Part shown: piece after piece, positions 1 through 64,000 of the stretch
Layout: each line of letters opens with the position of its first letter
Position numbering within the stretch: the stretch's first letter is position 1
Assembly (NCBI GenBank): GCA_029582155.1
Contig: CM055906.1
Span: 19,020,437-19,084,436, forward strand
From: Panopea generosa
Lineage: Eukaryota > Mollusca > Bivalvia > Adapedonta > Hiatellidae
Direction of reading: 5' to 3'
Length of the DNA: 64,000 nucleotides
Translations under genes and position numbers: made by a program
Notes under the pieces: generated by a model
Databases searched by the model: none
What the model was told of the DNA's origin: nothing
What the model saw: the letters and a program-made list of their open reading frames with translations, nothing else

Positions 1-387
1 TTTTACATGTGAATACATTTCTGCTTTGGAAAAATAAATCGTATGTGGGCATTTTTTACTGAGAAAAGTCTAGATCTTATTTTATATGGAACATGTATCA
101 AAACTTATTTATACTGAACAAACCAACTAACCCGCCATTTTTATATTTCCAATATATTTCTCAATATATTGAGTAGCATTATTAAAAGTGGTTTACAACA
201 TTAACAGACAATAATGTATTGATTTTATATAGCCTAAATGTCATTATTATGAGGAAATTTTAATTCTTTTCGAGAAAATACACAAAATATCAGGGACATG
301 AAATGTGAGGTGGCGGGTAAGCAGTTCTGTTAATTATATATAGTGAGACCTGAAATGATGTCATTTGTCAGTCTTGTATGATTTCAG

Positions 388-3094
388 TGGACCTATATAT
401 CGGATGTGATGAAATGGTTGCAGCTATCAAAGTTGTGCAGGCTGCTGCTATTGAGGTAAGAAATCAAACCTGTGTTCTCATCAAACTGCCTTACTTTAGT
501 CAAATCTGTCTGTTAGTGTCTGTCTAATCCATCTCCCTTGCTAAATCAAATGTGTCTGTAGGAGTCTGTTCCATATTAAATGCCTCAACTTATGTCAGAT
601 CTGTCTGTTGGAGTCTGTTCCATATTTAATGCCTCAACTTATGTCAGATCTGTCTGTTGGAATCTGTTCCATGTTTAATGCCTCAACTTATGTCAGATCT
701 GTCTGTTGGAATCTGTCCCATGTTTAATGCATCAACTTAAGTCAGATCTGTCTGTTAATGTATGTCCTCCTATAAATCTGGCTTGCTAAGTCAAAAACAA
801 TATATGACTGCAGGAGTACCATATCTGTCTGTCATAATCATCTGTTTTGAAAATCTGTCTTGCTAAGGCAAGTCTGTCTGTCAGAATCATCTGTTTTGAA
901 AATATGCATTGCTAAGGCAAGTCTGTCAGAATCATCTGTTTAAAAAATCCGCATTGCTAAGGCAAGTCTTTCTGTCAGAATTGTCTGTTTTGAAAATCTG
1001 TCTTGCTAAGGCAACTCTGTCAGAATCGTCTGTTTTGAAGATCTGCCTTTCAAATATGTATGTTGGAATCTGTTCCATAAATCTGCCTTGCTAAGTCTAA
1101 ACTGTTTTTTTCTGTCATTGATACCATTTGAAAATGTAGACCTGAATCAACCTGTGGGAAAGTAGCAGTCTTGTCAGGGTCTACATTCTTTGATGCTCAG
1201 TCAGTAAGTTATTGACTTTCATTCACAATGATAATGGAATGGTTCAAACACAAACATGAAAACATATTTATGGAAAATCTACAAGTTTACGGCAAATCTT
1301 TTCTCCAAATCATATTCCACGTGCAACAATTATGTATAGTTCTACCCTTTTAGAATCTTTTAAAGTTTTTTATCTGTTAGAAATTAAGTAAATAATTTTC
1401 TCTTGTTAGGAACCTTAAAATTTTAATGTAGGTAACAGGAAAGATAAGCAATTAACATCAAATATTTAACACAACTTTTGAATGGTAGTCATGGCAGCTG
1501 AGATGAACTTAAAATGAAACAATGATGTTGGCATTGTCTGGTTTTTCCTCATTGTTGTCGAACCTGCTTGTGGGGAGTTAAAAATAGTCATCACAATAGT
1601 GGTACAGTGTACGTGCATGCATGTATCTTGTTCGGGTTGTAACTTTTTCACGCACAGAGGGATTTTGTAGTAACTTGCATCAAATGTTCAACTTAATGAG
1701 GCTTTCTCTTGCGCTTAAGATCCAGGTTCATAGCTCAAAGGTCAAATTTAGAGGTCCAAGGCCAGAAACAGGTAAAAAAATGTGTCTGCTCCATATCCTG
1801 TAAATCACTCAGCAGTATATTATATGTATCAATACTTTTTAAAATTCGTTCAGATGCTTTTTACTATTTGTATGTTTCAGGAGGACCAAGAAGACTTTGA
1901 ACAAGCCATGAAGCATTATGAGCTTTCGCTGGGAACTGCTATACAGTATTTAAAAAGTAGGTGAGAATAAGGAAGTTCACTCAGTGACCTGCCTATATAG
2001 TAAAAGTATCAGGCAGCATGTAATGTAATAATTTATCAGGCAGCATGTAATGTACATGTAATGATGTATCACGCAGCATGTAATGTAATAATGTATCAGG
2101 CTGCATGTAATGTAATAATGTATCGGGCAACATGTAATGTAATAATGTACCGGGCTGCATGTAATGTAATAATGTATCGGGCTGCATGTTATGTAATAAT
2201 GTATCGGGCAGCATGTAATGTAATAATGTATCAGGTAGCATGTAATGTAATAAATGTATCAGGCAGCATGTAATGTAATTATGTATCTGGCAGCATGTAA
2301 TGTAACCTTGAAATGTACCTTTTATCTATTCTTATATTAACTATTGTGAAGTAAAGCAAATATAAGGTTTCACTTTGTCGTGTTTTGTCACCATCCAGCC
2401 TGAGTTAATGGTGGGTTAGCTGTTGCGTTCAATATAGTATATAATAAAAATTATGTACCAGGATATTTGTGTCCCAGCCATTCCAAGAAAGGCAAAGAGG
2501 CATTAAGTGTTACCCTGTTCCTCTGTTTGTTCTTTCGTAAAAAAATAGTTTCTGATCAATAACTTCTGAAGGGGTCTTTATTTGTAATTAATATTTGATT
2601 TCTAACACTGTAATCATGAGATTCAGGTCAAGTTTGGTATTTGTGAACATCAGTCTAATTTTACAGGAGTTATTACCCATTTTTTACTTAATATTTGGTA
2701 TATAATTGGTTTTCGATCAATATTAGGGGCATTTATGTCGACAAAACTCATTTGTATTTTTTTTATACGAAAGATTTATACCAGGATGCTGATATACATA
2801 ATGTAAATGCTTGGTGTCTGCATTTGTGGTTAATATTTTGAGAAATTATTTTGTTTGTGTTAGTTTAAATAAAAAATTGAACTAACCATTTCTATTTTAA
2901 TATAGCATTTTCTTAATTTTCAGCTGAGCCTAAAGGCAAAAGAAAGGATTTGCTACGTGAAAATGCTGACAGATGGATGACAAAAGCTGAGAGAATTAAA
3001 TCTTATTTAGCCGCAAAGAAGTGTACAGACACAGAAGAGCAACAAAAACAGGAACAAAAAGAAGAAGAGGAGGAAAAAAGTGTTTTTAAGACTG
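388..3094 (+). CDS. ULK3: Partial second copy of ULK3 exons 11-13
   Basis: Exons 388-455, 1881-1956 and 2924-3094 match 56441-56508, 57934-58009 and 58978-59148, with introns, minisatellites and SINE equally identical. They encode the linker and MIT2 (residues 385-489). There is no exon 14, because the copy ends at the N gap. Either the window begins inside another ULK3 locus or, more likely, this is the end of a contig that was not merged with the downstream one. It should not be counted as an independent gene without read support. Confidence 0.85.
520..1110. repeat. 49-bp minisatellite in ULK3 intron 11 (copy 1)
   Basis: About a dozen diverged units, spacing 48-50 bp, built on TCTGTCTGTTGGAATCTGT and related CTTGCTAAGGCAAGTCTGTC variants. 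Higher-order change from one subtype to another near 790. Confidence 0.85.
2012..2310. repeat. 27-bp minisatellite in ULK3 intron 12 (copy 1)
   Basis: About eleven units of GGCAGCATGTAATGTAATAA plus TGTATCA. Because 27 is a multiple of three it opens long reading frames on both strands; these are not genes. Confidence 0.9.
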
Positions 3095-3624
3095 GTAAAT
3101 GTTGTTATGTCATGGAACTGGTAATGATTTGTATTTGGCACATGATGTTTGATATAACACTTGGTTAATATCTCTATAGATTCATCACTTGGTGTTGTCC
3201 ATATAACTCAGGCCTCAGCTCTAGGGCCTAAAATGCCAAACTATTTTCCAACTTGGCAGAACACCTAAATGAAGTTGATTTGTCATGGTGAAATTCCATA
3301 CTTTTGATACATTACTTCATATAGTGACTGATGGAAACTAATATATGCGAAGTGTTACATATAGAATCTTGGAAAACTGATTGTCTTGTTTTTGATTTAT
3401 GAAATGTGTGACAAAAAAATCTTTAATTTGTACTCATTCATTACCAAATTAACTCATTGACAAAAATCTTTTCAAACCTATTTAATAAATTCAATGATAA
3501 ATGAATGCTCATGTAAGATCCTCACATGATTATAATGATTACTACATTCTAATCTAACAGTTGTGTTCATTGATATATGGAGACAACTAAACTCCAGCAT
3601 GGAGCGCGTGGTCTGGAGTTAGAT

Positions 3625-3925
3625 TTGTTTGTTTGAATGTTTAAATCAGATGCCTTCGAAGACTTACAGGCGATCAACTAACCTTACCGATATTTCGTGG
3701 GATCCTGGAAGGTTAACCAGTACTCGAGCACACCCCATCTCCACAAGTAACTGATAACTCTCCCCACTTTAATCAGCGGCGAGAGACGAATGATAATGAG
3801 CTGAATGTCGTATATCAGTCATCGTGGAGACTGTGGCTGAGCAGTGATTCGAACTCACGACCCCTGGATTGATAGTCAGACGCGTTATCGACTGAGCTGA
3901 TCAGGCCTGGCTATAACAAATAAAA
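3625..3925 (-). mobile_element. tRNA-derived SINE, family A
   Basis: Read on the minus strand it has a tRNA-like head with B-box-like GGGTCGTGAGTTCGAATC near 3860, a body with CTCTCGCCGCTGATTAAAGT, and the family-A tail near 3640. Other copies of the family: 27385, 41690, 55421. Confidence 0.75.
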
Positions 3926-4189
3926 CTGCATTTACACTAAGAGAATGTGAAATGACCATGAGAAGAAAAAGATGTCATTCATTTTGATAATAGGGATATT
4001 GCATAAAATTATGTTCAGCATCTTTCCTTTCGTATCTGCATAACGCACACAAGTGATTTATGTCCTTATTTAAGGTAGTTTGTGGTGTTCCTATCAAATT
4101 TTTTTGACATCTGGCATTAATTATCAAAAATCTGTACACTTATACTATGAAGTATAAGCTTTCAATTTAGCTTTGTTTTAATATAATAC

Positions 4190-4842
4190 TGTTTGTGAAC
4201 AGCGCCCACTAGTGGTATGTGCTTTTCATACGATTTTCGTCATTTTTTCCTTATAAAATGGTCAATATTAATTGAAAATTGTTTTTAATAACATTATTAA
4301 ATTATTTATTTTATTTCCTGTGATAAGATTGTAACTTTAATACAGATAAATTTCAATTTGTGTTACCTTTACATCTTATCATTATGCCGAAGTTTATTAA
4401 AAAGCGGGTTTAAAAACAACAGATTTTGAACATTCACGCTTGATTGCGTAAAAATGCTCTGGTACAAGTTCTTGAATTTTTACAAATGTGAAACTTTATC
4501 CATTTCACTACAATATGACTGAATAAAAAGAATGTTTTTTCACGCTAGTTTTTTCATATATCCGAATTTAAATTAAAAATGAAGCACTTAAAAACACATG
4601 ATGTTTGTCTGCTATTTCGGATGACGTCGTATTTTACCTTAGTATTATATGGGGTTCTCTTGACGTCGTCCGAAGTCATAATGAAACGTGTTTTTAAGTG
4701 TTTCATTTTAATTTAAATTCAAATTTATGAAAGAAACTAGCACAAACATCCCATATTTTTATTTGTTCATATTTTAGTAAAATTAATAAAGTTTACCATA
4801 ATATGAAATTCAGGGAATGCTGCGAAACTACCTTAAGTTACT
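4190..4842. mobile_element. Fold-back / MITE-like element, truncated by the gap
   Basis: Starts near GAACAGCGCCCACTAGTGGT. The segment around 4533-4606 (CTAGTTTTTTCATATATCCG, then CACTTAAAAACAC) is repeated inverted at 4686-4750. Related copy in reverse at 63006-64000. Confidence 0.7.
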
Positions 4843-5342
4843 NNNNNNNNNNNNNNNNNNNNNNNNNNNNNNNNNNNNNNNNNNNNNNNNNNNNNNNNNN
4901 NNNNNNNNNNNNNNNNNNNNNNNNNNNNNNNNNNNNNNNNNNNNNNNNNNNNNNNNNNNNNNNNNNNNNNNNNNNNNNNNNNNNNNNNNNNNNNNNNNNN
5001 NNNNNNNNNNNNNNNNNNNNNNNNNNNNNNNNNNNNNNNNNNNNNNNNNNNNNNNNNNNNNNNNNNNNNNNNNNNNNNNNNNNNNNNNNNNNNNNNNNNN
5101 NNNNNNNNNNNNNNNNNNNNNNNNNNNNNNNNNNNNNNNNNNNNNNNNNNNNNNNNNNNNNNNNNNNNNNNNNNNNNNNNNNNNNNNNNNNNNNNNNNNN
5201 NNNNNNNNNNNNNNNNNNNNNNNNNNNNNNNNNNNNNNNNNNNNNNNNNNNNNNNNNNNNNNNNNNNNNNNNNNNNNNNNNNNNNNNNNNNNNNNNNNNN
5301 NNNNNNNNNNNNNNNNNNNNNNNNNNNNNNNNNNNNNNNNNN
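4843..5342. other. Assembly gap of exactly 500 N
   Basis: A round 500-base N run is a scaffold placeholder, so true gap size and even adjacency are unknown. Its left edge lies in a fold-back repeat. Confidence 0.98.
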
Positions 5343-5663
5343 TTTCTCCTATTTCTTATACTCGTATCTGAGATATGTTAGAGTAACCGTTCCTAAACGT
5401 CCAATACGAAATTGTTATCGATTTTTGGGACGGTTCAACACGAAAAATAAATCTGGATTACTTTTTTTAAGCATCCAACAACGAGTTCCTATGTACAGTC
5501 ATGTGGTACAACTGCTCGAAGTTCATTTGAATAGCTTCTTTAGGTGGATAACAAAATATAATATCAACACTGTTTACAACACTGTATACAACACTGGGAG
5601 ATAAACTTGCAATAATAAGATATGGATTTGTAATGTAATATTCAGGAAATGGTTAAACGTTAT
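5343..5663. other. AT-rich DNA after the gap
   Basis: No coding region, repeat or RNA gene recognised. Confidence 0.6.
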
Positions 5664-7145
5664 TATGGTGGCATAGTTCTGCCAGCCTGATAGTCAGATA
5701 GCCACTTCATGATGTCGACATCAGGGACGTATGATGTCGACATCTCTCTCATTATGGCGACATAAACTTCTAGAATAATTCACTTATTCAAATAGTTATG
5801 GTAACATCAGTAAGTGATTAACTGGCTGAAAAGGCCAGTTAGTGCCCTGTCCTGCCATCAACTTCTTCGTTACCGATGTCGAAATACGCTACATCAGGGT
5901 TACTGGATTAATTATATAAAAAATACTGGGTTTGAAAGCCGGTTCTTAATACATGTGATAGTTATTAAAAATATTGAAGTATAAAACAACCATCCCCTAA
6001 ACATTAACTAGAAGAGAACATTTGGTTTGTAGAATATAAAAAATGTCCAGGGACCTACTTCAACCATCAGAGAACATCACACTCTCAGTGCATGACGTAC
6101 TGGGTTTAAAACCCTGTGGAAGTTCAATTTATATGATACATGTTATAGTTTCATAAAAACGTGTAAAAGTCACAAAAATTCGGAAGTAAATAACATTCTT
6201 ATTTCTCTCAAACTTACAGCATCAGGTTTTAAAGATCACAAAAGTTTCAAGGTACCCAACCAGCAGGGTACAACCTCTCCAAGACCAAACTGCAGTAAGA
6301 ACGATATATTTTGTCCTGGAAACTCGCTAAACTCAGCATTTTGTGTTTCATCTATCAGTTATCTGGGTTATTCCCCCGTAGCCCCACCAACATGGACACC
6401 CCCTCCCGCCCTAGTGTAATTAACAACCATTTCCCAGCTAAAACTTGCTATAATGAAGTTTTTTGTTTATTAAGATACCAAAATTTTCGAGAAGAGGTCC
6501 TCGTACCCTCCACCAGCAGGGGAATCCCCGGAGGGCAACGAATGTCGTTCATACTTGGTGCTTCAATGAACTAGAATGCACCATCAGGCACTAAGAAAAA
6601 CAAAGTTTCCTAGGGAATACATCTTATATTTTTACTTGGTAAAGCATGTAAAAGTCACAAAATATTGGTCCTAGGAGTAAATGCCAACCATATTTTGTCA
6701 TAAAATCTCCTAATAATGCAGCATTTAGTATTTAAAATGTTCCAGGGGACCACCGCAGCCAACTCGCCCATTTACAACTAGCGGGAGGGAATATACCCTC
6801 ATACACTTTCTCAGGTTGCCTCCCCAACTCACCTATAAATTTAAACGCTCCTATGCCAATACATACTGGATAAAATGTTGATTTTTCCAGTTGATTATCT
6901 GTGATGTCGACATCAGGAGTCTGATGTCAACATCAGTAACTTATAAGTTGGTGGCAGAACGGTGAACCAACTGGCTTTTTCAGCTAGTCAGCCACTTACT
7001 GATATTACCATAATCATCTGAATAAGTAACTTAATAAAGACGTTGATGTCAACATAATGAGTGGGATGTCGACATCATACGTTCTTACTGTCGACATAAT
7101 GAAGTGACTATCTGACTATCAGGCTGGCAGAACTATGCCACCATA
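5664..7145. mobile_element. 1.48-kb DNA transposon with ~245-bp terminal inverted repeats
   Basis: The left end TATGGTGGCATAGTTCTGCC and the right end mirror each other for about 245 bp (5664-5908 against 6901-7145) with moderate divergence. Each arm carries two or more copies of the self-complementary GATGTCGACATC (5711, 5733, 6903, 7065), the likely transposase-binding subterminal repeats. Flanks ACGTTATT and ACGTAATG are a possible 8-bp target duplication with two mismatches, which would suit a hAT-like element, but this is uncertain. The interior has no transposase, so it is non-autonomous. Confidence 0.82.
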
Positions 7146-8848
7146 CGTAATGAAGATTAATTTGTCTGAATCCGAACTAATAATTTTCGTGGGAATATGA
7201 AATGCCAATATTAATATGTCTGAAAGATTACCAGTTTGTTAACGTTAGGGCACCTTTAATACAAAGTTGGAGAGTCATTGTTTCTAAAATAAGTGTAATT
7301 GGTTGAAATTATCATGGTTCTGAATTATATTTGAATAAGTTTCAATCGATAAATTTCAGAATATAGGAAATTATTAAAAAACAAACACATCTCAGGATTC
7401 TGTAATTCTTTTTCTTTTTTTTTTCATCGAAAGTGATTAAATTGTTTGCATAGTAATTATTTACTTAGTATGTAACATATTCTAGATGATTATATGTGTA
7501 ACTGTAAATCAAATTTGCAAAATGTCTTAGATATAAAAAAGATGTGTATTTTATTCTATTACTTACGCTGGTCTGGTTTTCAACATTTCAAGAATGCACC
7601 CAATCAATTCCAGCAGTGGCCTATATTTAAATTTTAATTAGATTTTTCCTAAAATCGTTCTCTCTGACCATTTCTGTGTTTTAAACTTACGCATGTGCAT
7701 AATGCCGTATTGGAATATTTTTATTAACACTGTCTCCTCCCATGATATGACGACGGGGATACAGCGAGGTTTGTTGCGTATGTAACAAGGTGTAAAATTC
7801 CTGGGTGGCGTCGTTTACAAGGCGTTGTCCCCCATCCCCCACTCTGTTGTCACATTTGATCTATGTTTTACTGTACTTACTATAACACATATATTGCTTA
7901 TATTAATGGTGTCCATGCTGCTTTTGCCACTGTGTCATTTCAATGCTACGTCACATGTTGGTTATGTGTGTTTTTATTATTAATACGTTAAGTAAATGTG
8001 TGTTTCACATGAAATATGTTTTACATCTAATATTACTCAGACTTGTAATAGAACTAGTGATTATCGAGACTTTTCAAGAATTGTTAAATACAATGTAACA
8101 AATACCAACAAAAAATACACGTTGACAGCTTTTCATTATTACATTTGCCTTATATGTCATATTGTAAATTCATTTTATATTCTTGTACAACGTCTGACTG
8201 TTGATGAGGCCTTTATATAAAATAAAGAATCAAATCACGCTCCTATATGATTAATGCAACTGACAACGGTATAATCAGCTTAATTGGTAAAATGAAACTG
8301 TCAGAAATACTGATGTTCTTGACAATACAATTATAACGAAACAAACTATTATATGTAAAGAGAGTACCAACAATTCTGTGGTATATTCTTTAGTAAAATG
8401 TATTACAAAATATATCAAATCTTAGTCAATACTATTATCGTTTGCAAAAGAATGCTTTAATATACCCTATAGCACTGATAGCGAAACCTGGATTAAGTTT
8501 ATAAATATATTAAGGTAACAGAGTCATGTCGTATCGGGTGATAGCTGACATCGCCGTGCATCAAACATTCGAAAAAGGAGACATGAAGTCTCATTTACAA
8601 TTATTATATGTCGAGATATTCATTACACAGTAATTAAATGATTCAATACACATCAGCTGTCTTATGTATGTCAATAAATGTTTGCCAAGAACCAAAAACT
8701 ATGAGAAATTGTGTGTATTTAACTTCCCCATATCGAACCTCAACCCATATTTAAGTATTTTTTTCTCCAAATTCTAGCATCATTGTTTACCTTTCATCTG
8801 ATTTCGGTACCAGTTTAAGATCTGCATCTTGCTGTGAGAGGGTCCTTC
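7146..8848. other. Gene-free AT-rich stretch
   Basis: No gene recognised. 8110-8235 ends in GGCCTTTATATAAAATAAAG, reminiscent of a LINE 3' end, but no coding part is visible. Confidence 0.5.
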
Positions 8849-9062
8849 ATGGCCAAGTGGTCTTAGGCGCTGTCTCAAGATCACTTACCTCTCACCGCTA
8901 TGGTCGAAAGTTCGATTCCCATTCGCTCCAAAAACTTAATGTGAAAAAAATTCCAGTTACTTGCGGGAAGACGGTGATTCTACTCAGTCTGACTCAGTCA
9001 GAGGTTTTCTTTCACCTGTAAACCTTGATATGCCTTAAACCACATTCAAACAAAATATATGA
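8849..9062 (+). mobile_element. tRNA-derived SINE, family B
   Basis: tRNA-like head GGCCAAGTGGTCTTAGGCGC (A box) and AAAGTTCGATTCCC (B box), then a body and a short A-rich end. Not a functional tRNA: the arms do not pair throughout and the body continues past a tRNA length. Confidence 0.7.
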
Positions 9063-11040
9063 GTTCTTCTTCTTCTACTCCTTCTTCTTCTAACATGTAT
9101 GATTACTACTTTCTCATCATTGTTCTATTTCTTGAAATAAGTAGACTTTTTTTAAAATGGAAATCAATTATTGTTTATTAATATTTATACATGTTTTTTT
9201 CCGGGAAATTTTCATATCTTTCTTTTTATATCAATATGCACTAATTTCGATATGAGAATGGTTAACTCGTATCGTACGGAAGTGAGCTTATAACAATGTG
9301 TGATCTCCACAAATCCATTTACAATCAAACACCTCTCGGATGATTTATGTCTATAATCATAATGATTGAATCTAAATAAAGTAGGCGGCGGTGATAAATC
9401 AATGTTAATAACGTCAACGTCCCCTGTTGGAACCAAGTTGTGTCTAGCACATTGCCGCTGTGCTCCGTTTTCAAAGTCACATGTGCGGGAAAGCGGCAAA
9501 AATAGTCAATTACGAATCAATTAGGAAGTTAACTTTATATTAAGCAGAAATTCAATATGTCAATTCCGTTTATCCTGAAATATAATCAGTATGTCAGAGT
9601 TTGAGGTAGTCCAATTTTTTTTTTCGTGTTAATATTATGTAATAACATAGTTTTGTTTTATAACCAGTCTATTATAAATCATACTATTAAACATATGTTA
9701 AAATAATGATGGCATATTCAAAGACACAAAAGAGGCACAAGGAAAGCGTGAATAAAAATTGTTTATACCAATTGACTTTTGTAATTACATGATAATGTGT
9801 AAGCACAAAAGATTAAAACCAAGGGAGTTTATTATTAAAATCAATAAAAAGCTACATTATGACTATACGTATAATTGTTTATAACATGTGTTACTATATT
9901 CGTAAAAAATAGGATTGTTTTTGTATGACATAGCCTTAGACTTAATTAAAAGTAAAATGAAAAAAAAACAATGTAATAAAATTATCTAAAAAGTATAACT
10001 GAATTAGAAAAATAGCCTGATAATTAATTGATAAAATAAGAAAAACAAACTGTCCTTAATGTCAACATTCCTGTATCAGTTGTTATATAAAATAGTAGTT
10101 ACAAACCGCACGCATTTATTCTATTTATAGCATGTTACTGATATACACACATCCTTGGTTGAGTATTGATTAAACCCGATCTCCGTTATCAGAAAGTGGG
10201 ACTTTCAGGAAAATTGCTCAAAAGCACCTTATGTGCATTCTAATATTCACTCGATTAATCCGTTCTAAACAGTTTGTTATTATTTTTTGTATACATAGAT
10301 ATATTTGTTGCTAGGGGTGGTCTTCTGTTAGCAATCGATGGCATAAACATGATGCTAAATATTCAAATAAATCGTCATTTGGATGACACGATAAAAAAGA
10401 CAGTAATAGAAGAATATTATTTTTGCAAAACGACAACAATGTAGAAAAACTTCATATGATGATAATATGTTATTCATATCTGTGTTTTAGCGAGAATTGC
10501 TAGTTCCTAAGTCATTGATATCATAAAATCAATGCTAAAATTTATTTCGAAGTATTGAAGGCACAGTGTATTGTAATATATTATGTGAAAATATGTAACA
10601 CTGACGACTTGAATATCTTTTAATATTTTACTTTACTTATGAATAATTATTGAAGAAGTAACGTTCAAGTCGATATATTCGTTTGTGAAGACATCAGATG
10701 TGTCATCTTCAAAGAGGACAAAGTAATTAGCTTAACATTTGTATAAGTGTACTAGTAACGTCATACTCATTAACTAAGACACGCCCACCATCACTTAATA
10801 CGCTGTCTTGCGTAACAAAATACATTTGCAGTGACCTTTTGCTAAAGTGCAATTAAGGCACAAATGCCACACTGGTCGTTATTTGTCAGTATTCTGCTTT
10901 CTAATGACAAGTCGTCTTTTACCAGTACCCAACAATTACGTTGCGGCTCATTCTGCGGTTTCACTTGTATTGTTAATTGCTTCGTGTATGTTTCCTGATC
11001 TTATTTTGTCTTGAACCCGTTCTTTAAATCACAACCTCGC
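9063..11040. other. Gene-free AT-rich stretch
   Basis: Contains a short CTT-rich tract at 9067-9095 and one unexplained minus-strand ORF at 9212-9499 of ordinary complexity; no recognised gene. Confidence 0.5.
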
Positions 11041-11048
11041 TTCCGTGA

Positions 11049-11255
11049 CATAAACTTATTTATTTTACTTTGATTGTGAAACAAGTTCTTACCAAGTAAG
11101 ACAAATCACGCCCGAAGTCTTCCTGGGTATAACCAGTACTAAGCATATGTGGAAAAAATGTTTCGCTCAAGGACACCACACATAGCTGTGGCAGAGGATC
11201 GAACCCACGTCTCTCCAATCATTAGTTCGGTACTCTGCCACAAAACCACGTGGTG
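11049..11255 (-). mobile_element. tRNA-derived SINE, family D
   Basis: On the minus strand a B box GGGTTCGATCCTC lies near 11190 and a conserved tail (AACTTGTTTCACAATCAAAG) near 11065. Related copies: 18627, 23855, 32145, 54505, 55371. Confidence 0.7.
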
Positions 11256-11337
11256 TTTTCTCATTCATGGAAACACAACTCCTCCAAAATTAAACAACAT
11301 ATTTTTGTGATTATGGTATCAAACGAAAGGACTATGT

Positions 11338-11467
11338 TTGGTGTCCTTGAGCAAGACACTTTTCCGCATTTGCTTAGTACAGGTTCTTACCAGGAAGTCT
11401 TCGAGCGTGATTTGCCTAAGTTGTAAGAACTTGTTTCACAATCGAAGTAAAATAAATAAGTTTAAAC
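11338..11467 (+). mobile_element. Inverted partial SINE family D
   Basis: Reads TCCTTGAGCAAGACACTTTT through AACTTGTTTCACAATCGAAG, the reverse complement of the copy at 11049. It interrupts the 1-kb repeat relative to 18610-19200, so it inserted later. Confidence 0.65.
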
Positions 11468-12040
11468 TAAACGAAAGGGCTTTATTGTAAATTTGGGAGA
11501 TTAATTTTTCTTTTTTTAAATTTTAAGAAATGAAGATTTTTTACGCTTAATGTTATTTTTTGTGATCATTTTTTCTTTTTAGCCCATTATTTAAACTAAT
11601 TTCTTTATCTTTCTACATATAATATTTCTATTTTTATTGTGTGTTGTTTAATAAACATATTTGATAAATCAATACTACCTTTTTTTTTTTCGTGAAAATT
11701 TCATCATATTTCGTTTTCAAAAAGTAATAATCTAAATTCAGAAGAAAAATATTAAAAATTGGTAATTGAAATTGGCGAACTACAGAAGCAACAGATGCAG
11801 AGGGTTAGCCAGACAGGACAAGGAAAGGAAGTGCATGGATTTTGCTTATTATGATGATGTGTAAATAGTAATAGAGAAAACTATAGTAGACGTTTTACTT
11901 AAGGGAACAATATTTGGTACTTTCAGGGAACTATGTTTAAAAAGAGATCTGGGGAACATGGACACAATATTTTTGGGGAAGAATAGGCATTACTTTAAGA
12001 GATCCAGGGAACAGGGACCCCCTGGGAGGGCCTTAATGAG

Positions 12041-13199
12041 ATGCTTTTTATCCATTTAAATAAATGTAATCAGTTTATGTTTGAGCGTTTATAGCGTTTT
12101 CCGATATACCTTTTTAATCACAAACATGATAGATAGTTTACAAGGTGACATCTATAACTGTGTTGGTAGGCGTGTTTGAAATCACTGTCTGCTTACACCA
12201 AGGTTGAGACAATTTTCTCATTTCCACGTGCTGAACGTGCTTTCATCCGTTGAAATTGCATGGCCGCATTGGAATGCCATTGCCAGTGAGCTAATGGTAA
12301 ATATATGACTGTGCATAAAAAACTAAAATCTTATTGAGTAAATATGACTATTTTTTGGATATAACCACATAGTTTAAATGAAAGGTAAGTTTTTTTGGTA
12401 ATTGGTTGACCGAAAATTATTATTATTATGGCGAGCAAAATGTACTTATATTTTTCAGTATTTGGAAGAGTTTGAGGCCGTGCATTCACGAAACTTTATT
12501 ATATTGTGCCGATAATAATAGTAAAGGGGATCTCAGTAAGAAAAAATGGACATTTTATGGCATAATGTAGCTCATCTCCGATATCCTTTAAAAGGAGGCA
12601 CATGTGATTGTGATACGGTAAATATGAATGTTGAAATCTTCCCCAGATTTACTGGTAATCGATGTTTGTGGTACGGAAATGGAATAGTCGCAGATTACTA
12701 GAATTTGCAAATATGGTTCTAATTTCGGACTTAGTTATACTGCACGTCTCACACCACTATTACCAGATTACATCTCCTACAGGACTCCATTTTGAGATGA
12801 CTTTTTTTCTAGTTGATCCATATGTATACATTACCGGTATTTTCTAAAATAGTATTCACGTAATTAATCCACGTGTAGTTTGTTGTAGAATATAACACAG
12901 TATCGTAACATTTTCACGTAAATTTTTCTTCATTACCTGAAATAAGTTAGGTCCAGATATTAATCATGGTCTAAATTATAATTTCACGAGGGCATTTACC
13001 TAATTCAACATACATCATGCATTAAAGAGTACTTTTCTTGCTGTTTGTAATTTGCGAAAGAAATCTGTGTGCACGTTTTAAATTAAATCAAGTTTTCGAA
13101 ATCCGATGCCACGCAGTTATATGTTGAAATTGGAACTTTTGTTTGACCGAAAAGTTTAAATTGGATATCAGTTGGCAAGTTGAGTGAGAAATCCGAGGA
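12041..13199. other. Gene-free AT-rich stretch
   Basis: No gene or clear repeat recognised. Confidence 0.5.
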
Positions 13200-13556
13200 T
13201 TAGGTATATGCTATATAGCCGTATATGCTTGGACTAGCTAATGTTTTCTTGTGTTTAGGAAAACCACCGGATGAAGAAAACAATACTCCTATATACTTGT
13301 ATTCTTTAACGATTTCTATGTTTACGCCATTTGTAATCAAAATTAAATTACTAGGTTTATTTGTACCAGAAATAGTAACCCTTGTTTTACTCATGATAAT
13401 TGATAATTTCAATTTTGAACTGTACAAATAAAAATCATTTATTACGTTTTGAATTATAATAGGACTATCACTTGCAATAACTGCTTCGCCCACATATAGC
13501 AAAATACATAACTTAAGGTAGATATTTTGAATGTTTAGTGGCTTGTTAAAATCCAT
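13200..13556 (-). pseudogene. LINE reverse-transcriptase fragment
   Basis: A 118-residue minus-strand frame reads LCILLYVGEAVIASDSP, aligning with the LLLYADDTVILSESP core of non-LTR reverse transcriptases, then LKLSIIMSKTRVTISG and EYKYIGVLFSSSGGF (the KYLGVxFSSSG block). The catalytic YADD is replaced by YVGE, so it is inactive. Both ends are truncated. Confidence 0.8.
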
Positions 13557-14284
13557 TGCGTTGTTTTTTTTCTTCCGAGTTCCATTGCAAGGTCGTTTAA
13601 ACAGATTGAAAAAGAACTAGTGAAAGATTTTTCGCCTTGTCTTAACTCCACAGTGACTTTGAATAATGGGGAAATATCATTAACAGTAACACCAGATTAA
13701 TATCCGAATACATATCAATATTTACTGGGAAAGGGTTACCTTCTATATGATTAATTTATTTCACAGATACTATCGAATGCTACAGAGAAGCATGTGTAGG
13801 AGCAAAACAGTTTTTTCTTATGTGATCTTAACGTATCTAGCAAAACTTTTAAAGTAAAACATTATCAGTAGTAGAGTATTTTGATCGAAACCATTTTAAG
13901 AATATCATTTTGTTTATACTCAGCAAAAAAAACATTTACTCTCCATAAATTGGTTATTTCCAAAACTCTGTTCGAAACACTGCAATGATATGATCATTTT
14001 ATACAAATCTTTATTTCTATTGAATATTTTTAGTGTATTTTTGTACCCATAAATTAACGATTAAGTGGACAAGGGCATAATCAAAATAATGTTTTGTAAC
14101 TGAAACTGAAATTGCATTGTTATTGTACCTGTTGAAGGTTTTATCAACTCGCCTGAGCCGACGGCTTAAGGTGATTGCAGGGCTAAAAACATCAAACACC
14201 TCATACCTGTTTCTGTACAAAATGTCATTGTGGGGTTAATCCTTCTCCTTTTGTTTGAATTGTATTTTGTTTTACTTTTTTAGC

Positions 14285-14745
14285 TTTCAGGTGTCAACCC
14301 ACCATTGATTTTTGTTCTTTATTCTATAGTAAATAATAAAAGTTTGAAGGCTTGTCATTCATAGAGAATCCCAAATGAAAGAAGTGAAACCTACATTTTA
14401 CTGTTTGTCAACCTCTGCACTATCAACATATGATGAGAAAAGTAGGGGTCATGTGTCATATAAGAGATTTTTTTTTCTGCTCAGTGTGTACACTGGTGAC
14501 AAAATGAAAGTAGACTTCCGAAATCATGTATTCATACCCCAATTTCCAAGCATCAATTTTTTTTCTAAATTCACAATTCAAACATGACAATGCTATCAAA
14601 ATGTTCAAAATACATCATAATGCCATTCAAATAAAAAATGAGCATTAAATAAAGGAAAATGCATATTTAAAGAAGAAGAAATGAAGATTATTTATAACCG
14701 CCATTATGCGACTACCCCACGAAAGCACTTCCTCTTTGCCATGGT
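14285..14745. repeat. ~460-bp interspersed repeat, forward copy
   Basis: Inverted relative to 38005-38465 with high similarity throughout (for example AGTGTGTACACTGGTGACAA against TTGTCACCAGTGTACACATT). Ends carry CCACCATTG in opposite orientations. No coding capacity; probably a non-autonomous DNA element. Confidence 0.75.
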
Positions 14746-14759
14746 GGTACTATGCCTCA

Positions 14760-15885
14760 ACAACATAACGATAAGTCAACCGAACATAATGACATGTGAA
14801 CCTTACATCAACCGATCATAATTAAATGTGAACAGAACATAATGTTAATATAACCGACAATGACGAGACCAAGTTCAATGTTATACCAACCAACACATAA
14901 TGATATACAACCCAACATAATGATGAGACAACCCAACACAATGATGAGATGAACCCAACACAATGCTTAACAACCTATTATAATGAGTATACAACACAAC
15001 ATAATGATGAGACAACCCAACACAATGTTATAGCAACCCAACACAATGATATACAACCTAACATAATGATGAGGCAACCAACACAATGCTATGACAACCC
15101 AACACATCGATTTTACAACCCAACATAATGACGAAACAACCCAAAATAATGATGAGACAACCCAACACAATGATTTGACAACCCAACATAATGAATATAC
15201 AACCCAACCTAATGATGAGGCAACCCATCACAATGTATGACAACCCAGCATAATGAGTATACAATCCAACATAATGATGAGACAACCCAACACAATGATT
15301 ATACATCCCAACACAATGATGAGGCAACACAACACAATGATTATATAACCCAACATAATGATGAGGCAACCAAACACAATGATTATTCAACCCAACATAA
15401 TGATGAGGCAACCCAACAAATGCTATGACAACCCAACATAATGAATATACAACCCAACAATATGATGAGGCAACCCATCACAATGCTATGACAACCCAAC
15501 ATTATGGATATACAGCCCAACCTAATGTTGAAGCAACCGATCACAATGGTATGACAACCCAGCATAATGATTATACAACCGAAAATAATGTAATGACGAC
15601 CCATTATAATGATGAGACAACTCAACACAACCCAACATAAAGATGAGGCAACCCATCACAATGCTATGACAACCCAACATAATGGATATACAACCCAACC
15701 TAATGTTGAGGCAACCCATCACAATGCTATGACAATCCAACATAATGATGAGACAACCCAACATAATGCTATGACATCCCAACATAATGATAAGACAATC
15801 CAACATAATGCTATGACAACCCAACATAATGCTATGACAACCCAACATAATGATGAGACAACCCAACACAATGATTAAATGACCC
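14760..15885. repeat. 1.1-kb minisatellite with ~21-bp units
   Basis: About fifty diverged units of ACAACCCAACATAATGATGA type, with longer higher-order units (CAATGCTATGACAACCCAAC alternating with GGATATACAACCCAACC) near 15640-15850. It starts right next to the end of the 14285-14745 repeat. The open frames seen on both strands are a by-product of the 21-bp period. Confidence 0.9.
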
Positions 15886-16935
15886 ATAAAGATGGCAATA
15901 CTGAATTTAAGACCGCTCTGGCGTTCCATACCTACCTGTACATAAACTGCCATAAAATAAAGCTTTATTTTCAAAATTGTGGATTTATTTTGAAAACGAA
16001 ACTATATTCCGCTGTTTCCAACAAAATTAGCATTGGCTCACGTGTTAGAAAATCGGAGTAGAAATTCCAAGCAAATGAAAAATGACGCTATATCATTATT
16101 TGCAGCCAATCAAGAGAAGGGGCAAAGTTGACCTTTTAAGACAAGTTGTTTAATACTGGTTAATTTGATCTGAAAGCATAGAAATGAAAATGTGGCAAGT
16201 GGCTGCTCAATAGTCACCTCATAACACCTGCCTTTAGCTACCATATTTTCTATTTACCATTTCTATGATTTTGGAGTAAATTAACCTGTATTAAGCAACA
16301 GCCCATCTTAAAAGGCCACTTTTGTCCATTCCCTTGACTGGCTGCTTAAGACAGGTTTGACTTTATATATATATACAATTATTTGTGAATAACCAAGACA
16401 TAAATGTACAGACCAGACTACGGCGAGTGCGCCTAGCTACAATGCAAACCATAGATATAATATCAAGGCCTCTGCCAAACCAACAAATTTTGTGTCGACC
16501 ATGACTTATATACTAAGGATTTACATGCAACACATATGGACAGGGTGGACAAATTTACATACATGAAACTGATAGCTTTATATGAGTAGGATCCAGTTAA
16601 GGATTCATGACTACTCACATGCTATATAAAGGACAGATTTATAAACCCGTTGGATCATATAGATACAGTGAAATTCATATATATTTAATTTCATAAAGGG
16701 AGATAATTAAATTCACAACAACGAAATTTACGATTTTTGGGATCTCCATATATATCTCCATATATATCGTACATCACTTGATAGATTGGAAATATCATTG
16801 TTGTAAAAATTGTTATAGATGCAAGCCTTATTTTCAAAGAATATGTTAAATGCAAATATTACATATATATATATAAGGTATATATTTTTATTTATCTATT
16901 TCATTATAATGTCACTGATATGGAGTGTTATATAT

Positions 16936-17020
16936 CGACCAACACATAGACTGTGGCAGGGCTGGGATTTGAGTTTGCAACCCCTGTTTGATAGTCAGAT
17001 GCGCTACCAACTAACCTTAT
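16936..17020 (-). mobile_element. SINE family A head fragment
   Basis: Minus strand: tRNA-like GGGTTGCAAACTCAAATCCC region with GATAGTCAGATGCGC mirror of other family-A heads; no tail visible. Confidence 0.5.
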
Positions 17021-17547
17021 CGGAGCCCAACATTTGTCGCATTTTACGACATGCACAAGTCACAGTGGTCATGTGCTTGCCATCACTCGTGTTAAACGCT
17101 GAAACCACACCAGTGGTAACTATGCACAATTGTTAATGTGACAAAATAATAATTATTCTTAAGCCTGTGATATGTATTTATGCAGATACAACCTGCAGAA
17201 TTGGGCAGACAAGGCTGAACAAATTATGCTACAACGTATTATTATAACATAAAGAAAGATTTAATTGACAAGCAGGAAGAATCGAAAGTCAATCTGACAG
17301 TAACACGACACTGGAACATGCACTGAAGGCAACCTTAGGGAAAGATGTAAGTAAAAAAACACAGCGTCAACTACCTTGACCCCTCGAAGTATTGGAAATA
17401 TATTTATTTAAAAAATCTAAGTAATTAAAGTAAGTGTTTGTCAATTATAGTGTTACCCCTATTGAAAGGGACAACAACATTGGGCTTATGAGACACCTTT
17501 ATTTTTTGCCAGGCAGCAGGCCGTTAGACATTCTTAACCCATTAATT

Positions 17548-17640
17548 TAATGCTGGGTGAGCAACCGGCCTCATTAGAAGACAGATTTGAACCTTCAACC
17601 TCCCGCTTTCAAGGCAGACGCCTTTACCACCTGACCACGG
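17548..17640 (-). mobile_element. tRNA-like SINE head, family B type
   Basis: Minus strand reads GTGGTCAGGTGGTAAAGGCG (A box) and GAAGGTTCAAATCTG (B box). No intact tRNA fold or CCA-type gene context. Confidence 0.55.
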
Positions 17641-17675
17641 AAGACTGCTTAATCTAAGATTTTTACATTTTTAAT

Positions 17676-17903
17676 TTATGCTGAGATTCCTATTGAAATG
17701 GACCCAATACACTTCCTTGTGGAACAGCGCATGAAATGATCATGAAATTTGACACTGATGATTGTATTGTCAACATAATGATAAGTCAGATAAGAATGCA
17801 ACCACTCAACTGACTCCACACCTATTTCTTTTAATTTGTGGAATACAATCCCATGATCAGCTGTATCAAAAGCCTTTTGAAGGTCCGACATATAATAATA
17901 CAA
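17676..17903 (-). pseudogene. LINE reverse-transcriptase fragment (upstream blocks)
   Basis: Minus-strand frame reads SDLQKAFDTADHGIVFHKLK then EIGVESVEWLHSYLT, the DLxKAFDTVDHxILLxKL...W..SYL block of non-LTR reverse transcriptases. The downstream part is lost. Likely the same old element family as 20473-20736, which lies 5' of it on this strand. Confidence 0.82.
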
Positions 17904-18128
17904 ATGTCATCTGGTCACTACATTTCCGATACATTTCAGGAAAGCCAACATGTCATTATTTGACTTCTGACAAAGACACATACTTCAAAACAAAGACGTT
18001 ACGATGTTTTGAAAATAAAAATAGTGGAGAAACTAGACATAATGATCAAGTAGGAAAAAGAATGATGTAATAATGCCATGGTGGAAACATAGCAGTTTCA
18101 CTTTGCTGCATTTATTGGAAAACTATCT

Positions 18129-18461
18129 TTATGTAGAGCTCTTTCTAACAGGACCACATGCTAACATGTCCAAATACTCTGATGTGACACCCTTGCACGA
18201 AAAGAACACCCACGTCCAATGCATGTGTTGTTGAAGGCAAGTATCAATACTCTGTTTGATAATCTCTATGCATGCTATATACAAATTGCCTACAGACAAT
18301 GCATGAACTACGACTATAGCTTCTACTCTAGATTTTGATAAAAATTGCCATAAGTCATTTGGTTGTACCTCTGATGAGGCCCTCCCGTGGGGTTTGGAGA
18401 TCTGGAGAACATGGCCATTTATTTTTAGAGATCTGGGGAGCATTGGTCTTTCAGAGATCAA
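18129..18461 (-). other. Unrecognised 110-codon frame
   Basis: Contains NDLWQFLSKSRVEAIVVVHA and MHWTWVFFSCKGVTSEYLDM. It is of normal amino-acid complexity but has no known motif, and lies among LINE relics on the same strand. Could be another part of the LINE or chance. Confidence 0.2.
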
Positions 18462-18500
18462 GGGATCAAAGGCCTAATTTTAGAAATCAAGGGATATTGT
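18380..18500. repeat. Short tandem units of AGAGATCTGGGGA type
   Basis: Three to four degenerate ~33-bp units; related sequence at 11945-12020 and 20150-20210. Confidence 0.5.
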
Positions 18501-18609
18501 CCTTAATGAAAAAGAGTACCTAATTTGATCAATTTTATCAGAGACATATAAACAGAGATAGGCAACTGGAGGCACTTGTCTAAATTTAGGTGGCACATTT
18601 TGGCTTTTT

Positions 18610-19200
18610 CTAGTTTAGTTTGAACTTATTTATTTTACTTGGATTGTGAAACAAGTTCTAACGACTTCGACAAATCAAGCTCGAAGTCTTCCTGGGTATA
18701 ACCAGTATTTAGCATATGTGGAAAAAGTGTCGTGCTCAAGGACCACTTGGCGTTTTCTAAATCATGGAAAAAACACATCCTCCAGAATCAAACAACATAA
18801 TTTTGTAATTATGGTATCAAAGAAAGGGCTTGATTTGGGAGATTACTTTTTTTTTTTAAATTTAAAGAAATGAAGAATTTTACGCTTAAAGTTTTTTTGT
18901 TTGATCATTTTCTCTTTTTAGCCCATTTTTTTGAAATAAGAAATAAGAAAAGCGACATCAATAAATATCAATATGAGACTTTCGCCACCGATGGAAAACT
19001 TACTGCTTCATCTTTCTGCCTAATATTTCTATTTTTATTGTTTTGTTTAAACGTACATGGTATTTGTTAAATCAAGACTACCATTTTTTGTTTAGAAATC
19101 TTCATTTTTTTCGTGAAATTTCAACATATTTTGATTTCAATACGTAGTAATTTAAATTCAGAAGAAAAATATTAAATAATTGATAAATGGAATTGGAATT
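18610..19200. repeat. ~1-kb interspersed repeat, copy 2, first part
   Basis: Matches 11045-11780, including the SINE-D-like start. The rest of the repeat continues at 19985-20250 after unrelated sequence. Confidence 0.72.
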
Positions 19201-19519
19201 GGTCATCATTTTTATCAGCTTTACTTTGGCACCAACATTTTAAAAATTCAGACCAAGATTCGAAGAGTTATTATAGAAATATTAAAAGTGCCGTGGACAT
19301 TATATTACTATTAGCCGGCCAGTTTTCTGTAATTAAGTCATTGATTTTATGTATAATTTTTTATACTTGATCATAATTTACTTTTAAAATGAGATGTCGA
19401 CTGCTTGAAACAGCTTTTAACGTTTCTTACGTGTTAGTCTTGGCCCCTACACAACTTCAGTACCCGAAATAAATTTTGGATGGTAATTCCGAACAAAGAT
19501 ATATTTACAGTACTGATGC

Positions 19520-19605
19520 TGAAAGACAGTATAGTGCAGTGGTTAATATCGTCGATTTCGGATCGTAAGGACTGGTGTTCATCCCACCCGGCATCTACTT
19601 TTTTT
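19520..19605 (+). mobile_element. tRNA-like SINE head
   Basis: TAGTGCAGTGGTTAATATCG (A-box-like) followed by a TTCATCCC B-box remnant. Too degenerate to be a tRNA gene. Confidence 0.4.
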
Positions 19606-19984
19606 ATTAGATCGTGTTTACACAATAAAAACAATTATTTATGTATATTTATTGCCTTTTGTAAATTAACCATTCAGCTGTTCATTTATTTTGACTCTTC
19701 TGTCCTTCCATCGATATCTTCTTTGGCTCTACTTGCAAAGGCCAGCAGGACTTATGTTGTGGTAAATTGTCCGTCGTCCACCCGTTAACCTTTTTCTTGT
19801 AGAAGCTATAGCATCCCCCACATTTTTCAAAGAATCTTATCCAAACTCGCACAGTATTTGTATAACCACAACTCTTGAAGTTCTTGAACCAGCGTGATTG
19901 AACTACAAATGCTCCCTGTCACAGGGTTGACAAGCACATTTTTAAGGAAACTTAAAAAAAACTTTTCTCTGAATTCAAGCAATA

Positions 19985-20250
19985 GACCATAGATATTTTA
20001 AACAAGGAAAAGAAGACAGTACATGGATATTGCTTATTATATGATGTGTAAACAATAATAGAGAAATTATAGTAGACGTTTTACTAAAGGAAATACTATT
20101 TGGTACTTTCAGGGAACTATGTTTAAAACAAATACTTCTGGGGAACTTTGGCAAATACTTTTGGAGATCTGGGGAACAATAGGCATTACTTTAAGAGATC
20201 CAGAGAACAGGGACCCCCCCCCCCCCCACCCAGCCCTGGGAGGGCCTCAA
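19985..20250. repeat. ~1-kb interspersed repeat, copy 2, second part
   Basis: Matches 11800-12035 (ATAGTAGACGTTTTACT, TTTGGTACTTTCAGGGAACT). Includes a run of 14 C at 20214-20227, where the first copy has five. Confidence 0.72.
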
Positions 20251-20472
20251 CACTTACCCCAATCAGCCTGACCCAGCTTGTCAATAAGCAACTTTTTCGT
20301 ATAATTTTTAACACATCTAACTAGAAAAGTAGTGTTTAGAAAATGTTTGTTAGTAATCTTCAAAGTACTCAAGGTCATAAAATCGTGAAATAGTGACAAT
20401 ATGATCAATAATACTACTTGAAGCTTTAATGATTCTAGGCTTCACTTATAATCTAATGTAAATAAAAAAATA

Positions 20473-20736
20473 TCAAAACATTTTATAAGATTTAAAGAGT
20501 GAATTAGTTTTTTGTTTAAAGCAAATATTGACATCTCCTAGGAGATACATTTCACAGTCTGATCCAAGATTTATTAAAACACTTTGAAGATGACAAATAA
20601 ATGTGGCCTGTTTTGGAGGCCTGGACATAGTACCTACAATAAATAATGGGTTTGGTTTTTGGTAAAAGGAGTTCAACAAAAAACAGTTCATCATTCCTAA
20701 CGTTTCAATCAGGTCTAGTGGTAAAAGCAGTATCAT
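20473..20736 (-). pseudogene. LINE APE-type endonuclease fragment
   Basis: Minus-strand frame reads NPLFIVGTMSRPPKQATF and DCEMYLLGDVNICF. These match the (V)GTxYRPPxQ and xxLGDFNI blocks of the endonuclease domain in APE-type non-LTR retrotransposons. Truncated at both ends; the order endonuclease then RT (17676-17903) on the minus strand fits one fragmented LINE. Confidence 0.8.
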
Positions 20737-20739
20737 TCC

Positions 20740-22635
20740 TCACATAACAACATACTCAAACTACAATATCATCGTCAATGTGTATACTGTGCTGAATAGA
20801 ACAATGTTGCGACAGTCGATACTGCTGAACAGGAATCAAATATCTTGGTAACAATCTCGAAACAGCTTACCGGTATGTCACGATATTATTGCTATAATGT
20901 AATATTTACTTCAAACGTTTAATTTTGTATCAAATATCATTAATTAAGACAGCCTCATTTACAACAACACTTCCGCGTTTTAGATCAGATATACATTTTA
21001 ATTTTCAAAGGATTAAGTAAGAAGGTCAGGTGTGGAAGAAATGAGCTTAAATGAAGCTACACGGCTCTTTCAAAACTGGTGCATGCCATTACAAAACAAA
21101 GTTGGATAACTCCAAAACGACACTGATATTGCCCGTTGAATAATTAATTTATCAAACGAGTTTACCAAAATATATTATGTTACGCTCTACCGGGCATTAT
21201 ACATTTTACCAACGAGTTTAATCAATAAGATAATAAATGAGTACGAATATAAAATTCTGTTATCGCATTGTTCAGAAATATTGTGCATTTATCAATATCT
21301 TTTAAAAATCATTTTTCATATCATCTCATTAAAAAAAGAGAAAAAAATTTAGTATCTGTCAAGCATCATATCGTGTAACGATTCAAAGTAACGTCACTGT
21401 TCCATTATTTACATAATCACCATTACACAATTCTATGACATACATTTTAATGTACATAGACAAATAAAAGCTGCAATGGAACGAGTATTTTCTTAATGTT
21501 TTCATTAAGAATAAAGAATCTGAGTTATTTTATTTTCTAAAAGGAGCGTTGTAAAGAAAAAGAATGAAAGTAAATATTTTATTTCAAATAATCGTCATTA
21601 GCTATCATTCTTGAAGACGTTAGTTATCATGTTTCCCCAATAGCTATACCTTAGTATTACTTAAAACATTTTCTCGAATACTTATGAAAATGTTATTCTT
21701 ATGTAAAGCAAACATTTCTTTTCATCAATTTAGGATTATAAATTGTATCTCAAATGATGTATAGTAGCATGTTTGCTTATAAAGGGTTGACAGAATGCTA
21801 TGGTGGCGTTTTTTGCAATGCTACGTCTTTTGTTTAACACATTTGTTTCCTTTTTTTCGCGTTTCCTCATCACGAATTAAGCAATATATTACTACATGAA
21901 AACCAGCTTCAGAACGTTCCAAACTGTGCCAGAGCTATGCTGATGTCTGGGTGACTCATACGGTGTCTGTGTTTATGTTTATACACAATTGGCAGTTACT
22001 GACAATACATAACACGATATATACTTGCACATCACGCGATGAAGCGTGCTTTAAGAACCACATCCTGTCTAGACAAGTTTTTTTCAAATTGATAAATATG
22101 CCTAACGCAGTTCTTCGGTAATCAAAGTGAACGTTTAACATTCTAACTGCTAAATAGCTTGAGTAGTTTGACAAGAAACATTTGCAGATTTGTTGAAATC
22201 TATTCTGTAACCACGCTGCAAATGTCAGTAAAGGATGTAAATCTGAATCAAATTATGAACATCCCGAGCTCATTCTTTATTGACCAATGGAAACAATGGT
22301 TTAATTGCAGCGTGGATTGAATTGATTGGTTTTAAAGGAACTTGGTTTAGGTGAAAGACCTGTGACCTCTGTAGTGCTGCAAAGGTCGAACAGTGAAAAG
22401 GTAGTTCTATTAATTATAATTAATATTTATAGTTTCAGTGTTTTATTTCTCTAACCATGTTAACTACTTGTTAACGCCAGCATTTGTATATGTTAAGAAG
22501 CAGTGTATGTTTCAAGGATTATTTGTTCAGGTGCCCATAATCATAGGGACAACGTATAATTGCTTCCTTCATAAGCTGTTTCATGGAAATTTTCATACTG
22601 AGAACGGTTGAGATAAATTTAGTTTTATTCATATT
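20740..22635. other. Gene-free AT-rich stretch
   Basis: No gene, RNA or clear repeat recognised. Confidence 0.5.
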
Positions 22636-22644
22636 TCATATTTA

Positions 22645-22850
22645 TGAAAATGTGTCACAGTGTGTATGGAATCTGTAAGGCGAGAAACGTGTCAGAAGTC
22701 CGGCTAGATCAGTCGGAGGAGCATTTGCCTTACCAGAGAAGGTACCGGTTTGAGTCCCGAATTGGCTGCTTATTTATTCTCGCCCTGCTACACTTGCGCC
22801 GATAGTATTTCGAGAAACATTCACATGCATGACTCTTTGGTCTCCATCGA
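22645..22850 (+). mobile_element. tRNA-derived SINE, family C, unit 1
   Basis: Leader TGTCACAGTGTGTATGGAAT, then tRNA-like CCGGCTAGATCAGTCGGAGG and B box CCGGTTTGAGTCCCG. Confidence 0.65.
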
Positions 22851-22884
22851 AATCCAGTAACGATTTCAAAATGTGTGAGTGAAT

Positions 22885-23050
22885 TTTGCCACAGTGTGTT
22901 TATAACGTGTTAGGAGGAAAATGTGTATCATCAGACCGGCTACCTCAGTCGTAAGAGCATTTGCCTGCCAGCGAAAAGTTCCATGTTTAAGTTCCGGTTC
23001 TTTTCTCGTAGTGTTACATTGTCGTCTATGTCATTGTGTGTAAGCAAACC
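22885..23050 (+). mobile_element. tRNA-derived SINE, family C, unit 2
   Basis: Same leader (GCCACAGTGTGTTTATAACG) and head CCGGCTACCTCAGTCGTAAG as the unit 230 bp upstream. A third, poorer head follows near 23040-23105 and a bare leader occurs at 40905. Confidence 0.6.
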
Positions 23051-23854
23051 TGTAAGAGGAGAATTGAGCCAGGCGGTTTCGGATCATGGGCTGGCTGTAT
23101 ACTGTTCTCGTTATGGAACATAGATATAAGGTATACTTTTACAATTCCACATAAATGTTACAATCATTTTCTTCCCTATGGATAAAAGTGTGCACTATGC
23201 GCAGCAATGTTTAACACCTTGCAGTCTTATAGTATGTACTCAGTGTTCTATAATCCCTGTGTCAGGTTTTTATGATACTGGGTGGTGTGAAAACGTTTCA
23301 CGTAACAATTTTGAAGATGCCATTCTTAATATTTCATGGAAATATACGGAAGTCGTTTCTGTTTGGAGATGGATTTTGCTTTTAAGTGGCCATGTAAAAT
23401 AGTTTTTATACAAAATGTACAACGGCGTATTTTGCTCAGTTGAAAAAGTTCTGGTAGTAAGTTGTGCAGTTAACATAATTAAGAATATTTACATCTTGTG
23501 TCGTATGTCTGTGTATTTTGATATACATATCTAAGCATTATTACCCGAAATAATATATTGAAGAAGTTGTTTATAGTTTTAACCAACTAGATATATCACG
23601 TCTGTTTTTTTTTTTAATTATTTACATAAACAATTAAAGATATGCATATCATTTGATTTTGATATATACAATCAAACCTGTCTTTAGCAGTCAGTCAAGG
23701 GAAGAAAAAAATGGCCTTTTTAGACAGGCTATTGCTTAATACACTCAAGTTAGTTACTCTGAAAAAATGGTTGCTTAAGACCGGTAATTACTTAATAAAA
23801 GTGACCACTTACACAGGTTTAACTGTATATACGAGTATATATATTAGTTTTATA

Positions 23855-24028
23855 CTAATTTATTTTAGCTCGATTGCGAAGAAATCTCAGAAATGCTCTC
23901 GATTTCGCTACCCGAGTAGAACCAGTATTGAGTGTTGTTCTTTAAGAGGTATAGGGTCGAGTTCGGGGCCGAACCCAAGAATGATTTGGGCGGCCAACAC
24001 TCTATCCACGACACTACCACTCTGCTTA
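23855..24028 (-). mobile_element. tRNA-derived SINE, family D
   Basis: Tail ATTTATTTTAGCTCGATTGC, body GAGTAGAACCAGTATTGAGTG, tRNA-like head (minus strand) ending near 24028. It lies about 330 bp upstream of the secreted-protein start codon. Confidence 0.65.
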
Positions 24029-24362
24029 TATATAAAAACATGTTTTATTATAGATGGTCAAGTGTGTAACTTTTAATCATTAATCAGAGATATGATTAAG
24101 GATCTGGATACATGATTAATTTATTTTATTTCATATCTGCATAATGTGGATATATTATTTTCAGAAGTGGTGTTAAGGCACAATTTAGACGAGAAAGTCC
24201 AAGTCAACAGAAACCGCCGTAATGTTTGGTGTCTTATCAAGTACATGAACCTCAGTTTGGCAAGGATCGCCTGACAATAAGGTCGACAGAAATAATATAT
24301 CGTCATCGCCTTTTGACCTTCCGTTACCATCGATCGTACTATTTCGAATAAAATCAACAAAA

Positions 24363-24429
24363 ATGTATAAAATTCTACTTTGTGTAGTGTTTCTGTATAT
24401 TGGAGCATTGTACGGAAAAGTAATACCTG
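24363..24429 (+). CDS. Signal-peptide exon of the Ser/Gln-rich secreted protein
   Basis: ATG, one lysine, then the hydrophobic run ILLCVVFLYIGALYG and KVIP plus one base. A signal peptide confined to a short first exon is common in animal secreted proteins. The context aaaaATG is acceptable. Likely cleavage is after residue 18. Confidence 0.78.
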
Positions 24430-26597
24430 GTAAGAAATCAGTTCTTTATTTCAGTTGTTCATTTCTTAATGCTTAATTCAAGTTTATTCTTAAGACGAAT
24501 CATAATAAAAAATAATGTAAGGAAAACGTTTATTATTTATTGCGTCGTCATCCACCTGGCCGGACAATCGTACATACTCAGCTAATTCCGTCATCTTTCG
24601 GTATTAAGATAATCGGTGATGTAGTCCGAATGACATGATCAGCATGTATTTAGACCTGGGTTCGCATTCACTAATCATTCTTGAGAATATTCTTAGACTT
24701 GAAAATCCAAATTTCAACCTTAGATATCTAGTTTACCATGACAGATAGAATAATTGCAAGAGTGTATTTAACCATATATTCGGTCACCCTACATGCTTGC
24801 AAATTTTGGTCTCTAAGTTTGCTTTTTTCAAAATTCATTCTTGAGTTCAAGTCTAAGAATATTCTCAAGAATGGTTGATGAATACGACCCCACCGATGTC
24901 TCGGAACCTCGTCGTCAGCGGTAAGAGACATAATAGGAAACAAAGTATGTATAAATAACTGGTCTAGAACTGTACAAATGACCTGTTATATAGACCCATG
25001 GGTTAGCAATGTCTTCAATGGTCTTTTAATATAAACAAACTATAATATTGTTTTAATGTTATTTTATATATGTTTTAAATATATATATTCATAAACACTG
25101 TTGAAAATACAATATAGAATAATAAGCTAAACTAAAAGCAATAATAGGAAAGACTAGTCTAAGTGTCTTATTACAAACAGTTACCCGTATATGTAGTTAC
25201 ATATAAAATACATAAATGTTTCCTGTTTAGTACGTGACGTTTCCAGTTTAAAACAAAACTGTAGGACATAACATATTTTTTTTTTATATATTCTACTAAC
25301 GTTGCATAAATGTGTCTTATTCTCTTTTGGCTTTGGTAAAAATACACCGAAAATGAATATTTCATTTGTAAAAACGTCCTTCTCAATCAGTTTAAAAGAA
25401 ATACAGTTTTAGCATAAGTACTCTGTAAACAACACGCACGGTAAGTTTATAAGAACAGAAGAATTGATTAATTTGAGGCGATGTTATTTTAAATTTTAGA
25501 CTTTATTTACAAAAATAAATATTAATGTAAGCTATTTCAATGATTGTTTTAATGATTAACTATTACATAATGATGGGTATATATCATTAAAAAGGAATAT
25601 TGTAATAAGAGAACAGTGAGAAGAAATCACAAAATAAAATGTCGTGGATTATTACAGGTTGTAGAGAGAATTTCGTAAGTAAGAGGGACGGGTAATGACA
25701 CTAAAGGGCAGATTTAGCGATAGTGTTCCTATTAAATTAGATTATATACGCTATGAACTTTAAAGACCACAGGTCAAATGAGATATTACAACTTAAACTA
25801 TTATCATGTAATAAACTAATACTTGATAGCAATTTTATTCGTATTTTATGAACTTTTAAGATAATTTCAAAGTACTAAAGATTGATAGATTTTTATTGTA
25901 TTTCATTCTTATATTTAAAGGAAATGTTCACATGGCGCGAGGAACGGACTTTGGGTCATTTGATGCTAATGCATTGTACCAACAGATGGCAGCACAAACA
26001 CAAAATGCTTTAAGCCAGACACAACCACAGCAACAAAGCGGCAGCAGCTCTTCCAGTAGTTCCTCGTCTAGCAGCAGCAGCAGCGCGTCTTCGTCGTCCA
26101 GCAATCCTTCTGGTACATTCGATCCCGATGGGCTATACCAACAGACAGCACAACAAATGCAAGAGTACATTAACTCACATAGACCTGATTACTCCTCTTC
26201 CAGCAGTATTAGTTCTTCTAGTACCGGAAGTTCTAGTTCCTCCGAAAGTAGTTCCAGTTCATCCGCAAATAGTTCCAGTCATTCGATTAGCGGAAGTTCA
26301 AGTGGTAGTTTTGACCCAAATTCTCTTTTCCAACATCAATCACAGCTGACACAGCAAAGTTTGAGCTCTTCACTCAAGGATACGGATTCCAAGTACAACG
26401 CCAATAATATCAACACATTCCATGCCAGCTTCATGGACCCAACAAAATCGCAGTTGGGTTCCAGTAACGGTGGGGGAGCCGGGTTCAATCCTGACCAATA
26501 CAACGCTATGCAGTTCAATCTATTTCACGGTGAAGCTTCTTCAAGCCAGTCAGGAGGTCAGACTTCTCAACAGTCAGCGGGATCATCAAGCTCATAG
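24363..26597 (+). CDS. Predicted secreted Ser/Gln-rich protein, two exons
   Basis: Exon 1 is 24363-24429, exon 2 25921-26597; donor gtaaga, acceptor tttaaag, phase 1, 247 residues, stop TAG. Residues 1-18 (MYKILLCVVFLYIGALYG) form a signal peptide. The mature chain has no cysteine and carries four spaced copies of a motif: GSFDANALYQQMAAQTQ (34-50), GTFDPDGLYQQTAQQMQ (87-103), GSFDPNSLFQHQSQLTQ (151-167) and a weaker GFNPDQYNAMQFNLF (210-224). They are separated by serine blocks (64-83, 114-152). All six serine codons are mixed in those blocks, which argues for selection on the peptide rather than a simple microsatellite. The second exon alone is open for over 670 nt in AT-rich DNA. I recognise no named family; composition recalls shell-matrix, mucus or adhesive proteins of molluscs, which is only inference. 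Confidence 0.8.
24430..25920 (+). other. Intron of the secreted-protein gene
   Basis: 1,491-bp GT-AG intron. It contains one MITE (24673-24879); the rest is AT-rich with nothing else recognised. Confidence 0.75.
24673..24879. mobile_element. ~207-bp MITE in the secreted-protein intron
   Basis: Perfect 28-bp terminal inverted repeats (24676-24703 and 24846-24873) beginning CATTCTTGAGAATATTCTTA. Inverted relative copy at 61638-61860. Confidence 0.85.
25921..26597 (+). CDS. Main exon of the Ser/Gln-rich secreted protein
   Basis: Begins GNVHMARGTDFGSFD after splicing and runs to TAG at 26595. It holds all the motif copies and serine blocks. If read alone it could be mistaken for a 233-residue intronless gene starting at 25896, which would lack the signal peptide. 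Confidence 0.82.
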
Positions 26598-27384
26598 CAA
26601 GCCAGAAAACGTAATACATGTATCCAATCTTACATTTACTGATTGGTTTAACTTTTAAACAAAACATAACTGCTTTACATCAACTCTGTAACACAACTAC
26701 ATATATATCTTAATGTATAAACATGCTTGCATCTCAAATAGTCATGTCCTTAAACATCACTTCCATTCATATTTTTATCGGGCATAATCGGCCTTTTTTC
26801 GCTCGTCAACAAGAGAAATTTGACAAGAGTCGTACTGCATCTTCCCGCCCCACCAGAACGATACAACGATATGTCACACATCTTCTTTGACACTTTATTG
26901 TTGTTGTTTTTTTAATTTGAATAGTCTTAAGGTTTACTACAGAGCTTTGTGATCGATCCCTGTCTTTTGTTGCCCAAATCACAATTTTATATATTACACA
27001 ATGTTCGTTGTTTTAGGAAAAGTTGAATGCAAAATACTGAAAGCGACACCACAAATCTTTTTCTTGGAATCTGGAGAAGTATCTGTAGCTACTTACATGG
27101 AACTGTTTATATGTGTCTCGTACAGCCATGGTGTTCTCCTATATATGCTCCCAAACCAGTCAATACATTTGAAATATTTTGTAACAGCGCTGTATATATT
27201 TTTATAATTTACCAATTTATATCATACTACAGATGTGTTTATCATTTATATTTCAGTTTGAAACTTCAAAAAACGACGTCTAACGGGATCAACTCGCTAC
27301 CTCATATACAATGCACATCTCCATTGATGATATTAAATTTAGACAAAGTTATTGATGTTATTTTTCAAATCCTTTAACTTCTGG
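26598..27384. other. 3' flank of the secreted-protein gene
   Basis: No further coding exon recognised; probably includes the 3' UTR, but I see no clear AATAAA close to the stop. Confidence 0.45.
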
Positions 27385-27612
27385 TCAATAGCGCATCTGA
27401 TTATCAATCAAGGGATCGTGAGTTCGAATCCCCACCCGGTCTGTTACTGTGGTGATTGCCATTCGTCTCTCACTTTGATTCATGTGATAAAAGTATCAGA
27501 TATTTGCGGAGATTAATAACCTTAAGTACTGATTAAGCTTCAATGATCCCAGGAAAGAATGTTAAATGATCGTCTGTAAGCCCTAAATGGCATAAAAACA
27601 AACAAACTCCTT
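27385..27612 (+). mobile_element. tRNA-derived SINE, family A
   Basis: Head with ATAGCGCATCTGATTATCAA and B box GTGAGTTCGAATCCCC, body with GCCATTCGTCTCTCA, tail CCCTAAATGGCATAAAAACA. Confidence 0.8.
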
Positions 27613-28165
27613 ACTCCTGTAACAAGAAACAATTAAAAATGTTTATATAGTGTTATTTTAGAATACGCTGGTTGATCAGGAACGGAAAGGTTCGACTCAT
27701 CCTTAACGATTTTAACAATTACTAAGGTTACATTAAGTGAGATCATAGGAATGGGAATATTTAACTAAAATGATGATGAGACCATGTGAACAATCTGATT
27801 CAATATTCATTAAAAAATAATGAGGAGGTAACCTGTTCCATTAGGTATATCCAGCATAGTTAATGTATTTTTAACAAAAAAAAATTGAACTTTGAAACTA
27901 TTAGTCGAAGAGCGCATTTTTATATGAAGCCTAGAAATTGTAGCACGTAGTACCCTCTGTACAGAAAAGGTTTGACTTCATAATCTGTTAGTTAGATGCC
28001 CAAGGGATGTTGCAAGACCTTCAGTACTAAAGCATTGTGGTATAACTTTTAAGTTTTGGGGCTAAATACATCGAAATATATAACAAAATGGTGATTTGGG
28101 GGAATATTGGAATAAAGCCTAAAATTACACTTATACTCCTGATTTATTTTGCGATTTGCACTATT
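27613..28165. other. Gene-free AT-rich stretch
   Basis: Nothing recognised. Confidence 0.5.
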
Positions 28166-28167
28166 TC

Positions 28168-28520
28168 AGATTGATAACAAATAAAATGTACTTGTACATA
28201 ATAGCTTTATAAGTGGCGGATCTAAAATTTTAGATTTCATTGAATGGGTGGGGGCAAATTCTCATTTTCAGATCATTTTTTTTGTTTACTTACTACAAAA
28301 TCGGATTTTTTAGTCGGTATGGATCCATTAATGTCTTTATCTAACAACAATCTGTTAAATCATGCCTAGGCAAATGTGTACTTTTTCATATTGATAACAA
28401 ATAAAAATGTATATACTAGCTCTATAAGTGGCGAATCTAGAATTTTATATTTCATGGAATGGGTAGGAGCAAATTCGGACCATTAGCATTTTTAGTCGAT
28501 ATGGATCCATAAATGTATCC
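28168..28520. repeat. Diverged tandem duplication, ~215-bp period
   Basis: TTGATAACAAATAAAATGTA and ATAAGTGGCGGATCTA-type blocks at 28170-28350 recur at 28390-28520, ending TATGGATCCAT in both. Confidence 0.7.
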
Positions 28521-29329
28521 ATCTCACTAGACTCAATGTTGTTATTAGTTTTACTCTTTCTAAATCACTGTTACATAAAATACAATATTAAGGCATTTGC
28601 ATAGGGCATGAGGGTTGTCGTATATTCTTTACCCTTTTATGAACAGATCAGATTTGATATAACAGGTCTCCTACTTTCACACTATGCTTAGGGGTTTTTT
28701 TTATCAGAAATAATACCCAGTGTAATAAAAGTAGATAATTAGAAAGTATTTGTAAATACAATATCAAGGTGTTTATTGATACATTACAATATGATAAACT
28801 AGCAAAAGCATGTAAGTATCATCTGACCCAGTGTCTGATTCACCTACATGATTAATGCCCTTAAGCATTTTTCACGTGCCACACATATACAAGCCTTAGT
28901 ACAAACTAGATTATTTGCTTTACATTAGTAAAAATCAACCCTTTAAAGTGCTGATCTTTTACATTTACATAATGTAAACTCCACCAATATACTAAAAGCA
29001 GGTTCATTGAGCACCAGAAGAATTTTCAAAGTACCAGCTTCAGATACCAATCTCTTGCGACGAGATACCAGTTTTGTATTGCTAGTAAATAATGCTTCCA
29101 AAACAGTGATTGGAAGTTAACCACTTGATGCTTTAAGCTTTTTGACAATGGTGACATATTTTGTTCTGCAGTCTCTTTTGGCAGAGCAATCGGTATCTGG
29201 CGTCATCAGCAGCACATTCAAAGTTATTGGGCAAAAACAAGATACAGACACACATTTTTACATGAGATGAAGCACCCTCCAGACAATGTTCAGATTAACC
29301 TAACTGCGACAATTTTTTTCGATAGACGT

Positions 29330-29830
29330 TAGAGGACTTTCATAGTTTAAGAACCAATCTCTTGCCTATTTCAACTAAAGAACTAATGAATCAAGTGATA
29401 CATTGAACAGACAGAGCAAAAGCCTTCAACGACATCAGGAGTAGGAATGGACTCAACTTCAGCATCATATGTACATCTGCTTCCTTAGTATCAGACTTGA
29501 GGTATTCTACATTTTGTTGATAGGATAGTCGATGTATCCAAAACACTTTTGAACCTACCACCTGGAGAAAACTGCTTTCCCAGCAGGCAGTTTTTCAGGC
29601 CCACTTTACACCACCTGTCGCTGAGAATCCAAAGTCTCCAAATGTGACTGCACCTCCTCCTTTAACTATTTGAATGGTTGTCATTTCATCTATAATGTAC
29701 GTATTACTTAGCTGTACATCAGATGTTGAAATCATACATACACAATTATTTCTGTCCATAGCTCTGTAAGTAATAAACTTAAAACTGGCTTTCTCAAAAG
29801 TTCCATCTGTGTGTGCAAGAGACAATGGAA
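29330..29830 (-). pseudogene. Possible coding relic, unrecognised
   Basis: A minus-strand frame at 29595-29825 (MSLAHTDGTFEKASFKFITY, later VTFGDFGFSATGG) is followed 3' by SDTKEADVHMML near 29480. That piece resembles the EADT/EADVxxMLH motif found in some transposon-associated proteins of invertebrates. Interrupted, and not assigned. Confidence 0.25.
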
Positions 29831-30532
29831 CAGTTGATAGTTGATAGGTCAGAACGTCTTAGAAATACTTTTCTGAACGTGGATGCAATTATCAATCTAC
29901 CAACCGGTTCTCTATCGACACTTATGGTTGTAATATGTTCATCTTTAGATTTGACAGACTACTTACTGTTCTGATATAATGGAAACAGTTTTCAATTTCA
30001 CACGTGGCAGTAGATCCTTAAAAACATGTGTATTTGTGTTCAGTCTTTCACCAATAAACATTTCCATGTTGTTTCTTCAAATTGTATCACTGGTCACACG
30101 ATGTTTAAAACACATCTCATGGCACAACGACTCCAGTTGCTTTATTGACTTATATTTATCATCTCCGTCTGTTTGGCCGTCTGAGAAGAAATGGTTTTGT
30201 CATCAGTCCTGATATTAACTTTCGAATATATTCTTCATTATTTTTCCAGATTATTTTTGTGACTTAACGTGTCACTATAACACATTTAGTGGTTGAAGAT
30301 TAAGATGCTATTTCATGACTGGTCAGAAAACATCTTTCATAAGCTCCTGGTCGTTTTGTTAGTCAAATGATTCCAACACTTTTCATAGGATCTGGATTCA
30401 CTGACTGTTCAAGAGCAATGTGTATCAAAACTGGATTTAACGGTGATTTAATCGGCAAAACAGTGTGGTTTCCCTAGCATACTCTTCAAGATCTATCTCA
30501 TTCTACATCTACATCTACATCTATACTTTAAA

Positions 30533-30870
30533 GTGGCATATAGTGACAATGACTCGGTAGAAATTTACTAGACGCACATACGTATATGTATATCAACGTA
30601 TGCCAGAGCTTCAATAAACCCAGCATACATACAAAAATCTTATTTTCAATTATTCTAGAAAATGGTCATTTTTTCGAATTTTCCTATTTTTAACCCAAAA
30701 ATGCCACACAGTGTCAGTGACTCAGTAAACATTGACTTTGTTTAGCATATATGTATATATATCAATGTATTGCAGAGCTTTTATAAACTCAGTATACATA
30801 AAAATGTATTCTTTTTAATTATTCCAGCAAATGGCGATTTTTCTATTTTTTCATATTTTTAACACAAAAT
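30533..30870. repeat. Tandem duplication, ~170-bp period
   Basis: Two diverged units, each with GTGACTCAGTA-like start, a TATGTATATATATCAA block, CAGAGCTT, and an ATTTTTCTATTTTTT-type end. Confidence 0.7.
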
Positions 30871-32144
30871 ATCTTGAAAGTGATACCAAAATTCTTTAGT
30901 ACTGAAGGTCAGATAATAATCTATTTGTATCTACCAAACGTTTCCAAGTGACAGACTTTTTCTGTCCGGGGAGGGGGTGGTGCTACGTGAGATTTTTAAT
31001 ACTAGTTTGCTCTTGGGTTATATATAACAATCATTGTGAGTTCAAGAGATTCATTCATGATATATTTGTAAATGACTTAAATGTTTTCTGTTAGTATTTT
31101 TTAATATTCTAAATGTTTTAAAGAGAAATATCTTATTTTATGAGTGTCTTCCAGTTGTTGAATATTGAAACAAAGAAATAGATCACTTCTCCAGAGTACC
31201 AAGAACATTTGAGAAAAACGTAAATCTGAGGATCATGGATTTTTGTAAGAATACATTGTATTTACCTTCTAATACATCGGTTGTTTGGGCAATACAGAGA
31301 GAAACAATTTTCACTATCAGTATATGTTTAACTTGTAACTGGAGTATCGAAAACGGGCCATTTTTTATGTATAAAATTGCAAATCAACACATAAATACCT
31401 CTCTAAAGTTTTAAATATTTATTGTGGTCACAAAGGACGAATCATCAATAATGCCATACCAGTGTTGTTTCATGCAATCTATTGATCGCTTCTTAAATTG
31501 ATTGATAATATATTTTCGAATTTTTGTGACACCCATATAATGTCAATAAAACTATATCTACAAATTTAATTTACCATTTGAAGCCCAAATAGATCTATCA
31601 GTTTCATCTTTTGACTTTAACATTTGTGCAACAATGTTTATGGTAACGATTATTTTGCATATGTCAACGTTTACACCACTTTTTTATGGAAAATTTTAAC
31701 AAAACAAATTATTTAGTACTAGTAAACAAAATACGAATTTAATTTTTGGCGTGCATTATAATCTGCACTTTCCAGTTTAATCATGAAACCATGCTATTCA
31801 ATATTTTAAATTCTCTGTGAATTGTCCATATGGTCTTTTTAATATACAAAATTTAAATAAACATGGGGAGTTTTATAAAACAGGTCGACACAAATCCAGT
31901 AAAAATTAAAACGCCACTAAGATGGATTATTATTCAAGAAAAATTAATTGAATCTAACCCATATGCTTTTAACAATTTATCAATATTAGGAACGCAAGTA
32001 TTCGCTGTTGGAACTCAATATTTCCCTTTGAGATTGCAATTATCGTTGTCATTTAGATAGAGATAAATGTGCCTAAGAGTCAACACGAATTAGTTATGAT
32101 TTATTTTACGGGGTGAATGATATTTGTGCAATTTCATTTACGTT
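30871..32144. other. Gene-free AT-rich stretch
   Basis: Nothing recognised. Confidence 0.5.
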
Positions 32145-32315
32145 ATAATAATTTATTTAAGCTCGATAGCAAAGCAAGCTCAAACATCATATGAACCGGT
32201 CTCGAGAGTCCGCTTTCTGGGTAGAACCAATGCTGTGTGCTGTTTTTTTCCAAAGTATCGGGTCGAACCTGCAACCTCTGGCGTGAGCGGCCAACACTCT
32301 ATTCATTTCATTAAA
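32145..32315 (-). mobile_element. tRNA-derived SINE, family D
   Basis: Tail AATTTATTTAAGCTCGATAG, body TGGGTAGAACCAATGCTGTG, head with GGTCGAACCTGCAACC (B box on minus strand) and GCGGCCAACACTCTATTC. Confidence 0.68.
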
Positions 32316-32599
32316 ACCTTCATGTATGTAAAACAAACAAATACATGTCAATATGGTTGTATTTCTGTTAAGATGTGCTTGTTTCAGGTCTTGAAAGTCA
32401 CCACGATAAAAAAATATAGCATATGTCGACGGTTTGACGGTTTGTTTTCATTTAAGGTATATTTTATTATTTTTAAAAATGTAAACATTTTTTTCAATTT
32501 GACATTTTTCGCTAAATACAATATCATTAAAGTGTCATAAACAGCGAAGATATGCAATTTTCTTACATTTTAAGCCACACTAGTTAACCGTATCATGGT

Positions 32600-33070
32600 T
32601 TTAATAGTTAACAAGTTTACAAGTTTATTAGCATATCAATCAGCAAAACATTGCCTATGGCCATTTACACTTTCAAATTAATTTAAATATGACATAGACA
32701 AATAATAATATAAAATACAAACAAATACATACACATCACATATTCAAACTGAAGGATGCCATGGTACTCATACATCTATAATTACAAAATCATTTACAAT
32801 CATATCAAGAAACAATCAAATTGTTTAAAGTTTCTTACCTAAGCTTTTGAGCTTCGGTTATAAATTTTACCAGATTACAAATACTTTTTTATTCCTTGAT
32901 GACATAATGTTTTTAAAACTATTAATATTTGGAAAAGTACTATGTTTAATATATTTATTTCTAATTGTTCTGTATGTAGGACAACAAAAGAGAAAATGAT
33001 ACTCCGATTCATCCAACCATATTTTGATGTATTCCAACTTTGTAAATACTGGTCACAAATCCTTTGTTTT
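32600..33070 (-). pseudogene. LINE 3' end: C-terminal zinc-finger-like block and 3' UTR
   Basis: Minus strand reads ESEYHFLFCCPTYRTIRNKY then IKHSTFPNINSFKNIMSS, the E-x-H-F-L-x-x-CPxYxxxRxKY C-terminal block of APE-type LINEs. It is followed 3' by ATGGCCATAGGCAATGTTTTGC and AATAAAC near 32620, typical of a LINE 3' UTR. The 5' part is missing. Confidence 0.75.
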
Positions 33071-34639
33071 AAAATAGAGGAATAAATTTGCGTTTAAATT
33101 GAAATTTAACCAAATATCATCAATACCCAGTCGTTTTGATAATGAAGGCACTCTTGCCACACGGCAATATTTACACATATTACAGACAATTATCAGAATA
33201 AATATATCTGTGTGGCAAGAATGTCTTCATAATAAAAAAAAGACTATATAAATGCAAAAAAAAAAAAGAACACAATTTTAACCGTCTTTTAAGGTATTCT
33301 ATGAATGGAATACATAAAATTTAGGTAATACAAATACACATTACTTTGTTGAAATGTAGTTTTTTTTAAAGTAATGCATAATACAGGGCCGATATTTAGG
33401 ACTTCCCGAACTTAGTTCCTTTGTCGTTCTCAAATATAATGTCGAAATACATAAATATTTGTCTGATGAAAGATTTGTCAAAATAATGCATGTTGATAAA
33501 TGGTGATAATTCAGGGTTTTTTTATTCTGGTGTACATGTAAAAAACGTGTCAATAAGTTTCCATCTAAAAGTTATAAAAAGCGCGCCATCCCACATTCTC
33601 AGATAAAAAAAAATAAAAAATAAAAAATCACAAATAATATTAATGATGTAACAAAAGGAAACATTATTTAATTTGTGAATGACACATTTTAAAATGTTGT
33701 CGATTGACAAAAATGTCATTTTGATATATCTGTATATGCATTTAGCCGGTCTTTTACACATAAATAAACGTAAGCCTACTCATTTAATTTGAACTCTCGA
33801 AAACAGATTTTAATTTTTGGTGTTATTGTTGTTAATTTGTTTTGTTGGGTGGATAGTTCAATAGCGTTATGTGTGTATATCCTTAATTTTGTATATTTGT
33901 AGAGTGTCTTTTTGATCGGTATATGAACGCGTATCCAGTTCTGACTTCCAGAAAAGATCAGCATTTTTAAATGATTGGAAAGAAAATTGCGAAAAGAATC
34001 AGACTACGAAGCGAAATAGTGTGTAACATTGGCAACTTTATTCGAAATGCAATTCTGGAGTGGTAATGCTGTAATTTGATAAGTGTGATTGGATCCAACA
34101 TTCAATTTGCACTTTAATTAATGCCAGTCGGGTGATGTTACATCATTATTAAATCCAAAAACTTCCCTTCGAATTTAAATTGCAATATTCATTTCCAATT
34201 ATGACGAAAGCTGCATGCTGTCTGTCAACTATAAAACACCAATAGCGTCTCGAATAAGACAATTATTTAGAAAAGACGTGCTTGCTAAATACAAAAGTCC
34301 TGTATATTAATATCCATAAAGGTTATACATAAACGGCAATGAAGAATTGATATTAATTATATTAATATCTATAAAGATTTTAGGTTGATATCAATATAAG
34401 AGATACATGACAAAGGTAACTATGATTATTTCACATTTATTAAAATCATAATAATGATCCTGAAAGTTTATGTGTGGTTTTTGTCTTTTAAAGCAAATAT
34501 GTTGGCCAGTGATTATTTCTACATTTATAATGGATAAAAAAGCATGCATAGCTAAGCTTGATCATTTCTATAATAAAAAATCTAGAAATAGCAATTTGAA
34601 GAAATCTGAATTCTAAGATGACTGTGACAATACATTCAC
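33071..34639. other. Gene-free AT-rich stretch
   Basis: Only short A- and T-runs; no gene recognised. Confidence 0.5.
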
Positions 34640-35660
34640 TTTAAGATGTAAACAGAACGTATGCTAAGACAGAGGACATCGTAAATATACACTGAGTATA
34701 CTTTACACAAGTATCACAAAGTCTATAAATAATATCCGAGGTGCTAATGGTAACAATTAAGAAAATGAAGTTTCCTTTCTCATTCCAAATTGTAATTTAT
34801 TTTCATTTTCAAATACCATAACGAGTACTTCATGCAATACATATTGTCAAATAGCAATTGTTAGTTATGTGTTGTATTTCAATTAAGTATTTTCTAATTC
34901 ATTTTTCCAAGACAATTGTCGCCATGCATCTCAAAACATCGCAACGTCGAATTAGTGTTGTGTTACTGTGGTAACGGTTGACGAACATGATAAGCGTTGG
35001 CACGTTTGCAAATTAGTATAATTGATATAATAAAGAAAGGAACTAGATGACATAATATTAAAACGAGTTTTGAAATAGCAATAAAACATAAAAATAAACA
35101 AATGATAAGCATACTTATCAGTATTACAAAATTAAAGTGCAATAGTATCGCTCTCAACGTTTATAGCAGGTGCACTTAAAACAAGGCAAATTCAAGTTTT
35201 CTAACATACTTATCATATACATGAAAGTTTGATATAATCTGTTTATATTTATTAAAAACAAAACAAGATTATGTAATGCGGACAGCTGTTCCGATTGGTT
35301 CCCGTACCTAGCAATAAGATTTCAGCACATTTTAGCAGGTTGATTTGATCAGTTGCTGCAGGAAAAGTTGAATAACGTCACAACAGGTAAGCGTTCAATA
35401 GCAACGAATTGTGGGACAGGCATGGAATTCTCTGTTTTTCTATTCGGGGTAAATAAACCTGAATCGGAGACATCATGGACCGGGATAGACTAAAACAAGA
35501 CACTTTTTTCATTTTATGTGATATAGATTTAGCAGTCCAAATTATTTTAATGTTTTGCTTAGTCTTCGATACGTTTTACTTATCATTGTATTAAAAAAAT
35601 ATAGTCATTTCCTCTATTATTATTCTTTCCATGTTAGAAGGAAAAGTAACCCTTTAATGA
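34640..35660. repeat. Old segmental duplication, copy 1
   Basis: Collinear blocks recur at 37210-38000: GACATCGTAAATATA, ATCACAAAGTCTA, CAATACATATTGTCAAATAG, AACTAGATGACATAA, and CTTCGATACGTTTTACT. Spacing shrinks from ~2.57 to ~2.33 kb, so indels have accumulated. Confidence 0.7.
35320..35500. repeat. Interspersed repeat fragment (family also in ULK3 introns 2 and 8)
   Basis: GATCAGTTGCTGCAGGAAAA and AACAGGTAAGCGTTCAATAG match GGTCAGTTGCTTCAATAAAA and CTGGTTAGCGTTAACC at 42390-42445; both also share GGGATAGAC further on. Confidence 0.55.
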
Positions 35661-37209
35661 AAAACGTCTAATCTTCCGTCTGATCAGTTCTAGAACTATC
35701 ATCCATCTTGGGTGTATTCGCGCTGTCAGGTAAACAGCTATTACTTATAATATAATGACGATGATAGAAATGATAAAACCAAGGACAATAGAGCCTACAA
35801 TATTGAAATAACAGGTGCGCTCCTCCATTTATATAACACATTAAATCTATGAAATAAATAATTCAGTGTTGTAAGTGTGACAGTATCAAATGAAACATTT
35901 TAGCATGTGTTACAACTTTTAAATGAATGATTGCATTTTAATGCATTTTTGTCATCTAGATAGAATGCTTATATATTATAAATAATGACTGATATTTTCC
36001 ATTGTGAGTGGCAGAAAATGAGTCAATTTATAGGCATTGCCTATAGCCATCTTTTCTTCGTATTTAAATTTAGGTGCTATATTTGTAACAGAGTTTTATG
36101 AAAGTTTTATCACAATACGCATTTTTGAAACTATTTCCTGTTGCGTCTTTTTGTCATTTTATATTTTATAGAGAATAACATGTGTCAGTGTCTGATATTA
36201 TCAACTTTATCAGGTGAAGCTAAGAAAAAAATCCAGAACGAGGTTTGCCGAACCTTATGAAATTGATAATATGAGACACTAACATGGGATTCTCTTCATC
36301 ATGTCAATATTTCTAATTCGTTTGTTTTATGAAATTGTAAATCAGCATCAAACGTTTGTTACAGTAGATGTTCCGTCCATGTCAAAATGTATAATTATAT
36401 CTAATGGCGTCCTGTGTCTGACAAACTTGTATTGACGTTGAGGCAGCGAGTTTATCATCAGAAATGAATATATTGACATGATAAAATAAAAACGTGTTGA
36501 TAACGAATAACCATTATTAGAAGTCGTGGAGAGAATGAAACTATTATTATAATTGCTGAAAGTTATACTATGTGAAGTTGTTAACGTCATACGACCATAT
36601 ATATATGAACATAGTTTTACATTTAGGTAAATGATTGGTTGTTTATTGTTTCTGATTCCTTGGAATCGTGCGACTAATGTAGCATTGCTTGATAATACCA
36701 ATACAGCTGAAACAGGTGCTGGGGAATAGGGGGTTCTTGATGATTGTTCATATTTCATAGAATAGAAATATTTAAAACATCAAATGCTGCATTCCAGTGA
36801 GTATAAGGTAAAATATTGTTGACATTTACTTCACATGTTTTGTATTTTGTGAATTGTAAAATCTTTAATTTAACAAAAACGTGGAAAATGTAAAAGTCTT
36901 ATTTCAAAAATAAAACACTGGGATTCAGAGTCGGTACCTCTTGCACCAAAAACCAATACAACGCTCCCTTTAAAGTTGCACATAACCCTGATAGATATTT
37001 CATTAAAAGGAAATAACTCCAAAATAGTATTATGTCAAAACGTTTATAGTTCATCAATAACGTATTCATTTATAACTTTTTAACTGTTTACAAAATCACA
37101 AACACTTAATTAGCTACCCGGACAAATTAGTGTTGCAAGTAAAACTTTTGTTTTTATTCAATGTATTTGGCGATATTGGGAGCCGAGAATATGCTTTTAA
37201 ACTATTAAG
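35661..37209. other. Gene-free stretch between the duplicated segments
   Basis: A 136-codon minus-strand frame (36348-36758) is present but shows no motif; I do not call it a gene. Confidence 0.45.
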
Positions 37210-38000
37210 TTAACAGTGCGTGTGGTAAAATTGAAGACATCGTAAGTATATATATATACCGAGTAAAACACAAATATCACGAAGTCTAGAAATAGGATCC
37301 GCAACAGTGTTACTTAATTAGACGATAATGTTTCTTTTCTTAATTCAATGTGTAATTTGTATTCATTTTTATACGAGTTATTTTGCAATGCATTTTGTCA
37401 AACATAAATTGTTAGAAATGTAATATATTTCAAATAAATATTTTCTGATTTGTTTTTCCAAATCAATTATATATTCATACATATCTGTATATCCTTAAAT
37501 GAATACACTAGACAATGCACAGTTCCAACCATGTATCTTAATACATCACACGTTAGTATGAAATGTCGCAATGATGATGGCATGACGAAGGTGCCATACA
37601 GTATACAAAACATTCCTAGCGCGGCCACATATGTAACAAGAGTTTACATGACAAATAAATAAACTAGATGACATAACATTTTAATGATCTTTATATCAAC
37701 AATTTGACATGAAAAATAAACATATCACAAACTAAAATGTTCATATTTACTGAAACTAACACAATGGCTATTTTCACTGATGACTAATTAATTTATATGT
37801 AAATTTGGTATAGTTCGCGGGTATTTATCCTTATTTAAAGACAACATATTTTGTTAACGTTATATGATAGGTATAAGTGTGATCAAACAATTTGTATGGG
37901 TTATTTAATCTTCGATATGTTTTACTAGTCACCGCACTCAACAAAATGTTTATCTATTATAATATTTTTTCTTCCCATGTTGAAATGACGAGTAAAGCAT
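37210..38000. repeat. Old segmental duplication, copy 2
   Basis: Counterpart of 34640-35660, shorter and diverged. Confidence 0.7.
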
Positions 38001-38004
38001 AGTT

Positions 38005-38465
38005 TGCCTTCGGTGGAGGCATAGTACCACCATTGCAAAAAGGAAGTGCTTCCGTGGGGTAATGGCGCATAATGGCGGTTATAAATAATCCTCATTTCTT
38101 CTTCTTTAAAAATGAATTTTCCTTATTTTAATGCTCATTTTTTTTTTGAACATTTTGATAGCATTGTCACGTTTGAATTGAGAATTTAGAAAAAAAAAAT
38201 GATGCTTGGAAATGGGGGTATGAATACATGATTTCGGAAGTCTACTTTCACTTTGTCACCAGTGTACACATTGAGCAGAAAAACAATCTCTTATATGACA
38301 CATGACCCCTACTTTTCTCATCATATTTTGATAGTGCAGAGGTTGACAAACAGTAAAATGTAGGTTTCACTTCTTTCATTTGAGTTTCTCTATGAATGAC
38401 ATGCCTTCAAACTTTTACTATTTACTATAGAATAAAGAACAAAAATCAATGGTGGGTTTACACCT
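38005..38465. repeat. ~460-bp interspersed repeat, inverted copy
   Basis: Reverse complement of 14285-14745. Starts GAGGCATAGTACCACCATTG and ends CAATGGTGGGTTTACACCTG. Confidence 0.75.
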
Positions 38466-39960
38466 GGAAAACAGGTTTAGACAAAGGTATAAGACCTTTT
38501 CTTTTATGCATCAACATGAGGTTATAAATACTTAATAAGTCAATAATTGTTTCAGAATTTCAGGCGCTGAATACTTCATTTTTGGTATTCAAGCATTGTG
38601 ACGCCTATTTGCTTAGAGGACCTTCGGAGATTTTCTGTTAGACGTTTCTTATTAACTTGTAATGGAGATTTTTTGGTCGATATGCATGGAGATGATAAAA
38701 ATAAGATAACATTTGCAAGCAAGTTGTCACGTATTTTCTAAAACAGGTTTTGATTGACTGTAGAAGGCGTCGCATAAAAATCAAAATGCTATAAACAATT
38801 ACATAATTATTCGTCTTCCGGATAAACAAAATCATTATATGTAAATTATTCACTATAACGGATTTTACTTCACTTAAAATTAAGTGTGGGAGTTTTAAAA
38901 TTTGAGTTGTTTTCTGCTGAAATACAAAAAAACATGAAAGCAATTGCAGTAATAAATATTATACTAAGTGTAATGGGTTTGAAGCTTGGCAAATACAACA
39001 AAAATGTATCATGAACAGTATATTCATAACAAATGGATTAAACGCCCTTTTTAAACTAAGGATATAGATAAAGGGTTGGCACCTAAGTCAAACGCATCTC
39101 CTACTTACTGTTCCGGAATGTTGTTGCAAAATTTGTTTTAATGATTATTCGTTTCTGATATGGGTACATGTATAGAATTTATAGTTCCCGCCGACCTTCG
39201 GGGTATAAGAGGTACCTATGTCATCGAATATAGATCAGTGTGTCCTATGACAGATTATCTAAATACAGATGAGCGCCATGTCTGGTAACGTATACAGTTA
39301 GAATGAAGCGCAACTGTTTTTAGGTAATTGTGAATTGTGTATGTCCCACTGATCTATATGTCGATTAAATTAATTCCTCCAATGCCAAGACGTTCGAACT
39401 ATGAAAGCTGCACATGTACCCAAAATCGAAACAAAATGTCATCTGGTGTACATGACACCCCTAGTAGTAAGTGTTGAGCTTAAATAGACCTATTTTTCTG
39501 CCACATTTCTGGAGCAAAATGCCACATTTTGTGAGCAAACCGAATACGAAGAAAATCGATAATCGCCTAAGGCGAACGAACGAAAAGAATTCCACTTAGA
39601 ATTTTTTTAAAGTATTTGTTTTTCATAGCAGGAATGTATACGCACATAAAAATGCACAATAACTGGTAGGTTGACCACGTTGGTTTTTTAAAGAGTGTGC
39701 AGTGACACCCTGAGCTTTTTTGAAAAAAAGAAGTCCTCAAATGCTCATAAATACATGCATATGTTGAACTCCTATAAAAGTCACATTTTTAACACCAGTG
39801 ATGTCTTATTGCAGTATATGCTATGCCAAATTTTGTTCTACTCATCTGCAGCAAGAAATCACAGCCACTATGAACCATTTTGAAAATATTTCATAACCAA
39901 AGTACATAGGCCTATTTTTTAAGAGTAAGAATCTTGCTAAACGTAAAATAGTTATTTCAT
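38466..39960. other. Gene-free stretch upstream of ULK3
   Basis: No gene or clear repeat recognised. Confidence 0.5.
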
Positions 39961-39961
39961 T

Positions 39962-40440
39962 ACTCAATTTCGCACTTTACATAAGAAACCCCATTTCGCA
40001 ATTTACACATTGATATCCATTTCGCACTTTACATACGGATCTTCATTTCGCAGTCGATGTTTGAGCCATGGTATTAAACTTTTCACAATGTATCCTTTGT
40101 CTGTAACGTTATTTAAATCAAATCTTTATTGAATTAATTTATTTTTGTTGTTTTAACGAAGCTGAATTATACTTGATAGCTATATCTATTTTAGTATAAT
40201 TATAACGGGTATCGATATTGGTAATATTATAATTATATATGTGTGAGAATTAACGATTAATTTTGACTTTTTTTTAATTTGACACATCAACCATATTATC
40301 ATACATCAATAATAGCATTTATATACGTGTTTAATTGTTTTATTTAAGAATCAAAAGCAAAATAGCAATTTCATATCTCCATTTCGCTATTTACACTCCA
40401 TTGCACTGCATTTCGCAATTTATACTCCATTTCGCAAACC
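39962..40440. repeat. CATTTCGCA short-repeat tract upstream of ULK3
   Basis: Three 26-bp units (CACTTTACAT...CATTTCG) at 39970-40052 and about two more units at 40382-40438, ending ~60 bp before the start codon. Position suggests the promoter or 5' UTR region, but function is unproven. Confidence 0.6.
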
Positions 40441-40499
40441 GCTTTGGAAAAGCTTTTCATTTTGGAGGTTAATTTTTCAGCCGCGATGTAAACATAGGA

Positions 40500-40643
40500 A
40501 TGGCCCGTCCGTCATCTTCAAATGTGTTCTCAGCGTCAAGATTGACAAACTCAACTATAATAGCACCAAAATTGAAAGACTATGTGTTTACAGAAAAACT
40601 TGGAAGCGGAACGTATGCAACTGTATACAAAGCTTACAAAAAG
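40500..40643 (+). CDS. ULK3: ULK3 exon 1: start codon and glycine-rich loop
   Basis: Residues 1-48, phase 0 at the 3' end, donor gtacaa. A Ser/Thr-rich leader (MARPSSSN...) precedes the kinase start [23 protein letters not shown], which aligns with human [21 protein letters not shown]. Confidence 0.93.
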
Positions 40644-43600
40644 GTACAATGATTTGTGAGGTGTTTTCGCGTTAACAAATCCTGTGAACTTACAAAATTG
40701 TTTTTTCGGATGACTGTATTTGTGTGAATTGTATAAAAAGCATTTCATAGCTTATAGCTGGTTTAAATATCTATCAACTGTGTCCGTTAATTAACCTGTG
40801 ACCCTGTCATCGTCATAACACTGTCAATATATTATGAGTCTTTACTGCCCAGATATTTGTCCAAAGTGAAAATAAACATCTTGTATTCTTGCTTATTTAG
40901 ATGTCACAGTGTGTAAGTAACCTGTAAGGAGAGAAAAAAAAACAGAAGCCAGTTGGGACTCTTACCTAGGACTTTCTGCTAATTAGGATTTGTTTATCAA
41001 TATTAAACCTATCGAATAGGTAGATAGTCACATTATACAAATACAATACATTAGATTGATAGGTTTTGGTAGTGGAATTAACTACTGATGGCGAACTGGT
41101 TTTGTTTGTTTTATTATCAACCAGTTTCAACACTTTCTGGTCTTCTTCAGGATATACACAGTTAGATTTATTTCACTAAAGTACATAATTTTGCAGTTTG
41201 TCATCACATGATTGTATGTCTATAAATAGGTTTTTACAATTAAAATTACATTGTAAACATATAGAATATCAAGGTACGTTTATCTTTAACATTAATGTCT
41301 GTTGTAACAAAAATAAAATGCAGTATATTGCCTTGTAATATGATATCCTTGGTTGTCATTTTTATGGTTACATCCATGAAATTTGTTTCTGTTTAGCTAA
41401 TTTTTGTGGTGAATTTGATTGTTTTGTAATGACAGTTCAGACTCGTGATGAAAAAAATCTACTTCACCGAAATGGGTCAATATCATTAGGTTGTCATCTT
41501 CCTATTTTTATTTGGAGATTTGAGCTGAGAACTGGTACTTGTGATTATTCTCTAAGTGATTTTGGTTTTGATTTAGAGTAAAATGGAACGCCATAAAAAT
41601 GTTTAAAAATATCCACTCTTGAGAATCCTTTCTAAATGTTTTGTACTCATGAAGATATTCTGTTTGTGATCTTTTACTTATAATTTTGACAGGGTCCTTG
41701 GCCTGATTAGTCTGCCTATCAATCAAGAGGTCATGAGTTTGAATCTCTGACGGGTCACTGTCTTTATGATGATTGTTATATATGCCATTGTATATCATTG
41801 TTATTTGTTTTCCACCGCTGGTTCAAGTGGGAAATTGTAGAGATTGGTGTACTCGGGTACTGGTTCCAGAATCCCAGAAAAGAGTGGTTATGTTAACTGG
41901 TCATGTATTAGCCCTTGGTGGCATAAAAATGACTCTAAATAAGAAAATAAACAATTACATAAAAAAATTATGATTCCAAATAATGGTTGTTACTAAAAAT
42001 AGACATGAAATTCATGAAAGACCTTTGTTATTTTTACTACATTGTCTTATATATGATTTATGATTATTTACAGACTGGAAACAGAGATGTGGCGGCCATT
42101 AAGTGTGTGTCAAAGAGCAGTCTTAACAAGACATCAACAGAAAATCTTCTCACTGAGATTGAGTTACTGAAGAATCTAAAACATGAAAACGTAGTCCAAC
42201 TTAAAGATTTTCAAGTTAGTATATCCTTTAGTATATATATATATTGTACATGTTTTATAAAACAAATACACACATTTTAAACAGATTATTCTTGAAGTCT
42301 TCTTGAGTAGAAACATAGACTTATATAGAACCGACTCAGCCATTCAGCTTTGGTCCATCACATAGTAGTGATATTTGAGCTGATTGATTTGGTCAGTTGC
42401 TTCAATAAAAGTTGAGTGACTTCACCACAGCCTGGTTAGCGTTAACCCTTTACTCCATAGATACACGTTTTCCCACACCAATCACAGAAGGCCTTTGAAA
42501 ACAGTGCAGGAAGAGTTTGGATTGTTTTCCACTCTGTCAGTTAATATAAACATAATTCACCCAATAATTCAAAAGCCTTCTATATTAGAGATGTCCAAAG
42601 GCGTCTATATTAGAGGTGTCCAAAGGCGTCTATATGACGTAAAGGGATAAGGAACTGGGATAGACCAGTGGAAGCAGTTATAGACATACTGGTAAGTAGA
42701 TAAAGTGCCTATCTCAAGGACATGGGTGTGGTGTCGGATCAAGTCAAAGATCCTTCCATTCTGAGTTTAATGCTCCAACAATATGTGCTGCACTTTCTGG
42801 TATCTATTCTTTGCACTACAAGTAATACAACAGTAACAAAAATTGCTACATGCTCCAAGGACGTATATAGAGAAGGAAAAGCAACGAATTGAGATGTTAT
42901 GAATATTCACGCAATATATCACAAAATTTCCATTCATCTCAGAAATACAAATCAAAATTCTTTCTTTGCACAATGGAATTATCTACAAAACGTAAACATT
43001 CCCAGCAAACTGTGTTCAAAATTGCTGAGGTGTACTGCAACTAAAAAATAAAGAAAAGTACTTGAAATTTTACTTCAGACTGCAATATGCAAGTGTTCTT
43101 TACATCGTAATCAGTTGCTTTCCATTCTCTCTATTAGTCCTTGGTTTTATTTTATAATTTATTCAAAACTTGATTTAATTAACAGTATAGTGTAATCATT
43201 TAGCCAATTAGGTTTTGCATAAACTTTTTAAAGTAAACTTTACTGACATAAGGAAAAAGGATATTTTTTGTGTTAATGTTTTTAATTGAGATTGGTAACA
43301 TAATAAAAAAGGTGTAACGTAAATTGAATGAGGTTGCCAAATATTAGCTTAGCTAAGTAAAACCTTAAAGCTGAAATGTGAACAGAAACAAGTAAAACAA
43401 ACCTAATTGCCTGAAAAATATTTACACTAAGTTTTCAAGTAAGTTTATTCTGCTTAAGTTATTTAAACAAACTCGCCACTAATGATGTTTTGTGATAGTT
43501 ATTCCAAAATGCCACAAAAACAACAACAACAACAAAAACAGAACAGCAACAACATTGACTCAAAGGTGGTAGAGCTGTAACATGTAGATACTGTTGATTT

Positions 43601-44492
43601 TTACTAAGATATTGTTAAAAATGGTGTTTAATATGATTCAACATGGCATGACCTGACACAACACCACACCAATTACAATACAATACATGGTGTTTAATAT
43701 GATTCAACATGGCATGACCTGACACAACACCACACCAATTACAATACAATACATGGTGTTTAATATGATTCAACATGGCATGACCTGACACAACACCACA
43801 CCAATTACAATACAATGTACTAATATACTTTCAGTGGGATGACTCGTATATCTACCTAATCATGGAGTACTGTAGCGGGGGTGACCTGTCACATTTCATA
43901 CGTAGTAAGAGAATGCTACCTGAACACATTGTACGGAAATTCCTGAGACAAATTGGTAAGTTTGGTCAAATTCAATATCTGCTATTTATTTTACTGAATT
44001 AATTTTGCGTTGATAGTGAAACAAGTTTAGAAAGTGAAACTTAAAAAGAAATTGTTTATTGTCTTCCTGGTTCGAGAAAGTATGCAAATGAAAATGTCTG
44101 ATTGCCCTTCCAAAAAATTAGATATTTATTGAGAAAGATGCTTTAAAAATATGAGAATGCAGAAGAGATAAATAAGGTTGTGGCAATGGTGTTTTTATTA
44201 AATTGTATATTCAGAGAATAGTAATCAGCTTTATTAAGATGTATCTATCTGAAAACATCATCCACTAATCTAACTGAATGCCATTTTACAACATATATAA
44301 TCTGTTGAAAATGACGTTTAATCTCAAAAATGTGTTGACTGAATTAGTTTTCAGGTATAGTTAAACAATAATTAATTGACAACATACATAGTAATCGTAC
44401 ATTCAATAACGAGTGAAAAGTATTCCGAAGATAGCTATAACAGCATATATGTATCTGTTTCTTAATTATGTAAAGTAAAGTGCGATTATTGA

Positions 44493-44530
<38 letters not shown>

Positions 44531-47500
44531 CCTACATTGCGGAAGGACGGTGGTTTGGATTCATCCACCATCAAAATTGAAAAATTGAATATGTCATAAT
44601 CAACCTGAAATGTTTTGGTAATGGTGTTTAAACCCCATTAAAATAAAAAAAAATAAAAAAAATCCACTTATGCTGGTATCAATTTACAGAGATTGGTGAT
44701 TATGCATGTTTAGACTTGCTTGTAACACAAGATGGCTACCTGGCATGTTATGTTTTATTTCTTAATCCTTGTATATGTTTGATCAACAGTGGCAGCCATG
44801 CAGTACCTGTGGGAGCACAACGTGGCTCATATGGACCTCAAACCACAAAACATTCTCTGTACATCTGTCTCTGATCCTGTCTTAAAAATAGCAGGTATGG
44901 TATATAGCATTGTTTGTAGTAAAGTAAGAAGTTTATTCTATAATAAATTAATTCCTAGATTTTCTTCTTTGCTCATTCCCTTGTTTTACCCATCCCAACT
45001 AGTTTATTGTCAAAAAATATAAATGTTTTTTTATTTGTTTGTTTGGTTTTTTATTGAAAAAACGGTACCACTACCCAAAATTAGCCAAAAGTGTCGCGTT
45101 TTAAATCTTTTTGGTTTTTAAAGATTTTTTCCACTTCATGCCTTATAACTTATGACACTCCTGTTTTAATATATGAAATATTAAATATTAAAAAATAAAA
45201 TTATATCCATTGCCTCTATTTTGACACAAATTTGGATTTGAAATGGTTTGTTTAAAACCTCAATTGACTTTAATTTACAAAAAAAAGTCTTTGATTTTGT
45301 CAGCTTCCTAAAGCCAAAGGCCAAACTACTAAAAAAGATATAGTACAGTATAATGTTAATAATTGTAAGGGTTTGACTGACATGGGAGAAGATGTATTGA
45401 TAAACATGTACTGTTTTGCAGTTCATCACTAGTTACATACTTGGTATATGTATATTTTATAATTTATTTGAAAAAGAAATGATATTATATGAATGCGATG
45501 GGAGTTTTTAACATTTATTCAATTTGAAAATATAGCATCATCAGATTAATATTGATGAAAAAAGCTATTTTATAAATTTTTTACATAATAAATACATGTA
45601 TAATCTTTTTTCTATAGATTTTGGATTTGCCAAGCACTTATTCCAAGGAGATAAAATGTATGCATTGAGGGGCAGTCCCCTGTACATGGCCCCAGAGATT
45701 ATATGTAGAGGACAGTATGATGCTAGAGTTGATCTCTGGTCTATAGGAGTTATATTATATGGCAAGTATATTATCTATAGATATCTAGTTTATAGGAGTT
45801 AAATTATATGGCAAGTGTATTATCTATAGATATCTAGTTTATAGGAGTTATATTATATGGCAAGTGTATTATTTATAGATATCTAGTTTATAGTAGTTAT
45901 TAGAATGCGAGCAAAGCTCTGACTTCCTTAGCTGTCATGCAGCCCCAACAATTTGCTATACAAACTACGTATTGCAGGAACCACCATATTCATCCGACCG
46001 ATAAAGTAGTTCACAACCTTCAACACGCATTTACCGTAGCAGAGGATGTATTATGCAACAAAAATTTCAAAGTTTTTTATTTATTGCGGATGTTTTTCTT
46101 TACAAAAGTTCAAAAATATGATACGGGAAGCATACAATTTGCATGGAAATGTGGAAGAATACACTTATCTCACTGTGCTCTAAAAAGTGCGGCAATTTTC
46201 ATTGATAAAAAATGTTTTACGCATTTACTACTATGCATGGTGACGTCATCAGGTGAGATATAATCTCAAACACCATCCGACATGTAATCATTAATGGGGT
46301 GAAATTTCAATATAATAACTCATAGTTTGGGTAAATAGTGATTGTTAGTGAAATTTTATTCACTACGGATTGTCCTCTTTTGATTTTGATTGTAAAATAA
46401 CGAATTTAGGTTCGGGGGCTACGTTTGTTGTTTATAGAAAAACGCGCCAATCTGTCATCTTATGCAAGCAGTATATTGATGAACATATTTAACGGTTAAT
46501 TAGGTCATCCAAACGTTATGTTTGTTGTGTTTCGGTGTTGTATTTCTAAATCTAGGTCACGCAACACCGTTTATAATGCTATTTTTTGATTATGTATATT
46601 GTTGATTGAAAGCTATATGAGAACATAACTCAAGTCAATATACGCGTAAATCTATAAGTAGGTCATGTTTGTTTTGGTCTAGACAAAGTGTCGTATATTC
46701 TCTGACAATCAGGAACATTTTGTGCTGAGTGCGTTTTGTTATCCGTAAATCATAACTATTGAACTGGAGATATTAAAATTGACTAGAGTTGTACATCACT
46801 ACTCAATTCTTTCGATTTTGGAAAAACATCAGAATATGAAGGTTTGTTTGTGAAGCTTTCCTATAGATTGTACATGTTGATAACATTTATGTGGAGATGT
46901 GGAAAGGAATCCTGGACCACCACGTTACCAGTTTACAAAATGTCCTGAAATGGATATTTTCACCAGGATCATCAAATATTCTGTCAATTTTCACATGGAA
47001 GACGGTGTATACCATGGTGTTTGCATTTTTTCAAATGCATTATTAAAACCGTTTGATAGCTACTGTTGGAAAAATATTGATTTGGACTCTGTATTGTATG
47101 CAGGAGATTATTTATACAGATACACAAAATAAATATTAAGCACATCACATTCTTTTCTAAATCCCAATGAATTGCCTTTAACATAATATCAGAAATCTAA
47201 CTAAGTTTTCCAACTTTCCGAACCTACATTTTCGAATTAACACAAACAGCGAGCCTTCCCTCAAGCCCTTCAGGCCTTTGATATTATATGGCAAGTATAT
47301 TATCTGCAGATATCTAGTTTATAGGAGTTATACAATATGGCAAGTACTTTATCTATAGATATCTAGTTTATTGGAGTGATATTATATGGCAAGTATATTA
47401 TATATAGATGTCTAGTTTATTGGAGTGATATTATATGGCAAGTATATTATCTATAGATATCTAGTTTATTGGAGTGATATTATATGGCAAGTATATTATC

Positions 47501-50500
47501 TATAGATATCTAGTTTATTGGAGTGATATATGGCAAGTATATTATCTATAGATATCTAGTTTATTGGAGTGATATTATATGGCAAGTATATTATCTATAG
47601 ATATCTAGTTTATTGGAGTGATATTATATGGAAGATGTATTATCTATACTGATAGGTATATTGTCCATGTTCTATAGAATTCAGTGTCTTGTTTTAAACA
47701 TTTAAGCAGATAGTGGCCATATTTGACCAGGAAGCATTGTTATATTAAACACATTCAAGGATATGAGTGTCTTAATGTCACATATTCCATGTTTTGGGGA
47801 ACTGAAATGTCCATTTCCTAGGAATAATTGTAAAAAATCATCTTCTGAGATTACAAGGTGAATATCTCGGCTTGAATAATTTTTTTCGGAACTTTATCAA
47901 ATTGTCATTCTGGGTTCAAATATGTCCCTGTCCCCAAGTGTTGGACTTATAATTTTTTAAATATAGACTTACTAGTACATGTACAAATATGATTTAAAAT
48001 AAAATGTTTTGCAGAAAGCACAAGACTTACAATCGTGATAACCCAGTTGTTTTACATTTCAGAATGTTTATTTGGAAGAGCTCCGTATGCTTCAAAAACT
48101 TTTAAAGAACTTGAGGGAAAGATATGGGATCCAAAACCTATTGAAGTAAGTCTCTGTTTAATTATATAAATATATAAGAATTACGTCATTAGAAGTTTAG
48201 AATGTCAGCTGTATTTTGGCGAGTGTAAGAAAAGTAATAGATGCAAACCTTTGGCAAGCAAAATATTTTGTCATTGCATAAAAGACATCAGTTAGTGGTT
48301 GAATATGACATTGCATGCTGGCGAGTCACCTGCAGCAAAGAAATAGTTTGATGATCAAACCAACTATTGCAGTGGTTTTGGGTTTGCCATGTGTATTTAA
48401 TATTTCTATACTAAAATATGTTTGTACCTAATCATTCAATCACAATATTTTCTTGCCAATACAGCATTAACTCTAGATTTAAAAATAGTCATGGGGGAAA
48501 TGTAGTTAAAGGTGAAAGTTGCTTGATAAATAAAGTTTTAAAGGTATAAATTGATGTTTGTACCTACACAAACATGTAATCCATTAATGAAATAGGCGAC
48601 CTCAGGATGCCAATTACATACAACAATTATAGATATTAGGTTGTGCTCATTTGTATATGAAATACATTAAACCCATATAGTGTTGTTGATTCTTTAATTT
48701 AGAAAGTTAGGCACTATATAATATGTCAGATATAATTTACAGCTGGTCAGATTTGTTTTATTTTGTATATTAAAACCTATGACTTCCTTTATCCTAGATG
48801 AAAATGCCTTACTATTTTAAAGAATCATTGTAAGATATGTACTATACAATGCGTTACTGAAATATGTTGTCATATGTCTGCAGATTTCTCATCCAAATAT
48901 GTTTCTGAACATTACACTGTAACATAACTTTACAGTAATCTCTTACAAAATTGTTCCATACTTTGACACTTTGATTCAGGGAACCATTTTTATTTCAGAC
49001 TGAAAAACTGAATTTTGACTGGTTATTTATCTTTTGAATAAACAATATCATTGAAACCATATGCAGATTTATTGGAACCAGTCTAAAATCATGATTGCCC
49101 AGCTGCTTTTCTCAAATCTAAGTTTACAGTTATATACATGTACTTAAATAGACTGGTGAATGTAGAATCATAGAGCCCGTTCAGTTTTGTTCTAGAATAC
49201 AATATCACTAAGTCTGTACTAGGAGCTGTGGGAGGTTTTGTGTATTTCATCAACTCTCATGAACAGATTCAGTTAAACCGAATCTGATATTTTCTTCATT
49301 TGGTTTGATTCTGTACTTTGAAGCGATTCTTTTATCAGATATTATTGTAATATTTCCGGAGCTTTTCTCAAGTTAAGGCCGTTGATCTCCTTTATCATCG
49401 TACAATTATATATTTAGTTGATTCATTGACATTAATAATGTATTACAGTTGCCGTATGGTGTAAATATATCTGACAACTGCCGAGATCTACTGCTGCGTA
49501 TGCTTAAACGCCGTCCGAATGACAGGATTCTATTTGAGGAGTTCTTTGTTCATCCATTCCTTGATCTCGAACACATGCCATCCAGTAGCAGTCTGCCTAC
49601 AGCTGTGAGTACTCATGTACTAAATGTTATATTCATTTATCATATCATAATATATAATTCTACATAATAAAGTGGGAGTAAAATAAACTTCTGCTTTATC
49701 AGCAGGGAAGGTTTATTTTGCAAGAACACACAAATTGATGACATCATTGTTTTTTGCGTTGTGTTAAACCCACATATAAACACATAATTTTATGGTGCGG
49801 AAGTGTAATAAACAGATGTCATATTTTTTATATTAACCTAGTGTAATACCACTTCTGATTGATCGCTCAGTGTTTATCGCACAACTAGTCTCTTGTATGA
49901 TATATAAGTGACATCAAGTTGTCATGGTAAAATGATGCTATTTTGTTATGTTACATAATATGGTGCCTGACAGAAATAATGTGGCCGATTTAATCTTGTT
50001 CATTAGAAAGATGATTTGTTAAATAGATGCTTAAAATGTACCATTTCCTTGAGTTATGTGATAAAAAGAAACCTAATTCGTATTTATTCATAATTTGATT
50101 TTTTAAACTCATTGGTAGAAATGATAAAGCAGAGCCGGGTGTTTATATTTTTACCAACTTATTTAATAAATTCAATAATAAATAATATTCATGTAGGATC
50201 CTATATGTAAAAATCAATAGATTTCAACTTAAATATTCAGTTTGTTTATTCGTGCTATTAAATTGGACTACATTTCACTTGTTTTCTTATCGGCAACATC
50301 TATGCAACGTTCACTAGTTTTTAGTTCGCTGGGATGAAGTCCAAGGAGAGCTATTGCCATGACCCCAGCGTCGTCGTCGGCATCATCGTCATCTGTAGAC
50401 ACCCAGGTTAAACTTTTGAGTTTAAGTTTTTAAGATATCTATGCAACCACTCAATGAAACATCACACATGTGTTCACCATCATCAATGGAACACACAGAC

Positions 50501-53500
50501 AAGAACCATAACACTGGATTGCATTTTGGCACAGTAACATGTATGGCTCTTTTTCGACTTAGACACCCAGGGGAGAGCTTTATTATCTTCTGACAACTCT
50601 TGTTATATGGCATTTTGAGGCTCTTTCAATTATTCTATTTTACTTTTAAATTAATAGTTACTTTAAACATTTCTGAATAGTATTTAACATTTTCAAGATT
50701 AATATTCCATATAATAAACATTTTCTAGTACATGTTTATTCATGTACTTCGGGAATCACATGACTATTATTATCAGTGTTTCCATTAGGTACAATTTTTT
50801 AAGTACTTATTTGACAACAGTAAAGTTCACTAAATGAGACTTCTTTTCAATACATACATATATGTGTTAATTAGACCTACCGGTAGTTTGTTTTATTTCT
50901 GCAGTGTGTGGAATAAGTCAAAAAGTGATTTTGCACATTTAGAGCATGCTTTATTACTGAATTTAAACTCACTTCCTGTATCACAAAACTACATCGATAT
51001 GTGACCAATATAAAATATACACATTACAAAGCTATACATTTTCCGCATTCTGTGAATTTCAAAGAAATAGTTGATGCATTGGCAAAAGATTTTAAAATGA
51101 ACTGAGATTGTTTGCTGATCTTTATTGAGAACACGTACCAATGAAGATTACCTGGGTCCTACTGGAGTGTGATGTTAAACAGGTGAAGGTTCGAGTATTT
51201 GGTTTATCTGTATTTAAAGATAATTCTGATCTTGAGTTGTTGTTTTTTTGCTTTCAGACTAAACTAGTCAAAGAAGCTGTTGATTTAGATGCAGCTGGAG
51301 ATTACCCAGAAGCTGTGAAGAAATATTGCGAGGCTGTGGAATACTTTCTACCTGCCATTCAATGTAAGTATTTCATAATAAAATACTGTGTTCAGTTTTT
51401 GAAAATACTTGTGCATTGTTCCCCTGCAAGTGAAGTTTGAGAGTGGGTATATAGAGTCTCTGTGTCTGTTGGTCAGTTTGACAGTAACTTGCAGTGTGAA
51501 CTACTGCCACAAGATGGATCTGAAACTTTAGGTACAGGATCAACATCAAGTGTAGATGATACACATTTTGTGACACTGACTTAACCCCATGCAGAGTTAT
51601 TATTGCCCTAGTTAGCTGTATTTACCATATTGCAATTCTTGTGGAGGGAACTACTTCCTCAGTTTTAAGGCAATTGACTTGAAATTTTTCATACATGATC
51701 ACCATCCAGTGCAGATGTACATGACATAAATTTTGTATTCAGTACCAGTAAAAATGTAATTTATACATGTAGTTGTGGATGTAATTTATACATGTAGTTG
51801 TGGATGTAATTTATACATGTAGTTGTGGATGTAATTCATACATGTAGTTGTGGATGTAAGTTATACATGTAGTTGTGGATGTAATTTATACATGTAGTTG
51901 TGGATGTAAGTTATACATGTAGTTGTGGATGTAATTCATACATGTAGTTGTGGATGTAAGTTATACATGTAGTTGTGGATGTAATTTATACATGTAGTTG
52001 TCGATGTAATTTATACATGTAGTTGTGGATGTAAGTTATACATGTAGTTGTGGATGTAAGGTATACATGTAGTTGTGGATGTAATTTATACAATATCCAT
52101 TCAAATACCCATTTAAGTTTGAGGAAAAAAACAGACATTATTTTGAAAGGTAGTGATGGTAATCGTCTGGCTATTTGTACATCAGAAATGTTGCTTATTT
52201 ATCTTCCCCCATCATAAATTATTTTGAAATTCATTTTTATTTAATTGAAATGAATACTTTTATTGAGGTATAACTAATCACTGAGTCTTCCATATTGTTA
52301 TTTTGTGAATACTTCACATACTTAAGGACTGAACTGAAGAGAGGGATAGGTAACTTCCTTCTCCCGACTAAATACCAAGGACTTATATATAGAAGGACAG
52401 GAATATATTAACCCATCATGAGTATCCATATAGGATAGAAGTATCTCACCCGAGGGGTTAAAATTACATGCTGGGATGAGGCTCTGCCAAGTTCCCTGTA
52501 TGTAATTTAGAACCAGAGGGTGTGATTTCTATCCAATATGGATGAACTCATGTTGGATTTTTTTTCTCCCATTTATCTTAGTCAAATGATAGATCCTCGA
52601 TAACAGCCTTCATCACAAAAATATTCTACTTTTTAAATGCATGTTCAACACTCACAATTTTACATATGAATGAAGAAATGGACATTTAAAAGTACATACT
52701 AAAAGTATGAACCAGGAATTACACCTGATAATCTCTCCACATATTGTTTAAAGTATTCAATTTAGATATAAATTGTACTCTCATATTACCCTATTCTAGT
52801 AGGTAAGCAAGACATCATAAATATATACGTTGATGTCATTATTCTGACGTAACGTCTGTCACTTTTTTTACGCTTTCCTACAACAAAATCAAGTTTTAAA
52901 ACATATATCGTAGGCTTGAAAATGCAAATATATAGTATTATGATTTGTTGATAAAGTAATAGACTACAAAAATTGATTTAGTTTAAAATATTTCGTCAGG
53001 TCATGTGAGAATGCTGTCATATGACATGGTAAATATCAAGGATTTATGAAGAGAAGGATAGGAAACATCCATCTCCCAACTAAATACCTAGGATTTATAT
53101 AGAGAAGGATAAGTACGTCAATCTTCTGACTAAATACCAAGGATTTATATAGAGAAGGATAGGAAACTTCTGTCTCCAGACTAAATACCAAGGATTTATA
53201 TACAGAAGGATAGGAAACTTTGATCTCCAGACTAAATACCAAGGATTTATATAGAGAAGGATAGGAAACTTTTATCCCATGACTAAATACCAAGGATTTT
53301 TATAGACAAGGATAGGAAACTTCCATCTCCAGACCAAATACCAAGGATTTAAATTGAGAAGGATAGGAAACAACCATCTTCAGACTAAATTCCAAGGACT
53401 TTTTTAGAGAAGAATAGAAAACTTCCCACAACTAAATACCAAGGATTTATATAGAAAAGGATAGGAAACTTTCATCCAGTGACTAAATACCAAGGATTTT

Positions 53501-56500
53501 TATAGAGAAGGACAGGAAACTTTCATCCCATGACTAAATACCAAGGATTTATATAGAGAAAGATAGGAAACTTCCATCTCCAGATTAAATACCAAGGATT
53601 TATATAGAGTAGGATAGGAAAGGCCCATCTCTAGATTAAATAACAAGGATTTATATAGAGAAGGATAGGAGACATCCATCTCCAGACTAAATACCAAGGA
53701 TTTTAATAGAGTTCAGATTGCTCGTAATGAGCAATCTGAACACTTCCTGCACTGTTTTCCACTCTGTCAGTTAATACAAACATAATTCACCCAATAATTC
53801 AAAAGCCTTATATATTAGAGGTGTCCAAAGGCGTCTATATGAAGTAAAGGGTTAAAGCATTCGTGAAATGTTGAATTTGCAATGTTTGAAAAGTGAAACT
53901 GCTGGAAATGCATATTTGGATATACATTCTGACAGTGACATGATTGTAATTTTAGCAAAATCTTCGAATGCGAAAGGATTGAAACTCGTGAATAATAGCA
54001 AAAATAAGGTTCTTGATAATAAAATGTGTTTTACAGTATTCTGTTTTGAGCTGCACTTTGAATTAATACTTTATCATGTGGGTGAATCTCATCAAAGCTC
54101 ATGTTTTCTGTTTCATTTATACTTTTCAGATGAAAAAGATTCCAACAAAAAGGAAGTATTAAGAAAGAGGGTATGTAGATATGTAACTTGTCCAAGTATC
54201 TGATGTTTGTGTCTTTATCTTTGTGTAAGCAAAATCACAAGGTGTCCTGATGGAAGAACATCCACATCACATGCTTGAGGTTGTAGGTTCAGTTCCAGAC
54301 CAAACAGTTTAATATGTATGTGTACTTAATTAGTTCAGCAGGTCAAGACACTGGGTCGATATCACTGTTTAACTCTGATACGGTTGAACAAATTGTTTAA
54401 ACCTAAACATCATACTAAACAATACATTAAAAAGAAATGGAGAGAATGCTAGACAGGGATCTGTGTATGGCTCCAGTCTCCTGTTGCTATGCATCTTGGG
54501 TTCAAACTTATTTGTTTTACTTCGATTATGAAACAAGTTATTACAATTTAGACAGATCACGCTCGAAGACTTCCTGGTTAGAACCAATACTAAGCATATG
54601 CGGAAAAAGTGTCTTGCTGGAGAATACTTATCATAGCTGTGGGGGAGGGTCAAACCCACGACCCTCAGATCATGGGTTACTACTTGACCATGAGCGCCAC
54701 CTACGCACCTTTGTATTTACCAGAGCCATATATTATGGTTTATAGTATCATTATAATGTAAACATTAATTTAAATAATGTCTTTTTAATTGTTATTAATT
54801 TTGTTGATGGCTGAAGAATTTTTGTTGTCGTTTTGATGTAGATATAATAAAATATTCCTGTCTTATTGAAAAATGACTGAAGGTAAACAGAAGGAAATAA
54901 TAATGTTCCCAGCACATCTGTTCATCCATGTCTGTCCATTACTGCTTACTTTTTCAGGTTTACTCTTTTAACAGTTTTGATGTAATACAATTCAAACTTG
55001 GGGATAAAACATCTCAGATACTGCTATACTGAAAGGATACATAAATGCCAGATGAAATTCAGAGTCACATTGTCAAACTTTTGTAAGCGATATTTACAGT
55101 AAAGGTATTCTATTAATGAGGATCTGAAATTCAGCGAGGATTTCTTTATCCTTTCAGTATATAACATCTTGTGTCTTACAACTGTATACATTCTTGTCTA
55201 GGTAAAGGACTACATGAATCGTGCAGAGGAGTTGAAGATCCAGCTGAAGCCATGTAAAGGGGCAGATAACACACTACAAAGATCCAGGTCTGCAGATTGT
55301 CAGGAGGAGTTGAGTAAGTTTCCTCTAGGTTGGGTAATGTTGTCATGCAGCAAATATTTAGTTTATACCCATTTATTTTAGCTTTATTTCAAAGTCAACT
55401 CAGTAGTCAACCTCCTGGGTGGAGGCCAGGCCCGATAAGCCCAGTCGTTGGCATGTCTGACTATCAATCCAGGGGTTCGAATCACCACTAAACCACAATC
55501 TTCCTGATGGATGATATACAACATTGCATCTCGTTATCATTTGCCTCTCACCACTGATTCAAGTGGTAAAGTTATCAGTTACTTGCGGAGATGGGATGTG
55601 CTTGAGTACTGGTTAACCTTCACGGATTCCAAGAAACAGTGGTACGGTTAACTGATCATCTTTTAGCCCTCAGTGGCATAAAAATGATACTAAATATTCA
55701 ATCAATCAATCAATCCTGGGTAGAACTGGCACAAAGTGCTATTTTAGAGAGGCCAATTGATCATGCTTGGGAATTAACCCGCAACCTCTGACTTGAGCGT
55801 TCAGCATCCTATCCACTGGATTACTGCCTACTTATGTCAGGTTATAACTATTCTAGCAAACCATACATGTACATCTATTATTTTAGGACATTATTCTAAA
55901 AAATATATGTGGATTGGTGTTTTAGATATTTGCTTTTAATATAGGTAGGGGTGATGTGAAATTCACTTCCTATGGGGGGCATATAATTTGTAAACAACAA
56001 ACAAACACATTATTACATTGTATAAACTGGTTAACATACCAGTTATTGTGCATTTTTACATGTGAATACATTTCTGCTTTGGAAAAATAAATCGTATGTG
56101 GGCATTTTTTACTGAGAAAAGTCTAGATCTTATTTTATATGGAACATGTATCAAAACTTATTTATACTGAACAAACCAACTAACCCGCCATTTTTATATT
56201 TCCAATATATTTCTCAATATATTGAGTAGCATTATTAAAAGTGGTTTACAACATTAACAGACAATAATGTATTGATTTTATATAGCCTAAATGTCATTAT
56301 TATGAGGAAATTTTAATTCTTTTCGAGAAAATACACAAAATATCAGGGACATGAAATGTGAGGTGGCGGGTAAGCAGTTCTGTTAATTATATATAGTGAG
56401 ACCTGAAATGATGTCATTTGTCAGTCTTGTATGATTTCAGTGGACCTATATATCGGATGTGATGAAATGGTTGCAGCTATCAAAGTTGTGCAGGCTGCTG

Positions 56501-59500
56501 CTATTGAGGTAAGAAATCAAACCTGTGTTCTCATCAAACTGCCTTACTTTAGTCAAATCTGTCTGTTAGTGTCTGTCTAATCCATCTCCCTTGCTAAATC
56601 AAATGTGTCTGTAGGAGTCTGTTCCATATTAAATGCCTCAACTTATGTCAGATCTGTCTGTTGGAGTCTGTTCCATATTTAATGCCTCAACTTATGTCAG
56701 ATCTGTCTGTTGGAATCTGTTCCATGTTTAATGCCTCAACTTATGTCAGATCTGTCTGTTGGAATCTGTCCCATGTTTAATGCATCAACTTAAGTCAGAT
56801 CTGTCTGTTAATGTATGTCCTCCTATAAATCTGGCTTGCTAAGTCAAAAACAATATATGACTGCAGGAGTACCATATCTGTCTGTCATAATCATCTGTTT
56901 TGAAAATCTGTCTTGCTAAGGCAAGTCTGTCTGTCAGAATCATCTGTTTTGAAAATATGCATTGCTAAGGCAAGTCTGTCAGAATCATCTGTTTAAAAAA
57001 TCCGCATTGCTAAGGCAAGTCTTTCTGTCAGAATTGTCTGTTTTGAAAATCTGTCTTGCTAAGGCAACTCTGTCAGAATCGTCTGTTTTGAAGATCTGCC
57101 TTTCAAATATGTATGTTGGAATCTGTTCCATAAATCTGCCTTGCTAAGTCTAAACTGTTTTTTTCTGTCATTGATACCATTTGAAAATGTAGACCTGAAT
57201 CAACCTGTGGGAAAGTAGCAGTCTTGTCAGGGTCTACATTCTTTGATGCTCAGTCAGTAAGTTATTGACTTTCATTCACAATGATAATGGAATGGTTCAA
57301 ACACAAACATGAAAACATATTTATGGAAAATCTACAAGTTTACGGCAAATCTTTTCTCCAAATCATATTCCACGTGCAACAATTATGTATAGTTCTACCC
57401 TTTTAGAATCTTTTAAAGTTTTTTATCTGTTAGAAATTAAGTAAATAATTTTCTCTTGTTAGGAACCTTAAAATTTTAATGTAGGTAACAGGAAAGATAA
57501 GCAATTAACATCAAATATTTAACACAACTTTTGAATGGTAGTCATGGCAGCTGAGATGAACTTAAAATGAAACAATGATGTTGGCATTGTCTGGTTTTTC
57601 CTCATTGTTGTCGAACCTGCTTGTGGGGAGTTAAAAATAGTCATCACAATAGTGGTACAGTGTACGTGCATGCATGTATCTTGTTCGGGTTGTAACTTTT
57701 TCACGCACAGAGGGATTTTGTAGTAACTTGCATCAAATGTTCAACTTAATGAGGCTTTCTCTTGCGCTTAAGATCCAGGTTCATAGCTCAAAGGTCAAAT
57801 TTAGAGGTCCAAGGCCAGAAACAGGTAAAAAAATGTGTCTGCTCCATATCCTGTAAATCACTCAGCAGTATATTATATGTATCAATACTTTTTAAAATTC
57901 GTTCAGATGCTTTTTACTATTTGTATGTTTCAGGAGGACCAAGAAGACTTTGAACAAGCCATGAAGCATTATGAGCTTTCGCTGGGAACTGCTATACAGT
58001 ATTTAAAAAGTAGGTGAGAATAAGGAAGTTCACTCAGTGACCTGCCTATATAGTAAAAGTATCAGGCAGCATGTAATGTAATAATTTATCAGGCAGCATG
58101 TAATGTACATGTAATGATGTATCACGCAGCATGTAATGTAATAATGTATCAGGCTGCATGTAATGTAATAATGTATCGGGCAACATGTAATGTAATAATG
58201 TACCGGGCTGCATGTAATGTAATAATGTATCGGGCTGCATGTTATGTAATAATGTATCGGGCAGCATGTAATGTAATAATGTATCAGGTAGCATGTAATG
58301 TAATAAATGTATCAGGCAGCATGTAATGTAATTATGTATCTGGCAGCATGTAATGTAACCTTGAAATGTACCTTTTATCTATTCTTATATTAACTATTGT
58401 GAAGTAAAGCAAATATAAGGTTTCACTTTGTCGTGTTTTGTCACCATCCAGCCTGAGTTAATGGTGGGTTAGCTGTTGCGTTCAATATAGTATATAATAA
58501 AAATTATGTACCAGGATATTTGTGTCCCAGCCATTCCAAGAAAGGCAAAGAGGCATTAAGTGTTACCCTGTTCCTCTGTTTGTTCTTTCGTAAAAAAATA
58601 GTTTCTGATCAATAACTTCTGAAGGGGTCTTTATTTGTAATTAATATTTGATTTCTAACACTGTAATCATGAGATTCAGGTCAAGTTTGGTATTTGTGAA
58701 CATCAGTCTAATTTTACAGGAGTTATTACCCATTTTTTACTTAATATTTGGTATATAATTGGTTTTCGATCAATATTAGGGGCATTTATGTCGACAAAAC
58801 TCATTTGTATTTTTTTTATACGAAAGATTTATACCAGGATGCTGATATACATAATGTAAATGCTTGGTGTCTGCATTTGTGGTTAATATTTTGAGAAATT
58901 ATTTTGTTTGTGTTAGTTTAAATAAAAAAATTGAACTAACCATTTCTATTTTAATATAGCATTTTCTTAATTTTCAGCTGAGCCTAAAGGCAAAAGAAAG
59001 GATTTGCTACGTGAAAATGCTGACAGATGGATGACAAAAGCTGAGAGAATTAAATCTTATTTAGCCGCAAAGAAGTGTACAGACACAGAAGAGCAACAAA
59101 AACAGGAACAAAAAGAAGAAGAGGAGGAAAAAAGTGTTTTTAAGACTGGTAAATGTTGTTATGTCATGGAACTGGTAATGATTTGTATTTGGCACATGAT
59201 GTTTGATATAACACTTGGTTAATATCTCTATAGATTCATCACTTGGTGTTGTCCATATAACTCAGGCCTCAGCTCTAGGGCCTAAAATGCCAAACTATTT
59301 TCCAACTTGGCAGAACACCTAAATGAAGTTGATTTGTCATGGTGAAATTCCATACTTTTGATACATTACTTCATATAGTGACTGATGGAAACTAATATAT
59401 GCGAAGTGTTACATATAGAATCTTGGAAAACTGATTGTCTTGTTTTTGATTTATGAAATGTGTGACAAAAAAATCTTTAATTTGTACTCATTCATTACCA

Positions 59501-61243
59501 AATTAACTCATTGACAAAAATCTTTTCAAACCTATTTAATAAATTCAATGATAAATGAATGCTCATGTAAGATCCTCACATGATTATAATGATTACTACA
59601 TTCTAATCTAACAGTTGTGTTCATTGATATATGGAGACAACTAAACTCCAGCATGGAGCGCGTGGTCTGGAGTTAGATTTGTTTGTTTGAATGTTTAAAT
59701 CAGATGCCTTCGAAGACTTACAGGCGATCAACTAACCTTACCGATATTTCGTGGGATCCTGGAAGGTTAACCAGTACTCGAGCACACCCCATCTCCACAA
59801 GTAACTGATAACTCTCCCCACTTTAATCAGCGGCGAGAGACGAATGATAATGAGCTGAATGTCGTATATCAGTCATCGTGGAGACTGTGGCTGAGCAGTG
59901 ATTCGAACTCACGACCCCTGGATTGATAGTCAGACGCGTTATCGACTGAGCTGATCAGGCCTGGCTATAACAAATAAAACTGCATTTACACTAAGAGAAT
60001 GTGAAATGACCATGAGAAGAAAAAGATGTCATTCATTTTGATAATAGGGATATTGCATAAAATTATGTTCAGCATCTTTCCTTTCGTATCTGCATAACGC
60101 ACACAAAGTGATTTATGTCCTTATTTAAGGTAGTTTGTGGTGTTCCTATCAAATTTTTTTGACATCTGGCATTAATTATCAAAAATCTGTACACTTATAC
60201 TATGAAGTATAAGCTTTCAATTTAGCTTTGTTTTAATATAATACTGTTTGTGAACAGCGCCCACTAGTGGTATGTGCTTTTCATACGATTTTCGTCATTT
60301 TTTCCTTATAAAATGGTCAATATTAATTGAAAATTGTTTTTAATAACATTATTAAATTATTTATTTTATTTCCTGTGATAAGATTGTAACTTTAATACAG
60401 ATAAATTTCAATTTGTGTTACCTTTACATCTTATCATTATGCCGAAGTTTATTAAAAAGCGGGTTTAAAAACAACAGATTTTGAACATTCACGCTTGATT
60501 GCGTAAAAATGCTCTGGTACAAGTTCTTGAATTTTTACAAATGTGAAACTTTATCCATTTCACTACAATATGACTGAATAAAAAGAATGTTTTTTCACGC
60601 TAGTTTTTTCATATATCCGAATTTAAATTAAAAATGAAGCACTTAAAAACACATGATGTTTGTCTGCTATTTCGGATGACGTCGTATTTTACCTTAGTAT
60701 TATATGGGGTTCTCTTGACGTCGTCCGAAGTCATAATGAAACGTGTTTTTAAGTGTTTCATTTTAATTTAAATTCAAATTTATGAAAGAAACTAGCACAA
60801 ACATCCCATATTTTTATTTGTTCATATTTTAGTAAAATTAATAAAGTTTACCATAATATGAAATTCAGGGAATGCTGCGAACTACCTTAAGTTACTACAT
60901 CTGTCTCGTAAACAAGCATGTAGTTATTATAATGTCTATTCAGAATAAAAACAACTAGGTACTTTGATGGGTTTAAAAATATGACTTGTAATAAGATATT
61001 TGAAAGATATAAGAGTTTCTGTGTTACATATATTTTCTGGAACAAAGATATATTAAATGATGGAATAAATGATTTTTTTTATATTTGCATTCTCTAGTTT
61101 AATGTTGTTAAATGGTTTTGTTTTGTTATTTTTTTTTTTTTTTTTATATTAAAACACCATTTATTCACATTCTAGATATCAAAAACTTCAGTTAATATCT
61201 TTTTGGTTTACTTTATTTTTCAGTACCTTGCAAAGTTCAGTGA
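40500..61243 (+). CDS. ULK3: ULK3 serine/threonine kinase with two MIT domains, 14 exons, complete
   Basis: Exons: 40500-40643, 42074-42214, 43835-43955, 44790-44894, 45618-45761, 48063-48145, 49449-49604, 51258-51363, 54130-54170, 55202-55313, 56441-56508, 57934-58009, 58978-59148, 61224-61243. They join in phase into 495 residues ending in TGA; human ULK3 is about 472. The kinase domain covers roughly residues 30-286: glycine loop [13 protein letters not shown] (34-46), VAIK-type Lys58 in [13 protein letters not shown] with catalytic Asp151, DFG at 171-173, APE at 195-197, DLWSIG at 209-214. MIT1 is about 299-365 and MIT2 about 385-467, followed by a Glu/Lys/Gln-rich tail ending PCKVQ (human CTLQ). 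In vertebrates ULK3 phosphorylates GLI proteins, acts in autophagy and delays abscission through ESCRT-III; the MIT pair is the ESCRT-III docking part. All introns are GT-AG except intron 5 (GC-AG). The start is the ATG of exon 1, 29 residues before VFTEKLGSG. Identification is very secure; exact small-exon borders are inferred from phase and consensus. Confidence 0.95.
41690..41960 (+). mobile_element. tRNA-derived SINE, family A, in ULK3 intron 1
   Basis: Head GGCCTGATTAGTCTGCCTAT and B box ATGAGTTTGAATCTC, body TTTTCCACCGCTGGTTCAAG, tail GCCCTTGGTGGCATAAAAAT. Confidence 0.8.
42074..42214 (+). CDS. ULK3: ULK3 exon 2: ATP-anchoring lysine and C-helix
   Basis: Residues 49-95, both ends phase 0. 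Contains AAIKCVSK (Lys58) and the helix-C run [20 protein letters not shown], ending VQLKDFQ as in human ULK3. Acceptor tttacag, donor gttagt. Confidence 0.95.
42340..42690. repeat. Interspersed repeat in ULK3 intron 2
   Basis: Shares CACTCTGTCAGTTAATA, TTCACCCAATAATTCAAAAG and GTGTCCAAAGGCGTCTATAT with 53755-53850; an internal 31-bp unit ending GGCGTCTATAT is doubled here only. Confidence 0.65.
43515..43560. repeat. (CAA)n microsatellite
   Basis: CAACAACAACAACAAAAACA and a related CAGCAACAACA. Confidence 0.85.
43621..43816. repeat. 66-bp minisatellite, three near-identical units, next to ULK3 exon 3
   Basis: Units start at 43621, 43687 and 43753 with ATGGTGTTTAATATGATTCA. They end 18 bp before exon 3, so the branch-point region may lie within the last unit. 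Confidence 0.92.
43835..43955 (+). CDS. ULK3: ULK3 exon 3: hinge and helix D
   Basis: Residues 96-135 plus one base. Encodes [21 protein letters not shown], the hinge region, then the ILPE-like segment [15 protein letters not shown] 66-bp minisatellite ends only 18 bp upstream of the exon. Confidence 0.95.
44495..44528. repeat. (AG)n microsatellite
   Basis: About 16 AG dinucleotides at the 5' edge of the SINE that follows. Confidence 0.9.
44529..44665 (+). mobile_element. SINE fragment in ULK3 intron 3
   Basis: Head remnant GACGGTGGTTTGGATTCATC (B box), tail AATGGTGTTTAAACCCCATT then A-rich AATAAAA repeats. Confidence 0.6.
44790..44894 (+). CDS. ULK3: ULK3 exon 4: catalytic loop
   Basis: Residues 136-170 plus one base. 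Carries [10 protein letters not shown] with catalytic Asp151 and Lys153. The arginine of the usual HRD is replaced by Met; human ULK3 also lacks it (HLD), so this is a family trait rather than damage. Confidence 0.95.
45618..45761 (+). CDS. ULK3: ULK3 exon 5: DFG to DLWSIG, with a GC splice donor
   Basis: Residues 171-218 plus one base: [10 protein letters not shown], then [11 protein letters not shown] and [15 protein letters not shown]. The reading frame requires joining ...TTATATG to AATGTTTATTTGG of exon 6 (Y-E-C-L-F-G), so the intron begins GCAAGT, the classic GC-AG donor. No GT site nearby keeps the frame. The last ~21 nt of this exon are the first unit of the downstream 49-bp minisatellite. 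Confidence 0.93.
45741..45899. repeat. 49-bp minisatellite carrying GC splice donors, left block
   Basis: Units are spaced 49 bp, with GGCAAG at 45761 (the real exon 5 end), 45810 and 45859. Each unit repeats the exon's GGAGTTATATTATATG and the donor GCAAGT. Confidence 0.93.
45900..47281 (-). mobile_element. Helitron, 1,382 bp, inserted in the ULK3 minisatellite
   Basis: Read on the minus strand it starts TCAAAGGCCTGAAGGGCTTG and ends GAGCTTTGCTCGCATTCTAA: a 5' TC, a GAGC/GCTC hairpin about 10 nt from the end, and a CTRR (CTAA) terminus. Host sequence is A before and T after, with no target duplication. Removing it restores TAGTAGTTA + TATTATATGG, exactly the minisatellite unit. These are the canonical Helitron marks. 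No Rep/helicase is visible, so it is non-autonomous. A plus-strand frame from 46893 may be captured sequence. Confidence 0.88.
46893..47132 (+). other. Coding fragment inside the Helitron with a 2A-like motif
   Basis: The frame begins GDVERNPGP (46893-46919), matching the 2A consensus D-V/I-E-x-N-P-G-P. It continues ~70 residues including [20 protein letters not shown]. 2A-like peptides are known in the N-termini of some invertebrate LINEs and NLR-type proteins. The source protein is not recognised; it runs antisense to the Helitron. Confidence 0.5.
47282..47640. repeat. 49-bp minisatellite carrying GC splice donors, right block
   Basis: Seven to eight units, with GGCAAG at 47290, 47339, 47388, 47437, 47486, 47532 and 47581, and a decayed unit at 47630. 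One unit is 3 bp short. Confidence 0.93.
48063..48145 (+). CDS. ULK3: ULK3 exon 6: kinase C-lobe
   Basis: Residues 219-246: [20 protein letters not shown] then IWDPKPIE, matching human EALFGQPPFASRSFSELEEKI. Acceptor catttcag, donor gtaagt. Confidence 0.95.
49449..49604 (+). CDS. ULK3: ULK3 exon 7: end of the kinase domain
   Basis: Residues 247-298, phase 0 at both ends. Contains [17 protein letters not shown] with the helix-I region, [12 protein letters not shown], then SLPTA leading into MIT1. The RDLLxRxLxRxPxxRI pattern is typical of the ULK kinase C-lobe. Confidence 0.95.
51258..51363 (+). CDS. ULK3: ULK3 exon 8: MIT domain 1, first part
   Basis: Residues 299-333 plus one base: [20 protein letters not shown] then [15 protein letters not shown], the AxxxDxxGxYxxAxxxYxxAxxxFxPA signature of MIT helices 1-2. 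Joins exon 7 at phase 0 (LPTA-TKLV). Confidence 0.94.
51749..52092. repeat. 25-bp minisatellite in ULK3 intron 8
   Basis: About 14 nearly identical units of TTATACATGTAGTTGTGGAT plus GTAAT; each contains the palindrome TACATGTA. Confidence 0.93.
53040..53708. repeat. 51-bp minisatellite in ULK3 intron 8
   Basis: About 13 units of TAAATACCAAGGATTTATAT then AGAGAAGGATAGGAAAC. A stray related unit lies at 52320-52400. The 51-bp period (17 codons) gives spurious long minus-strand frames. Confidence 0.92.
53711..53741. other. Perfect 13-bp hairpin
   Basis: GTTCAGATTGCTC, loop GTAAT, GAGCAATCTGAAC. Sits exactly between the 51-bp array and an interspersed repeat. Confidence 0.85.
53742..53856. repeat. 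Interspersed repeat in ULK3 intron 8
   Basis: Second copy of the 42500-42650 sequence, up to AAGTAAAGGGTTAAAGC. Confidence 0.7.
54130..54170 (+). CDS. ULK3: ULK3 exon 9: 41-nt exon, MIT1 helix 3 start
   Basis: Completes Y334 and adds [13 protein letters not shown], aligning with human YEVDAQRKEAIKAK. It is only 41 nt long but has acceptor ttttcag and donor gtatgt, and both joins are in phase. Easily missed by gene finders. Confidence 0.9.
54505..54705 (-). mobile_element. tRNA-derived SINE, family D, in ULK3 intron 9
   Basis: Tail AACTTATTTGTTTTACTTCG, body CTTCCTGGTTAGAACCAATA, head with GGGTCAAACCCACGACCC (B box on minus strand). Confidence 0.7.
55202..55313 (+). CDS. ULK3: ULK3 exon 10: MIT1 helix 3 and linker
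   Basis: Residues 348-384: [18 protein letters not shown], the YxxRAEELK signature of MIT helix 3, then a Ser/Arg-rich linker [11 protein letters not shown]. Acceptor gtctag, donor gtaagt. Confidence 0.94.
55371..55832 (-). mobile_element. SINE family D split by a younger SINE
   Basis: Left part 55371-55420, right part 55722-55832 resuming at AGAACTGGCACAAAGTGC; the two halves rejoin to the usual CTGGGTAGAACC of this family. Confidence 0.8.
55421..55713 (+). mobile_element. SINE family A nested in SINE family D
   Basis: 293 bp, flanked by a perfect 8-bp target duplication TCCTGGGT (55413-55420 and 55714-55721). Head CCCGATAAGCCCAGTCGTTG, tail CCCTCAGTGGCATAAAAATG followed by (AATC)n. Confidence 0.9.
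56441..56508 (+). CDS. ULK3: ULK3 exon 11: linker to MIT2
   Basis: Residues 385-407: [20 protein letters not shown] then AIE. Joins exon 10 through a split codon. The same exon occurs at 388-455. Confidence 0.9.
56573..57163. repeat. 49-bp minisatellite in ULK3 intron 11 (copy 2)
   Basis: Identical to the array at 520-1110, as expected from the duplication block. Confidence 0.85.
57934..58009 (+). CDS. ULK3: ULK3 exon 12: MIT domain 2, middle
   Basis: Residues 408-432 plus one base: [20 protein letters not shown] then IQYLK, like human EQDALDLYQHSLGELLLLL. I place the donor at gtaggt (58010), which gives ...YLK-T-EPKGKRK in frame; the gtgaga four bases downstream would run into a stop in exon 13. 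Confidence 0.9.
58065..58364. repeat. 27-bp minisatellite in ULK3 intron 12 (copy 2)
   Basis: Same array as at 2012-2310. Confidence 0.9.
58978..59148 (+). CDS. ULK3: ULK3 exon 13: MIT2 helix 3 and acidic/basic tail
   Basis: Residues 433-489: [20 protein letters not shown], then KAERIKSYL (helix 3 RAEYLK equivalent), then a Glu/Lys/Gln-rich low-complexity tail. Acceptor tttcag, donor gtaaat. Confidence 0.93.
59679..59979 (-). mobile_element. tRNA-derived SINE, family A (second copy of duplicated block)
   Basis: Same insertion as 3625-3925. Confidence 0.75.
60244..60896. mobile_element. Fold-back / MITE-like element in ULK3 intron 13
   Basis: Same element as 4190-4842, here continuous to the right. 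The palindrome centre is near 60690, where TGACGTCGTCCGAA mirrors TTTCGGATGACGTCG. Confidence 0.7.
61224..61243 (+). CDS. ULK3: ULK3 exon 14: last five codons and stop
   Basis: Completes V490 and adds PCKVQ then TGA. The ending resembles the human C-terminus (SSCTLQ). Acceptor tttttcag is strong. An ATTAAA at 61403-61408 is a possible poly(A) signal. Confidence 0.75.
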
Positions 61244-61510
61244 TGTGGATATCCATGACTGGGGGTTGGGGATTGTACCACCACTACCTGTATGTGGTGT
61301 ACCTACACTTAGAGCTTTCAAGTTTATACGGAAGGAGATAGTAATTAACGAAATTGTCTTTTAACATAAAACATATACATGTATCATTGAGACATTGACT
61401 GTATTAAAATTTTTGATAAACATTTATTCATTCTTAAGTATCAATTTAAGTTATAGTGTCAGAGTTTACCACCCATAACTTTCAACCTTAATACTTAGAA
61501 TACTCGGTGG
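61244..61510 (+). other. ULK3: ULK3 3' flank / probable 3' UTR
   Basis: Follows the stop; ATTAAA at 61403 is the best poly(A) candidate. No coding signal. Confidence 0.5.
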
Positions 61511-61511
61511 A

Positions 61512-61625
61512 GTATGAGGTCCAGTGGTAAAGCATCAGACCTAGGATTGTAGGATAGTGGGTTTGATCCTATGCCATAGCTTTGTGTTATGGTCCTGACA
61601 CTTTATATGCATATGCTTAGTGCTG
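61512..61625 (+). mobile_element. tRNA-like SINE fragment
   Basis: AGGTCCAGTGGTAAAGCATC (A box) and GTGGGTTTGATCCTA (B box). It continues beyond a tRNA length. Confidence 0.55.
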
Positions 61626-61637
61626 GGGTGGTACTCA

Positions 61638-61860
61638 CCAACCATTCTTAAGAATATTCTTGGACTTTGAACTCGAAACTGATTTTTGAAAAAACACTTA
61701 GAGACCATTTTTTGAGACCAAAATTTGCAAGCATGTAAGGTCACCTAATACATAGTCAAATAAACTTTCACAGTTATTCTCTGTCGTGGTAAACTAGATA
61801 TTTAAGGTTGAAATTTGGATTTTCGAGCTCAAGTCTAATACTTTTCTTAAGAATGGTTGG
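61638..61860. mobile_element. 223-bp MITE, same family as 24673-24879
   Basis: Terminal inverted repeats CCAACCATTCTTAAGAA at both ends; inverted relative to the copy in the secreted-protein intron. Confidence 0.83.
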
Positions 61861-62465
61861 AATAACTCCTCTGATTATTTAAATTATAGCCCATAAAAAC
61901 ACCTCATAAAAATATTTTTACTTTCATATGAAGTTGAGGGTCACTGTGTAAAGATAAATACAAAACAGTGTGCATAAAATTTAAAGACAAATTGACCTCT
62001 GTATCTGTCATCTTGAAATTTCACAAGGGACAGGTCTTTGGATAGCTCTAGTAGGTTGTTGAAAAAGCCACAAAAAGTCCAAGTTAACTAGGTCTGTGAT
62101 AAGGTTAAGTTACATTGTACTCGAACATCTCGGTACTACAAATATAAATTCTGTAAGAATCAGTTATTTTTGCCAAGTTTAATTATATTTAATTCCAAAA
62201 ATCCAATAGGCAATTGGTCATGCATTTTCTTCATTGTGTTATGTATGAACTATTTTATACTTTACATATACCGGTATAATGTAAAAATATACAGAATCTG
62301 TGTAAATATTACTGAGATTATTTAAAGTGTATGGTTTATAGATTGTTAAGATTTAGTTCAACTAATAAGACATTAAGTTTATATTCTTCTGTGATAAATA
62401 TTTGCAGCATGTATTCCATGCAATTTCAAATTTTTGTGCGCGATACAATTTTCACAGTTTATCTC
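61861..62465. other. AT-rich intergenic stretch
   Basis: Nothing recognised. Confidence 0.5.
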
Positions 62466-62469
62466 TTGT

Positions 62470-62595
62470 AAAATAATCACTATTGATTCAAAATTGTTTA
62501 CTATAATATTATTGAATTACTTATTTTATTTCCTGTGATAAGATTATAACTTCCATTTATTATGCCGGTGTCATATTATATTTTCACCTGCCTAA
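62470..62595. mobile_element. Fold-back element fragment, direct orientation
   Basis: TTATTTTATTTCCTGTGATA and the following AAGATTATAAC match 60360-60395; TTATTATGCCG follows after an internal deletion. Confidence 0.6.
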
Positions 62596-62604
62596 AAATT
62601 CACC

Positions 62605-62995
62605 CACAGGTGAAAATATAATATTGTATAAAATATCATAGAATTTTGCTATAATATAGTCCCCCCCCCCCCCCCCCCCCCCATAATATTTTCACCACCC
62701 TGCACCCCTGAATTTTATTTTTTTCAAAATTGATCACCACTACTAGGATAAAAAAGCATTAAACTTCAATGTTGATATACATTTCGAAGAAAAGAGAGGC
62801 GGGTGAAAATATTATAGAATTTTACTATAATATTATTACCCCACCTCCCCAGCCCCATCTTAAAAAACATTTTTATCCCAAGTTGATTATCTACACTATA
62901 ATGACTATACTTAAACAAAAAAAAGTAGTCATAATGAGACAGTTACCAAATGTATTTTGTAAGAATAGAGGGGCGGGTGAAAATATTAGTGCCAT
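62605..62995. repeat. Tandem repeat (~180 bp period) with a poly-C tract
   Basis: GGTGAAAATAT recurs at about 62612, 62803 and 62979, each near a C-rich run; 22 consecutive C at 62661-62682. Confidence 0.65.
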
Positions 62996-63005
62996 TATAT
63001 TTTAA

Positions 63006-64000
63006 TTAAACAGGACGTTTTCTTGTGATTTTGGACAACGTCGAGAAAATGCCATATAAAACTAACGTTAAATACGAAATAACAGGCAAACATCGTGTTT
63101 ATAGGTGTTTCATTCGAATTCGAATTCGAATTTATGAAAAAACTAGCACAAACACCCCCTCTTTTTATTCAGTCATACTGTAGTGAAATAAAGTTTATCA
63201 TATGTACAATTCAAGAACTTGTACCCGAGCATGTTTGTGCAATCAAGCGTGAATGTTCAGAGTTTGTTGGTTTTAAAATCTTTTGTTTTTTATCAAGCCC
63301 TGTGTAATGATTAAACATAAAGGTAACATAAATTAACATCTGAGACTAAGGTGTTGCTTTTCTGTCGATGGCATTAAGTTTTTGTTTTTACCTTATTTCT
63401 CAACAGTTACAAGTGCTAGGACACTCATATTTGGATCATAGTTACAACTAACACCCTGCATCACATTATATACTGCAGATGCTGAGTGTGACCTACATTT
63501 CATGGTCAATTGACATTGTTTGATGCTGAATTTTGCATTTACCTCCAACCATTTACTTCTTTTTTTTTTTTTGTTATTTTATAAATATGTTTTACTTAGA
63601 AATACTGGTTAAAGTTTTGTGAGTTCATATCTCAAAAATCACTTAATGTATTTGATCGAAACTTCACACAATACTTCCTACATTATTTCTTAGTCATTAA
63701 ACCTACTACATTAACCAAGCTAGATAACTCTTGCATGAATATATTTTAATTTTTTTCTCTCCCATGTGTGTATTAACTGTCAAAGTGAACATGGCGAAAC
63801 ATATCATTCCACGGAATTCTTGTCTCTATTTAAGTTCTAATCTAATCACAGGAAATAAAATAATTTAATTAAAAGTATTTTAATGATTTAATAATGTTAT
63901 TACGAACCATTTTTCAATAAATATTGACCATTTTATAAGGAAAAATAGGTGAAAATCTTCCGAAAAACATGTACCACTACAGGGTGCTGTTTACGAGATT
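63006..64000. mobile_element. Fold-back / MITE-like element, reverse orientation, runs off the window
   Basis: 63015-63340 and 63835-64000 are reverse-complement matches of 60380-60720 and 60250-60380, separated by ~500 bp of inserted sequence. Its end GGTGCTGTTTACGAGATT mirrors GAACAGCGCCCACTAGTG. Confidence 0.7.
63580..63750. repeat. Possible old interspersed repeat inside the fold-back element
   Basis: TCATATCTCAAAAATCACTT and GATCGAAACTTCACACAATA resemble a widespread invertebrate repeat type, from memory only. Confidence 0.3.

Follow-up and report, generated by a model that had tools for sequence, protein, structure and literature searches.

Mirages are reported to have been described in lancelets by Canestro and colleagues in 2002, and Turri and colleagues are said to have found in 1995 that a minisatellite in the human IFI6 gene gives multiple splice donors. 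In the accessible parts of the later literature, mirages are tandem duplications of exon-intron boundaries, found in amphioxus globin genes and first named in Adh3 (PMC3087553), and the lancelet genes that carry them are given as Adh3, the globins BflGb6 and BflGb9, troponin C and PGBD5 (PMC3087553, PMC3902484). The same partial texts report that amphioxus mirages are unstable in length and regularly spliced, as judged from Adh3 data and globin RT-PCR (PMC3087553), that they do not yield aberrant mRNAs (PMC3087553, PMC3902484), and propose that their arrays feed intron gain (PMC3087553). For human IFI6 (also G1P3 or 6-16), the available text describes two downstream repeat units of the minisatellite that are used as donors, giving isoforms (PMC4526556). 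Moreover, again from texts available in part, tandem repeats at human exon-intron boundaries have been linked to novel introns (PMC2812944), the intronic VNTRs of ABCA7 and MIR137HG are said to alter splicing, and human GC-AG introns are described as having weaker donors and as being preferentially involved in alternative 5' splice-site events.

The array reported here lies at the 3' edge of exon 5 of a ULK3 gene, in a window of 64,000 nucleotides (the whole stretch of DNA that was analysed). Judged by its sequence, it is of a kind already known and belongs with the exon-boundary minisatellites. With the lancelet mirages, as the accessible text portrays them, it shares a minisatellite that spans the boundary (up to 31 nt of exon and 18 nt of intron per 49-bp unit), many copies that carry splice signals (GCAAGT in 10 of 11 units, GC and not GT) and perhaps the homogenisation of some units. 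It differs from them in its GC donor copies and in being split by a Helitron-type element; neither a GC donor nor a transposon split is described for a mirage in the accessible parts of PMC3087553 and PMC3902484. IFI6, as far as its available description goes, is alike in that repeat units act as or resemble donors downstream of the real exon end; isoforms arise there from two downstream units, whereas in ULK3 every downstream unit would lead to truncation. The repeat unit of IFI6 is also far shorter than 49 bp. The ABCA7 and MIR137HG repeats, known to us from partial text, are likened to the array by description only, as tandem repeats linked to splicing. An earlier note on this DNA had called an array seeded by an exon-intron boundary unusual, which is fair, although the class is already in print in the lancelet mirages and IFI6, to judge from the available parts of the reports (PMC3087553, PMC3902484, PMC4526556).

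The gene is encoded on the + strand of the window. Exons 1-7, when joined, have human ULK3 (6fdy) as best match (E 7.3e-115) and ULK1 as second match (E 2.7e-62), with a query that was one residue short at the exon 1/2 joint, restored in later models. A 12-exon model to 58013 adds the MIT domain and ends at the donor of 58013, which was taken without a following exon; a candidate exon at 50340-50406 (67 nt) broke the reading frame and was removed. The ULK3 gene is invertebrate-looking. A search for relatives with the kinase stretch brought up 17 kinase loci from bacteria and nothing from eukaryotic DNA, and in Rfam no family matched at the gathering score. The GC content of the window is 31-34% in 8-kb steps, a composition that may point to a mollusc. 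Because the protein joint of exons 5 and 6 aligns to human ULK3 with zero gaps, the exon 5 donor must be ATG/GCAAGT at 45762 (the slash marks the exon end), which bears out the proposal that the frame calls for a GC-AG intron after 45761. The remaining 11 donors of the 12-exon model are all GT. At the exon 5 donor AAGT follows the GC, and the exon side pairs with U1 at the -1 G only. A GT donor 4 nt downstream (GCAA/GT) was considered but not adopted as the principal donor: it would shift the frame, and across the ten intact units it pairs with U1 at 5-6 of 11 positions. The donor, the array, the insert and the stop can be read directly from the sequence, at these positions:

45618-45761, + strand: ULK3 exon 5, 144 nt, kinase DFG stretch, end ATG/GC (gap-free alignment to human ULK3, gene model)
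45731-45779, + strand: unit 1 (seed), the last 31 nt of exon 5 and the first 18 nt of intron 5
45762-48062, + strand: ULK3 intron 5, 2301 nt, GC-AG, acceptor TTTCAG/AATGTTT; the frame needs the G/GC donor
45780-45899, + strand: units 2 and 3 and the start of unit 4, decoy donors after 45810 and 45859
45800-45802, + strand: TAA stop, reached by any mRNA spliced from a decoy downstream of the true donor
45900-47281, - strand: insert of 1,382 bp inside unit 4, with Helitron-type ends
47282-47648, + strand: remaining part of unit 4, followed by units 5-11; GC donor intact in seven copies and broken in one (47630)
48063-48145, + strand: ULK3 exon 6 (alignment to human ULK3, gene model)

TRF reports the array in two parts with a period of 49 bp, one spanning 45731-45900 with 3.5 copies, the other 47279-47648 with 7.6. 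When the insert is taken out, 11 units stand in a row, nine of the ten steps between them measuring 49 nt and one 46 nt (47486 to 47532), and the step across the insert, 1431 nt, equals 49 + 1382. ATG/GCAAGT is intact after 45761, 45810, 45859, 47290, 47339, 47388, 47437, 47486, 47532 and 47581, that is in the real donor and nine copies, as expected from the suggestion that the repeat units offer decoy donors; in the 11th copy (47630) the donor is broken and reads GGAAGAT. The description of a recurrence every 49 bp, about ten times, thus holds for the ten intact donors, with an eleventh broken and one step of 46 nt added, but what looked like two halves is a single array split by the insert. 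Likewise the exon end and its donor are indeed repeated together, with an exonic share of up to 31 nt, not 21; over the outermost 11 nt of that share the homology is modest (identity at 8 of 11 positions, chance 0.0026 per comparison).

The unit alignment agrees with the idea that the exon boundary itself is the seed of the array. In a control covering 12 ULK3 3' exon edges (last 22 exon and 12 intron nt) and 11 5' edges, the 3' edge of exon 5 alone recurs within its own intron. It does so at 8 places where no fewer than 27 of 34 positions match without gaps, a count that leaves out the unit interrupted by the insert and the one with a 3-nt deletion. None of the other modelled ULK3 exon edges in this set was repeated in its own intron, and the edges of exons 56441-56508 and 57934-58013 match only their own copies in a large duplicate near the start of the window. 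A search of viral contigs for the unit pattern found nothing.

Removal of the insert restores both the exact 49-bp period and the unit sequence. Among nine placements tried, the one between 45899 and 45900 makes the minus strand read host A/TCAA...CTAA/T host, with 5' TC, 3' CTAA, an A/T target and no target duplication. Helitrons are defined by a 5' TC and a 3' CTRR end and by insertion between A and T without target duplication; they carry a stem-loop shortly ahead of the 3' end, and only autonomous ones are expected to encode a Rep/helicase protein. The insert looks as a non-autonomous Helitron would, with Helitron-type ends; it shares the 5' TC, the 3' CTAA and the A/T target with such elements, but its 3' hairpin is weak. 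Drawing 1,382-bp stretches of the window at random, with three placements and both strands considered, gave such ends in 78 of 200000 cases, a chance count that was chosen after the ends had been seen. The hairpin, GAGC-TTT-GCTC, stops 9 nt before the end, and its folding does not surpass that of shuffled sequences (z -0.41), of which 57 in 200 fold equally well. In the two + strand frames that were scanned, no Pfam family, Rep/helicase included, scored above the cut-off, and no further copy of the insert turned up in the window. A short + strand frame at 46884-47129, on the strand opposite to the termini, contains the motif GDVERNPGP, which we take to be 2A-like; this frame had no Pfam family above cut-off.

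As to the consequence of decoy use, the TAA at 45800-45802 sits inside the first retained unit, upstream of the second donor, and for this reason all nine decoys would truncate the kinase. The prediction that decoy-spliced mRNAs meet a stop and are prone to decay therefore stands for nine of nine decoys, although not for the reason given, namely that 49 is not a multiple of three, since the same TAA is hit regardless. This TAA depends on a base that unit 2 alone carries; if that base were as in the other units, the frame would continue to a TAG at 45827. The stop precedes the final junction of the gene model by at least 644 nt, in the version that still contained the dropped 67-nt exon. By the usual rule a stop that far before the last junction makes decay expected, and decoy-spliced mRNAs are probably truncated and decay-prone. 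Use of decoys 2 and 3, at 49 and 98 nt from the true donor, would lengthen the exon by 49 or 98 nt; the other seven of the nine are found past the 1.38-kb insert, over 1.5 kb downstream, and would give an exon 5 of about 1.67 kb or longer.

Over 11 positions, U1 matches the true donor at 8, the nearest two decoys at 7 and six of the seven distant ones at 8 (that at 47339 at 7), and 12 other ULK3 donors (one of them from the exon later dropped) range from 5 to 9. Masking of the decoys by RNA structure was considered and rejected: local accessibility fails to separate the true donor, whose 9-mer accessibility (0.006 and 0.014 under two settings) is within the decoy range. One unit folded as RNA is no stabler than shuffles (z 0.66). 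When the 10 intact units are aligned, variation is confined to 16 of the 49 columns, one of which differs by a gap only, and the 9 donor columns are all constant (P 0.019; P 0.034 in the 9 copies without the exon), P values that are rough because the units are related. The donor sits in the longest stretch of the unit without variation, columns 27-37 when the 10 intact units are compared; a run of that length arises somewhere in 2696 of 20000 shuffles with 10 units and in 5080 with the 9 copies, and stretches as invariant as the donor number 3 of 49, all in the run that holds it. When the broken unit 11 is counted, P becomes 0.51 or 0.62 and the signal is gone. Donor invariance is a hint for a tuning role of the array, not support, and it calls for caution that a further array of about 49 bp in this gene, at 56876-57102, repeats GGCAAGT with no modelled exon edge as its source.

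Unit-to-unit differences bear on how the array arose. Three columns, 4, 8 and 11, set the exon unit apart from every one of the nine other intact units. These nine share one base at column 8 and one at column 11, and at column 4 they all show A except unit 7, which shows G; the broken unit 11 carries the common state at all three. The columns are first or second codon positions of L, W and S in DLWS, a stretch common to human ULK3 and ULK1, and read in the exon frame the copies have TAG where the W codon stands. As the exon could hardly drift at DLWS, the copies would hold the derived state, and a single diverged duplicate is their most likely ancestor. Two further changes are common to units 6-10, which differ pairwise at 0-2 positions, a sign of probable recent spread inside the array. 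Among the inner units, 4 and 5 show as much divergence as unit 1 (5-7 differences); at the edges, units 1 and 11 have both diverged. Private differences occur in several units, and over the whole array distance shows no overall trend with lag (rho 0.07; 1637 of 5000 permutations as large). Units 6-11 might also be read as a fossil exon, by their ATA to ATT and GTT to GTG changes at third-codon positions. This was rejected: units 2-5 keep the exon state, and therefore the changes in units 6-11 more simply mark a later sub-family.

From these patterns we infer a history and a mechanism of expansion. A short tandem duplication over the 3' edge of ULK3 exon 5 would have seeded the minisatellite, and the first 49-bp duplicate, being intronic, would have shed coding constraint, visible in three changed columns and one TAG in the exon frame. 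This diverged duplicate may then have been amplified by slippage or unequal exchange to 11 units in total. A Helitron-type element would have entered unit 4, either before or after the spread of units 6-10.

The array is probably a neutral mirage and no splicing switch, a harmless side effect of the expansion of a repeat, in which some leaky use of decoys may occur. The spliceosome would keep to the first donor, because it is closest to the exon-5 acceptor and its U1 pairing is no worse than that of any copy; with this donor in use, some leak to decoys 2 and 3 is possible, and their occasional use would yield truncated, decay-prone mRNA. Leak or use could be substantial because human GC-AG donors are described as weaker and because repeat units are used in IFI6, according to the partial texts at hand. 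It is conceivable, if rather doubtful, that the array is neutral yet clearly leaky, measurable decoy use being splicing noise without a selected function: decoys 2 and 3 keep 7 of 11 U1 positions against 8 at the true donor, only 49 and 98 nt away, and human GC-AG introns favour alternative 5' sites, whereas RT-PCR on lancelet globin mirages suggested regular splicing in the accessible part of that report (PMC3087553). The earlier note had proposed that decoy choice could tune ULK3 output through decay of mis-spliced mRNA. In such a scheme the copies would compete for U1 and divert a fraction of ULK3 pre-mRNA to decay, with copy number setting the output. The early stop shared by all nine intact decoys, at its distance from the last junction of the model, the donor columns unchanged in 10 of 10 intact units and the IFI6 precedent of repeat units serving as donors, as its available text has it (PMC4526556), fit such a role. 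We nevertheless regard dose tuning of ULK3 by decoys as unlikely, because seven of nine decoys are so far downstream, the nearest two pair slightly less well with U1, donor invariance disappears with unit 11 included, and lancelet mirages are reported, in the parts available, to splice normally (PMC3087553, PMC3902484). A bolder form, in which a GC-donor array of variable copy number with one early stop lets array length set the ULK3 dose, and the transposon insertion reset the dial by putting seven decoys out of range, seems quite improbable.

A mis-join of the assembly as the source of the array, or of its split, we consider highly improbable. Copy number may be wrong because the assembly shows faults, namely a scaffold gap of 500 N at 4843-5342 and a direct duplicate of 4.84 kb (1-4842 against 56054-60896, 99.94% identical) that holds two ULK3 3' exons. 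The left copy stops exactly at the N gap and is for that reason likely a false duplication of the assembly. However, the gap is the sole N run of the window and lies far from the array, private differences distinguish several units, and the insert junctions are base-exact with transposon-type ends.

If the host is not a lancelet, mirages are no cephalochordate speciality. A neutral mirage of this form would moreover offer a clean test of spliceosome choice, the first among ten near-identical weak donors, and it touches the idea that mirages lead to intron gain, as put forward in the accessible part of PMC3087553.

The region as a whole is rich in tandem repeats. Another array of about 49 bp, in a different ULK3 intron (56876-57102, and again at 823-1049), contains GGCAAGT three times, without a tie to any modelled exon edge. 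A perfect tandem repeat of 66 bp x 3 at 43621-43816 lies just upstream of ULK3 exon 3 (start 43835), and further long minisatellites are present at 14877-15875 (21/42/63 bp), 53030-53711 (51 bp) and 51754-52092 (25 bp).
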